Origin: a bacterium
GTDB taxonomy: Bacteria > Planctomycetota > Planctomycetia > Planctomycetales > Planctomycetaceae
Direction of reading: 5' to 3'
NCBI GenBank assembly: GCA_016124895.1
Contig: WGMU01000045.1
Coordinates: 1-64,000, forward strand
Length of the DNA: 64,000 nt
The stretch's first letter is position 1. Each line of letters starts with the position of its first letter. The translations under genes and the position numbers were made by a program. The notes beneath the pieces are model-generated. The model saw only the letters and a list, made by a program, of their open reading frames with translations. It ran no database searches and was not told the origin of the DNA. This document shows, one piece after another, positions 1 to 64,000 of this stretch.

Positions 1-194
1 AAACAGTTGAAACGATCCACCCGCCGAGCCGCCCAAACCTGACCCCCACCACATGGCTCTCGTGAACGCTTACCGACGCTCGAACAGGGATTCTTGACTG
101 GATCGAAGCTGGTTGCCCTCACTGCCGACCACAAAATGAGGCCAGGCATGTATTTCAATGAATTTGACGGCATCGACTTCAATCGTGGGCACGA

Positions 195-1340
195 GTGGAA
201 GGTCATACTGTCACGCAAGAGATTCTCCGCACTCCCCATATGTTCCACCCGGTTGGAAGCATGTTTGAGATTCGAGCGTTACGAGTCCAAGGGAGGGGCA
301 AGCCGCATCCTGCGTCGGCTGTGTATGGCAATCACCAGAAAGCAGCCACTGATGCGGCCGGGCTTGATTCAAACGTTGAGCTTCGGCCGGCCGGCATCTA
401 CGTGACATTGAACTCAGTGAATCCAGCTCTGCTCGCTCGTGCTGATAACAATCTGGAACATTGTGCAGAAGCTGCAACGGCTGATTGCGACATCACGCAT
501 CGAATCTGGTTACTGATAGATATCGACCCGGATCGGGCGACGGGGATTCCTTCCACTGATAAGGAATTGCGGGCGTCCCAGATCTTTGGATGACAGATCA
601 AACAATCGCTGATGCGGCAGTACGATTTCTTGAGCCCGTTGAGGCAATGAGCGGAAACGGCCATCATCTGCTGTTCTCGATCGACTTGGACAACAGTGAG
701 GAATCGAAAGCCACTGTTTGCCAGGTGCTGCACACGGTGGCCACATGCTTCGGAGGAGAGAATACGCCTTCCGGACTTCCGAAAGTGACTGTCGACACTT
801 CCGTCTTCAGCGCAGGACGGATAACCAGGTTTTACGGAACGATGGTCCGAAAGGGCAGCGGAAATCAGCAACGTCCGCACCGCCGCAGTCGGCTGCTCAA
901 GGTCCCTGATGACGTCTGCAGAATTCTGTAACGCTGACATCCGGCAGAACTTCCTCGTTCAGAATCTCCTCGTCGAGGGTCAACGTTGCATTGTGGGGAG
1001 CCCGAAGAAGTGTCTGAAAACCGGAGTCCTCATCGATCTTGCATTGAGTCTGGGGACGGCGACGCCCATTCCTCTCCTGTCCGCCATTCGCAGCCTATGA
1101 GCGAGTACGGACCTGCATCGTGTCTGGCGAATCCGGTGGAAGCAGTCTGCAGTACCGCATACCGAGTCTGTCGGGCTCGTCAGCAGAACCTGGCTGACGC
1201 TGACGTTCTGTGGAGCGAGGATTTGCCGCAACTGGCCGATCCTCGGCATCTGGATGAACTCAGTGATCAGATCGCCTTGCATTCGATTCGTGTGCTGATC
1301 AGCGACTCGGCCTATCTGTGCCTGTTGTCCCGCGATTGAC
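195..1340 (+). pseudogene. Decayed primase / AAA-ATPase of a plasmid- or phage-type replication gene
   Basis: Four consecutive fragments lie in alternating frames (195-593, 590-931, 909-1100, 986-1339). The first carries a YVTLN..NPALLARA..WLLIDIDP segment, as in bifunctional primase-polymerase (AEP/Prim-Pol) N-termini. The second carries a GNGHHLLF..DL segment and a TRFYGTMVRKG..RPHRRSRLL segment, a typical downstream part of the same primase module. The third has a Walker-A-like GSPKKCLKTGVLIDLALSL (AAA_25/RepA type), and the fourth continues the ATPase (ADADVLWSEDLPQL..., VLISDSAYLCL with the Walker-B-like Asp). Fragment order is that of one ancestral gene, but at least three frameshifts and probable short deletions separate them, so no intact protein can be made. 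Family assignment is from remembered motifs, not a search. A second decayed element with a primase/helicase-type gene lies at 28.6-29.4 kb. Confidence 0.62.
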
Positions 1341-1940
1341 TGCGACGCTGTGACCGATCCACTCGCTGACAGTGTGCTGCTGATTGGCCAGCACGAGCAT
1401 CATCTCGGCTGCTCGCTGTGCTGTCGGCCGCCGTTGCGGTCAGGCGTCATTCCAGCCCGCTCGGCAATCCGTTGGATGCTTCACTGCAGAGCGCGGCGAC
1501 GCAACGTATTGAGTTCACCGGTGTGGCCCTTCTGCGTGACTTCGCAGGTCGTAAACGGAAGGTCGAGACGTACGTCGGCGATCGGCACGTTGCGGGTTGG
1601 GAGCCCGTTCGTACAACGCCCTGAAGAGGGGCAGGTTTGATGTTCCTCAAGTCTGTATTACCGGCTTCTGACAGCAGTTTGAGTCGTGCGTCGTTCAGTG
1701 GCAGAGGCTCGCTGTCCTCCATCCGCCTCATTTTGATCGGACGCCGCTTCATTTGAGAACGCGTCTTTGATCAACATCTGCCGCAGCGAAAGAACCCTCG
1801 CCTGAAAGCTGCCGGTGTCACCTTTCCTGCTGGAGATCGGCTCCGTAACGCTGCTCTCAGGGACGGTTTCCTCCAGAGCGTCTTTGGCGACACACTTCCA
1901 CTCAACGCGACACACCATCGTTTCGGAAAGACCGACCTGA
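1341..1940. other. Intergenic stretch without a supportable gene
   Basis: Several overlapping short reading frames occur on both strands, none with a recognisable motif, ribosome binding site or coherent composition. The first part may be further remains of the decayed ATPase just upstream; the last part presumably contains the promoter of the oxidoreductase at 1941. Confidence 0.4.
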
Positions 1941-3461
1941 ATGACTTCACTGCTCCAGCTTCAGCCTGAGGATCAGCACAACCGGACGCTCGAATCGCTC
2001 GTGAAGCCACGAGACTGGACGAATCCGACTCCGGACGGTCGCTACAACCTGGTAGTGATCGGGGCCGGCGCCGCGGGACTTGTATCGGCGATCGGTGCGG
2101 CCGGGGTCGGAGCGAAAGTCGCATTGATTGAACGCGAACTGCTCGGTGGAGACTGCCTCAATGCTGGCTGCGTTCCGTCAAAGGCGATGATCAGTGCTGC
2201 CCGCGTCGCTCGTTCGATCCGTTATGCTGACGAGTTCGGCATCAGCATTCACGGTGACGTCAACGTCGACTTTGGCCGCGTCATGGAACGGATGCGGAGG
2301 CTGCGTTCACAGATCGCCCCCAATGATTCCGCGGAGCGGCTTCGCAGTCTGGGCATTGATGTGTACCTGGGCAGTGCCCGGTTCGTGAGTTCCAGCTCTG
2401 TCGAAGTCGACGGTCGGACGCTGGCGTTCAGGAAGGCGGTCATCGCGACCGGCGGACGAGCATCTGTGCCACTGATTCCGGGACTGTGTGACGTCCCGTA
2501 TCTGACGAACGAGTCGCTGTTTTCGCTGACCGAATTGCCCCGGCGTCTCGGGATCATTGGAGCCGGACCGATTGGCTGCGAGATGGCGCAGACCTTCGCA
2601 CTGTTCGGCTCGGAAGTGTTTCTCGTCGAAGCCGAACATGGCATCCTGCCGCGCGAAGACTCGGACGCGTCCCTGGTTGTGCAGGCATCGCTTGAACGTG
2701 ACGGAGTCCGGTTGCTTTGCTGTGGTCGGGATCTGCAGTTGCGCTCTGACGGCGATCGTGTGCGGCTCTCGGTGAACTCTCACGACCGGCAGTACGACGA
2801 AGCAGTCGATCAGTTACTGGTTTCGGTCGGCCGTGCTCCCAATGTACAGAATCTGGGGCTCGAAACGGCCGGTGTCGACTTTGATGAACGGACCGGAGTG
2901 ACTGTCAACGACCGGCTGCAGACAACGAATCCCAGCATCTACGCGGCCGGCGACGTTTGCTCGAAGTTCCGATTCACACACGCGGCCGACTTTATGGCTC
3001 GCATCGTGATTCAGAACGCTCTGTTCAAGGGACGCGCGAAAATCAGTGCTCTGACCATTCCGTGGTGTACTTACACGTCACCGGAGATCGCGCATGTCGG
3101 CCTCGACGAAAACGAAGCCCGCAGGCACGGCGTTGAAGTAAATACGCTGACGCAGAAGTTCTCCGAGGTGGATCGAGCAATCCTTGCAAGCGAAACCGAG
3201 GGCTTCGTCAAAGTGCATTTGAAGAAGGGCAGCGACCGAATCGCTGGTGCGACCGTCGTGGCCCCGAACGCGGGCGATTTGATCTCCGAGATCACCGTCG
3301 CAATGACCAATGGCGTCGGTCTGAAAGGGGTCGGCAGCACCATACACCCTTACCCAACGCAGGCTGAGGCGATCCGGAAACTCGGCGACCAGTACAATCG
3401 CACGCGTCTGACGCCATTCGTTGCGTCGCTGTTCCGGAACTGGTTCAAGTGGACCCGATGA
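1941..3461 (+). CDS. Pyridine nucleotide-disulfide oxidoreductase, MerA/Lpd-like
   Basis: 506-aa FAD flavoprotein of the class I disulfide reductase family. Residues 36-46 (NLVVIGAGAAG) form the FAD-binding fold. The redox-active disulfide is Cys72/Cys77 in GGDCLNAGCVPSKA. A second dinucleotide fold (RLGIIGAGPIGCEMA) binds NAD(P)H, followed by the AAGDV FAD signature and a C-terminal HPYPTQAEA segment with the active-site His. There is no HMA domain and no C-terminal vicinal Cys pair, so mercury reduction is not supported. Chromosomal relatives are often annotated as mercuric reductase or dihydrolipoyl dehydrogenase. No 2-oxoacid dehydrogenase genes adjoin it, so the electron acceptor is unknown. 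A ~30-residue N-terminal extension precedes the fold, as in many membrane-associated relatives. Confidence 0.9.
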   Translation: MTSLLQLQPEDQHNRTLESLVKPRDWTNPTPDGRYNLVVIGAGAAGLVSAIGAAGVGAKVALIERELLGGDCLNAGCVPSKAMISAARVARSIRYADEFGISIHGDVNVDFGRVMERMRRLRSQIAPNDSAERLRSLGIDVYLGSARFVSSSSVEVDGRTLAFRKAVIATGGRASVPLIPGLCDVPYLTNESLFSLTELPRRLGIIGAGPIGCEMAQTFALFGSEVFLVEAEHGILPREDSDASLVVQASLERDGVRLLCCGRDLQLRSDGDRVRLSVNSHDRQYDEAVDQLLVSVGRAPNVQNLGLETAGVDFDERTGVTVNDRLQTTNPSIYAAGDVCSKFRFTHAADFMARIVIQNALFKGRAKISALTIPWCTYTSPEIAHVGLDENEARRHGVEVNTLTQKFSEVDRAILASETEGFVKVHLKKGSDRIAGATVVAPNAGDLISEITVAMTNGVGLKGVGSTIHPYPTQAEAIRKLGDQYNRTRLTPFVASLFRNWFKWTR

Positions 3462-3474
3462 CGATCACTGACTC

Positions 3475-3512
3475 GCTCGCCACCGTCATTGCAGACGGTG
3501 GTTTAAGCGAGC
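3475..3512. terminator. Stem-loop between convergent genes
   Basis: CCACCGTC (3480-3487) pairs with GACGGTGG (3494-3501) around loop ATTGCA, followed by TTT; flanking GCTCGC/GCGAGC can extend the stem. It lies 14 nt after the oxidoreductase stop and before the convergent esterase end, so it could terminate transcription from the plus strand. Inferred from structure only. Confidence 0.55.
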
Positions 3513-3565
3513 TGACTGTCAATCGTGGCGTGCGTTTGAAGGTAGTAGGCGATGCTCGGCGGAGA

Positions 3566-4315
3566 TCAGTCTGTCTTGAGCAGCGGCGCGAGTTGTGGGA
3601 TGGCTTTGGGTATCGCGGTGGCGACGAGGCGAGCGATTTCCGTGGCTCCTTTGTGGGAGAAGTGGGTACGGTCGCTGGTGGACGGGCTGAAGTCGGCACT
3701 GCCGTTGTCGCCAAGTTTTCCATACAGGTCGAAGCTGACGGCGTGCAGGTCGATAACGGCGGTCTTCGTTTCCTCGCCGACCGCAAGCATGGCGTCCGCA
3801 TAGGGCTGCAGCGTTGTTACCGGCTTGTCGTTTTGAAACGTGCGGCGGGCGACGGGGGTGACGAGGACCGGGACGGCTCCAGCTTTGCGAGCATCGCTGA
3901 TGTAGAGCCGCAGGTTGTCACGGAAGTCGCCGTTGGGGTCAGTCGTGCGATCGCCTTTGCCGGGCTGGTCGTTATGACCGAACTGAATGAAGATAAAGTC
4001 CGGTTTCGCGTCGAGTACCGGCTGCCAGCGATTTTCGCGGAGAAAGCTCTTTGAACTGCGGCCAGAAAGAGCGAAGTTGCGGACCTCAACGCGGTCCCGG
4101 AAGAACTCGCCGAACACCTGACCCCAGCCGGTCAGATCAGGGCGATCCTGCGGCGGTTTGGCGTACGAGGCGACGGTTGAGTCACCGATCAGAGCGATGC
4201 GGACGGCAGCGGAAGATTTGGCGTCCTCGGCGGAAACCGGTGCCGCATCCGTCGCAGCCAGAGCGACGGCGATCAGTGGCATGATCAGAGTCAATTGGCA
4301 GTGAGTGCGCTTCAT
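3566..4315 (-). CDS. Secreted SGNH/GDSL hydrolase, rhamnogalacturonan acetylesterase-like
   Basis: 249 aa beginning MKRTHCQLT, with a hydrophobic signal segment ending near VSAEDA. SGNH blocks are present: block I GDSTVASY (nucleophile Ser), the Gly block (LSGRSSKSF), block III FGHNDQ (Gly/Asn/His), and C-terminal DRTHFSHKGA with the catalytic Asp and His. This set and the 'GDSTVA...GWG' opening resemble rhamnogalacturonan acetylesterases that remove acetyl groups from pectic polysaccharide. The ATG at 4315 is preferred over the longer frame to 4444 because the signal peptide starts there. It is a single gene, convergent with the upstream oxidoreductase. Substrate is inferred from family resemblance. 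Confidence 0.88.
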   Translation of the reverse strand: MKRTHCQLTLIMPLIAVALAATDAAPVSAEDAKSSAAVRIALIGDSTVASYAKPPQDRPDLTGWGQVFGEFFRDRVEVRNFALSGRSSKSFLRENRWQPVLDAKPDFIFIQFGHNDQPGKGDRTTDPNGDFRDNLRLYISDARKAGAVPVLVTPVARRTFQNDKPVTTLQPYADAMLAVGEETKTAVIDLHAVSFDLYGKLGDNGSADFSPSTSDRTHFSHKGATEIARLVATAIPKAIPQLAPLLKTD

Positions 4316-4636
4316 GGTGGCGTTCTCCGGACATTGGAAGGTTGTCGTCAACGATAATCCGCAGGCTGCTTCCCGCCCAGGCATCGGCCGGTCGTGACGG
4401 TTGTACTGACTGACGCAGATTCCGCATGACAGCCGTAGCGGCATTCGCGCGACGGCTTTCGCGGGAAGGGGCCGACCGCCAGGAAACGCAACGCCTCAGC
4501 CACATTCCCAGCCTAAAACAGAGCAGCGTCGACGGACGCTCGATTTTGGCTGATGCCACCTTTTCGCGTCAGATACCCGCCTTCTCACTGCTGAGACGCA
4601 CCTTTCCCCGCTGCTTCTGTCTTGAATGACGTGACC
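4316..4636. other. Divergent intergenic region
   Basis: About 320 nt between the divergently transcribed esterase and the membrane protein. It should hold both promoters, but I see no clear -35/-10 pair, operator repeat or small gene. Confidence 0.4.
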
Positions 4637-6304
4637 ATGTCTGAGCCAGCCGCGACAGCTTCCGAGCCGCAACAGCCAGCCAGCGAAACAGATCGCAGCG
4701 GCCTTCCTCGGCTGCGACTGATGCACCTGTGGATCACGCTGCCGGCGCTGATGGCGTTCATCTTCGTGGCGCTGCAGTCTCAGTACGCGGTCGACCTGTG
4801 GCCGCATCTCAATCTGGGTCGGCAGATTGTCGAGCAGGGCCGATTGCCGGATTCCGTCGACTACAGCTACCGGGCCATACACCAGACGGTGACCGACCAG
4901 GCATGGCTCGGCCAGGTGGTTCTTTACGGCCTGTATCATGCTGGCGGCCGCGAGCTGGTTCAGTTCGCCGTCGCTCTGCTCTATGCGACAGGCATCGGGC
5001 TGCTGACGGTGGTGTGCTGGCGTCGCAGCCGGTCAGTCTATCCGACGGTGTTCGTGGTCCTCAGCAGCCTGGTCCTCGCGGCATCGAATATCTCGGTTCG
5101 CACCCAGGTCTTTTCGTTTTTCTGCTTTCAACTGGCAAGTGCTCTGTTGTGGCTCTGGCCGGAACGTCGAGCCTGGCCATTCCTTGCCTACGCAGTACTG
5201 CAGGTCCTTTGGGCGAACGTACATGGAGCCTTTCCGCTGGGCGTCATTCTGCCTGGCGTCTTCCTGGCTGGACGGTGCCTTGAGGTTTGTGAGCAAAACG
5301 GCCCGCGCGCACTGCTGACGGACAGGCTTCTGCGACGCTGGCTGACAGTGACGTTCGTTGCACTTGCCATGTGTTTTGTGGTTCCCGCGCCCGGGGAGAT
5401 GATTGGTTACATTCTGGGACTGGTCGGACGTGCTCAGTCGCGTGGCATTACCGAATGGCAGGCCAACAGCGTTACTGAATTCACAGGAGCGGTGTTCTTC
5501 CTGTCGGTTGCCGCAGTCATCCTGCTGCTCAGTCGAATGAAATCGTCGCTGGGCTGGCGGGAGGTTCTGATGCTGGCGGTGTTCTTCCTGCTGGGCGTCC
5601 GAGCCACGCGGATGGTGGTCTGGTGGGGCAGTGTGTCGGCAACGGTGCTGGCTCCCAGTCTGCTGCTGCCGAAGCGATTCCGCTCGACGGATGCGACGTG
5701 TCAGCCGGAAAGCCCAGCATTTAATCGCGCGACGGCGCTCGTCTTTCTGACGTTCGTGGCTCTGGCGACTCCGTGGACCAGACAGTGGAATCCGCTGTTG
5801 TCCGCGTCTCGTCGCCTTGCGATCCCCGCCGACGAACCTGCGGAAGCGGTGAGCTTCCTGCGTCAGCAGCAGTTCTCCGGGCGGTTGTTTTCCCGGATGG
5901 AATGGGGAGCTTACGCCGCCTGGCATCTGCCGGGCTCCGGACGCATTCATCTCGACGCGATGATCGACTTCTATCCCGATGTCGACTGGTTTGCTTACCA
6001 ATGCGTCGTTAACGCGGTGACCGGCTGGGAGGATGTGCTGGCGAACGACAACGTCGACGCGGTCCTGCTGGCTGCTGACGAATCGCAGATTGTCGAGCAG
6101 CTCCGCAGTTCCGCTGACTGGACCGAAGCCTGGTCCGACAGCGTGGCGCTGGTCTTTTTCCGGACCCGGCCGTCAGACAACTCAACGAAGAACGTCTCAA
6201 CGAATGACGTTATGCAGCCAACTCGAAACACGCAGAATGGCGAAGTTCTCTCAGCAGATCATTTGCCGCGGCCTCGGGAAACGTCGCTCGAAATTGAGGG
6301 TTAA
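4637..6304 (+). CDS. Multipass inner-membrane protein, function unknown
   Basis: 555 aa. After a Pro/Ser-rich cytoplasmic N-terminus (~25 residues) come about ten hydrophobic segments (for example LWITLPALMAFIFVAL, LVLAASNISVRTQVFSFF, LTVTFVALAMCFVVPAP). The protein ends with a soluble ~140-residue domain. The DLWPHLNLGRQIVEQGRLP segment after the first helix resembles the first periplasmic loop of GT-C-like or O-antigen-ligase-like membrane proteins seen repeatedly in planctomycetes, and the C-terminal part (GAYAAWHLPGSGRIHLDAMIDFYP) looks like their periplasmic domain. No catalytic motif can be assigned. ATG 4637 is preferred to the TTG at 4622. Polyprenyl-sugar transfer is only a guess. 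Confidence 0.75.
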   Translation: MSEPAATASEPQQPASETDRSGLPRLRLMHLWITLPALMAFIFVALQSQYAVDLWPHLNLGRQIVEQGRLPDSVDYSYRAIHQTVTDQAWLGQVVLYGLYHAGGRELVQFAVALLYATGIGLLTVVCWRRSRSVYPTVFVVLSSLVLAASNISVRTQVFSFFCFQLASALLWLWPERRAWPFLAYAVLQVLWANVHGAFPLGVILPGVFLAGRCLEVCEQNGPRALLTDRLLRRWLTVTFVALAMCFVVPAPGEMIGYILGLVGRAQSRGITEWQANSVTEFTGAVFFLSVAAVILLLSRMKSSLGWREVLMLAVFFLLGVRATRMVVWWGSVSATVLAPSLLLPKRFRSTDATCQPESPAFNRATALVFLTFVALATPWTRQWNPLLSASRRLAIPADEPAEAVSFLRQQQFSGRLFSRMEWGAYAAWHLPGSGRIHLDAMIDFYPDVDWFAYQCVVNAVTGWEDVLANDNVDAVLLAADESQIVEQLRSSADWTEAWSDSVALVFFRTRPSDNSTKNVSTNDVMQPTRNTQNGEVLSADHLPRPRETSLEIEG

Positions 6305-6446
6305 GTTTCGAGACGGGAAAAGTTGAACCGCTCGAAGCAGGTCCACTCGATTTCCAATCCTGAGGTCAACGTCCAGAATGCCGGACTTTTCGTCTGCGGC
6401 TCAGCTGCTGCTGGCACTTCGGAGACTCTGGAACGGAATCTGACCC

Positions 6447-7268
6447 GTGAAACTGATCGAGTTCTTTCTGCTGCTGACTCTGGTCGCGGGAGCAAACCAC
6501 GTGGCTCAGGCTCAACTGATCGTGGCTCACCGGGGAGCTTCGTACGACGCTCCAGAGAATACGCTGGCCGCGTTCCGGCTGGCGTGGGAACAGAATGCCG
6601 ACGCAATCGAAGGCGACTTCTACCTGACACGCGACCAGCAGATTGTCTGCATCCATGACAGGACGACGAAGCGCGTCGCTCCGCAGCAGCCGGAACGCAA
6701 CGTCGCCGAGTCGACGTTTGAGGAACTGCGGACGCTCGACGTGGGAACCTGGAAGTCTCCGCGGTTCGCGAACGAGCGCATCCCGACGCTGGCCGAAGTC
6801 CTGGCCACGGTTCCACAAGGGCGTCAGATATTCGTCGAAATTAAATGCGGTCCGGAGATCCTGCCGGTTCTCGCACCGCAGTTAGCGGCGCCGACGCTGA
6901 AACCCGAACAGATCACAATCATTTGTTTCAACGAGGACGTCGTCACTCAGGCAAGAACGCTGATGCCGCAGTACCGGGCCAACTGGCTGACGAGTTACCG
7001 GCAGAAGTCAGAAGCAAGCCCGTGGACGCCGTCCATCGACAACGTGCTGAACACACTGAGTCGAACGAGAGCGACTGGTCTGGGCAGTAACGGCAACCTC
7101 AAGGTCATTGACGCCCGGTTTGTTGAGCAGGTCCATCGTGCCGGATTTGGCTTTCACGTCTGGACGATTAACGATCCGGAATCTGTTCGGACGTTGCGAT
7201 CACTGGGGGCCGAGTCGATCACGACTGACCGACCGGCATTGATTCGTGACGCTCTCGCAGAGAATTGA
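6447..7268 (+). CDS. Glycerophosphodiester phosphodiesterase, secreted
   Basis: 273 aa, GTG start, with a signal peptide (LIEFFLLLTLVAGANHVAQAQ). GDPD TIM-barrel signatures are complete: HRG at 28-30, PENT at 36-39, metal ligands in EGDF (55-58), general acid His70 (CIHD), EIK near residue 132, and a C-terminal VWTIND motif. The enzyme hydrolyses glycerophosphodiesters to glycerol-3-phosphate and an alcohol. It stands between a membrane protein and an M20 peptidase on the same strand with gaps of 140-230 nt, so it is probably monocistronic. Specificity (GlpQ versus lipid-specific) cannot be decided. Confidence 0.92.
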   Translation: MKLIEFFLLLTLVAGANHVAQAQLIVAHRGASYDAPENTLAAFRLAWEQNADAIEGDFYLTRDQQIVCIHDRTTKRVAPQQPERNVAESTFEELRTLDVGTWKSPRFANERIPTLAEVLATVPQGRQIFVEIKCGPEILPVLAPQLAAPTLKPEQITIICFNEDVVTQARTLMPQYRANWLTSYRQKSEASPWTPSIDNVLNTLSRTRATGLGSNGNLKVIDARFVEQVHRAGFGFHVWTINDPESVRTLRSLGAESITTDRPALIRDALAEN

Positions 7269-7502
7269 CTGAATCTGCGGACCGTCTACCGCTGAGCGCC
7301 GCTTTTCGGACGGCGTTGTGAAGAGGCCGGTTGCAAAAGGGGCGGGAGACTTTTTTGGCCGAAGCGTCCTCTGTTTGTGAGCCGCGAGGACCGAAAAAGA
7401 CTCCCGGCCTCCTGTGTCTCCGGTTTCCGATTGGTGCGAGTTCTGTGAGAATCGCCGCTCCTGAACCGCTGACCGACCGAGTTCCTCGAAACGGGATTTG
7501 CC

Positions 7503-8630
7503 ATGCAGGCACTTGAGTACGCTAAGAAACTTGTCGCCTTTGAATCGACCAGTTCTCTGTCAAACGTTGCTGTTACCGATTATGTGCAGAGTGAACTGAA
7601 GCGTCTTGGCTTCGTGACGGAACGCATCGAGTACGACGACCGCAACGGGGTTCGTAAGGCGTGCGTCGTCGCGAAGAAAGGCAGCGGATCGGGTGGGATG
7701 GCTTACTTCGGTCACACGGACGTCGTCCCCGCCGATCCGTGGTTCAGTACCGAGCACGGGCCGTTTGAGCCGACCGTTGCCGGCGAGCGACTGTACGGTC
7801 GCGGGTCGTGCGATATGAAAGGCTCGATCGCCTGTATGCTGGCGGCGGCCGAACAGTTCTCAGGGGGCGACCTCAAACATCCGGTTTACGTGACGTGTAC
7901 TGCGGACGAGGAGATCGGTTATCGCGGCGCATCGGAAGTTGCCGAAAGGTCCGAACTGTTCCGCGAAATGGTCGACGGTCGAGCCAACGGCATCATCGGC
8001 GAACCGACTCAACTCGAAGTTGTGTACGCACACAAAGGCGTCGTCGGTCTCGTCGCAACGTCGCGCGGCAAAGCAGCACATTCGAGTACGCGTGAGGGCC
8101 TGAATGCCAACCTCGCGATGATCCCGTACCTCGTCGAGATGAAAGCGATTCACGACGAAGCGGAAGCCGACGCGAGCTGGCAGAACGACGAGTTCAATCC
8201 GCCGACGCTGACCTGGAACATTGGCATCAACGATCTCACGAAGGCGGTCAACATCACGCCGCCGCAGAGCATCTGCACGGTTTACTTCCGTCCGATGCCG
8301 GGGCAGGACGAGCAGTTGCTGATTGACCGCGCACGCCGCGCCGCCGAAGCCAGTGAGCTTGAGTTTGAAGTCCGCGTTCACGGCTCGCCGCTGTATACCG
8401 ATCCGAAATCGGACTTCGTGCAGGAAGTGCTGCAGCTTGCAGGTCAGGCCGCGCCGAAGACGGTGTCGTACGGAACTGACGGCGCGAAACTCGGAGCACT
8501 CGACAAGCTGCTGGTCTGCGGGCCGGGCAGCATTGCTCAGGCCCACACGCATGACGAATGGATTGCTCTGGAACAGCTCGAGCGTGGCACGGAAATGTAC
8601 GCGCGGCTGATTCGTCACTGGTGCTGCTGA
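7503..8630 (+). CDS. M20 family metallopeptidase / deacylase (ArgE/DapE-like)
   Basis: 375 aa without a signal peptide. The di-zinc centre is visible: His71 and Asp73 (GHTDVVP), Asp104 (GRGSCDMKG), and the catalytic Glu pair 136-137 (ADEEIG). Dimerisation-domain and C-terminal His motifs (AHTHDEW) follow. Length and motif order match acetylornithine deacetylase / succinyl-diaminopimelate desuccinylase. Because no arg or dap genes are near and the next gene is a DUF1501 protein 16 nt downstream, it may act on another N-acyl amino acid or peptide. The ATG at 7503 follows a purine-rich stretch. Confidence 0.88.
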   Translation: MQALEYAKKLVAFESTSSLSNVAVTDYVQSELKRLGFVTERIEYDDRNGVRKACVVAKKGSGSGGMAYFGHTDVVPADPWFSTEHGPFEPTVAGERLYGRGSCDMKGSIACMLAAAEQFSGGDLKHPVYVTCTADEEIGYRGASEVAERSELFREMVDGRANGIIGEPTQLEVVYAHKGVVGLVATSRGKAAHSSTREGLNANLAMIPYLVEMKAIHDEAEADASWQNDEFNPPTLTWNIGINDLTKAVNITPPQSICTVYFRPMPGQDEQLLIDRARRAAEASELEFEVRVHGSPLYTDPKSDFVQEVLQLAGQAAPKTVSYGTDGAKLGALDKLLVCGPGSIAQAHTHDEWIALEQLERGTEMYARLIRHWCC

Positions 8631-8646
8631 CCGGGAAGGAATCGCC

Positions 8647-10080
8647 ATGAACGAACTCAATCGACGCGACCTGTTCTTGTGGGTGTCCAACGGGCTCGGT
8701 ACGGCAGCGCTGGCAACATTGTTGACCCGTGACTCGTCAGCAACGGCGGCGAGTGTTCCGAGTCAGGCCGGTGACCCACCGCCGCATCACACGTCGAAAG
8801 CGACTCGGGCGATCCACATCTGTCTGACCGGTGGGCTTAGCCAGGTCGACAGTTTTGACTACCGACCCATCCTCGAAAAGCTACACGGCAAATCGCTGAT
8901 CAGCGACGAAAAGCCGGACGTTTTCTTCGGTCAGGTCGGGTTGCTGCGGCAGAGTGACTGGGCCTTCCACCAGCGCGGCGAATCGGGATTATGGGTGTCG
9001 GAACTATTTCCGCATCTGGCAGAAGTCGCCGACGAGTTGACGGTCATCAGGTCGATGTTCGCGGAAACGTCGAACCATACGCCGGCGACGTTTCAGGAAA
9101 ACACGGGCTTCCGGCTCAACGGCTTTCCAGTCATGGGGTCGTGGCTCTCATACGGGATGGGCTGCGAGACGGATGACCTGCCGGCGTTCGTCGTGATCCC
9201 CGATTCGCGTGGCGTTCCGGCTGGTGGATCGATCAACTGGTCGAACGGCTTTCTGCCGGCTCAGCATCAGGGCGTCGTCATTCGCAGTCAGGGCGAGCCG
9301 ATCGACGATCTGTTTCCCGCGGAACCGCGGCCAGCCGAAAACGAGACAGCCAGTCGCGTGCTGCTCGCGACGCTGAATCGTCGCCATCTGGAAGAACGCG
9401 GTGCGAGCGACGTTCTGGCTGCGCGGATTCGCAGTTACGAACTCGCCGCGAAGATGCAGCTTGCCGTGCCCGAAGTCACGAACCTCGACGGTGAGACGGC
9501 GGCAACGCATGAAGCGTACGGACTCAATGGCGAGCAGACTGCTGACTTCGGCCGCGGCTGCCTGCTTGCGCGACGGTTGCTCGAACGAGGCGTCCGGTTT
9601 GTGCAGCTCTTTGCTGGCGGAGCGTTCGGCAGTCCGCGCATCAACTGGGACGGTCACGAGGACATGGTCCGGAATCATGGTCGAGAAGCGGGCCGCATTG
9701 ACAAACCGATCGCCGGTCTGCTGCGCGATCTGCGCCAGCGCGGAATGCTCGACGACACGCTCGTTCTGTTTACCAGCGAGTTCGGGCGTACGCCGTTCAC
9801 TCAATCGGCGTCAGACAAAGTCGGCACCGGCCGCGACCACAATCAGAACGGCTTTTCGGTCTGGCTGGCCGGCGCCGGCCTCAGGCACGGCCTGGCTTAC
9901 GGATCGACGGACGAAGTCGGCTGGAAGGCTGTCGAAAACCGCGTCCACTGGCACGACTTCCACGCGACCGTACTGCACCTGCTGGGCATCGATCACGAAC
10001 GCCTGACGTTCTATCACAATGGCATCCAGCGCCGACTAACCAACGTGCATGGCGAAGTGCTGCAGCCGATCCTGGTGTAG
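8647..10080 (+). CDS. DUF1501 protein, Tat-exported
   Basis: 477 aa, preceded by a GGAAGGA ribosome-binding site. The N-terminus contains NRRDLFLWVSNGLGTAALATL, a degenerate twin-arginine leader. The DUF1501 fold, distantly related to alkaline phosphatase/sulfatase folds, is indicated by the ICLTGGLSQVDSFDY opening, NWDGHEDMVRN, TLVLFTSEFGRTPF and GRDHNQNGFSVWLAGAG motifs. In planctomycetes DUF1501 genes usually sit next to DUF1549/DUF1553 cytochromes or hydrolases; here the partner is the M20 deacylase 16 nt upstream, probably co-transcribed. Function of the family is unknown; an exported hydrolase is likely. Confidence 0.9.
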   Translation: MNELNRRDLFLWVSNGLGTAALATLLTRDSSATAASVPSQAGDPPPHHTSKATRAIHICLTGGLSQVDSFDYRPILEKLHGKSLISDEKPDVFFGQVGLLRQSDWAFHQRGESGLWVSELFPHLAEVADELTVIRSMFAETSNHTPATFQENTGFRLNGFPVMGSWLSYGMGCETDDLPAFVVIPDSRGVPAGGSINWSNGFLPAQHQGVVIRSQGEPIDDLFPAEPRPAENETASRVLLATLNRRHLEERGASDVLAARIRSYELAAKMQLAVPEVTNLDGETAATHEAYGLNGEQTADFGRGCLLARRLLERGVRFVQLFAGGAFGSPRINWDGHEDMVRNHGREAGRIDKPIAGLLRDLRQRGMLDDTLVLFTSEFGRTPFTQSASDKVGTGRDHNQNGFSVWLAGAGLRHGLAYGSTDEVGWKAVENRVHWHDFHATVLHLLGIDHERLTFYHNGIQRRLTNVHGEVLQPILV

Positions 10081-10114
10081 CTACCGGTTGAATAATCAGT
10101 CCACTGTAGCGGAG

Positions 10115-10173
10115 CGGCGCAAGCCGCCCGGTCGAAACTGAGTCGGCAACGATGGACCGGATGGCTTGCGCCG
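10115..10173. repeat. Palindromic repeat between convergent genes
   Basis: CGGCGCAAGCC (10115-10125) and GGCTTGCGCCG (10163-10173) are perfect inverted copies. The 'TAGCGGAGCGGCGCAAGCCGCCCGG' opening resembles the repeat at 55975-56002 inside a coding gene. It could also terminate transcription from both sides. Confidence 0.65.
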
Positions 10174-10214
10174 TACGGCTGCCTCATCGCCTTGCCGGAT
10201 CGAATGCGGCGATT

Positions 10215-11618
10215 TCAATTCGTCACCGGCGGGCGCCAGCGCGGTGCGGCATTGCCTTTGGGGTCGGTCAAAGCAGGGACGCGGACGACGCGACGTCCGC
10301 GGAACATTCGTTTTTCGTTCAGCGAGCTGTCCGCAGGGATGGTCGTCGTCAGGCAGTGCAGTGCCCCGCCCGAACGGATGATCGTGCTGCAGTCGACTCC
10401 GGCGATTCGCCAGCCGGGCAGAATGCGACGAAAGACGGTGACGGCCCGATGGTACGAGTCGCGGTTCTCCGGAAAGTAAGGAATCAGCAGCACGCCGTTG
10501 GCGTACACGACGTTGCAGTAAGTCGGCCAGGCTTCCGGATCCGTCTGCGTCGGCATTGGTACGCGGACAACGTTCAGATTACGGCCGCTCGACAGACGAA
10601 TCGACTGCAGTCGCTCGGCAGTTTCGTCGAGCAACTGACGATTGAACGGATCATTTGCCTCTTCGTCGTACTGACCAACGAGCACCGTGTCCTTTGTCGG
10701 AAACGTCATCAGCATGTCGACATGGCCAGTCGGCTCGCCAGCAATCGGGTCGACGAAGACAGCTTCGCGAGCGTGCCACAGTTCGAGCAGCTTTGATCGG
10801 ATCTCTTTCAGGGCGAGTCCCTGATCCTGATTTTCGCCGATCATATTTGTCGAACAGACCAGCAGGCCGTCACCGTTGGAAAGCAGATTACCGCCTTCGA
10901 CGCACAGACTGGTTTCGATGACCGGTAGTTCGAAGTGTTTCGCGAGGTGAGCCGGCAGACTGTCATCGAGGACGCGGTCGGTTCCGTACGGCGCGTCGAT
11001 CAGTTGAATCTGTCCGGCAGAGTTCCGAATGGAAAAGGGGCCATAGTCGCGAACCCACGGTGTATCGATCGGACTTTCGAGGAACGTCACGTTGTCGTCG
11101 GCGATGTTCTCATTCTCGAACACCTGCCGTGCGTCGTCGATTCCGTTCTGGTCGGGAGCGATCACGATGACCTGCGTCGTCGCGCAAACCAGGCGGGCAA
11201 TTTCAAGCTGGACCGGGCGAGCGTCTTCGTTGTCCGGAATCCAGGCGAGCAGCAAGGCCTGCTGCGTTGTGTACTCGCCCGCCGGACCACCAGTGTGACG
11301 GACGCCCGGCAAAGCATCGATGCGCCCGGCGGCGCCGCTTGCCACGGCTGGTCGTCGGTCTGGAAGGACGAGCCGGTCCGGAATGCCGGCATCGTCGGGG
11401 TACGGAATTCCGGATGACTTACGTGCGGACCCGGCAGCAGAGGTCGGCGCCGCTGCAGGCCCCTGCTTCGAGAGACTGGTCGTGTCAGACGCTGTCGGCG
11501 CAGTGACCGATGGGATTTCGGGCTGTGGCGGCGCATCGGTTTCCGACTGCGCTGTCAGAGTCAGGCCAGCCAGCAGAAGCAGCAGAGGCAACAGCCGCGA
11601 CGAAAGACGCACGACCAT
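10215..11618 (-). CDS. Agmatine deiminase / peptidylarginine deiminase family protein, secreted
   Basis: 467 aa. A signal peptide (SSRLLPLLLLLAGLTLTAQS) is followed by ~80 low-complexity residues rich in Ala, Pro and Ser, then the guanidine-modifying (pentein) fold. Visible catalytic elements are WVRDYGP (Asp), EGGNLLSNG (Glu), TGHVDML (His-X-Asp) and, near the C-terminus, GGALHCLT with the nucleophilic Cys. AguA enzymes are usually ~360 aa and cytoplasmic; export and the linker suggest a periplasmic agmatine- or peptide-arginine-deiminating enzyme. It is monocistronic and convergent with the DUF1501 gene. Confidence 0.88.
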   Translation of the reverse strand: MVVRLSSRLLPLLLLLAGLTLTAQSETDAPPQPEIPSVTAPTASDTTSLSKQGPAAAPTSAAGSARKSSGIPYPDDAGIPDRLVLPDRRPAVASGAAGRIDALPGVRHTGGPAGEYTTQQALLLAWIPDNEDARPVQLEIARLVCATTQVIVIAPDQNGIDDARQVFENENIADDNVTFLESPIDTPWVRDYGPFSIRNSAGQIQLIDAPYGTDRVLDDSLPAHLAKHFELPVIETSLCVEGGNLLSNGDGLLVCSTNMIGENQDQGLALKEIRSKLLELWHAREAVFVDPIAGEPTGHVDMLMTFPTKDTVLVGQYDEEANDPFNRQLLDETAERLQSIRLSSGRNLNVVRVPMPTQTDPEAWPTYCNVVYANGVLLIPYFPENRDSYHRAVTVFRRILPGWRIAGVDCSTIIRSGGALHCLTTTIPADSSLNEKRMFRGRRVVRVPALTDPKGNAAPRWRPPVTN

Positions 11619-12016
11619 GCGGGATCTCAGCGAGTAGGAGTGGTTGCAACGCGGAACGCCGCAGGCCGAACTCTCCGGGGCGAGAGTTGCGTCGATTGGT
11701 CCCCACGCGGCATTTGCCGGATTCGGACCTCGACCGCCAGTCGCTGGGAGCAGGTGTCGTCTTACGGTGCGTGGAGTCAGAACTCAGAACACCAGGCCGG
11801 GTGGTCGATCGCGAAACCCGGAAACTCAAAACACACAATTCAATATCGCGAACGCAAGCTGCCGGGAAGTATCGAGTTGGCAGATTTCCCGCCGCCAGGA
11901 AGAGTCGTGTCGCGAGAGTCTGTTTCTTCCGGCGGCGACTGGTGCGGCAGTCATGAGTCCGATTTGAGTGGCGTAGTGCAGCCAGCGTTCGCTCGTGTCA
12001 CCAGGCAATTCGCGGA
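11619..12016. other. Intergenic stretch, no gene seen
   Basis: About 400 nt upstream of the deiminase and downstream of nusB, both on the minus strand. Short frames present here have no motif or start context. No convincing hairpin terminator or RNA was recognised. Confidence 0.4.
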
Positions 12017-12496
12017 TCACTCAACAGTGACTTCCCTCCCACATTCCTGTGCATCCGCTGCGGACACGGGAGTATCCGCCGAGGCGTTGTTCGTGTGGCC
12101 GGACTCCGGGATCAGTTTGTCGAGAATCCCGTTGACAAACTCGCCGGACTTGTCGGAGCCGTACGCTTTGGCGATCTCGATGCACTCATCGAGCACGACG
12201 GGCGGCGGAGTGCTCATCATGGTCATCTCGTAGACCCCCATCCGGATGACGTTGCGATCCGTGGCCGCCATACGCGACAGACGCCAGTTCGCGGCGACTG
12301 CCTGGATCTTTGCGTCGATTTCGTCACGCATGGACTGAGTGCCGGCATACAGTTGCCAGGCGAAATCACGTGCCTCGCCGTGGCGCAGCTCTGCTTCGAG
12401 CATCTCTCGCGCGGCGTACACAGAGATATCGGGATTGGCGTCACTCTGAAACAGAAGCTGCAGGGCGACCTGCCGTGATTCTCGTCGTCGTTCCAT
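12017..12496 (-). CDS. nusB: Transcription antitermination factor NusB
   Basis: 159 aa, all-helical NusB fold. The N-terminus has RRRESRQVALQLLFQSD, the arginine-rich RNA-binding opening, and the C-terminal half has DRNVIRMGVYEM and VVLDECIEIAKAYGSDKSGEFVNGILDKL, the classic NusB/RsmB signature. NusB with NusE (S10) binds boxA RNA in rRNA leaders. ribH ends 16 nt upstream on the same strand, the usual ribH-nusB order, so the two are probably one transcript. Confidence 0.97.
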   Translation of the reverse strand: MERRRESRQVALQLLFQSDANPDISVYAAREMLEAELRHGEARDFAWQLYAGTQSMRDEIDAKIQAVAANWRLSRMAATDRNVIRMGVYEMTMMSTPPPVVLDECIEIAKAYGSDKSGEFVNGILDKLIPESGHTNNASADTPVSAADAQECGREVTVE

Positions 12497-12512
12497 GATG
12501 CAATCTGAAAAG

Positions 12513-13001
12513 TCAGCCCTGAATGATGCCTGAGTCGCGGAGCTGCCCGAGAGCGGACAGCGTTTCGATGGCGGCCAGTGTTGCTTCGTCGCCCTTGTTG
12601 CCGACCTTGCCTCCGGAGCGGTCGAGTGCCTGCTCCATCGTTTCGCACGTCAGAATGCCGAACGTCACCGGAATGCCGCTGCTCTGCGACGCCCGCATCA
12701 GCCCGGCCGCGACCTGCTGGTTGATGTATTCGTGATGCGTCGTCTGCCCCTGAATCACCGCCCCCAGACAGATGACAGCGTTGAACTTCCCGGAGTGGGC
12801 CAGCCTGTCGGCAACAAGTGGAATCTCAAACGAACCTGGCACCCGAACGATTGTCACGCGGTCTTCGCAGCCGCCATGACGTCGGATTGTGCTGAGCGCT
12901 CCGTCCAGCAACCGGTTCGTCACCAGATCGTTGAAACGCGAAACAACAATGGCCAGTGACTCATTCGAGAGAGTCAGTTTGCCTTCGATGCGAGTGGTCA
13001 T
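12513..13001 (-). CDS. ribH: 6,7-dimethyl-8-ribityllumazine synthase
   Basis: 162 aa, normal RibH length. Motifs seen are VVSRFND (substrate-binding Phe/Trp loop), [23 protein letters not shown] with the catalytic His, and [19 protein letters not shown] with the phosphate-binding residues. It condenses 5-amino-6-ribitylaminouracil with 3,4-dihydroxy-2-butanone-4-phosphate in riboflavin biosynthesis. It is first of the ribH-nusB pair; no FMN riboswitch was recognised upstream, and a palindromic repeat fills the gap to rho. Confidence 0.97.
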
Positions 13002-13029
13002 GGTGCGGATTCTGTGATGAGAAACAACT

Positions 13030-13130
13030 CGTTCCCACGGTCTGCGTGGAGACTCTTCAACGTGGACGCTCAGCGTCCGAAATCACCGCAGAGCGGCGGT
13101 ATATGCGCTCCCACGGAGACCGTGGGAACG
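13030..13130. repeat. Palindromic dispersed-type repeat between rho and ribH
   Basis: CGTTCCCACGGTCT (13030-13043) is the inverse of AGACCGTGGGAACG (13117-13130), with an internal GGACGCTCAGCGTCC palindrome. 'CGTTCCCACG' palindromes of this kind are common dispersed repeats in bacterial genomes. Here it lies at the 3' end of rho, where it may serve as a terminator. Confidence 0.65.
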
Positions 13131-13166
13131 CGTTCAAAGCCGAACGCGAGACGCATGAGATCCACC

Positions 13167-14576
13167 TTAACTTAAATTCATCGTCATCAGGAATTCTTCG
13201 TTCGTCTTCGTCTTGCGCAGCCGGCTGGTCAGCAGTTCCATCGCTTCTACCGGGTTCATGTCGTTCAGAACGCGACGCAGCATCCAGATACGCTGCAGTT
13301 CGTCCGGATCGAACATCAGCTCCTCACGCCGTGTGCCCGACTTGTTGACGTCGATCGCCGGCCAGATGCGTTTTTCGACCATCCGGCGGTCGAGATACAG
13401 CTCGGTGTTTCCCGTCCCTTTGAACTCTTCAAAGATGACGTCGTCCATTTTTGAGCCGGTATCGACGAGCGCTGTCGCGACGATTGTCAGACTGCCGCCG
13501 TCTTCGATATTGCGGGCTGCTCCAAAGAACCGCTTGGGATGCTGCAGCGCGTTCGCATCGACGCCGCCGCTGAGAATTTTGCCCGAGTGCGGGATCTCGG
13601 TGTTCCAGGCGCGTGCCAGACGCGTGATCGAATCGAGAAAGATCACGACATGGTGACCGTACTCGACCATCCGCTTGGCCTTTTCGATGACCATATCGGA
13701 CACCTGAATGTGCCGGCTGGGCGGTTCATCGAACGTGCTGCTGACGACTTCGCAGTTCGCCGCGCGAACCGACCGTTCCATATCGGTCACTTCTTCCGGC
13801 CGCTCGTCAATCAGCAGGACGATGACGTACGCTTCCGGATGATTGTGCAGTACCGCCTGCGCGAGCTTCTGCAGCAGGATCGTCTTACCGGCCTTCGGCG
13901 GTGACACGATCAGACCGCGCTGACCCATACCGATTGGGGCGAGCATGTCGACGACGCGCGTGCTCAGCTCCTGCGGATCGGTGGCGAGAATCAGTCTCTT
14001 GTTCGGGTGCAGCGGTGTCAGATCGTCGAACGAAACTTTCGCCGTGACCTGGTTGGGGTCCTGACCATTGATCGCTTCCACTCGCAGCAGCGCAAAGTAG
14101 CGTTCGTTTTCCTTTGGTGGACGAATCTGGCCGGCGACGGTCGCTCCCGTCCGCAGGCCGAAGCGGCGAATCTGACTCGGCGAGACGTAAATGTCGTCCG
14201 GGCACGGCAGGTAGTGGTAATCCGGGCTGCGCAGAAATCCGAAGCCGTCCGGCAGAATCTCAAGCGTTCCCTCGCCGAACATCAGCCCGTTCATCCGGGT
14301 ACGTTCCTTGAGGATCTTGAAGATCAGATCCTGCTTCTTCAGCCCGTTGTATTCACTGAGCTGTTCGTCTTCGGCGAGCGTCAGCAGTTCGTGCATCGAC
14401 ATGCGCTGCAGTTCGGCGATGTGAACTTCGCCCTGCTTGATCGCTTCGTAACGCTCGTCGGCCGGAAACGTGACGTCTTCGTCCGGAATATCGGACAGTT
14501 CGGCCGTCGAGCTGTCAGCGTCGGTCGTCACAGAATCTGAACTGGAGCGTGGCCGATTGAGGTCGGTACGTGCCAT
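13167..14576 (-). CDS. rho: Transcription termination factor Rho
   Basis: 469 aa from ATG 14576 (MARTDLNRP). A ~60-residue acidic, Ser-rich N-terminal insert precedes the Rho N-domain ([31 protein letters not shown]). Next come the OSB RNA-binding domain ([44 protein letters not shown]) and the ATPase with Walker A SPPKAGKT, Walker [15 protein letters not shown], and the Q- and R-loops ([30 protein letters not shown]). The longer frame to 14720 is rejected because the extra 48 residues look non-coding and the protein without them matches Rho. coaE lies upstream on the same strand. Confidence 0.97.
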
Positions 14577-14723
14577 GACGGAATACCAGAAATAGAAGAG
14601 AAGAAGGACGGGCTTGAGCGAATGCTCGGACGGGGGTATCGGCAGCGAGTGGAGGGACGTTGATTTGTGAGAGTCGGTCGAGGGCGAGTCAATCAGAAAA
14701 TCGCAGCTTTCGATGGTCACCGA

Positions 14724-15350
14724 TCAGCCGTGGGCCGCCAGCTTTTCGGTCAGGAACTGAGTCAACTGGCAGATTGATTGCTCCAGCGAACCAGAGTTGT
14801 CGACCACGAAGTCAGCGGCCTTTCGTTTCTCATCCAGCGGCAGTTGACTGGCTTCGCGACGCTGAATTTCGTCGTCGGTCCAGTCCCGCTGCTCGTGAAT
14901 TCGGTTCAGTCGGTCTTCAAAGGGGGTCTCAATAAAGACGAGAAAATCACAGAGTCGATCCCAGCCGGCTTCGAGCATGACCGCGGCGTCCAGAACAATC
15001 AGTTCCGTCGATGCCTCTGCGGCTGCAATCTGCGATTGAGCGACTCGCTCAATTTCAGGATGAACAATCTGCTCCAGCGTACAACGCGCCTGCAGGTGGG
15101 ACGGCTCATCGCCGAACACTGCAGAGGCAAGGCACTTTCGATCGACCTGATCGCCGTCGAAAATCGCATCGCCGAACGCCTGCCTGAGCAGTGAGATAAC
15201 TCCGGGAAAGGTAAGAACCTGATGCCCGATCCGGTCAGCATCGATCACGACGGTCTTGAAGTGGCCCGCAAGTCCGCGGGCAATGGCACTCTTGCCGGAA
15301 CCGATTCCGCCGAGAAGGCCCACAACTGGAGGCTGACTGGAAGAGGACAC
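14724..15350 (-). CDS. coaE: Dephospho-CoA kinase
   Basis: 208 aa. P-loop GGIGSGKS at residues 14-21, followed by VIDADRIGHQVL (the Asp acting as catalytic base), HLQARCTLEQIVHPEI, LDAAVMLEAGWDRLCD and IQRREASQLPLDEKRKAADFVVDN, the standard CoaE series. It transfers phosphate to the 3'-OH of dephospho-CoA in the last step of CoA synthesis. It lies 147 nt upstream of rho in the same direction; coaE-rho linkage is common in this phylum. Confidence 0.96.
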   Translation of the reverse strand: MSSSSQPPVVGLLGGIGSGKSAIARGLAGHFKTVVIDADRIGHQVLTFPGVISLLRQAFGDAIFDGDQVDRKCLASAVFGDEPSHLQARCTLEQIVHPEIERVAQSQIAAAEASTELIVLDAAVMLEAGWDRLCDFLVFIETPFEDRLNRIHEQRDWTDDEIQRREASQLPLDEKRKAADFVVDNSGSLEQSICQLTQFLTEKLAAHG

Positions 15351-15716
15351 GGGATGGTGGGGCGAAAGGTGAACTGCCTGAGCCGGCAGGTGATGTCTGA
15401 CGATTCCGTTCGTCCACAGATTTGGATTGAGCGGGGAAGAAGCAGATCCGGGAGATGCCCGTCAGGAGAGTGCGATCATCGTGCTGAAATCTGCAGTAAC
15501 TGTCAACCAACGGACCGACTGGCGCGATGGGCTCGCGTCCGGCGGGTCAGAGCCGGTCGGGAACCGCTGGACAGGAAATCGGGCCTCGGCGATGCTGCGC
15601 CCTGCCTGCGGGCTGCAGAAGCTGGAAACTGAATCGAACACCGCGACGTCCAAGCCGCGTAATCCCGTTCCAGATCTTCCAACGTCATCACTCACGAAGA
15701 ATGCGAGGTTCTGACG
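15351..15716. other. Divergent intergenic region
   Basis: Roughly 365 nt between coaE (minus) and the zinc-ribbon gene (plus). Promoters for both are expected; no motif, repeat or small gene is supportable. Confidence 0.4.
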
Positions 15717-16148
15717 ATGACTGCCTGGCCCGGAGGTCCGTGTCCTGACTGCGGTCGCGACATGCCAGCCAGACTGGTTCACTGCCAGTTCTGCCGCGCG
15801 CTGCTCAATCCCGACCTGTACCGCAGCGATGTCGAGATTCCGAAGTTTTTCGAGCTGAAGGAGATCAGCGACGTGGCTCAAGTGAAGGTTGTCGGCTTCC
15901 ACATCGTCTGCCCGCACTGCGAGGACGAACTCCGCATCAGCCGCAAGTACCTGGGCAAAGTCGTCGCCTGCCGATTCTGCCAGGGCCAGTTCAAGCTCGA
16001 CGTCACCGACCCGCGCATCCGCACGCGAGCCTTCTACTCGGACTGCCCGCACTGCCACAAAGAAATCCGCCTGGCCCCGAAGTACCTGGATAAGAAAGTC
16101 GCCTGCAAGCACTGCGACGGCCACCTGCAGGTCACGACAGCGGACTGA
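15717..16148 (+). CDS. Tandem zinc-ribbon protein
   Basis: 143 aa with three cysteine knuckles: C-P-D-C...H-C-Q-F-C near residues 9-26, CPHC...CRFC in the middle, and CPHC...CKHC at the end. The last two ~40-residue units are clear duplicates (CPHCxxEхRhxxKYLxKxVACxxC pattern), each able to bind one zinc. No DNA-binding or catalytic domain is visible. It resembles planctomycete MJ0042-type or rubredoxin-like ribbon proteins, but no function can be named. It is followed by a GC-rich hairpin. Confidence 0.8.
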   Translation: MTAWPGGPCPDCGRDMPARLVHCQFCRALLNPDLYRSDVEIPKFFELKEISDVAQVKVVGFHIVCPHCEDELRISRKYLGKVVACRFCQGQFKLDVTDPRIRTRAFYSDCPHCHKEIRLAPKYLDKKVACKHCDGHLQVTTAD

Positions 16149-16164
16149 ATGCCGCAATGAAAAG

Positions 16165-16194
16165 GAGCCCGCACTGCAGATGCGGCGCGGGCTC
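16165..16194 (+). terminator. Candidate intrinsic terminator
   Basis: GAGCCCGC (16165-16172) pairs with GCGGGCTC (16187-16194), loop of 14 nt, followed by GTTTG, 17 nt after the zinc-ribbon stop and facing a convergent gene. The U-tract is weak. Confidence 0.55.
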
Positions 16195-16225
16195 GTTTGG
16201 GCGATTCGGCTTCAGAAGCTGGTGA

Positions 16226-16456
16226 CTACGGAGCTTCGTAACAGGAGCGGGTTGCGTTGGTGCATTCCTCGCCGTTGCAGAAGCCGTTGTCGGGGCCGTA
16301 AATGCGCTGCGTATTGGCGCACCAGAAGTTGCCGTCGCCGATGCGGTACCTGGTCGGGTCGGACTCGTCGATCTCCAGGCCGGCGTTCAGATACAGGCCT
16401 TTTGACAGCAGGTGCCGACACCGCTCGCCGCGAACGACTTCGAGTTCGTGCTGCAT
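16226..16456 (-). CDS. Small cysteine-containing hypothetical protein
   Basis: 76 aa (MQHELEVVRGERCRHLL...). It has Cys residues at C13, CAN, FCNGEEC and SCYEAP and a DPTRYRIGDGNFWC core. Composition, a defined start and six cysteines argue for a real gene, and the short length fits a metal-binding or disulfide-rich protein. No family recognised. It is single, flanked downstream by the convergent zinc-ribbon gene and upstream by a repeat. Confidence 0.65.
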   Translation of the reverse strand: MQHELEVVRGERCRHLLSKGLYLNAGLEIDESDPTRYRIGDGNFWCANTQRIYGPDNGFCNGEECTNATRSCYEAP

Positions 16457-16473
16457 GGTTCGATTCCTTATCT

Positions 16474-16574
16474 GTAGGGTGCGTGAAACGCACCATTTCG
16501 ATCAGATGAAAAACGTGGTGGGCCAGGTAAAACTCGGCCCACCCTACGGGGCAGGTGCATCAGGACGCACCCTA
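16474..16574. repeat. GTAGGGTGCGT inverted repeat element
   Basis: GTAGGGTGCGT (16474-16484) and its inverse ACGCACCCTAC (16564-16574) bound a ~100-bp segment that also contains GTGGGCC/GGCCCAC. A third copy of GTAGGGTGCGT is at 26866-26876. This looks like a dispersed short palindromic element. Confidence 0.7.
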
Positions 16575-16579
16575 CGATT

Positions 16580-17566
16580 TCAGATCTTTTCGACGGCTCG
16601 CAGCAGGGCGCGCTTCACCGCGGTGCGGGCCATCTGGACTTTGTACTGGTTCATCGACAACGGCGTCGCACGAGCGACGGCGATGTCGGCGACGGTTGAT
16701 GCGGAGTCGTCAGTGACGGCCAGACCAGCAATGGCCTTGCCGGCTTCGTGAGCGATCCACGGCACCGGAGCGACGTGGCCCATCACGATCTTTGCCTGGC
16801 GAACCGTGCTGCCTTCCATCTGCAGAGCGACAGAAGCAGCCGCCTGCGGACGATCGAGGCCGTTCATTTCGAGCACTTCGTACGAAGCACTCTTCACGTT
16901 CGGAGCCACCGTCGGCAGCCAGACGTGCGTGATGAACTGGCCGGGCTTCAGGACATTGACGCCCTGCTTTTCGTTCCGCGGCGTAACGAAGAAGTACTCC
17001 AGTGGGAGGAATTCTTCGTCCTGCGGACGCGGGCCGGCGACGCGGACCTTTGCCCCGAACGCGATCATTGACGGAGCGAACCGCGACGAGTTCACGAACT
17101 TCGCCGCGCCGCTGTTGCCGAAGATCGCGTGGTACCGGTTGTCGCCGCCTTCGATCAGCGACGCTCCGTTCTGCATGGCCAGCAGGCCATAGCCGTTCCG
17201 GAAGTACCAGCATTGGGGGAGCTGGCACAGGTCGCCGATCAGCGTTCCGTTCTGCTGAATCTGAATCGCCCGGTGCGCGTCAATGATCTGCAGCACCGAG
17301 TGATGTTCGGCCAGCAGTGGGCTGTCCAGCGCGTCTTCCAGCGTGACGAGCGAGCCGACCAGAACTCCGTCGGCCGTCTGGGTGATCCCCTTCAGGCTGT
17401 CGATGTTCTTAATGTCGACAACTCGCTTCGGCTGAATGACGTCGCGTTTCAGCAGCGTTATCAGGTCCGTTCCGCCCGACAGGACAGCGGTCTGTCCGTC
17501 ATGGGCACTCAGCATTTCAACGGCCTCGGCTTCGGTCCGAGGACTCGCATATTCAAACGGTCTCAT
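16580..17566 (-). CDS. Molybdenum hydroxylase, FAD-binding medium subunit
   Basis: 328 aa of the CoxM/XdhB family. FAD-binding VLSGGTDLITLLKRD, GTLIGDLCQLPQCWYFRNG and GAKVRVAGPR segments, and the C-terminal CO-dehydrogenase flavoprotein domain (GLDRPQAAASVALQM) are visible. It passes electrons from the 2Fe-2S subunit to its acceptor. It is the last gene of the three-gene operon, 14 nt after the large subunit. Substrate (xanthine, aldehyde, CO or other) cannot be told from this subunit. The QLPQCWYFRNG stretch matches FAD subunits that bind an additional 4Fe-4S cluster only if more cysteines are present; I see too few to claim it. Confidence 0.93.
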   Translation of the reverse strand: MRPFEYASPRTEAEAVEMLSAHDGQTAVLSGGTDLITLLKRDVIQPKRVVDIKNIDSLKGITQTADGVLVGSLVTLEDALDSPLLAEHHSVLQIIDAHRAIQIQQNGTLIGDLCQLPQCWYFRNGYGLLAMQNGASLIEGGDNRYHAIFGNSGAAKFVNSSRFAPSMIAFGAKVRVAGPRPQDEEFLPLEYFFVTPRNEKQGVNVLKPGQFITHVWLPTVAPNVKSASYEVLEMNGLDRPQAAASVALQMEGSTVRQAKIVMGHVAPVPWIAHEAGKAIAGLAVTDDSASTVADIAVARATPLSMNQYKVQMARTAVKRALLRAVEKI

Positions 17567-17580
17567 CTCAGACCTCCCTT

Positions 17581-19737
17581 TCAGGCTTTGGCCGCAGCGA
17601 GTGCATCGAGCACGCGCTTCGGCGTCAAAGGAAGTACGGGCACACGAACGCCCAGGGCGTTGAACACAGCGTTGGAGATCGCCGCACCAGTCGAGATGAC
17701 CGGCGGCTCACCCAGGCCGACAACGCCGCGAGCGAACTCACTTTCCGGCTGGTACATGTCGACGACCAGTTCGCCGATATCACCGATGCGCGGCAGTTTG
17801 TAGTTCTCCAGATCGGCGTTGATATAACGGCCGGTCATGTTGTCCATGATGCGTTCTTCGGACAGAGCGTAGGCAATACCCATGATCAGTCCGCCGTAAA
17901 CCTGGCTGCGTGCCGTCATCGGGTTGATGATGGTTCCGCAGTCCTGCACCGCGACCATCTTATTGATGGTGACGATGCCGGTTTCGGTATCGACAGAAAC
18001 ATCTGCCATCTGGACGCCACCGACAAGTTGATCTGTCAGGCCGTCGTTCTCCGGGCCTTTGCCCGAAGTCTCCAGCGGCGTGGTGCCAAGCAGCCGGCAG
18101 GCGTCGTTCCACGAGCAGACGTGCTTGTGGTCGTGCCAGATCTGACCACCGAACGCGTCGAGGTCGTCGGCTGGCACTCCGTACTTCGCCGCGACCTTGT
18201 CACAGATTTGCCACAGTGCGCCGAGGGCCGCCCGGCGAACCGGACCGCTGACTCCACCGACGGTGATCGACCCGCCGGACGGATTTGCCGGCGGATACGC
18301 GTTACTGCCAATGTGAACTTTTACTCGCTCCAGCGGCAGACCGAGCGTATCGGCAAGCACCATCGCAATGACGGTCCGAGTGCCGGTCCCCAGGTCCTGA
18401 CTGCCGAGGAAAACTTCAGCACCTCCGTCAGGGTGAACCTTGACGGTGCAGGTCGATGCTCCTGCACGGCCGCCCCAGCGATGCAGAGCCACGCCGACAC
18501 CTTTCTTCACCGGACCGTCGCCTTCGCCGGGAGTGTGCCACTTGTCGTCCCACTCCATCAGCTCAACTGCCCGATCCAGTTCACCCTGGTAGACGGCCAG
18601 TTTCCCCTGAGCGGGCTTCTCGACGGCACCGGCTTCGAGATTGACCCGGTACAGTTCGACCGGATCCATATCGAGCTTCGCCGCCAGGTCCGTCAGCGCT
18701 GCGTCAGTAATGGCACAGAGCTGCGGATGGTTCGGCGCCCGCCAGGCGCGGTTCGGACCGCAGTCTGTCGCGATACCGGTCGACTTGACCGACTGATTCG
18801 CGAACGAGAACACGTACGGCATCTGATTGCCGTCGATCGTTCCGCCCTGAGGACCGCTGGTGCCCCAGTGGTGACTTTTCCAGGCGACAATCTTTCCGTC
18901 TTTATCAGCAGCGACCGTGACTTTACCGAAGCCTGACGGGCGAGTGCCCGGCGTCTTCAACTCGGTCGCGCGGTCGAGCATCAGACGCACCGGCCGGCCG
19001 GTGTCTTTCGACATCTGCGTTGCGGCCAGCCCCCATTCGTCCGCGGCGAATTTCGAGCCGAAGCCGCCGCCGATGTAATTGCAGATGATGCGCACATCGC
19101 TGGCATCGAGACCGAAGCCCTGAGCGAACTGCGGACCGGTGGTCGATACCGCCTGCGTCGAATGGTGAGCGACAACCTTTGGGCCGTCGCCACCTTCGTT
19201 CCATTTCACATGCGAGCCGTGGGGTTCCAGGCACATATGGCTGATGGTATGGATGCCGTAATAGCCTTCGTGAACCGCGGCAGCACCTTTCATCGCGGCG
19301 TCGGGATCACCGTCCGTCCGGTCGACGATGTCCTTCGTACGCTCGGCGGCTTTCGCGCCTTCGAGATCGTCCTCGTCGACGAAGTGCTTGCCGACTTCGT
19401 ACGCGACTTCGATCGCCCGTACGCCGTCTTCCGCGATGTCAGCGGTTTCGGCAGCGACGGCGGCCACGATGTCGCCGTCCCAGTTGCACTCGTCACCCTC
19501 TTTCTTAAAGAGGTAGACCGTATGCACGCCCTTGATGGCTTTCGCCGGATCGACGTTCAGCCGGGTGATCTTCGCTTTGGCGTGAGTGCAGGTCAGCAGC
19601 TTCGCATAGAGCGTGCCTTCCGGGTTGATGTCGTACGTGTACTTGGCAAAGCCGGACGCCTTGTCGCGACCGTCGAGCCGCTGCGTGTCTTCACCGATGA
19701 GGCCGGAATTGCGCCAATTAACAATGCGTCCAGACAT
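17581..19737 (-). CDS. Molybdenum hydroxylase, molybdopterin-binding large subunit
   Basis: 718 aa of the xanthine/aldehyde oxidase family. The N-terminal a/b hammerhead domain (RLDGRDKASGFAKYTYDI) is followed by the Moco-binding halves with YIGGGFGSKF, a GxxRAWRAPNHPQ substrate/Moco loop, GSQDLGTGTRTV and a C-terminal VVGLGEPPV motif, where GLGE carries the catalytic Glu. No AYRCSFR Cu/Mo CO-dehydrogenase loop is present, so true CO oxidation is unlikely; xanthine- or aldehyde-type substrates fit. The start overlaps the stop of the 2Fe-2S gene by one base (ATGA-type), indicating translational coupling. It has no own signal peptide. Confidence 0.93.
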   Translation of the reverse strand: MSGRIVNWRNSGLIGEDTQRLDGRDKASGFAKYTYDINPEGTLYAKLLTCTHAKAKITRLNVDPAKAIKGVHTVYLFKKEGDECNWDGDIVAAVAAETADIAEDGVRAIEVAYEVGKHFVDEDDLEGAKAAERTKDIVDRTDGDPDAAMKGAAAVHEGYYGIHTISHMCLEPHGSHVKWNEGGDGPKVVAHHSTQAVSTTGPQFAQGFGLDASDVRIICNYIGGGFGSKFAADEWGLAATQMSKDTGRPVRLMLDRATELKTPGTRPSGFGKVTVAADKDGKIVAWKSHHWGTSGPQGGTIDGNQMPYVFSFANQSVKSTGIATDCGPNRAWRAPNHPQLCAITDAALTDLAAKLDMDPVELYRVNLEAGAVEKPAQGKLAVYQGELDRAVELMEWDDKWHTPGEGDGPVKKGVGVALHRWGGRAGASTCTVKVHPDGGAEVFLGSQDLGTGTRTVIAMVLADTLGLPLERVKVHIGSNAYPPANPSGGSITVGGVSGPVRRAALGALWQICDKVAAKYGVPADDLDAFGGQIWHDHKHVCSWNDACRLLGTTPLETSGKGPENDGLTDQLVGGVQMADVSVDTETGIVTINKMVAVQDCGTIINPMTARSQVYGGLIMGIAYALSEERIMDNMTGRYINADLENYKLPRIGDIGELVVDMYQPESEFARGVVGLGEPPVISTGAAISNAVFNALGVRVPVLPLTPKRVLDALAAAKA

Positions 19738-20363
19738 CAGGCACCTCCCTTCTTTGCCAGCTCAAGGGCACACGCCGTGATGCCGGCATAAGTGCCGCAG
19801 CGGCAGATGTTCCCGCCGAGTCCCTTCTGGATTTCCTCCAGCGAAGCGTTTGGATTGCGGTCGAGGAAGGCTCGCGTGGCGACGACGAAGCCCGGCGTAC
19901 AGAAACCGCATTGCATGGCGTCGTGTTTGACGAAGCCGTCGATCACTTCGTCGCAGGTGTCGCCCTGCCGCAGCGATTCGACGGTTTTGATCTCGCGCCC
20001 CTGGACTTCGACGGCCAGTCGCGTGCAGGCGTAAGTCGCCTTGCCGTCGATCATGACCGTGCAGGCGCCGCAGTTGGTCGTGTCGCAGACCTCTTTGCAG
20101 CCGGTCAGATTCAGGTCATCACGCAATGCGTCGAGCAGCGTGGTGCGGGGTTCGAGTTTCAGCGTCTGCTGCTTGCCGTTGACGTTCAACGTGACGTCAA
20201 CCGGGCCGGACGCGACTTTCTTATCCTGAGCCTGGGCTTCGGTGGCTTCACTGACAAGTGCGGTGGCCGCAACGGCCGCTCCCGAACCCTTCAGGAAGTC
20301 ACGTCGGTTGAAGCCCGACCCGCGTGACGGCAGGTCGCTTTTCTGCTGATCGTGCTCTCGCAT
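19737..20363 (-). CDS. Molybdenum hydroxylase, Tat-exported 2Fe-2S subunit
   Basis: 208 aa from ATG 20363. The N-terminus carries a twin-arginine signal, FNRRDFLKGSGAAVAATALVSEA. The plant-type ferredoxin domain has CKEVCDTTNCGACTV plus a fourth Cys (YACT), and the C-terminal helical domain has CGFCTPG...CRCGTY, giving both 2Fe-2S clusters of the family. It is the first gene of the operon. Because the large and FAD subunits lack signals, the complex may be exported by 'hitch-hiking' on this subunit, as known for IorA/PaoA-type periplasmic oxidoreductases. Frame extension to 20423 adds non-signal-like residues and is rejected. Confidence 0.94.
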   Translation of the reverse strand: MREHDQQKSDLPSRGSGFNRRDFLKGSGAAVAATALVSEATEAQAQDKKVASGPVDVTLNVNGKQQTLKLEPRTTLLDALRDDLNLTGCKEVCDTTNCGACTVMIDGKATYACTRLAVEVQGREIKTVESLRQGDTCDEVIDGFVKHDAMQCGFCTPGFVVATRAFLDRNPNASLEEIQKGLGGNICRCGTYAGITACALELAKKGGA

Positions 20364-20830
20364 GGATGCTCCTCCAGAATTCTGAATCGAGCCGCAGTCC
20401 GGCCGTTTCGATTTCAGGAGCATCTGTTGCGCGAAACTGTGTTCGCATCGACGCGCTCCCTTGCATCTTCAACAACCCGAGGCGGCTCACGACGCCCGAT
20501 GAGGCGGCGCGGATTCTGATCACTGGCGAGTTACATCACAAACGACTGATAGAAATTTCCGTGAAGATTGGACATCGCCAGGTGTCCGCGATGCAAGTCG
20601 CACCGGACGTCGCGCTCATCGGCGACTCCTCCCTCACGGCAGTGAGTTCATTGAACAGAAGGTAACAAAGGAAACGAAGGGGCGCGCGTCTTCGTTTCCT
20701 TCGTTGGCTTCTGTCATCATCATGGCTACTTGCCCGATGTTTAATGCGGCGAGTGTGCCTGCCGCGACGGTTTCGCGCGGTACACCAGGAACGCTGATGA
20801 CCGGTTCGACCACTGCAGTACGACTTCGCC
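20364..20830. other. Divergent intergenic region with one palindrome
   Basis: About 470 nt between the molybdenum hydroxylase operon and the kinase. Apart from the palindrome at 20668-20701 I see no gene; an ECF sigma gene, often next to such kinases in planctomycetes, is absent. Confidence 0.45.
20668..20701. repeat. 12-bp inverted repeat AAGGAAACGAAG
   Basis: AAGGAAACGAAG (20668-20679) and CTTCGTTTCCTT (20690-20701) are perfect inverse copies with a 10-nt loop, upstream of the kinase. It belongs in style to the dispersed palindromes at 30747 and 58553. Confidence 0.6.
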
Positions 20831-22525
20831 ATGACCAGTGACGAGCGACTGATGGAACTGCTGGATCGCCTGGCAGCAGAAGTTCGCGGCGGGAGGCAGG
20901 CAAATCTCGAAGCGGTCGTGCGTGAGCATCCGGACCTCGAACAGGAGCTTCGCGAGCTGTGGGCGACAATGCTGCTCGCCGAGGACTTTGCGAGCTTTTC
21001 CGGTGAGCTGTCCGAACTGACCGGCGGAGAAACTCAAACCGCCGCTGCGCCAGTCACGGGCGGTCTGTCGGTTACTTCTCGCGTTGGCGATTACGAACTG
21101 TTCGAGGAACTCGGTCGCGGCGGCATGGGCGTCGTTTATCGCGCGCGGCAGTCGAGTCTCGGACGGACCGTCGCACTCAAGATGATTCTGCGTGGGTCGC
21201 TGGCTTCAGACGTCGATGTCGCTCGGTTTCAGAAAGAAGCGGAAGCTGCCGCCGGGATCAGCCACCCGAACATCGTGCAGGTGTTCGAGGTCGGTGAACA
21301 CGACGCGCAGCCGTTCTTCAGTATGCAGTACATCGACGGCACGACGCTGGCCCGACGGCTGGCTGACGGACCCTTGCCGCCGCGCGAAGCCGTCGAACTG
21401 CTGCTGCCGGTGTGCCGCGCCGTTGCCGTAGCACATGCGCACGGCCTGCTGCACCGCGATCTCAAGCCGTCCAACATTCTGATCAGTTCGTTGGGGCAGG
21501 CATTCGTGACGGACTTCGGTCTCGCCAAACAGATCGGTGATGCTGAGCAGTCGGCAAGGGAACCGGGAAATTCGCTCAACTCACTGACACAGTCGGGCGC
21601 GATCCTCGGCACGCCGAGTTACATGGCTCCCGAGCAGGCGGCGGGTCGACGCGGTGATGTGAGCCCGGCGACTGATGTCTACAGTCTGGGTGCGATCCTC
21701 TACGCAATGCTGACCGGGCGGCCTCCGTTTCAGGCGGCCAATCCATTCGACACAGTGATGATGGTGCTCGAACAGGAACCTGTCCCGCCGCGCGTTCTGA
21801 ATCCGAAAGCCGACTCGGATCTGGAGATGATCGCGCTGAAGTGTCTGCAGAAACCCGCCGATCTGCGGTACCTGGACGCCGCCGCGCTGGCGGACGATCT
21901 GGAAGCGTGGCTGAACCACGAACCGGTTTCGGCGAGATCGTCTCAGTTCACTCAGGTGCTCAGCCGCGCGTTCCGCGAGACGCATCATGCGTCGGTGCTG
22001 GAGAACTGGGGCCTGCTGTGGATGTGGCACAGCCTGGTCGTGCTGATTCTGTGTCTGATCACCAATGCGCTGCAGTGGCGTGATGCGGCGAGCGACTCAC
22101 CGGCACGCTGGCCGTATCTGACGCTGTGGTGCGTTGGTATCACGGTCTGGGCTTTCATCTTCTACAACCTGCGGCGTCGGGCGGGGCCAGTCACGTTTAT
22201 CGAACGGCAGATCGTTCACGTCTGGGCGGGCAGCATGATCAGCAGCATGTTGCTGTTCTTTGTCGAGTGGCAGCTCGGGCTGCGCGTCCTGACACTCTCG
22301 CCGGTCATCAGCCTCGTGAGCGGTATGGTCTTTCTGGTCAAAGCCAGCCTGCTCGACGGCCGCTTCTACATTCAGGCGGCACTGCTGTTCGCAACCGCCG
22401 GTGCGATGACGCTTATCCAGTCATCGAACGTGCCCAACGTGAGCATCTCGCTGTACGGAATTGTGTCGAGCCTCAGTTTCTTCATCCCTGGCCTGAAGTA
22501 TTACCGGCAGCGCATCCGCCGCTGA
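20831..22525 (+). CDS. Membrane Ser/Thr protein kinase (Hanks type)
   Basis: 564 aa. Residues 1-60 form an acidic helical N-terminus common in planctomycete kinases. The kinase domain (~86-355) has the Gly loop GRGGMG (95-100), Lys117 (VALK), HRDLKPSN with catalytic Asp210, DFG 228-230, GTPSYMAPEQ and DVYSLGAILY. The C-terminal ~200 residues hold five or six hydrophobic segments (WMWHSLVVLILCLITNAL, YLTLWCVGITVWAFIFYN, MISSMLLFFVEW, LVSGMVFLV), so the kinase is anchored and has no visible extracellular sensor repeat. All catalytic residues are intact. Signal and substrate are unknown. It ends 6 nt before the convergent upp gene. Confidence 0.95.
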   Translation: MTSDERLMELLDRLAAEVRGGRQANLEAVVREHPDLEQELRELWATMLLAEDFASFSGELSELTGGETQTAAAPVTGGLSVTSRVGDYELFEELGRGGMGVVYRARQSSLGRTVALKMILRGSLASDVDVARFQKEAEAAAGISHPNIVQVFEVGEHDAQPFFSMQYIDGTTLARRLADGPLPPREAVELLLPVCRAVAVAHAHGLLHRDLKPSNILISSLGQAFVTDFGLAKQIGDAEQSAREPGNSLNSLTQSGAILGTPSYMAPEQAAGRRGDVSPATDVYSLGAILYAMLTGRPPFQAANPFDTVMMVLEQEPVPPRVLNPKADSDLEMIALKCLQKPADLRYLDAAALADDLEAWLNHEPVSARSSQFTQVLSRAFRETHHASVLENWGLLWMWHSLVVLILCLITNALQWRDAASDSPARWPYLTLWCVGITVWAFIFYNLRRRAGPVTFIERQIVHVWAGSMISSMLLFFVEWQLGLRVLTLSPVISLVSGMVFLVKASLLDGRFYIQAALLFATAGAMTLIQSSNVPNVSISLYGIVSSLSFFIPGLKYYRQRIRR

Positions 22526-22530
22526 GTGAC

Positions 22531-23172
22531 TTAGCGCAATGTGTTGAACAGCCGGTCGCCAGCGTCGCCGAGGCCGGGGACGATGTACTTTTTCTCGTTG
22601 AGCCGCTCATCAATCGCGCCGACGACGATCTCGACGTCGGGGAACTGCTTCTGCACGGCCGCGATGCCTTCCGGAGCGGCGATCAGAACGACGAGTTTGA
22701 CGATCGGCACGCCCCACTGTCGCAGAACGTCGAGCGCCAGCGCCGCGGAGCCACCGGTCGCCAGCATCGGGTCGACGACGAGCGCAATGTCGACCGGGTC
22801 GGTGTTGGGCAGCTTACGGTAATACTCGACGGGTTCGGCAGTCGCTTCGTCGCGGAACAGTCCGAGATGCCAGACTTCGGCGGTCGGGATCAGCTCGATC
22901 AGTGGATCGACCAGTCCCAGCCCGGCACGCAGAATCGGGACCAGTCCGACGCGCTGGTTGAGCTGCCGGACGCGAGCGTCAGCAACGGGCGTTGTGACGG
23001 TTGCGTCTTCGGTCGTCAGCGATTCAGTCGCCGCAGCGCCGAGCAGCATGGCGACTCGATGCACGAGCGAACGAAACTCTCCCGGCGACGTCCCGGCTGC
23101 CCGCAGCCGTCCCAGATGATGCTGCAGCAGCGGATGATCAACGACGCGGATCTCGGCACGTGACGAACTCAC
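22531..23172 (-). CDS. upp: Uracil phosphoribosyltransferase
   Basis: 213 aa from GTG 23172, which is preceded by AGGAG at proper spacing and overlaps the stop of the upstream membrane gene (GTGA). The PRPP-binding loop is DPMLATGGSA (134-143), the uracil-binding end is YIVPGLGDAGDRLFNT, and VPILRAGLGL is also present. Length equals the family norm (~209). The longer open frame to 23349 is an artefact of the overlapping gene. The enzyme makes UMP from uracil and PRPP (pyrimidine salvage). Confidence 0.96.
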   Translation of the reverse strand: MSSSRAEIRVVDHPLLQHHLGRLRAAGTSPGEFRSLVHRVAMLLGAAATESLTTEDATVTTPVADARVRQLNQRVGLVPILRAGLGLVDPLIELIPTAEVWHLGLFRDEATAEPVEYYRKLPNTDPVDIALVVDPMLATGGSAALALDVLRQWGVPIVKLVVLIAAPEGIAAVQKQFPDVEIVVGAIDERLNEKKYIVPGLGDAGDRLFNTLR

Positions 23173-24098
23173 GAGGCGTCTCCTGACGGTGGTGATGATT
23201 GCCGGGATGAGATTTGTGAATCGAGCCGGGCAGGCGAACAGCTCGCGTGTCGAAGCTCCTCTGGCGACCTGTTGCACCGACTGGATTGCTGCCAGACGCC
23301 GACTGCCACAACCAGAATCAGCAGACTGTAAACCGCGACGGAGTGCCACTGGCGGGAGTCCGATGGCGTTGCGAATGCGTCTGGCGAGACCGGACCCGAA
23401 TCGTCGCTGGTGACTGCCGCATCGGCCAGTCGGGCTCGCGAGACGGCCGGTCGCGGCAGCGTGCGTTCGCCGGTTTCGTGCGACTCGGTCAGCGGAGACT
23501 CGCGCGTCGCCGCGCGATGCAGCGTCGAGGCCGAGAGTACAAGGATCGCGACAAGCGCTACGGTCAGCAGCAGCGGTTCGGGATGATCCGGCACTGCAGA
23601 TTCAGGGGCTGACGAGCGGAGCATCGAATTCGGGAGAAAAGGTGGCAAGGCCGGGAGAAATCGAATGGCCCAGCCACCCACCGCGGCGGCCATGATCAGA
23701 GCAATTCCGGCGACCAGATCACCGACCAGCCCGAACAGCAACGCACCTCCGGCTCCGACGAGCACGATTCCGCAGAACGCGGTACGGTCAGATTCAGCGA
23801 AGGCAACTGCGACCGCTCCAGCGAGCAGAGCAACGATACCGAACCAGTAGACGCCAGTCGGAACCGGACCGTCGAGGATCGAAGGCCCCCACCATGTCGC
23901 CGGACGCGACTCGACGGCGGTCACAATCAGCAGACCGGTCAGCGTCAGCGCGAAGCCGGTGGCCGTTCGCGACGTCAGCCGGTCGAGCAGTGCCCCCGGC
24001 AGGTCGGTCGTATCCGCTGCAGAAGTCGTGCGTCGAGTCAGCAGCGTGTAAAGCCCTCCAATGCTGAGCACGACGCCGATGAGAACAGTCGGTTCCAC
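23169..24098 (-). CDS. Multipass membrane protein coupled to upp
   Basis: 309 aa from GTG 24098 (VEPTVLIGVV), chosen because GGAG lies 6 nt upstream and the first helix starts there; a TTG at 24167 would add 23 unlikely residues. Eight or so hydrophobic stretches (LIGVVLSIGGLYTLL, GFALTLTGLLIVTAV, VYWFGIVALLAGAVAVAFA, GDLVAGIALIMAAAVGGWAI, LLTVALVAILVLSAS, VAVYSLLILVVAVGVW) alternate with short loops. The C-terminal tail is Ser/Arg rich. No family recognised; a uracil permease is not supported by motifs. It shares 4 nt with upp, so co-translation is likely. Confidence 0.7.
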   Translation of the reverse strand: MEPTVLIGVVLSIGGLYTLLTRRTTSAADTTDLPGALLDRLTSRTATGFALTLTGLLIVTAVESRPATWWGPSILDGPVPTGVYWFGIVALLAGAVAVAFAESDRTAFCGIVLVGAGGALLFGLVGDLVAGIALIMAAAVGGWAIRFLPALPPFLPNSMLRSSAPESAVPDHPEPLLLTVALVAILVLSASTLHRAATRESPLTESHETGERTLPRPAVSRARLADAAVTSDDSGPVSPDAFATPSDSRQWHSVAVYSLLILVVAVGVWQQSSRCNRSPEELRHASCSPARLDSQISSRQSSPPSGDAS

Positions 24099-24543
24099 AA
24101 GACGCTCCACAGATTGAAACCGGGCCGGGAAATGTCCCGGCGATCGGACAGCGGGATGTCGGACCAAGTGCTGAGAGTTCGCCTGGATGCCTGTGTTTCT
24201 CTGTCAGTCGCGGGAAGTTACTGTGTCCCGCCCGAATCTTCGACCGGATCGAAATGGTAGTCCGGTTTCTCCGAAACCGGATCAGGCGCAGAATGAACGT
24301 GGTGGTTTCGTCGCGTCACAACGCAGATTTCGGCGGCGAATGAAACGCTGCTTCTGCAGTCAGGCAGAATGATTCGCGGATCGTGTTCTTCGTGGTGAGT
24401 CAGTCTCGACTGTCTTGTTCATTCTGCGATTGACCAGGTTTTGGAAAAACCTGGCTACTGTTGGGCCGCTCGTCATTGTGAACCCACCCACAACAGACAA
24501 CTCAACGCAACAGAGACAACACAACTGTCAGGAGTTCTCGTTC
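24099..24543. other. Divergent intergenic region with two small palindromes
   Basis: Contains TCCGGTTTC-TCC-GAAACCGGA (24261-24281) and CCAGGTTTT..AAACCTGG (24433-24453). Both follow a similar 'GTAGTCC' or precede a 'CTACTG' context, as in dispersed palindromes of planctomycete intergenic DNA. No gene is seen. Confidence 0.5.
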
Positions 24544-26850
24544 ATGCCTTCGCTTTCCCGCCGTTCTGCTCTGAAACTTCTTGCCGCCAGTACGGCTTTG
24601 CCTGCCGGGACGACATCGGCTGCTGAATCCGGTCCGAAGCTGCAGCCGGTCGGCCACTGGAAAACGACGCACAACCGCGTGTTTCTCGGCGGCGAGTTCT
24701 GGGCGAATCCGATGGAAGACTGGCGGATCGTTGACGGCACGGCCGAGTGCCAGACGACCGGCGGCGACCGCAACATCCACCTCATCACGCACCAGCTCAC
24801 GAATGCCATCAAGCCGTTCGAGATGTCGGTCCGCGTCGGGCGGGTTGAGTCGCGAAAGATCGACGGCGGCGCGGGCTTCCGCATCGGCATCAAAAGCGAA
24901 CTCAACGAATACCGCAGCAATCTGTTCGCGAAGAGCGGCGTGCGAGCCGGCATCGTCGACGGGAAACTCATCCTGGCGCGCCGATCGAAGCCGCTGGCCG
25001 ACGGAGCCGACACGTCGGACGTCGTGCTCACCGTGAGCGGCACGCCAGCGGGTGACAATGTCCAGTTGACCTTGACCGCAAAAGCAGTGGCGTCCGGAGA
25101 GGAACTCGGAACTCTGACGGCAGAAGTGCCGGCCGACTTTGTGCTCGGCAACGTCGCGGTCGTCAGTAACTTCGAGCCGACGATCAAGAAAGGGCAGGGG
25201 GCTCGGTACCGCTTCAGCGACTGGCAGATCGGCGGCGACGCGTTCACCGTTGACGAGTCGCGGACGTTCGGGCCGCTGCTCTGGGCGATGTACACACTCA
25301 GCGATTCGCGCAGCGACGAGGGCTTCGTGCTCAAGCTGAGTGCTCTGACCGGTCCGCTTGGTGAAGACGACAGCAAAGACGTCGAGCTGCAGGTGCAGAA
25401 GAACGGCAAATGGAAATCGCTTGGCATCGCGGAACTGCACACCGATGCCTGGACGGCGACGTTCCGTATTCCGAACTGGAATGAGAAACAGGCGACGGCG
25501 TATCGAGTCGTCTATCGCGAACAGCAGACGGACGGGTCGACTGTCGAATCGACCTGGTCGGGCGAGGTCAAAGCGAACCCGACCGGCCGGCCGCTGCGGC
25601 TCGGAGCGCTGACCTGTCAGAACGACTACGCGTTTCCGTACGAGCCCGTCGTGAACAATCTGATCCGGCTCGACCCGGACATGCTGTACTTTTCCGGCGA
25701 TCAGCTTTACGAGAATCATGGCGGCTATGGGCTGATCCGAGACCCGGCCGAGCCCGCGATCCTCAACTACCTGCGGAAGTTCTACCAGTTCGGATTGTCG
25801 TTCCGGCACGCGCTGAAGAACGCTCCGACCACCTGCATCCCGGACGACCACGACGTCTTTCAGGGCAACATCTGGGGCGAAGGTGGCAAGCCGATGGCGG
25901 ATGGAGATACGTCGTCTCGCGGCGGGTATCGTGAGCCCGCGCGGATGGTCAACGTCGTTCACAAGACCTGCGCGGGGCATCATCCGGATCCGTTTGACCC
26001 GACGCCGTGTGAGCAGGGCATCAGCGTTTATTACGGCGAGCTGATTTACGGCGGCGTCGGCTTCGCGATTCTCGGCGATCGGCAGTGGAAGAGCGGTCCC
26101 GAGCACGTCGACAGTGGCAGCAGCCGTGCCGACCACGTCAAAGATCCGAACTACGACGTTTCGACACTCGACAAACCGGGCCTGGTTCTGCTGGGCGAAC
26201 GGCAGGAGAAGTTCCTTGAACACTGGGGCTCGGACTGGCGCGGACATTCGATGAAAGTTCTGCTGAGCCAGACGGTCTTTGCCGGAGTCGCGACGCATCA
26301 CGGCGGGTTCGACGGATATCTCAAGGCCGATCTCGATTCCGGCGGGTGGCCGCAGACGGCCCGCAACCGGGCGATCAGGATTCTTCGCAAGTCGAAGGCG
26401 CTGCACATCAACGGCGACCAGCATCTGGCGTCGCTGACGCAATACGGCGTCGACAGACAGCGGGACAGCAACTGGTCGTTCTGCACGCCCGCGATCGGAG
26501 CCGGTTATCCCCGCTGGTGGCGACCGGACGAACTCGACATGCCGCATGAAAACCGTCCGCAACACGGCCTGGCAAACACGGGCGAGTTCCTCGACGGGCT
26601 CGATAACAAGGTCTACGTGTACGCAATCGGTAACCCTGAAGTCGGGAAGGATCGGAACCGCTATCAAAAGGCGCATGAAAAGGGTAGCGGCTTCGGACTC
26701 GTGACGATCGACACGGAAGCGAAGACGTACCGCATCGAATCGTTCCGTTTCCTGATCGACGCCACCGACGGGAACCCCGATAACCAGTTCCCCGGCTGGC
26801 CCGTCACGCTGCATCAGGATGAGAACGCCGGAGAAAACCGGCTGGCGTAG
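24544..26850 (+). CDS. PhoD-like metallophosphatase, Tat-exported
   Basis: 768 aa from ATG 24544. A twin-arginine leader ([23 protein letters not shown]) comes first. Residues ~30-220 resemble a concanavalin-like beta-sandwich ([21 protein letters not shown]...), and residues ~235-330 an Fn3-like domain. The PhoD phosphatase core then follows: [29 protein letters not shown], a central [21 protein letters not shown]...GGW, and [10 protein letters not shown]. The Asp/His metal ligands of the calcineurin-like fold are therefore present. PhoD enzymes cleave phosphodiesters outside the cytoplasm; the beta-sandwich suggests carbohydrate or surface binding. The upstream frame to 24415 is not used because the leader starts at 24544. 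Confidence 0.88.
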
Positions 26851-26865
26851 ATTTCGCAAAAGCCT

Positions 26866-26983
26866 GTAGGGTGCGTCGTGATGCACCAGCAGAGTGCTGC
26901 GTCAAAATACTGGGGGCCACTGCTGGCTTGCCCAGGAGTGTTGGAGCTTGTGAGGCACTGCTGGGCAAGCCAGCAGTGGCACC
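26866..26983. repeat. Composite dispersed repeat (GTAGGGTGCGT + CACTGCTGGCTTGCCCA palindrome)
   Basis: GTAGGGTGCGT (26866-26876) is followed by GCCACTGCTGGCTTGCCCA (26916-26934) and its exact inverse TGGGCAAGCCAGCAGTGGC (26962-26980): a 19-bp perfect inverted repeat with a 27-nt loop. Related copies lie at 35615-35691 and 36587-36611. Confidence 0.8.
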
Positions 26984-27013
26984 TGATGCTTTATCGACTT
27001 TCGGCTGGACTCG

Positions 27014-28252
27014 ATGGCTGCACGGATTCGCTCGCTGTCTGTTCTGAACAAGCTGTACCGCGGCGGACATGAGAATCGTCTGCTGACGCTCGCGCAGACG
27101 CTCGACCGCGACCGCTTCGAGCATCGCATCGTGACGCTGACTCGCGATCCGGCGCGGACCGAGGCCGAGCAGCGGGCGTCCGGTTCGCTGCGGCCGGATT
27201 ACGCAGCAGAGGGGATTGACGTCGACGACCTCGAACTGGATTCGATTGGCGGTGGCTGGTCGGGACGACTGATCGCACCGGCGAAGTTTGCCACGGCAGT
27301 CCGGCGACTCGTCCGCTATATCCGCAAATTCGATATTCAGCTTCTCGATGCACATCACACGGTGGCGATGCTTGCGGCGGGCGTTGCGGGAAAGATCACC
27401 GGCGTGCCGGTGATTCAGACGGCGTATCACACGGGAGTCTGGCAGCGACCGACTCTGCACTGGCCGGGCCGGCAGACACTGTCGAACGCGGCGGCCATCG
27501 TGACGGACTCGCGGTTTCGAGCGAACGAGATTCGCGAGTGGATCCGCCGCGAGAGCGTGCCGATTCACGTCATCCCAACGGGCATCCCCGAACCCGTGCC
27601 GAAGGTTTCCGCTGATCAGGTTCGCAGCGAACTCGGACTGCCGCCGACCGGGCAGTGCCGTATTGTCGGCCAGGTCAGCGGACTGCTCGAATTCAAAGGC
27701 CACCTCGATCTGCTCGAAGCCGCACCGCGAGTCCTGGCCAAGCATCCCGACGTGATCTTTCTGTGTGTCGGCTTCAGCCGCGGCTTCACCGAGTACGAAA
27801 CGCGACTGCAGAACCGCATTGCCGAACTCGGCCTGACCGACCGTTTCCTGCTGCGCGGCTGGCCGGGACCAATCGGCGACGTCTGGCAGCTTTTCGACGT
27901 CTTCGCGCATCCGTCGCGGTTCGACTCACTGCCGCTGGTCGTGATCGAAGCAATGGCTCTCGCAAAACCAAGCGTCGTCACGTCGGTCGGTGGCATCACG
28001 GAATTCGTCGAGCATGAACGCTCGGGTCTGGTTGTCCCGTCAGAATCACCAGACGCATTCGCCGGTTCGTTGAATCGCCTGCTGTCCGACGCAGAACTCG
28101 GAAAGAAACTCGGCGAGAGGGCTCGACAGACATACCTGTCGCAACTGACTCCCGCGGCAATGACCGTCGCCGTCGAGTCGCTTTATGAATCACTGATCGG
28201 CAGAGTCGATAAGTCTCAGCAGCCTGTGGCAGCACGCCCTCGTGCCGCGTGA
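27014..28252 (+). CDS. Glycosyltransferase family 4
   Basis: 412 aa, GT-B fold. The N-terminal domain opens with LYRGGHENRLLTLAQTLDRDRFEHRIVTL (GGxE acceptor-side motif). The C-terminal donor domain has VIPTGIP, VGQVSGLLEFKGHLDLLEA, FLRGW (here FLLRGWPG) and the nucleotide-sugar binding PSRFDSLPLVVIEAMALAKPSVVTSVGGITE with the E-x7-E signature. It likely transfers a sugar in surface polysaccharide or glycolipid synthesis at the cytoplasmic membrane. It stands alone, flanked upstream by a palindromic repeat and downstream by a gene-poor stretch, so its pathway is unknown. Confidence 0.93.
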   Translation: MAARIRSLSVLNKLYRGGHENRLLTLAQTLDRDRFEHRIVTLTRDPARTEAEQRASGSLRPDYAAEGIDVDDLELDSIGGGWSGRLIAPAKFATAVRRLVRYIRKFDIQLLDAHHTVAMLAAGVAGKITGVPVIQTAYHTGVWQRPTLHWPGRQTLSNAAAIVTDSRFRANEIREWIRRESVPIHVIPTGIPEPVPKVSADQVRSELGLPPTGQCRIVGQVSGLLEFKGHLDLLEAAPRVLAKHPDVIFLCVGFSRGFTEYETRLQNRIAELGLTDRFLLRGWPGPIGDVWQLFDVFAHPSRFDSLPLVVIEAMALAKPSVVTSVGGITEFVEHERSGLVVPSESPDAFAGSLNRLLSDAELGKKLGERARQTYLSQLTPAAMTVAVESLYESLIGRVDKSQQPVAARPRAA

Positions 28253-28595
28253 TGAAATACTCGCCACCGTTGCTGTCAGGCCAATGCGAAACTCCGTCAC
28301 TGATTCTCATCGCGGCTGATCGACGCAAATGGCCATCACGTTGCAGCGTGTCCGTCGCACGTCTGGCCTGCTTTGGAGTCGGCAGATGTACGTGCGGCAT
28401 AATTGAGGACACGGCTTGGATTGGCTGAGCCTCTCAGTTCCATCGCGAGATCGGCTCAGATACTGATCAAACGGCCTACAGACGTACTGAAGACATGGTC
28501 CACATTATCGAACCGGATGGTGTCGACGCCGTCTCAACCGTTCAGGAAATCGGCTTGAACCGAACAAAGTCGCCCCGCTCTGAAAGAAGGGCGTG
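28253..28595. other. Gene-poor stretch at the edge of an element remnant
   Basis: About 340 nt after the glycosyltransferase. Frames are short and unsupported; it may contain decayed mobile-element sequence, since element genes begin at once downstream. Confidence 0.4.
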
Positions 28596-28883
28596 ATGAT
28601 AGACCAAACATGGATCGACGACACGAATGATCGTCTCGCACGCGGTCAAATTGTCTGGCCGGAATCGATCGAACAACTGGACTGGCTGGTCGAGCATCAT
28701 CCGCAATACGCACTGCGGGTGTTGCCACCACGATCAGAAATGCAGTTCCTCAACCGTCCCTGTGCTTATGGTCGAATGCGGTCATTCGGTGACGAGTGGC
28801 AAGAGCGATTTCTGCTGACAGCCGTTGAGAATCCGGACTTCGCACCTGCACTCCGTGTGGTGTTGATCGGAGGTGTGGTCTGA
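28596..28883 (+). CDS. Small hypothetical protein of an integrated element
   Basis: 95 aa (start ATG 28596, GTG 28593 also possible; GAAAGAAGG upstream). Acidic, with TWIDDTNDRLARGQIVWPESIEQLDWLVEHHPQYALR; no recognised domain. The next open frame begins at its stop codon, so the two appear to be one operon of the mobile element whose remains extend to the tRNA-Phe gene. Confidence 0.5.
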   Translation: MIDQTWIDDTNDRLARGQIVWPESIEQLDWLVEHHPQYALRVLPPRSEMQFLNRPCAYGRMRSFGDEWQERFLLTAVENPDFAPALRVVLIGGVV

Positions 28884-29377
28884 GTCTGAAGTCTCGACTG
28901 GCCGCGAAGGAATCCGGTACGCGATCAACTCAACGTGAGGAGAAGCCGGGGGGACCGAACTCAAAGGGCCAGCGAGCGACTCACGAACTGAGTCTGCTCG
29001 ACCTGCCGCCTGACACTGCCGACGACTGGCCGCTGCAGGCGGAAGCGTTTTACGGGCTGGCTGGTGAGTTCGTAGGCGAAGTTTTACCAGAAACCGAAGC
29101 TGATGAGGCCGCGCTGCTATTCCACTTCATCACGTTTGCCGCCACGGTGATGGGCAGGACGCGGTACTTTCCAATAAGCGGAACGCGTCATTATGCTCGA
29201 TTGTTCTCAGTGGCCGTTGGTGGAACGGCGAGCGGACGCAAGGGCACGGCGCTTGATTGTGTCCGTCACGTGTTCCGACTGGTCGACGCGGCAGCCAGTG
29301 GATCGGCACAGCATGAAGGTGTCCGAGCGGCACTATGGAATGATCCCGGATTCGGTCTTCGACGCTGCTGCCTCTGA
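28880..29377 (+). pseudogene. Truncated DUF3987-like primase/helicase N-terminus
   Basis: An open frame without an ATG until 29147 encodes ~165 residues: LSLLDLPPDTADDWPLQAEAFYGLAGEF..., then DEAALLFHFITFAATVMGRTRYFPI and VAVGGTASGRKGTALDCVRHVF. The last segment is a Walker-A-like GxxxxGRKGT motif, as in DUF3987-type element-borne ATPases. The frame stops soon after it (29377), whereas the family normally continues several hundred residues. The coding potential then switches frame into a recombinase-like tail, suggesting a deletion joined two genes. Non-ATG initiation near 28880 is possible but unproven. Confidence 0.55.
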
Positions 29378-29388
29378 ACATGCAGCGA
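29290..29388 (+). pseudogene. Tyrosine-recombinase C-terminal remnant
   Basis: In the frame after the truncated ATPase, HSMKVSERHYGMIPDSVFDAAAS matches the end of tyrosine integrases (box H-S..V...HY with the nucleophilic Tyr, then a VxxxxFxxAA tail). The rest of the catalytic domain is missing. Its position 140 nt from a tRNA-Phe gene whose anticodon region is duplicated nearby supports an integrase remnant. Motif reading only. Confidence 0.45.
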
Positions 29389-29470
29389 GCGCAGCAGCAG
29401 GGCGGGGAACTGAGCACGCACTGCCCTGCAGCTCGAGTTTTCCAAGCGTCGTCGCCAATGGGACCGCGCA

Positions 29471-29515
29471 AAAGAAAACCCGCACCAGTCAACGGGTTAC
29501 GACTGTGTGCGGGTT
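29471..29515 (-). terminator. Rho-independent terminator of tRNA-Phe
   Basis: On the minus strand AACCCGCAC (29515-29507) pairs with GTGCGGGTT (29485-29477), followed by TTCTTTT. It begins about 12 nt beyond the 3' end of the tRNA, the expected place for a tRNA terminator. Confidence 0.8.
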
Positions 29516-29526
29516 GATTCAGGGAG

Positions 29527-29599
29527 TGGACGGGGGCGGGATCGAACCGCCGACACCAGGATTTTCAGTCCTGTGCTCTACCAACTGAGCTACCCGTCC
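29527..29599 (-). tRNA. tRNA-Phe (GAA)
   Basis: 73 nt folding as a full cloverleaf: acceptor GGACGGG/CCCGTCC (7 bp), D arm GCTC..GAGC, anticodon stem CAGGA/TCCTG with loop CTGAAAA (anticodon GAA), variable GTGTC, T arm GGCGG-TTCGATC-CCGCC and discriminator A. CCA is not encoded. The anticodon arm and adjacent bases are duplicated at 30655-30678. Confidence 0.97.
29552..29575. repeat. att-like direct repeat, copy in tRNA-Phe
   Basis: 24 bp covering the anticodon arm and variable loop (plus strand begins GACACCAGGATTTTCAGTCC and ends TGTG) identical to 30655-30678 in the same orientation. With one mismatch the match extends a few bases further. Confidence 0.8.
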
Positions 29600-29816
29600 G
29601 GTACGGAGCCGGCTGCCTCGACGAGGCAGAGGTCTCTGCCAGATAACGACTTGCGTCGAAACCGGCAGCCGCGAGGGGCGGAAATCTAGCCGATGCCCGG
29701 AAGTGATGCAACGCAGTGGGAAGCAGAACGAAGCATCCTGCAGCGACCTGGCGCGAGCTACCTAGTCGCATTCCACGTTCCGCATTCGGACTTCCTCATC
29801 TCGACTTCCCCGACCG

Positions 29817-30620
29817 TCAGGCTTCCGCCAGCAGTTTCAGAGCGGCGTCCTTCAGGCCGGCGTTGACCGACAGGCCGTTGTTCGAGTGGATGCTGACCTT
29901 TCCGGCAAAATCGACGAAGTGGCCACCGGCCTCCTGCATGATGGGCACCAGCGGAGCGCAGTCCCAGGGATTCAGCAGCGGGTCGACCATGAGGTCGGCC
30001 CGGCCGGTTGCGACCAGAATATGGCCGTAGCAGTCGCCCCAGCCGCGGCTGATCTGAGTGGTATTACAGAACCGCTCGAAGGCCGCCTGACGGCCGACGC
30101 GTGACCAGCCCTGAATCGTCGTCGTGCAGAATGTCGCTTCCGAGAGATCGCTTACGTCCGAGACGCGTGCGCGGCGAGCTGCGTGCGAACCGACCTGCCA
30201 GAAGGCTCCAAGACCGCGCGCTGCATAGACAACTTCACCGAGCGCTGGCAGCCGACACACGCCGACCACCTGCTCGTCACCGTGCTCAAGTCCGATCAGC
30301 GTTCCGAACAGCGGAACGCCGTGAATGAACGACTTGGTTCCGTCGACCGGGTCGAGAATCCAGCGCCAGCCACTGGAGCCCGCTGCTTCGCCGAATTCTT
30401 CACCGAGGATCGCGTCATTGGGATACGACTCGGCAATCAGACTGCGAATGAGCTGCTCGGCGCCGCGGTCGGCTGCCGTGACCGGAGAGGAGTCTCGCTT
30501 GCGATCGACGGCCAGTTCCGGGGACTGGTAGTGGCTCATGATGAATTCGCCAGCCCGTTCGGCAGCAGTGAGGGCAAAGGCAAGGCGGGCTTGGAGATCG
30601 GCTGCAGTGTGCGTTGTCAT
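29817..30620 (-). CDS. hisN: Histidinol-phosphatase / inositol-monophosphatase family protein
   Basis: 267 aa from ATG 30620; the longer frame to 30689 reads through the att-like repeat and is rejected. The Mg-dependent phosphatase signature is complete: GEEFGE (metal Glu), WILDPVDGTKSFIHG (motif DPxDGT), and near the C-terminus WDCAPLVPIMQEAGG (WDxA). The substrate segment fits HisN-type histidinol-phosphate phosphatases (SPVTAADRGAEQLIR) better than SuhB, but myo-inositol-1-phosphate cannot be excluded. It is located between the two copies of the 24-bp repeat, so it is formally inside the putative attachment interval. Confidence 0.88.
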   Translation of the reverse strand: MTTHTAADLQARLAFALTAAERAGEFIMSHYQSPELAVDRKRDSSPVTAADRGAEQLIRSLIAESYPNDAILGEEFGEAAGSSGWRWILDPVDGTKSFIHGVPLFGTLIGLEHGDEQVVGVCRLPALGEVVYAARGLGAFWQVGSHAARRARVSDVSDLSEATFCTTTIQGWSRVGRQAAFERFCNTTQISRGWGDCYGHILVATGRADLMVDPLLNPWDCAPLVPIMQEAGGHFVDFAGKVSIHSNNGLSVNAGLKDAALKLLAEA

Positions 30621-30654
30621 ACGGAGTCTGTGCCATGGAAAGTGGAGCGGCGCT

Positions 30655-30678
30655 GACACCAGGATTTTCAGTCCTGTG
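30655..30678. repeat. att-like direct repeat, second copy
   Basis: Exact 24-bp copy of the tRNA-Phe anticodon region (29552-29575), without the rest of the tRNA. It lies 34 nt upstream of the hisN-like start codon. Confidence 0.8.
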
Positions 30679-30746
30679 GTCAGCCTCAACTTAGGAATGC
30701 GTCAGAAACAGCTTCCCGAGAATTCCAGGACATCCAGCTTGTCGTT

Positions 30747-30821
30747 GCAGCGCAAAGGCGCGAAGTCGCAAAGATTCGCGAAGGCTTTGCGTTCCTTTGA
30801 GTCTTCGCGCCTTTGCGCTGC
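30747..30821. repeat. 19-bp inverted repeat GCAGCGCAAAGGCGCGAAG
   Basis: GCAGCGCAAAGGCGCGAAG (30747-30765) and CTTCGCGCCTTTGCGCTGC (30803-30821) are perfect inverse copies with a 37-nt loop containing a further imperfect palindrome. A related sequence lies at 58553-58635. It is a dispersed palindromic element between hisN and msrA. Confidence 0.8.
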
Positions 30822-30958
30822 AGTCAGCAGGAAGAAGGGAAGTTATTTCAGACTCGTTCCTTATTGCGAACGAGCAGATCACGAAGGAGCAGCAGGCCAC
30901 GGATGAAACACGGACTGGTCACGGATCAGTCGGATGCCCATCCGTTTTCTGTCCGTGA

Positions 30959-31738
30959 CTACTCGGCCTTCGCGGATGGCTTCAGTTTTTCGGCGAAAAC
31001 CTGCTTGACCTTTTCGACTTTCGGGACAATGACGAGGCGGCAGTACGGAGCTCGGCCGTTCAGCTCGAAGTAGTCCTGGTGGTAGCCCTCAGCTTCGTAG
31101 AAGTTCCTGAACGGCGTCACTTCCGTGACGATCGGATTCGGAAACGCACCGGACTGGTTGAGTTCGGCGATGATTTTCCCGGCGACCTGCTTCTGCTCGT
31201 CCGTGTGGTAAAAAATCGCCGAGCGGTACTGCGTGCCTTCGTCGGCTCCCTGGCGGTTGAGCGTGGTCGGATCGTGCGAGGTGAAGAAGATCTGGAGAAT
31301 CTCCTCAAACGACGTCACCGCCGGGTCATAGTCGAGCTGGACGACCTCGGCGTGCCCCGTCATGCCTTCGCAGACTTCCTTGTAAGTCGGATTCTCGACG
31401 TCGCCGCCCGAGTAGCCGGAGCGAACGGCCGAGACTCCTTCAATCCGCTCAAACACGGCCTCGACGCACCAGAAGCAGCCGGCACCGAGCGTCACGGTTT
31501 GGGAGCCACTGCTCGCTTTCGATGGCGCCGCTTCCGTCGTCGATGCCGACCTGTCCTCGCTGCTCGCGGTCCGTTCAGAATCTGCAGCGCCGTCAACATC
31601 TGCAGTGCCATCGACGGAAGCTGTCGCTGCTGGAGGCGCCAGTGATTCCGAGTCCGGCGTGCTGGACGAGCAGCCGACGGCGACGACGCAGACGACAGCA
31701 GCAGTGATTACGCGTGAGCAGGCAGCCATTCGAGACAT
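30959..31738 (-). CDS. msrA: Peptide-methionine (S)-S-oxide reductase, lipoprotein form
   Basis: 259 aa. A lipoprotein signal with lipobox VAVGC (Cys23) and a ~55-residue acidic Ser/Ala linker precede the MsrA domain. The domain has catalytic Cys88 in GCFWCVEAVFE, then GYSGGDVENPTYKEVCEGMTGHAEVVQLDYDP and DEGTQYRSAIFYH. The enzyme reduces Met-S-sulfoxide in proteins; the signal places it outside the cytoplasm, protecting envelope proteins. The catalytic residue is an ordinary Cys codon, not UGA. No msrB is adjacent. Confidence 0.95.
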   Translation of the reverse strand: MSRMAACSRVITAAVVCVVAVGCSSSTPDSESLAPPAATASVDGTADVDGAADSERTASSEDRSASTTEAAPSKASSGSQTVTLGAGCFWCVEAVFERIEGVSAVRSGYSGGDVENPTYKEVCEGMTGHAEVVQLDYDPAVTSFEEILQIFFTSHDPTTLNRQGADEGTQYRSAIFYHTDEQKQVAGKIIAELNQSGAFPNPIVTEVTPFRNFYEAEGYHQDYFELNGRAPYCRLVIVPKVEKVKQVFAEKLKPSAKAE

Positions 31739-31877
31739 CGTTGGAGAGACCTCTGTTTTTGAAAATCGCTGAACAGGCAGTGGAAGCTGGTTTTGTTGCG
31801 TTCCCGAGATCAGCCGCCGGGCGCTCGCCCACGGTTCTGCCAGACCGGAGGAGAACCGGACGTCGGCGCGAGCCGGC

Positions 31878-31940
31878 TGATAAGTCTGATTGCACTTCGA
31901 GGAGTGGTTTCGGATGTGTTCCCACGCGGGGCGGAGAGTT
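31878..31940. repeat. Dispersed intergenic repeat (GGCTGATAAGTCTGATTGCA type)
   Basis: The sequence GCCGGCTGATAAGTCTGATT and the ~30 nt after it resemble 63939-63995 (GGCGGCTGATGAGTCTGATT and following) at roughly four of five positions. Both lie in non-coding DNA. Confidence 0.55.
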
Positions 31941-31981
31941 TAGGCGGTGTGCGGCCGGATCGAAATACGGTAACGCGGTCG

Positions 31982-33478
31982 TCAGTCATCAGCAGGAACT
32001 GCCAATGTGTTCGCCAGTTCCCTGACAATCGCGATGAACTGCCGGCCGCGATCCTCGAAACTCTGAAACCAGTCATAGCTTGCGCAGCCCGGCGAGAGGA
32101 GCACGACGTCGCCGGGAGTCGACCTGTCGATCGCCCAGCAAACGGCATCTCGAAATGACGCAGCGACCCGGTACGTCGGTGGGGATGGACAGCGACCGAG
32201 TCGCTCGGCCAGCCGGGGTCCCGTTGTTCCGAGCAGAGCTGCAGCTTTGACCCGAGCACCGATCGCCGCCGCGAAACGGCTCAGGTCGACCTGCTTGTCA
32301 TAACCGCCGGCCAGGAGCACGATCGGTTCATCGAACGCGTTGAGGGCCGCGATGGCTGATTCCGGAGTTGTCGCGATTGAGTCGTTGTAGAAGAAGCGGC
32401 CATTGAACTCGCCGATCAGTTGCAGCCGATGCGGGAGCGGCTCGAACTGCGACAGTCCCCGTTCGATCGAGGCAGAGTCGACGCCTGCGATGGTCGCTGC
32501 GGCGACGGCAGCCAGAGCGTTCTCCTGATTGTGCCGTCCTCGCAGGCGGAACCCGGTCAGCGAAACGCAGGCATTATGCCCGTCGATATGACAGCGAATG
32601 GTGTTGCCATTGAGCCATGACGCATTGCCGGGCTGCGACTTAACTTCGCCGGTGTTGACGTTGCCGCCGCCAGCGCCGAACGCGACCCGTCCTGCTTCAC
32701 CCGGCCAGGCAGAAACCATCTCGTCATTCGCGTTGAGCACAGCCCAGTCGGCGGCAGTCTGCCAGCGCAGGATGGACTGTTTCGCAGCAGCATAGGCTTC
32801 GAGCGTCCCGTGCCAGTCAAGATGGTTGGGCGCGAAGTTCGTCACGACCGCAATGTCAGGCCGCGCACGCAGACCGTTAAGACGTTCGAGCTGAAAGCTG
32901 CTCAGCTCTAGCACGACGTCGTCAGAAGGTTCGATCTGATCGACGATGGGCAGCAGACTGCCGCCAATGTTTCCGCCGAGCCAGCAGCGCCGACAACCAG
33001 CTTCCAGCAGCGCATGGATCAGTGCCGTCGTTGTCGACTTTCCGTTGCTGCCCGTGACGGCGACGACACGGCCGCGGTTGAGCTGCCAGAACAGATTCAT
33101 CTCCGTCGTCAGCGGGACGCCGCGGTCAATGAGTTGTCTAAGCAGCGGATGATCGGGCCGCACTGCCGGATTGATGACGACCAGATCCGCATCCTCAAAG
33201 TGCGAAGCGTCCTGTTCACCAAGTCGCCAGTCGATGTTGTCAATGTCGTCGAGCAGCGCAACAGAGGCGGCCAGTTGTTCGCGGGTTCGCGTGTCGGAAA
33301 TCCGAGTCGCGGCGCCATGCCCGGCAAGGAACCTCACAACACCGACGCCTCCGCCAAACGAACCGAGCCCCATCACGACGACTCGCTTCCCGCGGAGTTG
33401 ATCAATGCTGACGGACGCGAATTCCTCACTCACGACAGACTTGCCTCTCTCATTCGTCGCTCCCATGCTCCACAGCAT
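31982..33478 (-). CDS. murD: UDP-N-acetylmuramoyl-L-alanine--D-glutamate ligase
   Basis: 498 aa. The Rossmann N-domain (VVVMGLGSFGGGVGVVRFL) is followed by the ATP-binding P-loop VTGSNGKSTTTALIHALL, then LELSSFQLERL, NFAPNHLDWHGTLEAYAAAK and the C-domain with PHRLQLIGEFNGRFFYNDSIATTPESAIAAL (NDSKATN-like). All Mur-ligase ATP and UDP-MurNAc residues visible are conserved. It adds D-Glu to UDP-MurNAc-L-Ala in peptidoglycan synthesis. Alternative starts at 33463 (ATG) or 33433 (GTG, spaced from AGAGG) would shorten it by 5 or 15 residues. It is isolated from other dcw genes, which is common in planctomycetes. Confidence 0.95.
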   Translation of the reverse strand: MLWSMGATNERGKSVVSEEFASVSIDQLRGKRVVVMGLGSFGGGVGVVRFLAGHGAATRISDTRTREQLAASVALLDDIDNIDWRLGEQDASHFEDADLVVINPAVRPDHPLLRQLIDRGVPLTTEMNLFWQLNRGRVVAVTGSNGKSTTTALIHALLEAGCRRCWLGGNIGGSLLPIVDQIEPSDDVVLELSSFQLERLNGLRARPDIAVVTNFAPNHLDWHGTLEAYAAAKQSILRWQTAADWAVLNANDEMVSAWPGEAGRVAFGAGGGNVNTGEVKSQPGNASWLNGNTIRCHIDGHNACVSLTGFRLRGRHNQENALAAVAAATIAGVDSASIERGLSQFEPLPHRLQLIGEFNGRFFYNDSIATTPESAIAALNAFDEPIVLLAGGYDKQVDLSRFAAAIGARVKAAALLGTTGPRLAERLGRCPSPPTYRVAASFRDAVCWAIDRSTPGDVVLLSPGCASYDWFQSFEDRGRQFIAIVRELANTLAVPADD

Positions 33479-33715
33479 CTTGTGACCAGTGTTGCGAGTT
33501 GGAAACTCGTTTCCGGACGTGCTGCGCGAGTTCTCACAGTGGTTATCGTGCCGGGCTGCCTCGCCGACAAGGTGGAAACGGGAGCAGGTGATTTTCCCGG
33601 GAACACGCCGGGAAACCGTTGCTGAAATCAGCCGGCACGCGCCTGTTCAAGCCGTCCGCTTCAAAGTGTCTGTGCCGTTTCGTCCGTCACCTGTCCCTTG
33701 CCAGGAACCATCGAT

Positions 33716-35176
33716 ATGTGTCGAGTCGCTGCCTCACTTTGCTCCGCTTTGCTGATTTCCATCCTGCTCCTGTCATCGGCCACTGTTGCCGCGGAGCGTC
33801 CAAACGTTGTCTTCTTTCTCGTCGACGACCTTGGCTATATGGACATCGGCGCGAACAATCCCAAAACGTTCTACGAAACGCCAAACGTCGACGCGCTGGC
33901 TCGCGACGGGATGCGGTTTACCGATGGTTACGCCGCCAATCCCGTCTGCAGCCCGACGCGATACAGCATTATGACGGGCAAGTATCCGTCCCGAGTTGAC
34001 GCGACGAACTTCTTCTCCGGAATGCGCGAAGGTCGTTTTAAACCGGCGCCGCTGAACGACCGCATGGCACTCAGTGAAGTCACGCTCGGCGAAGCATTTC
34101 ACGAAGCTGGTTACCGGACAGCGTTTTTCGGCAAATGGCACCTGGGGCCGACTGAAGAATTCTGGCCCGAGAAACAGGGCTTCGAGCTGAACTTTGGCGG
34201 CAACGTCCGCGGCGCACCGAAGAGCTACTTCTCACCTTATGGCAACCCGCGTCTGCCCGACGGGCCAAAGGGCGAGCATCTGACGGCCCGTCTCGCCAGA
34301 GAAGCCGTCGGGGCGATTGAGAAATTCAAAGACGACCCGTTCCTGATTTACCTCTCGTTCTACACCGTCCACACGCCGCTGCAGGCTCCGAAGGATCTGG
34401 TCGAGAAATACCGCAGGAAGGCCGAAACCGTGCCTGGCCCCGAGTTCGGTCCCGAGGAGCAGGTCTGGCCGGACGCGAACCAGGAGCGGCAGGTGCGGCT
34501 CGTCCAGAAGCACGCGACCTACGCGGCAATGGTCGAGACGATGGACACGGCCGTCGGACGCGTCATTGACAAGCTGAAGCAACTCGGCCTGTACGATAAC
34601 ACGATCATCTGCTTCATGGCCGACAACGGTGGCCTGTCAACGTCGGAAGGCTCGCCAACTTCCAACCTGCCACTGCGCGGTGGCAAGGGCTGGCTGTATG
34701 AAGGCGGCATCCGCGAAGCCTTCCTGATCCGCGCTCCCGGCGTCACAAAGCCCGGCAGCGAGTGCTCGGTCCCGGTCATCAGCACCGACTTCTACCCGAC
34801 GCTGCTCGACGTCGCCGGCCTAAACGCAAAGCCGCAGCAGACGCTCGACGGCGTCAGCCTCAAGCCGCTGCTGACCGGTGAGAAGTCACTCGACCGCGAG
34901 CCGCTGTTCTGGCACTACCCGCACTACTCGAACCAGGGCGGCTTCCCCGGCGGAGCAGTCCGCGAGGGCAACTACAAACTCATCGAACGCTTCGAAGACG
35001 GCCGCGTCCACCTCTTCGACCTGTCCACCGACCTGGGCGAGCGAACCGATCTGTCCTCAAAGATGCCCGATCGGGCCGCCACCATGCGAGCCCGCCTCCA
35101 CACCTGGTACAAAACCGTTGACGCCAAATTCCTCCAGCCCAAATCGGTCGACGGCCCACAGCCCTGGCGACCGTGA
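33716..35176 (+). CDS. Secreted arylsulfatase-family sulfatase
   Basis: 486 aa from ATG 33716, which has AGGA at proper distance; a TTG at 33698 is less likely. Signal peptide (LCSALLISILLLSSATVAA) then RPNVVFFLVDDLGYMD with the metal Asp pair. The CxPxR motif is CSPTR at 78-82, where Cys78 becomes formylglycine, followed by TGKYPSR. Other landmarks: FFGKWHLGP, GFELNFGG, MADNGG, and a C-terminal HLFDLSTDLGERTDL. It hydrolyses sulfate esters, typically of marine polysaccharides. It needs a formylglycine-generating enzyme, which is not in this window. Confidence 0.95.
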   Translation: MCRVAASLCSALLISILLLSSATVAAERPNVVFFLVDDLGYMDIGANNPKTFYETPNVDALARDGMRFTDGYAANPVCSPTRYSIMTGKYPSRVDATNFFSGMREGRFKPAPLNDRMALSEVTLGEAFHEAGYRTAFFGKWHLGPTEEFWPEKQGFELNFGGNVRGAPKSYFSPYGNPRLPDGPKGEHLTARLAREAVGAIEKFKDDPFLIYLSFYTVHTPLQAPKDLVEKYRRKAETVPGPEFGPEEQVWPDANQERQVRLVQKHATYAAMVETMDTAVGRVIDKLKQLGLYDNTIICFMADNGGLSTSEGSPTSNLPLRGGKGWLYEGGIREAFLIRAPGVTKPGSECSVPVISTDFYPTLLDVAGLNAKPQQTLDGVSLKPLLTGEKSLDREPLFWHYPHYSNQGGFPGGAVREGNYKLIERFEDGRVHLFDLSTDLGERTDLSSKMPDRAATMRARLHTWYKTVDAKFLQPKSVDGPQPWRP

Positions 35177-35402
35177 TCAACAACTCGTCCCACGCTCTGC
35201 GCGAGTGGTGTGTCAAGAAAGCTGCTGGCCATACCTGGAACTGTATCCGTCTGGAGTAACTTCCAAGTCCAGCCGCACTCACGGCATCGCATTCTGGATT
35301 TCAGGGTTTGTCACCCCGGTGGTGTCTCGATTTCCTGGTGACACATATTTTGTGGATTATGCCCCTACGAGAAGACTGTTCAGAATCGAGCACCAGAATC
35401 GG

Positions 35403-35561
35403 ATGATTCTTCTTACTCTTGCCTGCAGTGCAGTTGGAGTTGCATTGATCGTCTGTGGCTGTCGTGCGACGCTGCAGTCGAGTTACAGATTGTCTGTGCT
35501 GTTCGCAATTCTGGTCTCGCTCGTGTTGCATTCTGGCTTCGAAATACTCTCTCGGCAGTAG
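35403..35561 (+). CDS. Possible 52-aa membrane protein
   Basis: ATG 35403 opens a 52-residue frame with two hydrophobic helices (ILLTLACSAVGVALIVCGC and LSVLFAILVSLVLHSGFEIL). Size and composition fit a small membrane protein, but there is no homologue known to me and no strong ribosome binding site; the frame may be chance. Confidence 0.3.
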   Translation: MILLTLACSAVGVALIVCGCRATLQSSYRLSVLFAILVSLVLHSGFEILSRQ

Positions 35562-35614
35562 CTTTAGAGTGCATGAGGCGAAACAGAACGCACCTTTTCA
35601 AACATGGCCGGTGG

Positions 35615-35691
35615 GGTGCCACTGCTGGCTTGCCCAGCAGTGTGTTCTCAAGCGAAATCGCAGCACTGCCGGACGAGCCGGCAGTGGCACC
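35615..35691. repeat. CACTGCTGGCTTGCCCAGCAGTG-type dispersed repeat, copy 2
   Basis: GGTGCCACTGCTGGCTTGCC (35615-35634) continues into CAGCAGTG, and ends with CACTGCCGGACGAGCCGGCA followed by GTGGCACC. The outer GGTGCCACTG/CAGTGGCACC arms are inverted copies. Same family as 26916-26980 and 36587-36611. Confidence 0.8.
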
Positions 35692-35728
35692 CGAGCGAGA
35701 ATTCCGGCGGGTCAGTTGAGGGACATTC

Positions 35729-36580
35729 GTGAAAGTAAGCGTCGCGGTTTTGCGTCGATGGCTGTTCTGGACATTCCTTTTTCTGAGCCTCACGTTGATG
35801 ACTCAGGTCGGTGGTGTCCTCATCGTTGGATCATGGTTCCTGCTCAGATATCGAATTCTGACCAGAACGAGGTGGCCTCGCCTGTATTCGGCAAGTGGTT
35901 CAATCGCAATTTACGTTCTGGCCACTTGGCTGATCATACCACTGGCAGCGTCGTCGCTGGGCCGAGTTGCGCTGCCAGTATTTGCAACCATTGACAGGCC
36001 AGTCGCAGCTCGGTCGTGCATGTACTTTCTGTGCAATCGTCACTATGTCGATCAACGATTGCACAATGTTGTCGTCGACGTGACGCAGGAATTCAGCAAA
36101 CGACACCCCGGATTCGTCATCATTTACCTCGACGCAAACTTCCCGTTTCTCGACGGCTTTCCGTTGCCGCCTCATCTCTCACACGACGACGGTCGAAAGA
36201 TTGACTTCACCTATTGTTACCATCAGCGAGGATTTGAGGACGTCCCGGCTCTTTCTCCGTCACCGATTGGCTACTGGATCTACGAAGCTCCCCGGCCGAA
36301 CGAGGCGGCGCCTTACAGGGGGCTTCGCTCGTGGCTTCGCTGGGATTTCGACTTCCTGCAGGGGATGAACCGGGAACGAGAATTCGACGAACGACGGACA
36401 GCCGATTTTCTGCAGCTACTGATAGATCGCCCCGAAACTGAAAAGATCATCCTTGAGCTTCATCTTCAAAACCGTCTGCAGCTTGCGTCGCCGAAACTGA
36501 AGTTTCAACAACTCAATGCAGCTCGCCACGACGACCACATCCACTTCCAAATCCGGCAAATGGAGAAACAGATTCGGTAA
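35729..36580 (+). CDS. Membrane-anchored LAS-type (M15/M74) peptidase-like protein
   Basis: 283 aa, GTG start with GAGG 8 nt upstream. Two N-terminal hydrophobic helices (~10-38 and ~57-85) anchor the protein. The soluble domain has SHDDGRKIDF (His152, Asp159, spacing H-x6-D) and, near the C-terminus, ARHDDHIHFQI (His267, His270, His272). H-x6-D plus H-x-H is the zinc-ligand pattern of LAGLIDADG-unrelated LAS peptidases (MepA, VanX, M15 carboxypeptidases), which act on peptidoglycan cross-links. Overall similarity beyond these motifs is not evident to me, so function is inferred. The gene is flanked on both sides by copies of the same palindromic repeat. Confidence 0.6.
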   Translation: MKVSVAVLRRWLFWTFLFLSLTLMTQVGGVLIVGSWFLLRYRILTRTRWPRLYSASGSIAIYVLATWLIIPLAASSLGRVALPVFATIDRPVAARSCMYFLCNRHYVDQRLHNVVVDVTQEFSKRHPGFVIIYLDANFPFLDGFPLPPHLSHDDGRKIDFTYCYHQRGFEDVPALSPSPIGYWIYEAPRPNEAAPYRGLRSWLRWDFDFLQGMNREREFDERRTADFLQLLIDRPETEKIILELHLQNRLQLASPKLKFQQLNAARHDDHIHFQIRQMEKQIR

Positions 36581-36586
36581 GAAAAC

Positions 36587-36611
36587 ACTGCCGGACCAGC
36601 CGGCAGTGGCA
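36587..36611. repeat. CACTGCCGGACCAGCCGGCAGTG repeat, copy 3
   Basis: CACTGCCGG (36587-36595) and CCGGCAGTG (36600-36608) are inverse copies, directly after the LAS-like gene. It equals, with one change, the right half of the copy at 35615-35691. Confidence 0.75.
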
Positions 36612-36818
36612 CTCGAATCGTCTGCCCCTGTTCGTGCTGAATTGTGATTGCTATGACCGCACAGTGGCAGAGAGGCGGTCAGTGATGGCATTGATAACTT
36701 CGGCATGTACATCCAGGACTGGACTGACGGCCGAAAATCCAGCAGACCGCTCGAAATTCTCTCCAGGATCGACCGTCCTGCGTCGAATTGAAGGGACCAA
36801 CCTTCCCGGGAAAATCGA

Positions 36819-37253
36819 ATGCGTAGGCTACTGGGAATTCACGCCCTGCTTCTGCTGCTTGCCTCGACAGCATTCACGATTGTCACGGCGGTGTTCGGCA
36901 GCGAATCGCTCCAGTGGTGCTACTATCGCTACTCATCCCGTTCGGGCTTCGGCACCGAGTACGTTTCCGACTTCACATTGCCAGTCGTCGCCACCTACCT
37001 CGCCGCATTTGCTGCTGGAGTGATCGGTTTTGCAGCCGCTGTCCACAAAGGGCGACGGGTAGCAGGCTTCCTGGGCCTGATCCTGTCGATGGTCGGCTTC
37101 GTATCGTTCGCTATCGAGGGCTCTCACTGGCTGTTCGGCCACCACACATCCTGGCTCGCATTCTCTCCAGTTCTCGATCTCGCTCTGGTTCTGGCGGCTT
37201 GTGTCTCACCGGCCGGAGGTTCGATCCCGGAACCCAAAGTTCATTCCGCTTAA
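36819..37253 (+). CDS. Small multipass membrane protein
   Basis: 144 aa. Four hydrophobic segments (LLGIHALLLLLASTAFTIVTAVFG, LPVVATYLAAFAAGVIGFAAAV, VAGFLGLILSMVGFVSFAIEGSHW, LAFSPVLDLALVLAACVSP) and a polar loop YYRYSSRSGFGTEYVSDF. No family recognised. It is convergent with the fwd operon end. Confidence 0.6.
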   Translation: MRRLLGIHALLLLLASTAFTIVTAVFGSESLQWCYYRYSSRSGFGTEYVSDFTLPVVATYLAAFAAGVIGFAAAVHKGRRVAGFLGLILSMVGFVSFAIEGSHWLFGHHTSWLAFSPVLDLALVLAACVSPAGGSIPEPKVHSA

Positions 37254-37380
37254 CCGAGGCGGGAATTCACCGACGGACGGCCTTGAGTCGTGACTAAAAG
37301 ACGCGCACGCCTGAAATCTCAGCGACATTCTTTCCCACGCCTGCAATCGTGCGCATCGTCGAATCCGATCGAGTATTCCG

Positions 37381-38202
37381 CTACACGTTCGGCTGCCAGA
37401 CCAGAATCTCGCCCTTGCCAGGCACCGACGAATCACCGGCGTAGCGACGGTATCTCCCGTCTGCGGCGGCGTATGGCAGTTGAACTCCGAACAGACTCAG
37501 GTGCTTCGAATAGAGATTCACGAAGGTCGGGCTGTAATCGGTGGCGGGTGTGAAGGTGGGCATCATCGTCAGCGGCTTCAGCGAGATGATCGTGCCGCGT
37601 TTCATCCAGGCGCCAGTGCGAATCTCGGCGCCGGCGAGCAGCACAATCGTGCCGCCGAGCATCTGCAACCCGGTGAAGTCACGGGCCGGTCCGCCGAGAA
37701 CGATCGTGCCGCGACGCATTCTCATGCCGACTTCGAGACCGGCCGAACCGTCGACGATAATTGTGCCGTTTTTCATTCCAGCACGAGCACCGCGGTAAGC
37801 CGCTCCGATCTGGCCGCCGGCGTTCCCGTGAACGCGGATCAGGCCGTTCTTCATTTCTGCGCCAATCCAGTCACTCGCGTCGCCGTGGATCTCGATCTGC
37901 CCACCAGACATGTACGCGCCGAGGTGCATCCCCACGCCGCCATGTACAGTGACGCTACCCTGCGACATGGCGCGGCCGATCCAGCGGACTTTGGCGAGGT
38001 TCCCGTGAATCTCCAACTCGTTGCTGCGTTCGCCTTCGACGTCGAAGAACTCGCCGAGCGGCAGTTGCCGTTTGCCGTGATAGACCGTGAGCGAACGGAT
38101 CTCCTCGTTCGACAACTGGCAGATCCTGTCCGGCGAAAGCACTTCAGCTTCCAGCGGAACCTCGGGCTGGCGTTTCAGGTGGAACGAAACAGGCATACGC
38201 AA
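37381..38202 (-). CDS. fwdC: Formylmethanofuran dehydrogenase subunit C homologue
   Basis: 273 aa. Right-handed beta-helix of the FwdC/GltB C-terminal type: seven repeats of G-x(2)-G/x-G patterns (MSGGQIEIHGDASDWIGAEM, MKNGLIRVHGNAGGQIGAAY, MKNGTIIVDGSAGLEVGMRM, MRRGTIVLGGPARDFTGLQM, MLGGTIVLLAGAEIRTGAWM). In the bacterial C1 pathway (Fhc complex) subunit C forms part of the formyltransferase/hydrolase complex that oxidises formyl units carried by methanofuran or a methanofuran analogue. It is the last gene of the operon, 11 nt after fwdA. In bacterial methylotrophs the gene is called fhcC. Confidence 0.93.
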   Translation of the reverse strand: MRMPVSFHLKRQPEVPLEAEVLSPDRICQLSNEEIRSLTVYHGKRQLPLGEFFDVEGERSNELEIHGNLAKVRWIGRAMSQGSVTVHGGVGMHLGAYMSGGQIEIHGDASDWIGAEMKNGLIRVHGNAGGQIGAAYRGARAGMKNGTIIVDGSAGLEVGMRMRRGTIVLGGPARDFTGLQMLGGTIVLLAGAEIRTGAWMKRGTIISLKPLTMMPTFTPATDYSPTFVNLYSKHLSLFGVQLPYAAADGRYRRYAGDSSVPGKGEILVWQPNV

Positions 38203-38213
38203 ACAGCCACCAG

Positions 38214-39854
38214 TCAGGAGCGGGTCGATCCGAGACAGTCAGCGAACTCAGCGTGCTCGATACGCTCAAGTTCGACCGGATAGTTTTCAAACGACATTGT
38301 GTAACACTCTTCAAACAGCGGTCGCATGAAGTCGTCGATCCCTGGGTCACAGGCCGGTTTTATGAGGAATTCGCGGCCCTCTGGTGTTTCTCGAATCTCA
38401 CCATCTTCTATGACGACTTCTCCGCCTTTGAGCACGTAACGCGGGTGTCCAAACATACGTTCGACGTCTTCATCTTCCTCGTAAATCACAACGTCCGCAT
38501 CGCTGCCAATGCCGAGATTGCCTTTCTTCGGCATCCCCAGCGCCCGGGCCGGGCCGGCTGACATCGAGGTCGCGATTTCGTAAAGCGTGTATTCGCGGTC
38601 GATCTCGGCGAGTCTGATTTTGCCTTTGATTTTGTCTGGCAACTGCTTGAGGCACTCCTGACGGAAGTCGGCGCACATCAGCAGTTTGATGATTTCCGGG
38701 TAACGCCAGAAGCAGCCGCCGTTGGGATGATCCGTCGACAGAAAGACCTGCCAGGGATCCTGAATCAACAGCAGCAGTTCCAGTCCCGAAGCCCACTGAA
38801 CCGCGTTGACCAGATTGCTCGGCCGATAGGTGTAGGGGACGATGCCGCAGCTTGTTTCGTTTTCGACGTCGAGGTTGCCCCACTTGCGACCGGTCAGCTT
38901 GTAAAGCAGATGCTGCCACGGTCCGTCGGCCGTAATCGTGACGGTATCGCCGAAAAGAACCGCACCGGCGTCCGTCGTGATCCCCGGATGAGCATTGAAG
39001 TAGTCAGCGAGCTGCGCCGTTTCCGAACACATTGTGTCCCAGTCGTCGCCACCGTAAGCGTGGTACTGACAGTGCGCGATGTGTGCCCGCCGGCCTTCCA
39101 GATGCTTCAGCGTGTCGATGGTCGTCGAGATGTTTCCCGGCGCGCCGAGGTTGTTGCAGTGCAGGTGAATCGGGTGCGGCAGACCGAGATCTTCACAGAT
39201 CTGAGCCAGTTGTGTGACGATGGTTCCCGGTGTCAGTTTGCTGTAGCCCTCAATGGGTGACGTGAGCTGCTTGGCGTCTTTGCCCCATTTCCAGGCAGCG
39301 ACTCCGCCAGGGTTGACCGCCTTGATGCCGTACGACTTGGCCGCCCAGATGTACCAGGCGACGACCTGCTTTGCCCGTTCGTATTCACCGTTTTCCAACT
39401 GATCAAGCATGATCTCGTTGTTGGCCATCAGCGTCAGCGTGGTCTTATCGACGATCGGGATGTCCGCCAGCTCTTCATGTGTGTGCCGCGCGGAAAGCAC
39501 CGGGACGGCCGCTTCATTGACCGTCGTCCAGCCCATTCCGGCATAGAGGTAGCCGGTGGCGAACGTCGTTGGAGCCATCCCGCCCAGGCCGCTGCGGCGC
39601 GTCTTCGTGCGGATGAAGGCCTGAGTGCGACGGTGATCTTCCGGAGTCATCGCGCGGGCAAAGTTGATCGCTCCGCCAGCCACGTGTGTGTGAACGTCGA
39701 CGCCGCCGGGAAAGACGATCATCCCCGTTGCGTCGATCGTCCGTCCGCCCTCAACTGACTCGACGAAGCTGCCACCGTCCATGCAGAGATCCCGCACTTC
39801 GCCGTTGATGCCGTTGGCCGGGTCGTAAACTCTGCCGCCTGTGATGCGAATCAT
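38214..39854 (-). CDS. fwdA: Formylmethanofuran dehydrogenase subunit A homologue (amidohydrolase)
   Basis: 546 aa, normal length for FwdA/FhcA. Amidohydrolase fold with the metal motif VDVHTHVAGG (H-x-H), HLHCNNLGAPGN and HIAHCQYHAYGG, FDxxx/TDHPNGGCFWRYPEI. The N- and C-terminal beta-subdomains carry VYDPANGINGE and VIYEEDEDVERMFGHPRYVLKGGE. In the archaeal enzyme this subunit hydrolyses N-formylmethanofuran to formate at a binuclear Zn site; in bacterial Fhc it works the same way. It lies 9 nt downstream of fwdB in the same operon. Confidence 0.95.
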   Translation of the reverse strand: MIRITGGRVYDPANGINGEVRDLCMDGGSFVESVEGGRTIDATGMIVFPGGVDVHTHVAGGAINFARAMTPEDHRRTQAFIRTKTRRSGLGGMAPTTFATGYLYAGMGWTTVNEAAVPVLSARHTHEELADIPIVDKTTLTLMANNEIMLDQLENGEYERAKQVVAWYIWAAKSYGIKAVNPGGVAAWKWGKDAKQLTSPIEGYSKLTPGTIVTQLAQICEDLGLPHPIHLHCNNLGAPGNISTTIDTLKHLEGRRAHIAHCQYHAYGGDDWDTMCSETAQLADYFNAHPGITTDAGAVLFGDTVTITADGPWQHLLYKLTGRKWGNLDVENETSCGIVPYTYRPSNLVNAVQWASGLELLLLIQDPWQVFLSTDHPNGGCFWRYPEIIKLLMCADFRQECLKQLPDKIKGKIRLAEIDREYTLYEIATSMSAGPARALGMPKKGNLGIGSDADVVIYEEDEDVERMFGHPRYVLKGGEVVIEDGEIRETPEGREFLIKPACDPGIDDFMRPLFEECYTMSFENYPVELERIEHAEFADCLGSTRS

Positions 39855-39863
39855 TGCTGCGAC

Positions 39864-41204
39864 CTAAACCTGTGCCGTGAGCATCTGCGGCTGACTTCCG
39901 TCTGGCAGCCAGAACGGTTTTGCCATGATGGCTTCGTTGATCCGGCGAACGACGTACTCGTCCGTGGGGTAAGGCGACTTGAGCGGTGGCTTCAGGGGCA
40001 ACGGAACTTCGTCCATCCGATAAGCCGTCCCTGGAGCAGCGATGCCCTGCGGTGCCGTCGTGATGTGAACTCGGGCCAGCTTGCTCGTATGCGTCACGTG
40101 CGGGTCGAGCACGATCGTCGGGATCCGTTTCAGGTGGTCGATCGCTGGCTGAGGCATTGTTCCGCCGGGATCCGCTCCGATGATGAACGCCGCGTCGCAG
40201 TCGCCACGAACCAGCACGTCGACCGTCGAGAACTCGCCGGGGTTGTACCGCGGGTAACCTCGATTAAACGTGATGCCGAACGGGTAACCGGTCTGCCAGC
40301 GCATCATAACGTCCGCACCGGTCACGTTTCCGTGACCGCGCATCGGCATGGCAACGAACTTGGTGAAGGCGTTCATTTCCGCGGCCAGCGTCAGCAGAGC
40401 CGCGCTGTTCATGTGCTTGCCGCGCGTCATCGACAGCCCCATTCCGAAGAACATGCAACCGAACTTCGCCGACTTCATGCGCTGAACCAGGTCGTCGAGC
40501 ACTTCGCGCGTGAGTCCGGTATCGGCGATCGCTTCGTCGCTGACGTTCTGGTCCTTGATCAGCGCCCGCAGGATCGTGATCAGTTCAAAGTCTTTGCCCG
40601 GCCGAACCTGCAGGAAGATGTCGGACGCTTTGGCGCTCTTGGTTTCGCGAATATCGACGAGAACCATCGTTCGGTCTTTGCGACCTCGCGGCAGGAACTT
40701 GCTCTTCTGCATGAGCGTATATTTGGTGAAGTGACGAGGGTGGCACTCTGCCGGGTTGCCGCCCCAGTACACAATGAAGTCCGCTCGCTGCTTCACTTCG
40801 CCGAGCGTACACGAGACCTTACCGCCCAACTGGGCGGCGATTTCGGTGGGACCGTGTCACAACGATGTGTGACTGTCGAGCAGTCCTCCCAGTTGATCGG
40901 CCAGAGCGGCGCACTCTTTCTGAGCTTCGCACGTCGTGTTGCTCATGCCATAAACCAGCGGCATGTCGGCTTCGTGCAGCAGCGTCGCGGCCAGTTCGAT
41001 GGCGTCGTCGAGTGACGCTTTTTTACCGTCGATCAGAGCGTCCGGGTATTTGTGTTCAACCGTGTGGTTGAGGAACCAGGCCGTCCCGAGGACGCAGGCC
41101 TTGTTGGCCTTATGGATGCGAGTTTCGTCGTAGTGCAACTGGATGTCGTCGCAGACACAGCCGCAGAAGGTACACGTGGCGTTATCAATGACCTGCAGAG
41201 ACAT
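39864..41204 (-). CDS. fwdB: Formylmethanofuran dehydrogenase subunit B homologue with in-frame UGA (candidate selenoprotein)
   Basis: 446 codons from ATG 41204 (GGAG 5 nt upstream; the frame to 41318 lacks homology). Residues 10-17 hold CTFCGCVCDD and Cys36 (NKACVLG), the 4Fe-4S cluster motif of FwdB. Codon 116 (40859-40857) is TGA. It sits in SHTSL-UGA-HGPTEIAAQLGGKVSCTLGE; archaeal FwdB/FmdB has Cys or selenocysteine exactly before HGP as a W/Mo ligand. After the UGA the same frame runs 330 codons of conserved FwdB (FIVYWGGNPAECHPRHF, GADPGGTMPQPA, PTIVLDPHVTHTSKLARVHI). A hairpin follows the UGA. Read as Sec116, the protein has the normal length; read as a stop, it is a nonsense mutant. 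Both halves keep full conservation, favouring the former. Confidence 0.85.
40822..40859 (-). promoter_or_regulatory. Candidate bacterial SECIS element with UGA codon
   Basis: mRNA sense: UGA (40859-40857), then 19 nt, then stem CCGCCC (40837-40832), loop AGUU, GGGCGG (40827-40822). The loop begins 25 nt after the UGA and has G in its second position, both within what is described for bacterial SECIS hairpins (loop 16-37 nt from UGA, early loop G). An outer CACG/CGUG pair just after the UGA and further 3' could close a longer helix, as in E. coli fdhF, whose UGA is also followed by CACGG. Confidence 0.65.
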
Positions 41205-41378
41205 GGAAGCTCCATGTGGCTTTCGGAAATCGGACTTCGCAGTCGATCTCCGACGTTCTGCGTCGCAACGCCAGTGGGCAACAGCATGTTGCCGGCAGTT
41301 GACCTGCCGTTGCGACAATCACTCCTGTTCTTCGCAATTGTGAGTGCCGTCCGAACCGGACGACGGGACGGTGAACGT

Positions 41379-41570
41379 TCAGCCCAGCGCCCGTCCGCGG
41401 AAGCTTCCACGGACACGGCGAGGCATAAAACGCCCGGTATCGACCTCGGTCCAGGCGGCTTCTTCCGCAGCATCCTGCCCGATCGAGAAGTGCGGACTGT
41501 CCGGACCAGTGAACTTTTCGTAATCGTTCTGATTTGATGCGGCCATCAGGCGTGCTTTCTGATCAGGCAT
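41379..41570 (-). CDS. Small conserved-looking protein inside the fwd operon
   Basis: 63 aa. The ATG at 41570 overlaps the last codons of fwdD by 8 nt (ATG 41546 is an alternative), so it is translationally coupled. Sequence: NDYEKFTGPDSPHFSIGQDAAEEAAWTEVDTGRFMPRRVRGSFRGRALG at the end, basic C-terminus rich in Arg. No known domain. Its fixed place between fwdD and fwdB suggests an operon-specific accessory, but I cannot assign a role. Confidence 0.65.
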   Translation of the reverse strand: MPDQKARLMAASNQNDYEKFTGPDSPHFSIGQDAAEEAAWTEVDTGRFMPRRVRGSFRGRALG

Positions 41571-41925
41571 TCTCGGCGGACGGGGCAGTTTCGAGCGGAG
41601 TGACGGTAACTTCCCAGCCTTTCGACTGAGGCATCCCGGTGCCGCCGGTGTCGCCCCCCATCAATTGGCAGGTCGGCGGTCCATACGGGACAAAGATCAT
41701 TCCCACCGGAATCTTACCTGCTTCGCATTTGAAGGCTGATTCTCCGAATTCGGTCCGGATCAGGGCCATCTGCCCCTCGGCGAGACCAATCTCTGCCATA
41801 TCTTCGGCGGCCATCGTCATCGAACTGGTGAGCGCCCGGTACTCGTCGGAATCCTTCCCCACATTGATCAGCGTCCCCTGTTTTGAGGATCGTGAGGAAT
41901 TCAGAATAAACCGTTTCCCGGCCAT
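41563..41925 (-). CDS. fwdD: Formylmethanofuran dehydrogenase subunit D homologue (molybdopterin-dinucleotide binding)
   Basis: 120 aa. Small molybdopterin-dinucleotide-binding domain: FILNSSRSSKQG, YRALTSSMTMAAEDMAEIGLAEGQMALIRTEFG, GMIFVPYGPPTCQLMGGDTGGTGMPQSKG. The last motif (PYGP..N/CxLxxxDTxGTGMP) is characteristic of FwdD/FmdD. It supplies the pterin-binding cap for the active site of subunit B. A separate fwdD together with a metal-ligand position in fwdB suggests that this complex keeps the redox centre that is lost in Methylobacterium-type Fhc. First gene of the operon. Confidence 0.9.
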   Translation of the reverse strand: MAGKRFILNSSRSSKQGTLINVGKDSDEYRALTSSMTMAAEDMAEIGLAEGQMALIRTEFGESAFKCEAGKIPVGMIFVPYGPPTCQLMGGDTGGTGMPQSKGWEVTVTPLETAPSAENA

Positions 41926-42188
41926 GTCTCTCGATTTCGGATGTAAGAACGATGCGTCAGTGCGTTTCGACGTGGCAAGCGGAACTATAGGTCTCGTCTG
42001 GCGACGACGAAAGATAACAGCCGGCGTCTTTTAAAGAGGGCAGCAATCTGTCCGGCCGCCTGCAGAATGACGACATGCGAATTCAGCGAATCCTGCAAAG
42101 TCGAGTTGTAAACATCCCGAAAAACAAGCCTGAGCCACTGTAGACCTGTCCTGACACCGCGCATTGCTGTGACTTCGAGAACGCACGA

Positions 42189-43085
42189 TCAATTCGTGGG
42201 GACGAATGTGAGATGCCCCACCCTGAGCGATCGCGACGAACCTGCTGGCAGATTCGCTGCCCCGCCGGGAGGGGACGACCCGGGTGAAGCATCCGTTCCC
42301 GCGGGTGGTGTGTCCGGCATTGGCAGGTGGACCGGAGGCGGAGTGAACGGACGCGTCACGTCATAAACGGCTGGCAGCGTCAATGTGCTCGGAGGCGGTT
42401 CAGGAAGCGGCTTCCCTCCCGCCCTTGCCAGATCTGCGAGCAGCGGCACATCAGGAGTTGCTCCGGCATCCGATTCGCGAACCGTCGACGCTCCACTGGC
42501 ATAGGGGCCCAGTCCCAACATCCAGCGATTCTGAATCACACTGTCCTCTCGAGAGACTCCAGACTGCCAGGCAATCGTCCCGTCCTGTATCCACCACGCG
42601 AACAGGGCCAGCTTGCTGATGCCGGTCTGCGTGGTCTTTTTGGAGAGCGCGACTTCCGGGATCGCCACCGGCACTCCGGTCAGTACCGGCGGAACAGCCG
42701 TCGCGGGAACCCCGATGAGCGAATCGTGGCGGTTTGTTGAGAGTGAACCGACTCGGGCCTCGACGACAAGCTCGGCGGCGTCCTGTGAAGAGGCCAGTTT
42801 GCAGCCGGCAGCAGCCAGGTGCTGTCGCAGGGAACTTGTCAGATAACCTGCTTCGGACTTGGTGCCTACGTATTGTGTGTCCAGAAAGATTCGTCGACCA
42901 CATAGAGGTGAAGCGTCAATCTGGTCGACGGCCCGGTCAATTGCGTCGGTCAGCAGCAGTTCTTCGGTCGCCGCTCGTGGCGTATCCGTCCATCGCGTCG
43001 TACCGCATCCACTGATAAGAGCGACGAGGAGGGCCATCACCGCTGCCGGCCTTGTCCAGCGTCTGTGGTGCCCACATCTACCCAT
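42189..43085 (-). CDS. Planctomycete lipoprotein, DUF6655-like
   Basis: 298 aa. Type II signal with lipobox LISGC after AVMALLVA; ATG 43037 would give a more typical leader. The N-terminal two thirds contain TEELLLTDAIDRAVDQIDASPLCGRRIFLDTQYVGTKSEAGYLTSSLRQHLAAAGCKLASSQDAAELVVEARVG, a pattern I associate with the DUF6655 family. The last 90 residues are Pro-rich (TPPPVHLPMPDTPPAG). It is predicted to be an outer- or inner-membrane lipoprotein of unknown role. Single gene, downstream of (and away from) the fwd operon promoter. Confidence 0.7.
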   Translation of the reverse strand: MGRCGHHRRWTRPAAVMALLVALISGCGTTRWTDTPRAATEELLLTDAIDRAVDQIDASPLCGRRIFLDTQYVGTKSEAGYLTSSLRQHLAAAGCKLASSQDAAELVVEARVGSLSTNRHDSLIGVPATAVPPVLTGVPVAIPEVALSKKTTQTGISKLALFAWWIQDGTIAWQSGVSREDSVIQNRWMLGLGPYASGASTVRESDAGATPDVPLLADLARAGGKPLPEPPPSTLTLPAVYDVTRPFTPPPVHLPMPDTPPAGTDASPGSSPPGGAANLPAGSSRSLRVGHLTFVPTN

Positions 43086-43505
43086 TGGCCAATCGCTCCG
43101 GCAATACTCCTCACAACGTGTCTTCGATTCCTTTCAATCGGAAGAGTCGATACCGCTCTCAAGTGGCGTGCGACTGGCGTAAACCGTTTACTGCAATCCG
43201 GTCGCTCTCTTCGGCATAACCGGAAAAGTCGACGTATTCGGCATACGGGTTGATTCTCCGCGCGAAAGCCGGAGCGACGCCATCAAGAGATCGGCGCCCA
43301 GTCGCGAGTCCGAATGCCGCATCTGTCCGCGAACACGTTTCAGTTCCAGTCACAAGACTCGACGCTGATTGCGGCCTCTTCCGGCAACGTCGGTGGTCAC
43401 TCGTTTGGTTGCCGGTAACCACCTATCCTTGGCACCGACGACAGCGACCCGGTGGCCGTATGCTGTTTGCAGACCGCGATGGATTCGGACTTTGAAGGAT
43501 CTGCT
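43086..43505. other. Divergent intergenic region
   Basis: About 420 nt between the lipoprotein and the flavoprotein operon. It must carry both promoters; no gene or clear operator repeat seen. Confidence 0.45.
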
Positions 43506-44666
43506 ATGTACAAGCTCAATGATGCTGGAATGGCGATCGTCGAATCTGCTCGCGCAGTTGCCGGCAGCACGCTGGCATCAACCGCAGTAGAAACAGACAG
43601 CCAGGCTCGCTTTCCACGGGAGTCAGTGCAGGCTTTGAGAGACGCAGGTTTCTTCGGGCTGACACTGTCGCCGGAAGTCGGGGGACAGGGACAGCCCCCG
43701 AGAACCTTCGCGGCCGTTGTCGAAGAACTGGCTCAGCGCTGCGCGTCGACGGCTATGATCTATGTGATGCACGTTTCGGCGACGCAGGCGATCGCTGCCT
43801 CACCGACGCTGACTGGCAAACAGGAACTGCTCAGCGAGATCGCCGCCGGACGTCACCTGACGACACTCGCGTTTTCAGAACGTGGATCACGATCACATTT
43901 CTGGGCACCTGTGTCGCGTCTCGAATCAGGCGGCAACGGCGAGTTTGTCACCAGTGCGAACAAGTCGTGGGTCACCTCGGCGTCACACGCGGATTCGTAC
44001 GTATCGAGCGCTCAGCAGCCGGCGGCCGGTTCGCCGCTCGAGTCCGTTCTCTACCTTGTTGACCGTGAGGCGGCTGGCGTTCAGATCGGAGACGGCTTTG
44101 ACGGGCTGGGACTGAGGGGCAATGACTCGTCGCCGGTGACCTTGAACAACGTTGCCATTCCGGCCGGCTGGCTGCTCACTGAACTCGGAGCGGGTGCGAC
44201 CGCCATGCTGGAAGTCGTACTGCCGTGGTTTGCCGTCGGAACAGCCGCCATGGCGAACGGCCTGTCCCGGGCAGCGGTATCTGCAACCTCCCGTCATCTG
44301 TCAACGGGCCGATTCGAGTCGACCGACAGCCTGCTGCGCGACCTGCCGAACCTGCGAGCGCGGCTGGCGCAGATGAGCGTACGGACGGAACAGTCGCGGG
44401 CTTTGCTGGCTCACACAACGCGGGCCATGGAACAGCCGGACGCAATGACGCCGCTGTTCGTCCTTCAGGCAAGGCTGGCGGCGATCCAGGCAGCAACGGA
44501 CGTGACGGACCTGGCAATGAAGGCCTGTGGTGGCGCCGCGTTCTCTCGACAACTCGGCATCGAGCGGCTGTTTCGCGACGCTCGCGCCGGCTGGGTCATG
44601 GCCCCAACCGCCGATCATCTGCAGGAATTCGTGGGTCGGGCACTCACGGGCCTGCCCCTGTTCTGA
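43506..44666 (+). CDS. Acyl-CoA dehydrogenase-like flavoprotein
   Basis: 386 aa from ATG 43506 (AAGGA 6 nt upstream). Full three-domain ACAD fold: N-terminal helices (RESVQALRDAGFFGLTLSPEVGGQGQ), middle beta domain (LAFSERGSRSHFWAPVS..., NKSWVTSASHADSYV), C-terminal helices (GTAAMANGLSRAAV, LRARLAQMSVRTEQSRALL, DLAMKACGGAAFSRQLGIERLFRDARAGWVMAPTADHL). The catalytic Glu of classical ACADs (near GYEG/E376) is not evident, and the C-terminal DARAGWVMAPT resembles the DszC/SfnC/NcnH flavin monooxygenase branch (two-component FMNH2-dependent). It is therefore more likely an oxygenase than a fatty-acid dehydrogenase. First of a three-gene set. Confidence 0.82.
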   Translation: MYKLNDAGMAIVESARAVAGSTLASTAVETDSQARFPRESVQALRDAGFFGLTLSPEVGGQGQPPRTFAAVVEELAQRCASTAMIYVMHVSATQAIAASPTLTGKQELLSEIAAGRHLTTLAFSERGSRSHFWAPVSRLESGGNGEFVTSANKSWVTSASHADSYVSSAQQPAAGSPLESVLYLVDREAAGVQIGDGFDGLGLRGNDSSPVTLNNVAIPAGWLLTELGAGATAMLEVVLPWFAVGTAAMANGLSRAAVSATSRHLSTGRFESTDSLLRDLPNLRARLAQMSVRTEQSRALLAHTTRAMEQPDAMTPLFVLQARLAAIQAATDVTDLAMKACGGAAFSRQLGIERLFRDARAGWVMAPTADHLQEFVGRALTGLPLF

Positions 44667-44764
44667 CACGATCAACGCCAGTCGGGCAGTTGTCCGGCTT
44701 CGCAAAGAGACAACCAGGCTGACAGAGCAGGCTGTGCGCCGGTCAGCGATTTCAGGAAACTCAC

Positions 44765-45580
44765 ATGGCAATGGACGAGACCATTCTGCTGGGAGCCGTC
44801 GCTTACGATCCGAAGGTCGTCGCGATCTGGGAAGGCATTCGGGACTACTTCAATAACTCGGAAGCAGCCTTCGACTTCGTGCTGTTTTCAAACTACGAAC
44901 GGCAGGTCACGGCGCTGCTGGCCGGGCATATCGACATTGCCTGGAACACGCCGTTGGCGCACGTGCGCGTACAGCACCACACGCAGGGGAAATCGCTGTC
45001 GCTGGGAATGCGGGATGCTGACCAGGACTTCCATTCGCGGCTGATCGTGCGCACGGATGCGGGAATTCAAGGGCCGCAGGATCTGGCTGGAAAGACGCTG
45101 GCTGTCGGCAGTCGCGATTCCACTCAGGCCCGCATCCTCCCGCTGCACTTTCTGCAGCAGGAAGGCGTGGATCTGAAGACGGTCAGACTGCTGTCGTTCG
45201 ACACGGATGTCGGCAAGCATGGAGACACCGGCACCAGCGAGCTGGACGTTCTGCAGGCGCTCCGCAATGGCGATGCTCAGGCCGGGACGATCGGTGATCT
45301 GATCTGGGTGCTCGAACAGTCGGCGGGCCACATCGATACGGGATTGATCCAGTCGGTCTGGACGTCTCCGGGCTTCGATCACTGCATGTTCGACGCGCTG
45401 CCGGATCTTGATCCAGGAAAGATCGCGCGGTTCACAACGGCACTGTTCGGCATGACCTGGGAAAACCCGGAACATCGTCGCCTGCTGGAACTCGAAGGCC
45501 TGAAGGAGTGGAAGCCGCCGCGTGAAGCAGGCTACGACAGCCTGCGAGCCGCGCTGGCCGATCAGGGCTATCCGTTATGA
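44765..45580 (+). CDS. PhnD/SsuA-like substrate-binding protein without signal peptide
   Basis: 271 aa. Periplasmic-binding-protein type II fold of the PhnD branch: LGAVAYDPKVVAIWEGIRDYFN, NYERQVTALLAGHIDIAWNTPLAHVRV, GIQGPQDLAGKTLAVGSRDSTQARILPLHFLQQEG, LDVLQALRNGDAQAGTIGDLIWV. No signal peptide is visible and no ABC permease genes are near. Such orphan, cytoplasmic PhnD-like proteins are seen as ligand-binding or catalytic components of biosynthetic clusters. It is followed by an ATGA overlap with the next gene. The ligand is unknown. Confidence 0.85.
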   Translation: MAMDETILLGAVAYDPKVVAIWEGIRDYFNNSEAAFDFVLFSNYERQVTALLAGHIDIAWNTPLAHVRVQHHTQGKSLSLGMRDADQDFHSRLIVRTDAGIQGPQDLAGKTLAVGSRDSTQARILPLHFLQQEGVDLKTVRLLSFDTDVGKHGDTGTSELDVLQALRNGDAQAGTIGDLIWVLEQSAGHIDTGLIQSVWTSPGFDHCMFDALPDLDPGKIARFTTALFGMTWENPEHRRLLELEGLKEWKPPREAGYDSLRAALADQGYPL

Positions 45581-46842
45581 GTGCCCAGACAACGGCGGCA
45601 GTCGCGATCGATAGCGGCGAACTGTCGATGGGCGGCGGCCTGCTCGCGCTGCTGCGGCCTGCGCTGCAGTTGCTCGAACCCGGCGGCGTCCTGGCGGTGA
45701 ATTCTCTGTGCGACGGTCTGCAGGATGACCTGGCCGTCTGGTGTAACGTGCAGCATCACGAGTACCTGGGACACGACTCGGCACCGGGGGCTACCGACTC
45801 GGTGCTGCGTCGGCATCTGATTCGTCGCGGACGTCTTTCGACCGAGGTCGGACAGCGAGAAACGGGGATGCGGCTGGCTTCGCACGACGGGCGTCTTTCT
45901 GCCGCGGAAATGCTGTCAACAGTCCCCATGCCGGACAGCGCCGACCCGTTCAGCGGGTTTGCTCCACGTGGTGCGCAGGTCGAACCTGGCGGACCGCGTT
46001 ATCCGTTCGATCTGCTGGAACGCGATCATGTGGCTCCGCCGGAAGTAGCCCGGCTGTACGATCAGGCGGTCGAATCGCAGTGGGATGCCAATCGGGACAT
46101 TGCGTGGGACCAGTTGCCGTCCCATCCGGCGGCTCTGGAGCGCGCGATCGATCAGGTCTTCACGTTTCTCGCCGAGAATGAACTGTCCGCGCTGTATGTT
46201 CCGTCGCGATTCGTGTCCCGCATCCATCCGGCCTACGCCGAAGTCGCGATGTTTCTGTCGACTCAGATGGCCGACGAGGCACGGCATATCGACGTGTTTC
46301 TGAAACGGGCTCGCGCCGGTGGCGGCGGACTGGGCGTCTCGTCCGCGACCACCTCGCAGTCACTGCTGACGCTCCTTGAACTGACGGACTTCACCGAAGC
46401 CGCCTTCCTGCTGGCCGTTCTGGGCGAGGGAACGTTCCTCGATCTGCTGCGTTTCATCGAGGACCATGCGCCGGATGAAGTCACTGCGGATATCGTCCGC
46501 CGTGCCCGCAATGACGAAACCCGTCATGTGCATTTCGGTCTGGCTCACGTTCGACATGCACTGGCACATGACACCGGTCTGTACACACGGCTTGAGAATG
46601 CCGTACGCCGTCGAGCCACTCGAATGGCCGGAGCGGGCGGAGTTCCACCCTCGCTGCAGGATGGTCTGACGGTACTGGCAGCCGGCAGCACGGCCCCGCA
46701 GGACGTGGCCCGAGGACACGATGCCTTTCGGGAACTGCTCGACGAAATGCACGGCAACCGGATCAAACGCCTCGAACACGCCGGCTTTACTTCTGACCAG
46801 GCCCGCATTTTGTCTGATCTGCACACCCCGAATTTCATGTAA
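45577..46842 (+). CDS. Fusion of a TusA-like domain and a ferritin-like diiron oxygenase domain
   Basis: 421 aa; the start overlaps the previous stop (ATGA). Residues ~20-65 (LLRPALQLLEPGGVLAVNSLCDGLQDDLAVWCNVQHHEYLG) look like a TusA/SirA sulfur-carrier fold, with Cys56 in the usual region (WC). Residues ~185-335 form a four-helix bundle with E202, E234-x2-H237 (EARH), E284 and E314-x2-H317 (ETRH): the complete R2/AurF-type diiron ligand set. Together with the ACAD-like flavoprotein and the binding protein it suggests an oxidative step on a sulfur- or carbon-containing small molecule. Domain readings are from motifs. Confidence 0.72.
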   Translation: MSAQTTAAVAIDSGELSMGGGLLALLRPALQLLEPGGVLAVNSLCDGLQDDLAVWCNVQHHEYLGHDSAPGATDSVLRRHLIRRGRLSTEVGQRETGMRLASHDGRLSAAEMLSTVPMPDSADPFSGFAPRGAQVEPGGPRYPFDLLERDHVAPPEVARLYDQAVESQWDANRDIAWDQLPSHPAALERAIDQVFTFLAENELSALYVPSRFVSRIHPAYAEVAMFLSTQMADEARHIDVFLKRARAGGGGLGVSSATTSQSLLTLLELTDFTEAAFLLAVLGEGTFLDLLRFIEDHAPDEVTADIVRRARNDETRHVHFGLAHVRHALAHDTGLYTRLENAVRRRATRMAGAGGVPPSLQDGLTVLAAGSTAPQDVARGHDAFRELLDEMHGNRIKRLEHAGFTSDQARILSDLHTPNFM

Positions 46843-47090
46843 CGGCGAGTTCAGATCACGTCTCCGTTCGTTCGAAATTCCGATGCAAAATGCCCTGAGA
46901 TCGGTGCTGGAATCTGAATCTGAAATCTCAGAACCAGTGAACTCGAACGATCGAATGTTTCACAACTTCCACTGAAACACGCAATCCGCTCGAAACTCAA
47001 CGCGCTCGGCAACTTGAGGTGACGGGCCTTGCGCTTCCGCGAGGCTGTGTCCCAGCGCCGTCCGTGTGGATCGGTGGACCAGACCGCGCC

Positions 47091-48521
47091 TTACAGCAAC
47101 CCGGTGATCGGTGCCCCTTCAGCGAGCAGGTTGTACGGGCGGTTCTGCCGATCGAAGGCTTCCAGATTGTGGATGCCCATCAGGTCATACACGGTTTTCG
47201 TCACGTCCGCCGGAGTGACCGGGTTGTCGGCCGGGTACTCGCCGTAACGGTCGCTGGTCCCGAACGCCTGCCCGCCGCGAATGCCACCGCCCGCCATGAC
47301 ATCAGTCAGGCAGTGAGTCCAGTGATCGCGGCCGGCACCGGAAGTTCCGCCGGAACGCGGGTCGCCGATCTTCGGCTTACGGCCCATCTCACTGGTGATG
47401 AGCAGCAGCGTCTCATCGAGCAGCCCGCGATCCGCGAGGTCCTCCACCAGCGCCGAGAAGCACTGATCGAACTCCGGCAGCAGGTCGTCCTTCAGACAGT
47501 TGAAGTTGTTGCCGTGCGTGTCCCAGCTCCCGGCACTGCGGCACTTCTTTGCCAGCGGAGTCCCGATTCCCTGGCCAAGCCAGAAGACGGTGATAAAGGG
47601 CACTTCGGCTTCGACCAGTCGCCGTGCCAGCAGCAGACTCATCGCGTTGACCGAGTCTCCGTAGCGCTGCCGCACGGCTTCCGGCTCTGACCCGACGTCA
47701 AACGCGGTCGCAGTTTGAGACGACGCCAGCAGCGAAATCGCTCGATCCGCCTGCCGGTCCCAGGTCTGCACCTGAGCCGCCTGATCAACGCTGCGTCGCG
47801 CAGAATCGATCGACGCGAGCAGTTCACTGCGGCGCGTTAATCGCGGCCGGTCGACGCCGGCCTGCAGCGTCAGCGACGGAGCGTGAAACTTCAGCGGCTC
47901 GTCGCGACTGGCCTCCAGATACAGCGGATCGTGCTCGACGCCGATCCGGGCCGCGAACTGCCCTGGCCGCGTGTACGGCTTGCGGCTGGGCATGTGCGGC
48001 AGCGTGATCGCGTTCGGCAGCGACGGATGCCGCGGCCGCCGCGAGCCCACGACGCAGCCCATGTATGGCCAGTCGTCCGGGTATGGCCGCCGGTCATTGC
48101 CCTGCGTTCGAAACGTAACGTCCGGCTCGTGCCCCGTCAGGTTGTAGTAGTAGCCGGCGTGATGATCGTTGGTGTTGACCGAGCCGCTGACGGAATTCAC
48201 CAGAGCCAGATGATGCGCCTGCATCGCCAGCCGCGGCAGATGCTCGCACAGGGTGACTCCAGGAGCCGACGTCGCGATCGGCTGAAACGGTCCGCGATAC
48301 TCGAACGGCGCCTGCGGCTTCAAGTCCCACATATCGAGATGCGAAGCGCCTCCGCACAGGAAGAACAGGATCGTCGACTTCGCCCGCCCGCTCTTCGCTG
48401 TTGAGGTTTCTGCAGTGACACGCTGCGCCCCGCCAAACGTCATCCCGGCCCCGCCGAGCGCTGACGCCACCAGAAACGTCCGCCGCGAAGAGCCGTCAGC
48501 CGAGGGAAGCACTTCTGCCAT
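47091..48521 (-). CDS. DUF1501 protein, Tat-exported (second copy)
   Basis: 476 aa from ATG 48521 (MAEVLPS); the longer frame is rejected because the twin-arginine leader (SSRRTFLVASALGGAGMTFGG) follows this start. DUF1501 motifs: ILFFLCGGASHLDMWDLKP, SWDTHGNNF, LLLITSEMGRKPKIG, GAGRDHWTHCLTDVMAGGGIRGGQAFG and a C-terminal DVTKTVYDLMGI. About 250 nt separate it from the upstream hydrolase on the same strand. Function of the family unknown; probably an exported hydrolase-like enzyme. Confidence 0.92.
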   Translation of the reverse strand: MAEVLPSADGSSRRTFLVASALGGAGMTFGGAQRVTAETSTAKSGRAKSTILFFLCGGASHLDMWDLKPQAPFEYRGPFQPIATSAPGVTLCEHLPRLAMQAHHLALVNSVSGSVNTNDHHAGYYYNLTGHEPDVTFRTQGNDRRPYPDDWPYMGCVVGSRRPRHPSLPNAITLPHMPSRKPYTRPGQFAARIGVEHDPLYLEASRDEPLKFHAPSLTLQAGVDRPRLTRRSELLASIDSARRSVDQAAQVQTWDRQADRAISLLASSQTATAFDVGSEPEAVRQRYGDSVNAMSLLLARRLVEAEVPFITVFWLGQGIGTPLAKKCRSAGSWDTHGNNFNCLKDDLLPEFDQCFSALVEDLADRGLLDETLLLITSEMGRKPKIGDPRSGGTSGAGRDHWTHCLTDVMAGGGIRGGQAFGTSDRYGEYPADNPVTPADVTKTVYDLMGIHNLEAFDRQNRPYNLLAEGAPITGLL

Positions 48522-48833
48522 TGTTTGAGACTCCGAATCAACCGGGATCAGGGGCGAGCCACCGTACCGATAACTTCGCGACGAGAACAACCCGCTTCCT
48601 GCTCTGGCGAGAGCCCACAAGCCATTGCTGGACCTGCAATCACGGCAATTGCCGACCACGAAAAGCTCGAAAGACGCGAAAAAGACAGAGCGGCTTTTCG
48701 TGTCTTTCGATTTTTTCCTGGTTACCCTCGAGTCCTCCGTCAGTCCGACGGCCCGGTCCAGGTGGACTGCCCGGATATTCTGTACTGTCTGCTCCCGCAG
48801 GCATCGGGTCCGGCCGGAAGCGATGGCCGCGCA

Positions 48834-50984
48834 TCAGTGGCTTGCATTTGCTCCCCACGGATCGAGTTGCCGGAGCCCTCGCGACTTCAGCTCGGCGTAA
48901 CAGTCCGGGAGATCGAAGCTGGCGAGAACGTTTGGCAGCAGTTGCGACAGCGGCCACGTGTAGTTTTCGGTCTCGGCGATGTCGGAGTAACTCGTCAGAG
49001 CATTCTTCAGCGTTACCTGTCTGACCTGATCACTGAGGACGGCGGCGAACGTCGCCGGGAGCGTTCCCCAGCCGCGGGCAATCAGATGCACTTCGGTGTG
49101 GCCGATTGAGGCCAGCCAGTCGAGCACGCGCAGAACGTCGAGCGTCTTCTGGCCGACGTACGGCCGATCGAGCATCAGGCTGTGGCTCGCGTAGAAATAG
49201 TCGCTGCCGTACGGCGTGTGGAACGAGCCGGGGCTGCAGGTGTTCGGCAGCGACTCGCCGACGCCGCGCACATCGCAGGCGAAGAACGGCGTGTCGGGTT
49301 CGGCCTTGATCACGTCGCGAATCAGCGGCTCCTCGTGCAGTTCAGTATCGGCCGAGAGGTGCGATACATACAGGATCGCGCGCTGGCTGGCTCGCGGCGG
49401 ACGCGAGTGCCAGCGTTCGTCAGTCAGCCGGTAGACGCTCGTCAGAATGCCGGGCTCGATTTCAATCTCATAAGCCATCGCAAACTGCGTTGGGTATCCG
49501 CGCGCGGCAAGGTGCCGATAGTTGCGGTAGTCGGGAGCACCGCCGCGTTTCGTCGGCAGTCTCAGGACGTCGGTGACGGCCTGTCGCAGAGCCTCACCCC
49601 GCAGCGACTTTCTGGCGGCGGCGAGGCTCTTTGACTTCTCTCGCGTGAAGTCGAAGACCGTTTTCGTGCCCGGCAGTTCGACGACCTGGCCGTGCGGCGT
49701 ACACCAGAGCGTCTCGTCTTTCTCGATTGTGATCTCCGGCTCGGCAGTGAAGGCGACATCTCCCGTCGCACGCAGCACGCCGTTGAAGTCGCCCTCGCCG
49801 CTGGCCGGAATCCCGGTCGCCCGGTTGAACCACGAAAACATGGCTTCGCGGTTTTCCTGTGAGTAGCCGTGCCCCGTCGGGCCGTAAAAGAGGGCGACGT
49901 TGTCTTCGGCATCGAGCAGCCGGTACAGCCGCCGCAGTCGCTCGTACGTTTCTTCGGAACCTCGCACGTCGAAGTAGTCGCGTTCCTTGGCGAGAATGAT
50001 GACTGGTTTCGGCGCCATTGCGGCCAGAAAGTCGGCGTGGTCGAGACCGAGTGCCAGCGCAGCGGGCGGGCACTGTTCGGTGTCCTGCGGCAGTTCGTTT
50101 TCGAGGTTGCGGCGGAATGTCGTGACGAAACAGCTCGGAGCCGCCATCGCCCACCGCTGCTCGACGCCGCACAGCCAGGTGGTCATGGTCCCGCCGCCCG
50201 AGTTGCCCGTCACGCCGACGCGCTGGGGATCCACCTCAGGCCGCGTCAGCAGATAGTCGAGTGCCCGCACGCCGTCCCACGCGCGCCAGGCTCCGAAGAA
50301 TTCGCCGACCAGAAACTGCTGATTGCCCGCGTGCAGATGTTCGCGCACGCCGACGCCGACCTTCGATTTGAGAGCCTCATCTGCGTACTGCAGCCGCTCG
50401 CCCTGGCCGATCGGATCGTAAATCAGGCAGACGTACCCCAGCCGCGCGAGTCCCTGAGCGAACGACTGATACGCGGTCTCGGCCTTGCCATTTGTTGAAT
50501 GCCCGCACGTCCCGACGACGGCCGGCAATGGCCCCGCCTTGTCCTTCGGGAGGTAGAGATTCGCCGTGACCGGGAAGCCCGGCCGACTCTCGAAGATGAC
50601 GTTCTCGATGCGGTAAGCGTCGCGTTCGACCGTGCCGGTGACGCGAGCCTTGAGCGGCGTCCGCTCCGGCTCCGGCCCAAACGACTTCCGAATCCGCTCC
50701 TGCGCCGAGCAAACATACGCTTCCGCATCTGCCTTTGTCTTCAACTGTCCCAGCGCCCGCAGGTGCCGCCGCTCATTGAGTCGAACCTGCCGGACGAAAA
50801 ACTCATGAACCATCCGCGGAAAGCGGTTCGGCGGTCCGAGCTGCGAATCCTCCGCAAACATCGCCGTACTCAGTACCGGAGCTAACGGGCTGGCCACTAG
50901 ACCCGCACTCACCATGCGGATCAACTCACGTCGGGACACATTGCCGTTATGAGACACTGGCGACGCAACAGAGTGAATGAGCAT
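48834..50984 (-). CDS. Large secreted alpha/beta hydrolase, acetylxylan-esterase-like
   Basis: 716 aa. Tat-like leader (SRRELIRMVSAGLVASPLAPVLS). The first hydrolase unit has RPGFPVTANLYLP, GTCGHSTNGKA (oxyanion), IGQGERLQ, GVTGNSGGGTMTTWL with the nucleophile Ser in G-x-S-x-G, DHADFLAAMAPKPVIILA with Asp, and FYGPTGHGYS with His: a full triad. Residues ~480-716 form a second alpha/beta-hydrolase-like unit (ACDVRGVGESLP, HLIARGWGTLPATFAAVLS) whose GxSxG is replaced by GWGT, so it is probably non-catalytic. Length is about twice that of single-domain esterases. Likely acts on plant or algal polysaccharide esters. Confidence 0.85.
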   Translation of the reverse strand: MLIHSVASPVSHNGNVSRRELIRMVSAGLVASPLAPVLSTAMFAEDSQLGPPNRFPRMVHEFFVRQVRLNERRHLRALGQLKTKADAEAYVCSAQERIRKSFGPEPERTPLKARVTGTVERDAYRIENVIFESRPGFPVTANLYLPKDKAGPLPAVVGTCGHSTNGKAETAYQSFAQGLARLGYVCLIYDPIGQGERLQYADEALKSKVGVGVREHLHAGNQQFLVGEFFGAWRAWDGVRALDYLLTRPEVDPQRVGVTGNSGGGTMTTWLCGVEQRWAMAAPSCFVTTFRRNLENELPQDTEQCPPAALALGLDHADFLAAMAPKPVIILAKERDYFDVRGSEETYERLRRLYRLLDAEDNVALFYGPTGHGYSQENREAMFSWFNRATGIPASGEGDFNGVLRATGDVAFTAEPEITIEKDETLWCTPHGQVVELPGTKTVFDFTREKSKSLAAARKSLRGEALRQAVTDVLRLPTKRGGAPDYRNYRHLAARGYPTQFAMAYEIEIEPGILTSVYRLTDERWHSRPPRASQRAILYVSHLSADTELHEEPLIRDVIKAEPDTPFFACDVRGVGESLPNTCSPGSFHTPYGSDYFYASHSLMLDRPYVGQKTLDVLRVLDWLASIGHTEVHLIARGWGTLPATFAAVLSDQVRQVTLKNALTSYSDIAETENYTWPLSQLLPNVLASFDLPDCYAELKSRGLRQLDPWGANASH

Positions 50985-51121
50985 TGAAGTCCTCGCGTTG
51001 AAAATCTGTGTGACGATCCTTGCGGCGTCGGGACATTAAAGATGGATGAGTTTTCTGCTGCGAGAGTACCGGTATACACTCTGAGTGCTGTGCTGGTGTC
51101 CGTCTCTGGCCACTGGAGGAC

Positions 51122-52288
51122 GTGAGTGTGTTTTCACAAACGTATTGGCTGACTTCGCTATTTGCACCGATGGCCTCGGGACACCTTCTCGCCGTAAACG
51201 ACGTACAACGTGGCCTGGTCGATTCGGAAGTAATCGACTGGAACCTGTTCCTGATTGGCGTTGCGGCACTCTCTTCGACTGCCCTGGCCGTCCTGCTGAT
51301 TCGGTATGGATCAGTCACTATCGTCGATGTCTTGTGTTCGCCGTACGAGCAGTACAGGCAGGGGGCTGAGTATCTGAAGAAGCTGGCCCGCATTTCGACG
51401 GCAACGAGAACAGCCAGGCACAGAGCCAACCCTTGGTCGTATCTTCTGGCCGAAGGGCCTGTCCTGACGGGCCTCACGTTTGCCGCATTTCTATTCGCAT
51501 ACCACTTTGGGCTGATCTTTGATCGGGCTGCAGATTCGTATGTCGATTTCTATGCCCGTGTAATCGGTCAGCCCGAGGACAGCGAAATCAAACAGGTGAT
51601 CTTCAAGTATGTGTATCCGGATCAACCGCCGCATCACAAAGGAAAGCTGAGTGCCGCGTATTACAACGCGCGAGCATTTCTTACGCAGGATGAAGACCTC
51701 AAAGGGTCAATTACGTACATGCAGACGAAAATAGCGTTGGCCAGGGCATGGTGTCTGTGCTTCTCGCTGATGTTTGTGGCACTTGTCTGGGGAGAGTGGC
51801 GTGCCCGAACAGCATTACCGTCAAGCAGACACCCAGAAGGACGAAAACTGCTTTCGATTTCTCTGACTCTACTTGGGCTGTCCTGCCTGCTCTGGCTGTT
51901 ATACAAGCTGGCGCCCGATAGTCTTTCCGACACAGATGTCGGCAAGCTGGCAGAGAAATACAGTTGCCTTCGAATGACGACGGAGTGCATTTCTCTGTGG
52001 GCTGCCCGCGGAAGCCTACTGGCAATCGGACTTGATTCGCTTCTGGTCTTCTCCGCAGGAATGCAAGGCAGTATGCCCGACATCGGCTTTCGGAAAAGCA
52101 CGATGGCAGTCTGGGTATTCGCAACCCTGTCGCTGTCTGGCTGGTACGCGTGGAGTGACTACGAGCGGGAGATCGACGGAAAGATCTTTACAAGCTACAG
52201 GATGCTGAATTCCGGCGACGCACCTCCGCCGTGCTCCGATCGTCCGTATCCTGTCCCCTTGAGTGAAAGGAAGGCATCGGCAGATTGA
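51122..52288 (+). CDS. Membrane protein of unknown function
   Basis: 388 aa, GTG start. Hydrophobic segments: FLIGVAALSSTALAVLLI, LTGLTFAAFLFAYHFGLIF, ARAWCLCFSLMFVALVWG, LLSISLTLLGLSCLLWLLYKL, and STMAVWVFATLSLSGWYAW, with a ~90-residue external loop after the second. No domain recognised. Cys-containing loop and lack of repeats give no clue. Start at 51122 is not certain. Confidence 0.6.
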   Translation: MSVFSQTYWLTSLFAPMASGHLLAVNDVQRGLVDSEVIDWNLFLIGVAALSSTALAVLLIRYGSVTIVDVLCSPYEQYRQGAEYLKKLARISTATRTARHRANPWSYLLAEGPVLTGLTFAAFLFAYHFGLIFDRAADSYVDFYARVIGQPEDSEIKQVIFKYVYPDQPPHHKGKLSAAYYNARAFLTQDEDLKGSITYMQTKIALARAWCLCFSLMFVALVWGEWRARTALPSSRHPEGRKLLSISLTLLGLSCLLWLLYKLAPDSLSDTDVGKLAEKYSCLRMTTECISLWAARGSLLAIGLDSLLVFSAGMQGSMPDIGFRKSTMAVWVFATLSLSGWYAWSDYEREIDGKIFTSYRMLNSGDAPPPCSDRPYPVPLSERKASAD

Positions 52289-52382
52289 CCGATGCTTCTC
52301 GATCCGGCGCAGTTGCAGGCGTTGCCAGGTGCGCTCCAGACTGACCGTCCCACCCGCTCGTCCTGCCTCAGGAGCACTCACC

Positions 52383-54767
52383 TTGATTCGAACTGCAATC
52401 GCACTGCTTCTCGCTTCGGCCCGGCTCTGCCAGGCCGAAACGCAGATCGTCCGCGACATCGAGTACTCAAAGCCCAACGGCTATTCGCTGACGCTCGATC
52501 TGTATCTGCCTGAGGATGCCTCGGCCCTGCGACCGGCGGTTGTGTTTGTGCATGGCGGCGGCTGGAAGAACGGTAATAAGAAGAGTGCTCAGCGAACTGC
52601 GAGCTGGCTGGCGGAGCACGGCTTCGTCGTTGCGGGAATCAGTTACCGGCTGACCGATGTCGCTGGCTGGCCAGCTCAGATTGATGACTGTTACGCCGCC
52701 GTTCGCTGGCTGCGGAATAACGCAGAGAAGTACGCGATCGATGCTGAGAATATCGGAGCCTGGGGAACGTCAGCGGGTGGACATCTCGTTGCATTGATGG
52801 GGACTCGGCCGTACTCCGGTGAGGAAACAATGTCGAGCCGCGTGAAGGCCGTCTGCGACTGGTTTGGACCGAGCGATCTGCTGACGATGCCACCGAACAA
52901 TGTTGGCAATGGACGCACTGCCGAAGACGTCGCAAACAGCAACGGAGCGAAGCTGCTGCGGGCGACGGTGCGAGAGGTTCCAGAACTCGCCCGCGATGCC
53001 AGTGCTCTGCCGCAAGTCACTCCGGACGACGCCAGCTTTCTGATTATGCACGGCGATCAGGACCCCGGCGTGCCGCTCGAACAGAGTACACGTTTACATC
53101 AGGCCCTGCTGAATGTGGGCGTTCCATCACAGCTTTCCGTTATCAAAGGAGCCGGTCACGGTGGCAAACAGTTTCAGACGGAGGGAGTCCGTCAGACTGT
53201 TCTGCGGTTCTTCCAGCGGACACTGATGCCGAACTGGCCACAGGGAGGCGGGCCGACTGGCAGTTTTCGAGTGATACACGAGACGGCTCCGGAAGCCTGG
53301 AACGTCGTTCGCGATCAGGGCATCGCCTGGGAGAAGACACTGCCGGAGACCGGGCAGAGCACAGTCATCATCTGGGGCAACCGTCTGTTCTTCACGACGA
53401 TGCAGGAAGTCGAGCAGGATTCAGAACTCGGACAGAACATTGTCGCCTGGTGCTGCGACACGTCGAACGGCGAGACACTCTGGACGCGGACCATCAACGC
53501 CGACTACTCGTTGCGACTGTCCGGCTGCTTCAGCGACAGCTCATCGCCACCACCGGTAACCGACGGCGAACGAGTCGTCTTCTTCAACGCCTCGGGCCGG
53601 ATCGCGTGTTTCGACTTCAACGGCCAGGAACTCTGGACGCTCGACGCCATGGCGGTCGGCCGATCGCAGCCGTTTCTGCTCGATGACGGTTCGTTCGTCT
53701 TCATCCGACAGCACTACATGCCGAATGAGCACGGCGAATTCACGCACGAGCATAAAGACTCGCCGCTCGAACAATGGACTCAGTTGCAAGCGATCGACAT
53801 CGCGACCGGCAAGGTCAACTGGACGAGCCGGTGTGGCGTCAACATGGGCACGGTTCCGCTGCCGTTGAATATGCCGGACGGTCGTAGCGTGATCGTTGTC
53901 GGCCGCGGCGGAGGCCACTCGCCGCCGGAAAAGCCCGAAGGCATCTCGATGGTCGACACCCGAGACGGCAGCACAATATGGACGCTACCGCTCGACGGAT
54001 TCATGAGCACGATGACGAACAACCTCGCCGGCAGCCACGTACTGGTGTTTCACGACGACGAGCACCTCTGGGTGAACGCCGCGACCGGCGAGATCGAACG
54101 CCGCGTCTCGTTCCTCAAAGACGTTCCCGCGCGACGACGACTCGACGACGGCTGGTCAACGCAGACCGAGACACTGCCGCCCGCGAAAGGCAAACGGGCG
54201 ATCATTCAGCAATCGAATGTGCTTGCTGGTCGGTTTCACTACTTCCGCAGCTACGCCGAACCGTACCTCGGTCGCGTTGATGTCCGCTCGGGCAAGGTCG
54301 AGTACCTGCAGTTGCCGGTCCAGCTCAAACGCGAGCCAGGTGACTCGGCCGATCACCTGTTGTGGGACGAGTCTGGAATGTCCGCCGCCGTCGTGGAACA
54401 ACTGAAGTCAGCCGCCCGCAAGCGACAGAAGACGCTGCCCATCCAGCAGTGGTGCTTCGCTCCGAATGACATGCGGAACTCACGAGGCTTCGTCGTCATG
54501 GGCGACGCCCGCTCGCGCGGCAACGGCTGGGGGCATCACGCCTCGCAGGTTCCCACGGTCGTCGGCGACCGGCTGTACGTGCCCGTCATGAACGGAACGG
54601 TTTACGTGATCGACGCCGCGGCTGAGACACTCAACGAGAAAGCGATCATCGCCATCAACGACCTTGGCCCCGCCGGCCGTTCCTTCAACCGAGCCAGCCT
54701 GAGTTTCGCGGACGGTCGTCTGTTCGCTCACACGATCCGCGAACTGATCTGCATCGACGGACGCTGA
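52383..54767 (+). CDS. Secreted esterase/lipase fused to a PQQ-like beta-propeller
   Basis: 794 aa from TTG 52383, chosen because AGGAG is 8 nt upstream and the signal peptide (LIRTAIALLLASARLCQAE) begins there. The N-terminal BD-FAE-like alpha/beta hydrolase has HGGGW (oxyanion), GAWGTSAGGHLVAL (nucleophile Ser), LIMHGDQDPGVPLEQ (Asp) and GAGHGGK (His). From ~residue 325 a propeller of PQQ-like repeats follows (ACFDFNGQELWTLDA, DIATGKVNWTSR, DTRDGSTIWTLPLD, NAATGEIERRVSF, GTVYVIDAAAETLNEK). Fusion of an esterase with such a propeller suggests a surface- or quinone-coupled enzyme. Confidence 0.85.
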   Translation: MIRTAIALLLASARLCQAETQIVRDIEYSKPNGYSLTLDLYLPEDASALRPAVVFVHGGGWKNGNKKSAQRTASWLAEHGFVVAGISYRLTDVAGWPAQIDDCYAAVRWLRNNAEKYAIDAENIGAWGTSAGGHLVALMGTRPYSGEETMSSRVKAVCDWFGPSDLLTMPPNNVGNGRTAEDVANSNGAKLLRATVREVPELARDASALPQVTPDDASFLIMHGDQDPGVPLEQSTRLHQALLNVGVPSQLSVIKGAGHGGKQFQTEGVRQTVLRFFQRTLMPNWPQGGGPTGSFRVIHETAPEAWNVVRDQGIAWEKTLPETGQSTVIIWGNRLFFTTMQEVEQDSELGQNIVAWCCDTSNGETLWTRTINADYSLRLSGCFSDSSSPPPVTDGERVVFFNASGRIACFDFNGQELWTLDAMAVGRSQPFLLDDGSFVFIRQHYMPNEHGEFTHEHKDSPLEQWTQLQAIDIATGKVNWTSRCGVNMGTVPLPLNMPDGRSVIVVGRGGGHSPPEKPEGISMVDTRDGSTIWTLPLDGFMSTMTNNLAGSHVLVFHDDEHLWVNAATGEIERRVSFLKDVPARRRLDDGWSTQTETLPPAKGKRAIIQQSNVLAGRFHYFRSYAEPYLGRVDVRSGKVEYLQLPVQLKREPGDSADHLLWDESGMSAAVVEQLKSAARKRQKTLPIQQWCFAPNDMRNSRGFVVMGDARSRGNGWGHHASQVPTVVGDRLYVPVMNGTVYVIDAAAETLNEKAIIAINDLGPAGRSFNRASLSFADGRLFAHTIRELICIDGR

Positions 54768-54823
54768 CAGTTCCGTTCTGATTCAAGCCTCAAAGTCTGT
54801 TGTGGTTTGCCGGGAAGAGTTTT

Positions 54824-57800
54824 ATGCGACTTCACTTGCTGAGCGACTTGGCGTCGCGATTGTTGATAACGGCGGCGTTGCTGGCTGCAGCCAGCCTCTG
54901 TGCTGCACTGGCCGAGGCTCAGCAACAGGGAGCCAACCTGTCGGAACCGGCGACGATCGCGCAGGAGTTTGATGGTTCGATCAAAGGTCTGCTGCGGAAG
55001 TTCTGCGTCGACTGTCACAGCGTTGACAATATGGAGTCCGGGATTCGAGTTGATCATCTCGACGGGACGCTGCCGGAGGGTTCGCTGAAACTGTGGGAGG
55101 CGATTCGGCGGAATCTCGACGAAGTGACGATGCCTCCGAAGGATTCTGACCAGCCGACCGACGACGAACGTGCTGCGATGATCGACTGGATCGATCGTGG
55201 CTTCGCGATGGCACGGTCGCGGCCTGATGAGAAGAACGGATCGGCGCGGCGGCTGACGGTCGCGCAGTATCAGAACACGCTGCGGGATCTGCTGGGGATC
55301 AAGGAGCACCTGACCGATGTGCTGCCGCCCGACGCGGTCTCGGCGGACGGATTTCTCAACAACGGGCAGACGCTGGAACTTTCGCCGCTGCTGCTTGAGG
55401 CGTACTTCAACATCGCCGAGAAGGCTCTTGATCTGTGCATCGTCGACGAGAATGCGAAACCACAGATTCAGAACTTCCGGATGGATCTGGGAGCGAAGAT
55501 CAATCCCGAACCGTGTCCCGACAAGCTGATTCTGGGAGCACTCAGTCACCTGCTGAAAAATGACGATTTCGTCGTGATGCAACTGACGGCAAAGAAGCCG
55601 TTCGGCTTCGATCCGTTTTTCATGCAGACGAAGTACCGATTTATCGAGGGTTACGAGGGCAATGCCACGGTCCGCGGATGGCGCGAGTACGACAGTATTT
55701 ATCATGCCGTCTTCGCGTGTATGCGCGGCACTGACGGCTATCCGAAAGGGAATGCGTACGAAACGATCCCTGAGGGCCTGCTGCTGCGGCCGGCGATTCC
55801 GAGTGCGGAACTGTTTCAGGTTGAGAGCACTTACGGTCCGCGGGCAAACTTCAAGATCTCGCTGCGGGAACTGCCGGACTCGGGACGTTTTCGCGTGACC
55901 GTTCGAGCTGCGAAGTACAACGACGGCCTGCTGCTCGACCCCGGAACGAAACCGACCGGCAGTCGGTTGTCGAAAGTAGCGGAAGGGCGCAAGCCCTCCG
56001 ATGCTGCATCCGTCGTCGTCGAAAACGCCGCTCAGCCAAGCACCATGACGATCACTCAGGCCGGCATTTATCAGGTCGACGTGACGCTCAAACCGTTTGT
56101 CGAAAGCAACGTCGAACCTGATGGTTCAAAGCTGACGGAGGGGCTCATCGGTGCCTGGCCATTTGACGGTGACGCGGTCAGCCAGGGCAGTGAGAATTCG
56201 CTGATCGGAGAACTCGTCGGCGGAGCGAGGTTTGTCAAATCGCCGTTCGGCCAGGCAGTTCAGTTTGACGGGAAAGCGGCCGCAGTTATCGCTCCACGTG
56301 ACGAATTGATGAACGTTGGCGAGGGCGAGTTTACTGTCGTGGCCTGGATTCGACCGACTGAACTGCGGCAGTCCGGCATCGTCTGCCTCGGAAAATACAA
56401 CTATACGCACGGCTGGTACTTCGACATGCCGAGCGGTGACGGCGTGCTGCGCATCGAGACGATGAACGCCAACAGCCAGTTCAACGGCAAAGTCGAAACG
56501 CGACCTGGAGTCATCCGCAAAGACCAGTGGCAGCACGTGGCGGCGGTCATCCGGCGTGGCGAGAATGCGGCGAAGCTTTTCATTAACGGTTACGAAGTCG
56601 CGGCCGGGACGATCAACGGAGCAAACCTCGACAATCCGCAGACGTCGCTGCACATCGGCCGGATTCAGGACGGCAATCTGTTCAAGGGCGAGATCGACGA
56701 TGTGCGGCTGTTCCGCAGGGCGCTCGACGTTGCCGAACTGCAGGCTCTCATCGAACCGGGACGCAAGTTCGTAACGCGGCCTCCGGACGAGCCACGGAAG
56801 AATCTGTCGCTGACACTGGGCAATCGGCGCTTCTCGGGAGTGCTGCAGCAGGATGCGTTTCTGGCCGCGCGTCTGCCGGCCGGGACACTGAACGTCACGG
56901 CGGAATACGATGGCGACACGCCGGTCGACCGAGTCGTTCTGACACCGTTGGCCGCTGACGACGAACTCACCCGCCACTTTGTGACGTTTGAAAAACGCTC
57001 ACCGCGGATCGGAGTGCATGTCGGATTGCGCCGCGACTGCGGCAGCACGCTGAACCAGGTCGGCAAGGCGCAGACCGTTGCTGAGACGGAGCTGCAGGCG
57101 TACGTCTTCGAAGATGCGATCAGCAACTTTCCGAGTCCGGACGTTGAAAAGGACAACGTCAATTATCTCGCCGGCATTCGTGAGATCGGAGTCCGCAGCG
57201 AATTCACTGATGGCCGTGACATGCCGCGGCTGCTGATCCGTTCGGTCGAGTTTGAAGGGCCGTATTACGAAACCTGGCCGCCCAAAACGCACCGCGACAT
57301 CTTCATCGAGTCACCAAACCAAAATGATCCAGCGAGGTACGCCCGCGAGGTCATCAGCCGGTTCGCGACGCGCGCGTTCCGGCGACCAGTCAACGACGAT
57401 GAATTGACCTCGCTGCTGGCCGTGTTCAATGAGTCATTCTCGGCGAGCAGCAACTTCACTCACAGCGTCCGCGACGCGCTGCTCGTTGTACTGACGTCAC
57501 CGCAGTTTCTGTTTCTGATCGAAAACAGCAACTCACCGCAGGCAGAGCCGATCGATGACTACGAACTGGCCTCAAAGCTGTCCTACTTTCTGTGGAACAC
57601 GGCGCCCGATCAGCGACTGCTCGACCTGGCTGCAACCGGCTCGCTGCGAACATCGCTCAACGAGGACGTCGGTCGCCTGATCGATGATCCGCGGTTTGAA
57701 CAGTTCGCCGAGCAGTTTGCCTCGCAATGGCTGAATCTCGACAAGATCGAAGTCGTTGAGGTCGATCGGCAGAAATTTCCGAAACTGACCCGCGACACGA

Positions 57801-58540
57801 AGACACAACTGCGGGACGAGCCAGTGCGGTTTCTGAAGTATCTGATCCGTCACAACCTGTCGCTGCAGAATCTGATTCAGTCCGACTTCGTCCTCGCGAA
57901 TGAAGTCGTCGCGAGCTACTACGATCTCGCGGATCGGACGGAAAGCGGCTTCGAGTTCGTACCAATCCGGCACGACAGTCCTCACCTGGGCGGCGTACTG
58001 ACTCAGGCCGCGATTCTGGCTGGACTATCGAACGGCCGGGAATCCAACCCGGTCAAACGAGGTGCCTGGTTCGCTCGCAAGATCATCGCCAAACCGCCCG
58101 CTCCGCCACCGCCGAACGTGCCGGGCATTCCGGAAGACGAGAGCCAGTTGACGCTGCGACAGAAGCTCGAACGGCACCGCAACCAGAAAGGCTGCCTGAA
58201 GTGCCACTCGGGCATCGACCCATGGGGCATCCCGTTCGAGGAGTTCGACGCGGGCGGGTTGTTCCGGTCGACTAAACCGGACGAAGCATTGTCTGAACTG
58301 CCGGACAAAACCGAGGTCAACGGCGTCAACGAACTGAAGAGGTACCTCATCGAGGACCGAATCGACCAGGTGGCGTTCAGCATGCTGAAGCATCTGGCGG
58401 TCTACGCGACCGGCCGCCGCCTGACCTGGAACGAGATTGACTTTCTGAAACGAAACGGGCAACGATTGAAGGCCGACGGCTACAGGATGCAGGATATGGT
58501 CCGCTTCGTCGTCGAGAGTCCGATTTTTCTGGAGAAGTAG
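54824..58540 (+). CDS. Planctomycete cytochrome c / DUF1587-1592-1588-1585 protein with LamG domain
   Basis: 1238 aa from ATG 54824. Signal helix, then a planctomycete-type cytochrome c with heme motif CVDCH (61-65) and MPP (axial Met). Next DUF1587 ([18 protein letters not shown]), a long insertion with a LamG/concanavalin-like domain (~440-640: [13 protein letters not shown]..., [35 protein letters not shown]), DUF1595 and DUF1592 ([44 protein letters not shown]), DUF1588 ([45 protein letters not shown] with a second CxxCH), DUF1585. A short palindromic repeat lies in frame near residue 390. The DUF1552 gene 140 nt downstream is its usual partner. Confidence 0.93.
55975..56002. repeat. TAGCGGAAGGGCGCAAGCCCTCCG repeat inside a coding gene
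   Basis: A GAAGGGC-GCAA-GCCCTCC palindrome, with the same 'GTAGCGGA' opening as the intergenic palindrome at 10107-10173. In the DUF1592 gene it encodes [11 protein letters not shown] without breaking the frame. Confidence 0.65.
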
Positions 58541-58552
58541 AGGTGCAGTCAG

Positions 58553-58635
58553 GCCGCGCAAGGGCTCGAAGACGCAAGGAAACGCAAAGCCCACTTCTCT
58601 GCGAACCTTTGCGTCACTGCGTCTTTGCACTGCAG
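58553..58635. repeat. Palindromic element of the CGCAAAGG/CTTTGCG type
   Basis: The arms 'CGAAGACGCAAGG..CGCAAAG' and 'CTTTGCGTCACTGCGTCTTTGC' are inverse-like. It resembles the perfect palindrome at 30747-30821 and lies between the DUF1592 and DUF1552 genes. Confidence 0.6.
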
Positions 58636-58679
58636 ACTGTTTCAATCATTCTGATTCGAAAGCTCCCAAAGGACCGCCA

Positions 58680-60017
58680 ATGGCCCTGCCCGTCAAACTG
58701 AATCGTCGATCTGTGCTCAAAGGCCTGGCCGGTGCGTCGCTGGCGCTGCCGGTTCTCGAAGCGATGGGCGCTGAAGTCGCCGAGCAGATTCCCCGACGGT
58801 TCTGTGCGATGTACACCGCAAACGGCATGTCGCTCCCGAAGGCGGAGCATGGCATTGGCGACTGGCACTGGTTCCCGCAGGTCGAAGGCCGCGCGTTCGA
58901 GTTCGGCAAATCGACCGAGCCGCTCAAGCCGTTCCGCAGTCAGCTCAGCTTTCTGGGTGGGCTTCATCATCCCAGTGGCCCCAAGGCGGACCCGCATGTC
59001 TGTTCGGACATGTGGTTGACCGGAGCCCCGCTGCATAACCCGAAACCGGGCACGTACAACACCGTTGGGCTCGATCAGGTCATCGCGCTGCACACGAAGC
59101 AGTACTGCCGACAGCCGTCACTGGTGCTGTCGATCGACGCCGGGACTGGCTTTCTGTCGCGCACCGGGACGATCTCCTACAGCCTCGAAGGCAAGCCGAT
59201 CCCGGCCGAAAACAATCCGCGCCGTGTCTTCGATCGGCTGTTCCGCGGCGACAAAACGTCGCTCGAACAGGAACGCGAGCAACTGCAGCGTCGCATTCGG
59301 CTCGTTGACGCGGTTCTCGACAGTGCCCGGTCGCTGAACCGCCGGCTCGGCAAGTCGGACCGCGAGAAGATGGACCAGTACCTGACCTCGCTGAACGAAG
59401 TCGAATCGCGGCTGATCGCCTCGGAGAAGTGGATCGACATTCCGATCAAACAGCAGGACTACTCGCACCTGAATCTCGACGCGACGAACGAAGGCGAACC
59501 GGCCGAGTACTATCGCAACATGTTCGACCTGATCGCTCTGGCCTTCGACGCCGACATCACGCGGTCCGTCACGTTCATGCTCAACCGCGAAGACGGTATG
59601 GGCATCAGCGATACCTTCCCGCTGAAGCTCGGCCTGACGCGCACACACCACAGCCTCTCGCACGCGGGCGATAAAGACGGGCAGCTTGAGTTCGCGAAGT
59701 ACGACCGGTTCCTGGCCGAACAACTCGCGCACTTCTTCGGCCGGCTGAACGAGTACAAAGACCGCAACGGCAGCGTGCTCGATAACTCGATCGTCCTGTT
59801 CGGCAGCGGAGCCAGCACGACGCACAATCCGCGCAACATCCCGACCCTGATCGCCGGCGGCGCCAGCATGGGTCTGCAGCATGGCACCTACTGGCGCAAC
59901 GACGACACGCGGATGTCCAACGTCTACCTGAGCATCCTGCATTCGATGGGCATCGAAACGGAAAGCTTCGCCGACAGCACCGGCACGCTGAGCGATTCGA
60001 TCTTCAGCCGCGTTTGA
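58680..60017 (+). CDS. DUF1552 protein
   Basis: 445 aa, AAAGGA 7 nt before ATG. The N-terminus ([24 protein letters not shown]) is a Tat-type leader. The rest matches the DUF1552 pattern: [101 protein letters not shown]. In planctomycetes and other marine bacteria it is almost always paired with a DUF1587/1592 cytochrome gene, as here; the pair may form an exported oxidative or hydrolytic system. Confidence 0.93.
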
Positions 60018-60031
60018 CCCGAAGTGGTGGT

Positions 60032-60080
60032 GCCGGTTCCCACCGGCCGGCAGGTATTTCTGAGGCCGGTGGGAACCGGC
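60032..60080. terminator. Stem-loop between convergent genes
   Basis: GCCGGTTCCCACCGGCC (60032-60048) and GGCCGGTGGGAACCGGC (60064-60080) are perfect 17-bp inverse copies with a 15-nt loop. It lies between the DUF1552 stop and the convergent PIG-L end, so it could terminate both transcripts; the 'GTGCCGGTTCCCACCGGC' sequence is also typical of dispersed repeats. Confidence 0.6.
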
Positions 60081-60116
60081 CCTGGCATAAAAATCTCGCG
60101 CAGACAAGCTGAGCAA

Positions 60117-61037
60117 CTACTCGCCGAAGAACGGGAACAGCTTCTTCAGCTCGGCTTTGTTCGGCCGGTGACCGTACTCGCAGACCTCGAAGGCTTCCGC
60201 AAACTTGACCGCCGTGCCGGCTTCCTCGCCGTACCACTCGATCAGGACGTCGCGGTATCTGTTTGCCGTGCCACCATCACGACGTTCCCAGCTTGCTCGC
60301 AGCACTTCTTTGCGAGCGACCGGGTCGGCGACCTTGCGCTGAATCAGCGTTTCTTCCGAGCCGAGTGCTCCGCCTTCGTAAACCTGCGACTCAAGCGCGT
60401 CGACCGCGTGGAGCTTCTTATCGAAGACGTCGTCAATCGAGACCGCGATGTCCGCGTCGAATGGGTACGGCTTTGTGAAGCCGTCGGGGAAGTACAGGAA
60501 GACTGTGTTCTTTTTCACCGGCGGAGTATCAGGAACATAGAACGGGACTTTGATCATGAAGGCCGCGTCGCGAACAAGCAGGCCGCAGTTGCGATGATCC
60601 GGGTGATAGTCGTACGGCCGGTGAGTCAGTACGACGTCGGCCTGCCAGTCGCGGATCAGACGGGCGATGACTTTACGGTATTCGAGCGTCGGCATGATTT
60701 CGCCATCGTGAATGTCGAGCACTTCAGTGACGATCCCAAGTCGCTTTGCCGCTTCGTGAACTTCCTTTGTGCGGCGAATTGCCAGTGGGCCGCCGGCCAT
60801 GTTCCAGTGCCCGATGTCCCCGTTCGTGACGGAGACGAACTTGACGTGATGCCCGAGTGCTGCCCACTTCGCCGCGCAGCCTCCAAGCCGGAACTCGACG
60901 TCATCCGGATGCGCTCCGAACGCGATGATCCGCAGCTTGCCGTCGTCGGCGTCATCGGCGCGAACGAACGATCCAGTGGCCGCGACGATACACGACGCCA
61001 GCGAGGCGAGAGCCATCCAGCGAAACAGAACGGGCAT
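60117..61037 (-). CDS. PIG-L family deacetylase, secreted
   Basis: 306 aa from ATG 61037, with GGAG 7 nt before it and a signal peptide (FRWMALASLASCIVAATGSFVRA). PIG-L fold: IIAFGAHPDDVEF (AHPDD with zinc ligands His, Asp, Asp), GGDIGHWNMAGG-like loop, RRTKEVHEAAKRLGI, and HPDHRNCG (HxxH ligand). The protein removes N-acetyl groups from GlcNAc-type sugars. The frame extended to 61310 is rejected. Single gene, divergent from the DUF1501 gene at 61480. Confidence 0.92.
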   Translation of the reverse strand: MPVLFRWMALASLASCIVAATGSFVRADDADDGKLRIIAFGAHPDDVEFRLGGCAAKWAALGHHVKFVSVTNGDIGHWNMAGGPLAIRRTKEVHEAAKRLGIVTEVLDIHDGEIMPTLEYRKVIARLIRDWQADVVLTHRPYDYHPDHRNCGLLVRDAAFMIKVPFYVPDTPPVKKNTVFLYFPDGFTKPYPFDADIAVSIDDVFDKKLHAVDALESQVYEGGALGSEETLIQRKVADPVARKEVLRASWERRDGGTANRYRDVLIEWYGEEAGTAVKFAEAFEVCEYGHRPNKAELKKLFPFFGE

Positions 61038-61479
61038 CAGTTGTCTCCAGAAGCTGCGGGACGAAAGGTTGCAGGCGTTGATTTCATGTCGGAGCGCGCA
61101 CTTGGCGAACGACCGCAGACCAACCTGGGAAGTCTGGCAGATCGCGATCAGATTGGCACGGCTGCCGATCCGGCTGAATCGGACATCGAACTCAGTGAGC
61201 CAACGCAGGCATTCCGTCGGAGCAGGACAGAGGCTCTGGTTCGCCGGCACTCGCCTGCCTGCCGCGACGAAGCCCGACTGGAGGGCCGGGAAACTCGGAC
61301 CAACCGGCATGTCCTGACGGTGGCTCGCCGAGTGTCTGTCGAATAGCAGCCTGATTCAGGCAACCGTTGACCGCTTTCTGGACGACAATTACTCTCAAAC
61401 AAATCAGCAGGCGTTGAAACGACGCCCGCTGCCCCACCTTTCCGGCCCCGGAAACCACTCTGCTCACCGGAGTCCTGCC
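61038..61479. other. Divergent intergenic region
   Basis: About 440 nt between the PIG-L gene and the third DUF1501 gene. No convincing gene, repeat or operator is visible. Confidence 0.4.
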
Positions 61480-62832
61480 ATGTTGACCATCCTCGGTCCC
61501 CGCCAGCGTTCTTTGTGTGACGGCGTCTCCCGCCGCAGTTTCATCAAGGCCGGCATGTTTTCGATGTCCGGCGTCGCCGCACTCTCTCTACCCGATCTAC
61601 TGCGCGCGGAATCGGCAGCCGGACGCGGTCCCTCGCACAAGGCTGTAATTAATGTCTTCCTGGGCGGCGGGCCGTCGCACCAGGACATGTGGGAAATCAA
61701 GACGGACGCCCCGCGCGAAATTCGCGGCGAGTTTTCTCCCATCGACACCAGTGTGCCGGGCATTCAGATCGGCGAGTGCTTCCCGAGAATCGCAGCGATG
61801 GCGGAAAAGTTTGCGTTCATCCGCTCCGTAGAAGGTTGCTCGGGAGCGCACGATGCGCATCAGTGCCTGACCGGCTGGGACCGCCGGGCGAACGCCTCGA
61901 TCGGCGGCCGGCCCGCGATGGGTTCGGTCATTTCAAAGATTCAGGGACCGACCGACCCGAGTGTCCCACCCGCAATGGCGCTCGCTGATGTCACGCGTCA
62001 TGTCCCGTGGTCCGAGCCCGGCCCGCCGGGATTCCTCGGCGCCGCTTATGCACCGTTCAAACCGGACAGCGATGGCATGGCGAATCTCAAGCTGAATGCC
62101 ATCACTACAGACCGGCTGCAGGATCGCAAATCACTGCTGGGAGGCCTCGACCAACTGAAACGCGAGTGTGACTCCAGCGGCCTGCTGGACGGCATCGACG
62201 CGTTTAATGAAGCAGCCTTCGGCGTGCTGACTTCCAGCAAACTGCTCGACGCACTGGACCTCAGCAAGGAAGACCCGGCGATCGTCGCGCGATACGGTGA
62301 CGGCAAGCCGTTCAATTACCAGTACGACGGAGCGCCGACCGTCAACGAGCATCTGCTGATCGCCCGGCGTCTGGTCGAAGCGGGCGTCCGTTCGGTCACG
62401 CTGTCATACGGCCGCTGGGACAGCCACGGAGCGAACTTCGACCTGATCCGCGATCACGGCGGCAAGCTCGACCAGTGCGTCAGTGCTCTCGTGCAGGATC
62501 TCGACGAGCGAGGAATGCTGGACGATGTGACGATCGTCGTCTGGGGCGAGTTCGGTCGCACGCCGAAGGTCAACAACAACGCCGGCCGTGATCACTGGCC
62601 GCGAGTGAGCTGCTGCCTGATGGCCGGCGGTGGAATGCAGACGGGCCAGGCGATTGGAGCGACCAATCGACTCGGTGAGTATGCTCTCGACCGCCCGGTC
62701 GATATGCAGGAAGTCATCGCAACGGTCTACCATAACCTTGGCATCAATCCGGAAACGACCACTCTGCAGGATCCGACCGGCCGACCGCAGTACCTGATTG
62801 AAAAACGGATTCCAATGCGGGAACTGGTTTGA
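61480..62832 (+). CDS. DUF1501 protein, Tat-exported (third copy)
   Basis: 450 aa from ATG 61480 (MLTILGPRQRSLCDGVSRRSFIKAG), where the twin-arginine signal is complete; a TTG at 61414 is rejected. DUF1501 landmarks: VINVFLGGGPSHQDMWEIK, GQxx/GECFPRIA, RWDSHGANF, VVWGEFGRTPKVNNNAGRDHWPRV, MAGGGMQTGQAIGATN. It is a typical short DUF1501 of planctomycetes. No PSCyt/DUF1549 partner is adjacent in the window. Function unknown. Confidence 0.93.
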   Translation: MLTILGPRQRSLCDGVSRRSFIKAGMFSMSGVAALSLPDLLRAESAAGRGPSHKAVINVFLGGGPSHQDMWEIKTDAPREIRGEFSPIDTSVPGIQIGECFPRIAAMAEKFAFIRSVEGCSGAHDAHQCLTGWDRRANASIGGRPAMGSVISKIQGPTDPSVPPAMALADVTRHVPWSEPGPPGFLGAAYAPFKPDSDGMANLKLNAITTDRLQDRKSLLGGLDQLKRECDSSGLLDGIDAFNEAAFGVLTSSKLLDALDLSKEDPAIVARYGDGKPFNYQYDGAPTVNEHLLIARRLVEAGVRSVTLSYGRWDSHGANFDLIRDHGGKLDQCVSALVQDLDERGMLDDVTIVVWGEFGRTPKVNNNAGRDHWPRVSCCLMAGGGMQTGQAIGATNRLGEYALDRPVDMQEVIATVYHNLGINPETTTLQDPTGRPQYLIEKRIPMRELV

Positions 62833-62997
62833 ACGCGTGCAGGTTGCAATCAGAAGCAGCGCGACTGCACTCGCGATCCGAACCGAGAGTCAAAGCCGAA
62901 GCTGAGTTCTCCCGGACTGCTTATGCTCAGTACGCGTCTGCTTGATCTGTCAGTTGCCAGGAGACTGTCCGGGAATCTCCAACTGACCTGAAAATCG

Positions 62998-63833
62998 TGG
63001 GCGAGATCGACCTGTCGCCGTTCTTTGAACGGTATAAAGACTCGGTGTCCGGGCAGCCGCCGTCCTGCGATGCAGGCAGCCAGGCACTGATCCGCAGATG
63101 ATGATTACTCTTCTACTTTACGCTTATTGCAAAGATGTATTTTCCTCACGGAAGATCATGAGCCGTTGTGGAGAAGACATCGCGTTCCGCGTGATTGTGG
63201 GTGAGGACATCCCCGACTTCCGCACGATCAGCGACTTCCGTAAAGACAACCTCGAACACATGCAATCGCTGTTCATGCAGACGCTGCTGGTGTGTCAGCA
63301 GGCCGGTCTGGTGAAGTTCGGCCGCGTGGCGCTGGACGGTTCCAGTGTGAAGAGTGATCTTCGCGGCCGACGCGACGAATCAGGCCAACGATGTGCGTCA
63401 GGGCGAACCGCTGCTGGAGTAGTTACAGTCGAATGTCGCGGCCACCGAATTGAATGGCGAATTGAAAGAGTTCCTCGCCGACGCCGGTTATTACAGTGAG
63501 ACGAATGTGGAACTGCCGACGAACGCGGGCCTCGAGCCGTATCTGGCAACCGGCCGGCTGAAACACAACGAGCAGCTCCCGCCAGCTCCCCGCGGCCGTA
63601 CCCCGGACGACCTGACACCAAAGCAGCGGATGGCCCGGAAGCTGCGTACGAAGAAGGGCCGGGAGACGTATGCGAAACGGAACTGGATGGTCGAGCCGGT
63701 GTTTGGTCAGATGAAGGCATGTCGCGGATTCCGCCAGTTCTTATTGCGAGGTCTGGAAAAGAGGCAGGGCGAATTCAGGCTGGTCTGCCTGACCCACAAC
63801 CTGCTGAAGGCCTTCAACACAGCCACCACATAA
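62998..63833 (+). pseudogene. Decayed IS1182-type transposase
   Basis: Three frames carry parts of one DDE transposase: EIDLSPFFERY (frame of 62998), MITLLLYAYCKDVFSSRKIMSRCGEDIAFRVI...ISDFRKDNLEHMQSLFMQTL...LDGSSVKSD (63098-), and, after an in-frame TAG at 63420, LKEFLADAGYYSETNVE...YAKRNWMVEPVFGQMKACRGFRQFLLRGL (63450-63833). The DDE-domain segment DGSSVK, DAGY and EPVFGQ are conserved IS1182/IS4-like boxes. A region between SVKSD and ADATNQANDVR is shorter than in intact relatives, so there is also an internal deletion. No terminal inverted repeat was identified. Confidence 0.8.
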
Positions 63834-63938
63834 GCTTCCGGACCGCCCTCCGCCCCAGCCCCGCCTCCGCACCGTCCCGACCACCACTCTCAATCGAAAA
63901 CGCTGCCCCCGCAGTTCTTTGACACACTCCTGGCACGT

Positions 63939-63995
63939 GGCGGCTGATGAGTCTGATTGCAAATCGGGGAGTTGTTGCGGACGCGTTCCTTACTC
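63939..63995. repeat. Second copy of the GGCTGAT(A/G)AGTCTGATT repeat
   Basis: Similar to 31878-31940. It lies in non-coding DNA after the transposase remnant, close to the window end. Confidence 0.5.
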
Positions 63996-64000
63996 GACCT

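Follow-up and report, generated by a model that had tools for sequence, protein, structure and literature searches.

The window, the whole 64,000-nucleotide stretch of planctomycete DNA analysed here, carries genes for a formylmethanofuran (formyl-MFR) dehydrogenase on its minus strand, in the operon order fwdD-fwdB-fwdA-fwdC. The features of the locus are listed below.

41563..41925, minus strand: fwdD, molybdopterin-dinucleotide-binding subunit, 120 aa
39864..41204, minus strand: fwdB, formylmethanofuran dehydrogenase subunit B, 446 aa with predicted Sec at codon 116
40857..40859, minus strand: in-frame TGA (predicted Sec codon) at the W/Mo-ligand position
40821..40838, minus strand: bacterial SECIS-type hairpin with a 7-bp stem and an AGUU loop, the loop 25 nt downstream of the UGA
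38214..39854, minus strand: fwdA, formyl-MFR hydrolase (amidohydrolase) subunit, 546 aa
37381..38202, minus strand: fwdC, structural subunit (GXGXG), 273 aa

The fwdB frame (41204-39864, minus strand) encodes 446 residues followed by a TAG stop, and its sole interruption is the TGA at codon 116, in the context SHTSL-TGA-HGPTEIA (site peptide SHTSL-U-HGPTEIAAQLGG). A table-11 gene caller splits the gene into ORFs 41318-40857 and 40829-39864. In a profile search, the read-through protein matched TIGR03129 with 490.7 bits (cut-off 327.8) over positions 1-420 of 421; this match spans the whole length of FwdB, and the homology therefore continues across the TGA. These results confirmed, in coordinates and frame, the claim of the sequence-only reading that a single TGA at codon 116 interrupts an otherwise complete FwdB. 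Its further claim, that the TGA falls on the W/Mo-ligand residue of archaeal FwdB, was also borne out by the alignment with solved archaeal chains: U116 aligns with the Cys of 5t5i_B (a tungsten FwdB) and of 8rja_B, and with a non-standard residue (X) in 9sfi_Q. C11, C14, C18 and C37 likewise align with archaeal FwdB, the N-terminal CxxCxxxC...C motif being kept. These four are the predicted [4Fe-4S] cysteines, and U116 is the predicted metal ligand. Among the weaker FwdB-profile matches in the window's genome, which are other molybdopterin oxidoreductases, none was interrupted.

In a tree of 77 FwdB proteins, three supported groups stood beside archaeal FwdB. The Sec clade has support of 100/100 and the Cys clade of 98/94; the third, the FhcB-like clade (100/100), has long branches that leave its inner order unsure. 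The ligand position in the FhcB-like clade is Cys, Gly, Ser or another residue, or is deleted. fwdD adjoins 25 of 32 Cys-clade genes and none of the 16 FhcB-like ones. The window's genome has the Sec FwdB together with an isolated FhcB-like paralogue that still carries Cys. Sec-clade and Cys-clade FwdB were never found together (0/24 Sec genomes, Fisher 3e-7), and the two forms occur in different species of one genus (e.g. g160, g151 and g138). A search of 20 further uninterrupted FwdB genes yielded no U-clade FwdB carrying Cys; 18 belonged to the Cys clade, one (L178) was Cys-clade-like with a Gly ligand and one (L179) was FhcB-like. The Gly at the ligand position of L178 (G170:C215; TTTSIGRGSSG) seems to mark an independent second loss of the metal ligand.

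The partner genes fwdD, fwdA and fwdC were all recovered in 46 of the 58 relative loci with room for them. In 26 loci with the UGA form, an ftr gene precedes fwdD, in most cases as its direct neighbour on the same strand. The window's genome has two ftr genes, and the one on contig C186 is of the operon type. A molybdopterin adenylyltransferase gene is located about 2 kb away from this ftr (L183, G000:C186, 8890-9825 and 12084-12620). The fwdD-B-A-C operon, often with ftr before it, indicates an Fwd-type system and not a degenerate Fhc. The traits of FhcB, loss of the ligand and absence of FwdD, are not those of the window, where ligand and FwdD are both present, and the FhcB-like sequences form a separate clade. 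The Fe-S cysteines, the ligand, FwdD and the closeness to archaeal Fwd point to a redox enzyme. Sequence and operon content thus support the earlier suggestion that the complex is probably of the Fwd type rather than a metal-free Fhc.

It is unlikely, though conceivable, that the Sec-containing complex acts as an Fhc-like formyltransferase/hydrolase that releases formate, with FwdB serving mainly as a scaffold. Such a role would suit the Fhc-type C1 pathway for which planctomycetes are known (PMC5020050), and no FwdF-, FwdG- or FwdE-like electron carrier was recognised among the conserved neighbours within about 6 kb of the operon in 53 loci. However, the Sec ligand, the Fe-S cysteines and FwdD are all kept, whereas in the true FhcB-like paralogues of the same families the ligand is lost and no fwdD adjoins the gene. 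The window's FwdB scores 371 bits to archaeal FwdB but only 45.7 bits to the crystallised FhcB (6s6y_B), and the upkeep of a UGA codon for a scaffold would presumably be costly. Less likely still is a real Fwd running in the CO2-reducing direction, from CO2 to formyl-MFR, as in methanogens. Archaeal homologues work in this way (PMC7331816) and the reaction is reversible in principle, but it requires a low-potential electron donor, and no conserved ferredoxin-type subunit adjoins the operon. The oxidative direction also agrees with formaldehyde oxidation, the role given to these genes in bacteria (PMC5020050).

The TGA is a conserved character of the gene. It was present at codon 116, with the frame intact on both sides, in 80/80 of the closest loci in the species-genome collection, which were chosen by similarity to the query and so sample its own clade (nearly all are titled planctomycetes). 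A cultured planctomycete, K23_9 (CP036526; L064), carries the UGA operon too. In a survey of the same family, FwdB was interrupted in 24 of 120 genomes, always by TGA and always once. The alignment of relatives, proposed as a check at the outset, gave UGA or Cys at the ligand codon and no decayed sequence. The persistence of the TGA in relatives with intact flanks rules out a sequencing error or gene decay. It is therefore scarcely credible that translation ends at the TGA, whether through nonsense mutation, sequencing error or a split gene with downstream re-initiation, as the two ORFs of the table-11 gene caller might imply, since the same codon is TGA in 80 independently assembled genomes with intact flanks, the in-frame stops of the family survey are all TGA, and the ligand residue would be gone in every case. 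A Gemmataceae-like UGA fwdB of about 85% identity was also seen on a contig titled Acidobacteria (gp6 AA46; L095), through misbinning or transfer.

The hairpin after the TGA (40838-40821) has a stem of six Watson-Crick pairs plus a closing G-U and a loop, AGUU, with G in second position followed by U, 25 nt from the UGA. The sequence-only reading had described this stem as 6 bp, with loop, spacing and second-position G as given here; it was right, and the closing G-U extends the stem to 7 bp. The published bSECIS model specifies a loop of 3-9 nt, a stem of 4-16 bp, G in the first two loop positions, a location 16-37 nt after the UGA and an MFE of -7.5 or lower (PMC13188914). The fwdB hairpin lies within all of these limits, with an MFE of -13.6 kcal/mol. 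An MFE below -7.5 was obtained for 81/81 UGA-fwdB sequences; the loop is AGTT in 81/81, and all six inner pairs form in 77/81. An Rfam search of the hairpin region matched no family. The stability of the hairpin alone is ordinary (z -1.16), as 24 of 200 dinucleotide shuffles fold equally well.

Because folding energy failed to single out the hairpin, synonymous-site analysis was used in its place. Codons 125 (CAG) and 126 (TTG) showed no synonymous change in 83/83 sequences and were the only such codons among 271 conserved codon columns, and codons 123-127 formed the lowest-diversity five-codon window of fwdB in the same 83 sequences. These sequences are related and not independent, but the ranking of columns holds because the relatedness is common to all columns of the gene. 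In the Cys homologues (n=32), the region of codons 125-126 showed no synonymous constraint. A strict-model bSECIS hairpin followed the codon in 79/83 UGA genes, compared with 3/36 Cys homologues and 5% of other codons. The synonymous invariance and the hairpin counts together indicate that the constraint acts on the RNA, falls on the loop and is linked to the UGA. Judged from these sequence comparisons, UGA-fwdB contains a SECIS-type element that is under selection.

The machinery for selenocysteine is encoded in the window's genome (assembly 99.8% complete, 8.13 Mb). All four components named for checking in the earlier reading are present: selA (500 bits), selB (356 bits, a single 649-aa protein), selD (261 bits, fused to an oxidoreductase domain) and tRNA-Sec (73.8 bits, anticodon TCA), spread over different contigs. 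In the family sample of 120 genomes, tRNA-Sec was detected in 21/24 UGA-FwdB genomes versus 27/96 others (Fisher 1.3e-7); the others comprise 50 Cys-FwdB genomes, 23 with tRNA-Sec, and 46 remaining genomes, 4 with tRNA-Sec. The three UGA-FwdB genomes without detected tRNA-Sec all have selA. selA was present in 26/26 UGA-FwdB genomes checked, a set that includes the window's genome and two from a phylum sample, and UGA-FwdB without selA was never met. It is partly the case that UGA-FwdB merely marks Sec-rich genomes, since 23/50 Cys-FwdB genomes have tRNA-Sec too. The machinery may also serve other selenoproteins, and co-occurrence alone is no proof for fwdB.

In one genome (G178), the distance upstream from the UGA-fwdB gene to selB, selA and tRNA-Sec is about 5-9 kb. 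A DsrE gene and a TusA/MetE-like fusion are situated between selB-selA-tRNA-Sec and the UGA-fwdB operon there (L185, G178:C8:78500-98000, 1546-17501). Further along this locus come a second fwdB (14756-15670), truncated with the ligand half missing, and a second fwdA. In the window itself, positions 44765-45580 on the plus strand encode an Rv1680-family substrate-binding-like protein, which matches the putative selenate ABC transporter binding protein weakly (93.6 bits, cut-off 250).

Sequence alone formally allows other decodings of the UGA (as Trp or Cys, or by near-cognate readthrough), but they are very improbable, given that the archaeal enzymes and the Cys clade have Cys or Sec at this position, that the genome encodes dedicated Sec machinery and that the SECIS hairpin is conserved only with the UGA codon. 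With the Sec machinery present, TGA in 80/80 relatives and a SECIS-type element under selection, the earlier proposal stands, and Sec is very probably what the UGA at codon 116 encodes.

We consider it highly likely that the complex is a Sec-containing true formylmethanofuran dehydrogenase that oxidises formate to CO2 at the Sec site. SelB and tRNA-Sec, with the in-gene SECIS hairpin, would read UGA 116 as selenocysteine, and Sec 116 would supply the protein's bond to the metal of a W- or Mo-bis-pterin cofactor lodged between FwdB and FwdD. FwdB and FwdD together with FwdA and FwdC would then form the dehydrogenase. Ftr would make formyl-methanofuran from formyl-tetrahydromethanopterin, FwdA would hydrolyse it to formate, and the Sec site would oxidise the formate to CO2 and pass the electrons through the [4Fe-4S] cluster of FwdB to some acceptor. 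Computation shows the UGA, the full set of Sec genes, the hairpin under selection, the conserved ligand and Fe-S cysteines, and the operon. We infer that Sec is incorporated, that the complex binds metal and is catalytically active, and that it works oxidatively with such an acceptor, the direction being taken from the part that these genes play when bacteria oxidise formaldehyde. A broader proposal has about an even chance of being correct. It holds that a planctomycete Se- and W/Mo-dependent Fwd, coupled to Ftr/H4MPT, oxidises the formyl group to CO2 with an acceptor unlike the archaeal FwdF/G polyferredoxins, that Sec and Cys operons interchange between close relatives and that the Fhc-like paralogue decays its metal site, one family having all three states.

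Kim et al. 2016 describe an fmdB selenoprotein in planctomycete P2 (Rhodopirellula), in an fmdD-fmdB-fmdA-fmdC operon, and in two unclassified bacteria, one represented by a Lake Washington fosmid (PMC4807772). The P2 gene and the predicted Sec form of the window both come from planctomycetes and lie in the same D-B-A-C operon, and the P2 genome has both Sec and Cys forms of fmdB (PMC4807772). The earlier reading had held that the planctomycete redox complex would be new if confirmed; the 2016 report lessens this novelty (PMC4807772). Kim et al. also listed Gly homologues in G. obscuriglobus, S. paludicola and Z. formosa (PMC4807772). These could be FhcB-like paralogues, because Gemmataceae loci have the UGA form and FhcB-like proteins can carry Gly. 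SECIS conservation, a lineage-wide survey, Sec/Cys exclusion and the Fwd/Fhc clade split do not appear in the section describing this fmdB (PMC4807772). In two reviews FwdB figures as an established selenoprotein family; both give the same older reference sequence and leave planctomycetes unmentioned (PMC9312934, PMC13188914). As far as these tools show, what is new within the open-access literature is that the Sec codon is conserved across the lineage, that the SECIS element is under selection, that Sec and Cys forms exclude each other, and that planctomycete FwdB splits clearly into Fwd and Fhc types.

The archaeal Sec-FwdB (Methanopyrus kandleri; 9sfi_Q) has in common with the planctomycete protein the ligand before HGP, the Fe-S motif and the FwdD/A/C partners. 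The planctomycete system differs in its bacterial in-gene SECIS and bacterial Sec machinery, in having no FwdF/G/E seen adjoining the operon and in a host where no methanogenesis is expected. The Fhc of Methylorubrum (FhcB 6s6y_B) is likewise bacterial and handles formyl-MFR with FhcA and FhcC, but its FhcB is without the metal site and without FwdD (PMC10100899 and general background). The bacterial FdhA/FdhH selenoproteins share the superfamily, a Sec-H-x-P active site and an in-gene SECIS; the window's FwdB is not of their family (TIGR01591, 55.6 bits, cut-off 666).

An earlier review held that fwdD is absent from planctomycetes (PMC5020050), which does not hold for these lineages. The sequence evidence suggests instead that planctomycetes have two methanofuran systems, one of the Fwd type, which has FwdD and either Sec or Cys as ligand, and one of ligand-losing FhcB-like paralogues. 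Because standard gene callers split fwdB in two, a central C1 enzyme can go missing in annotation.
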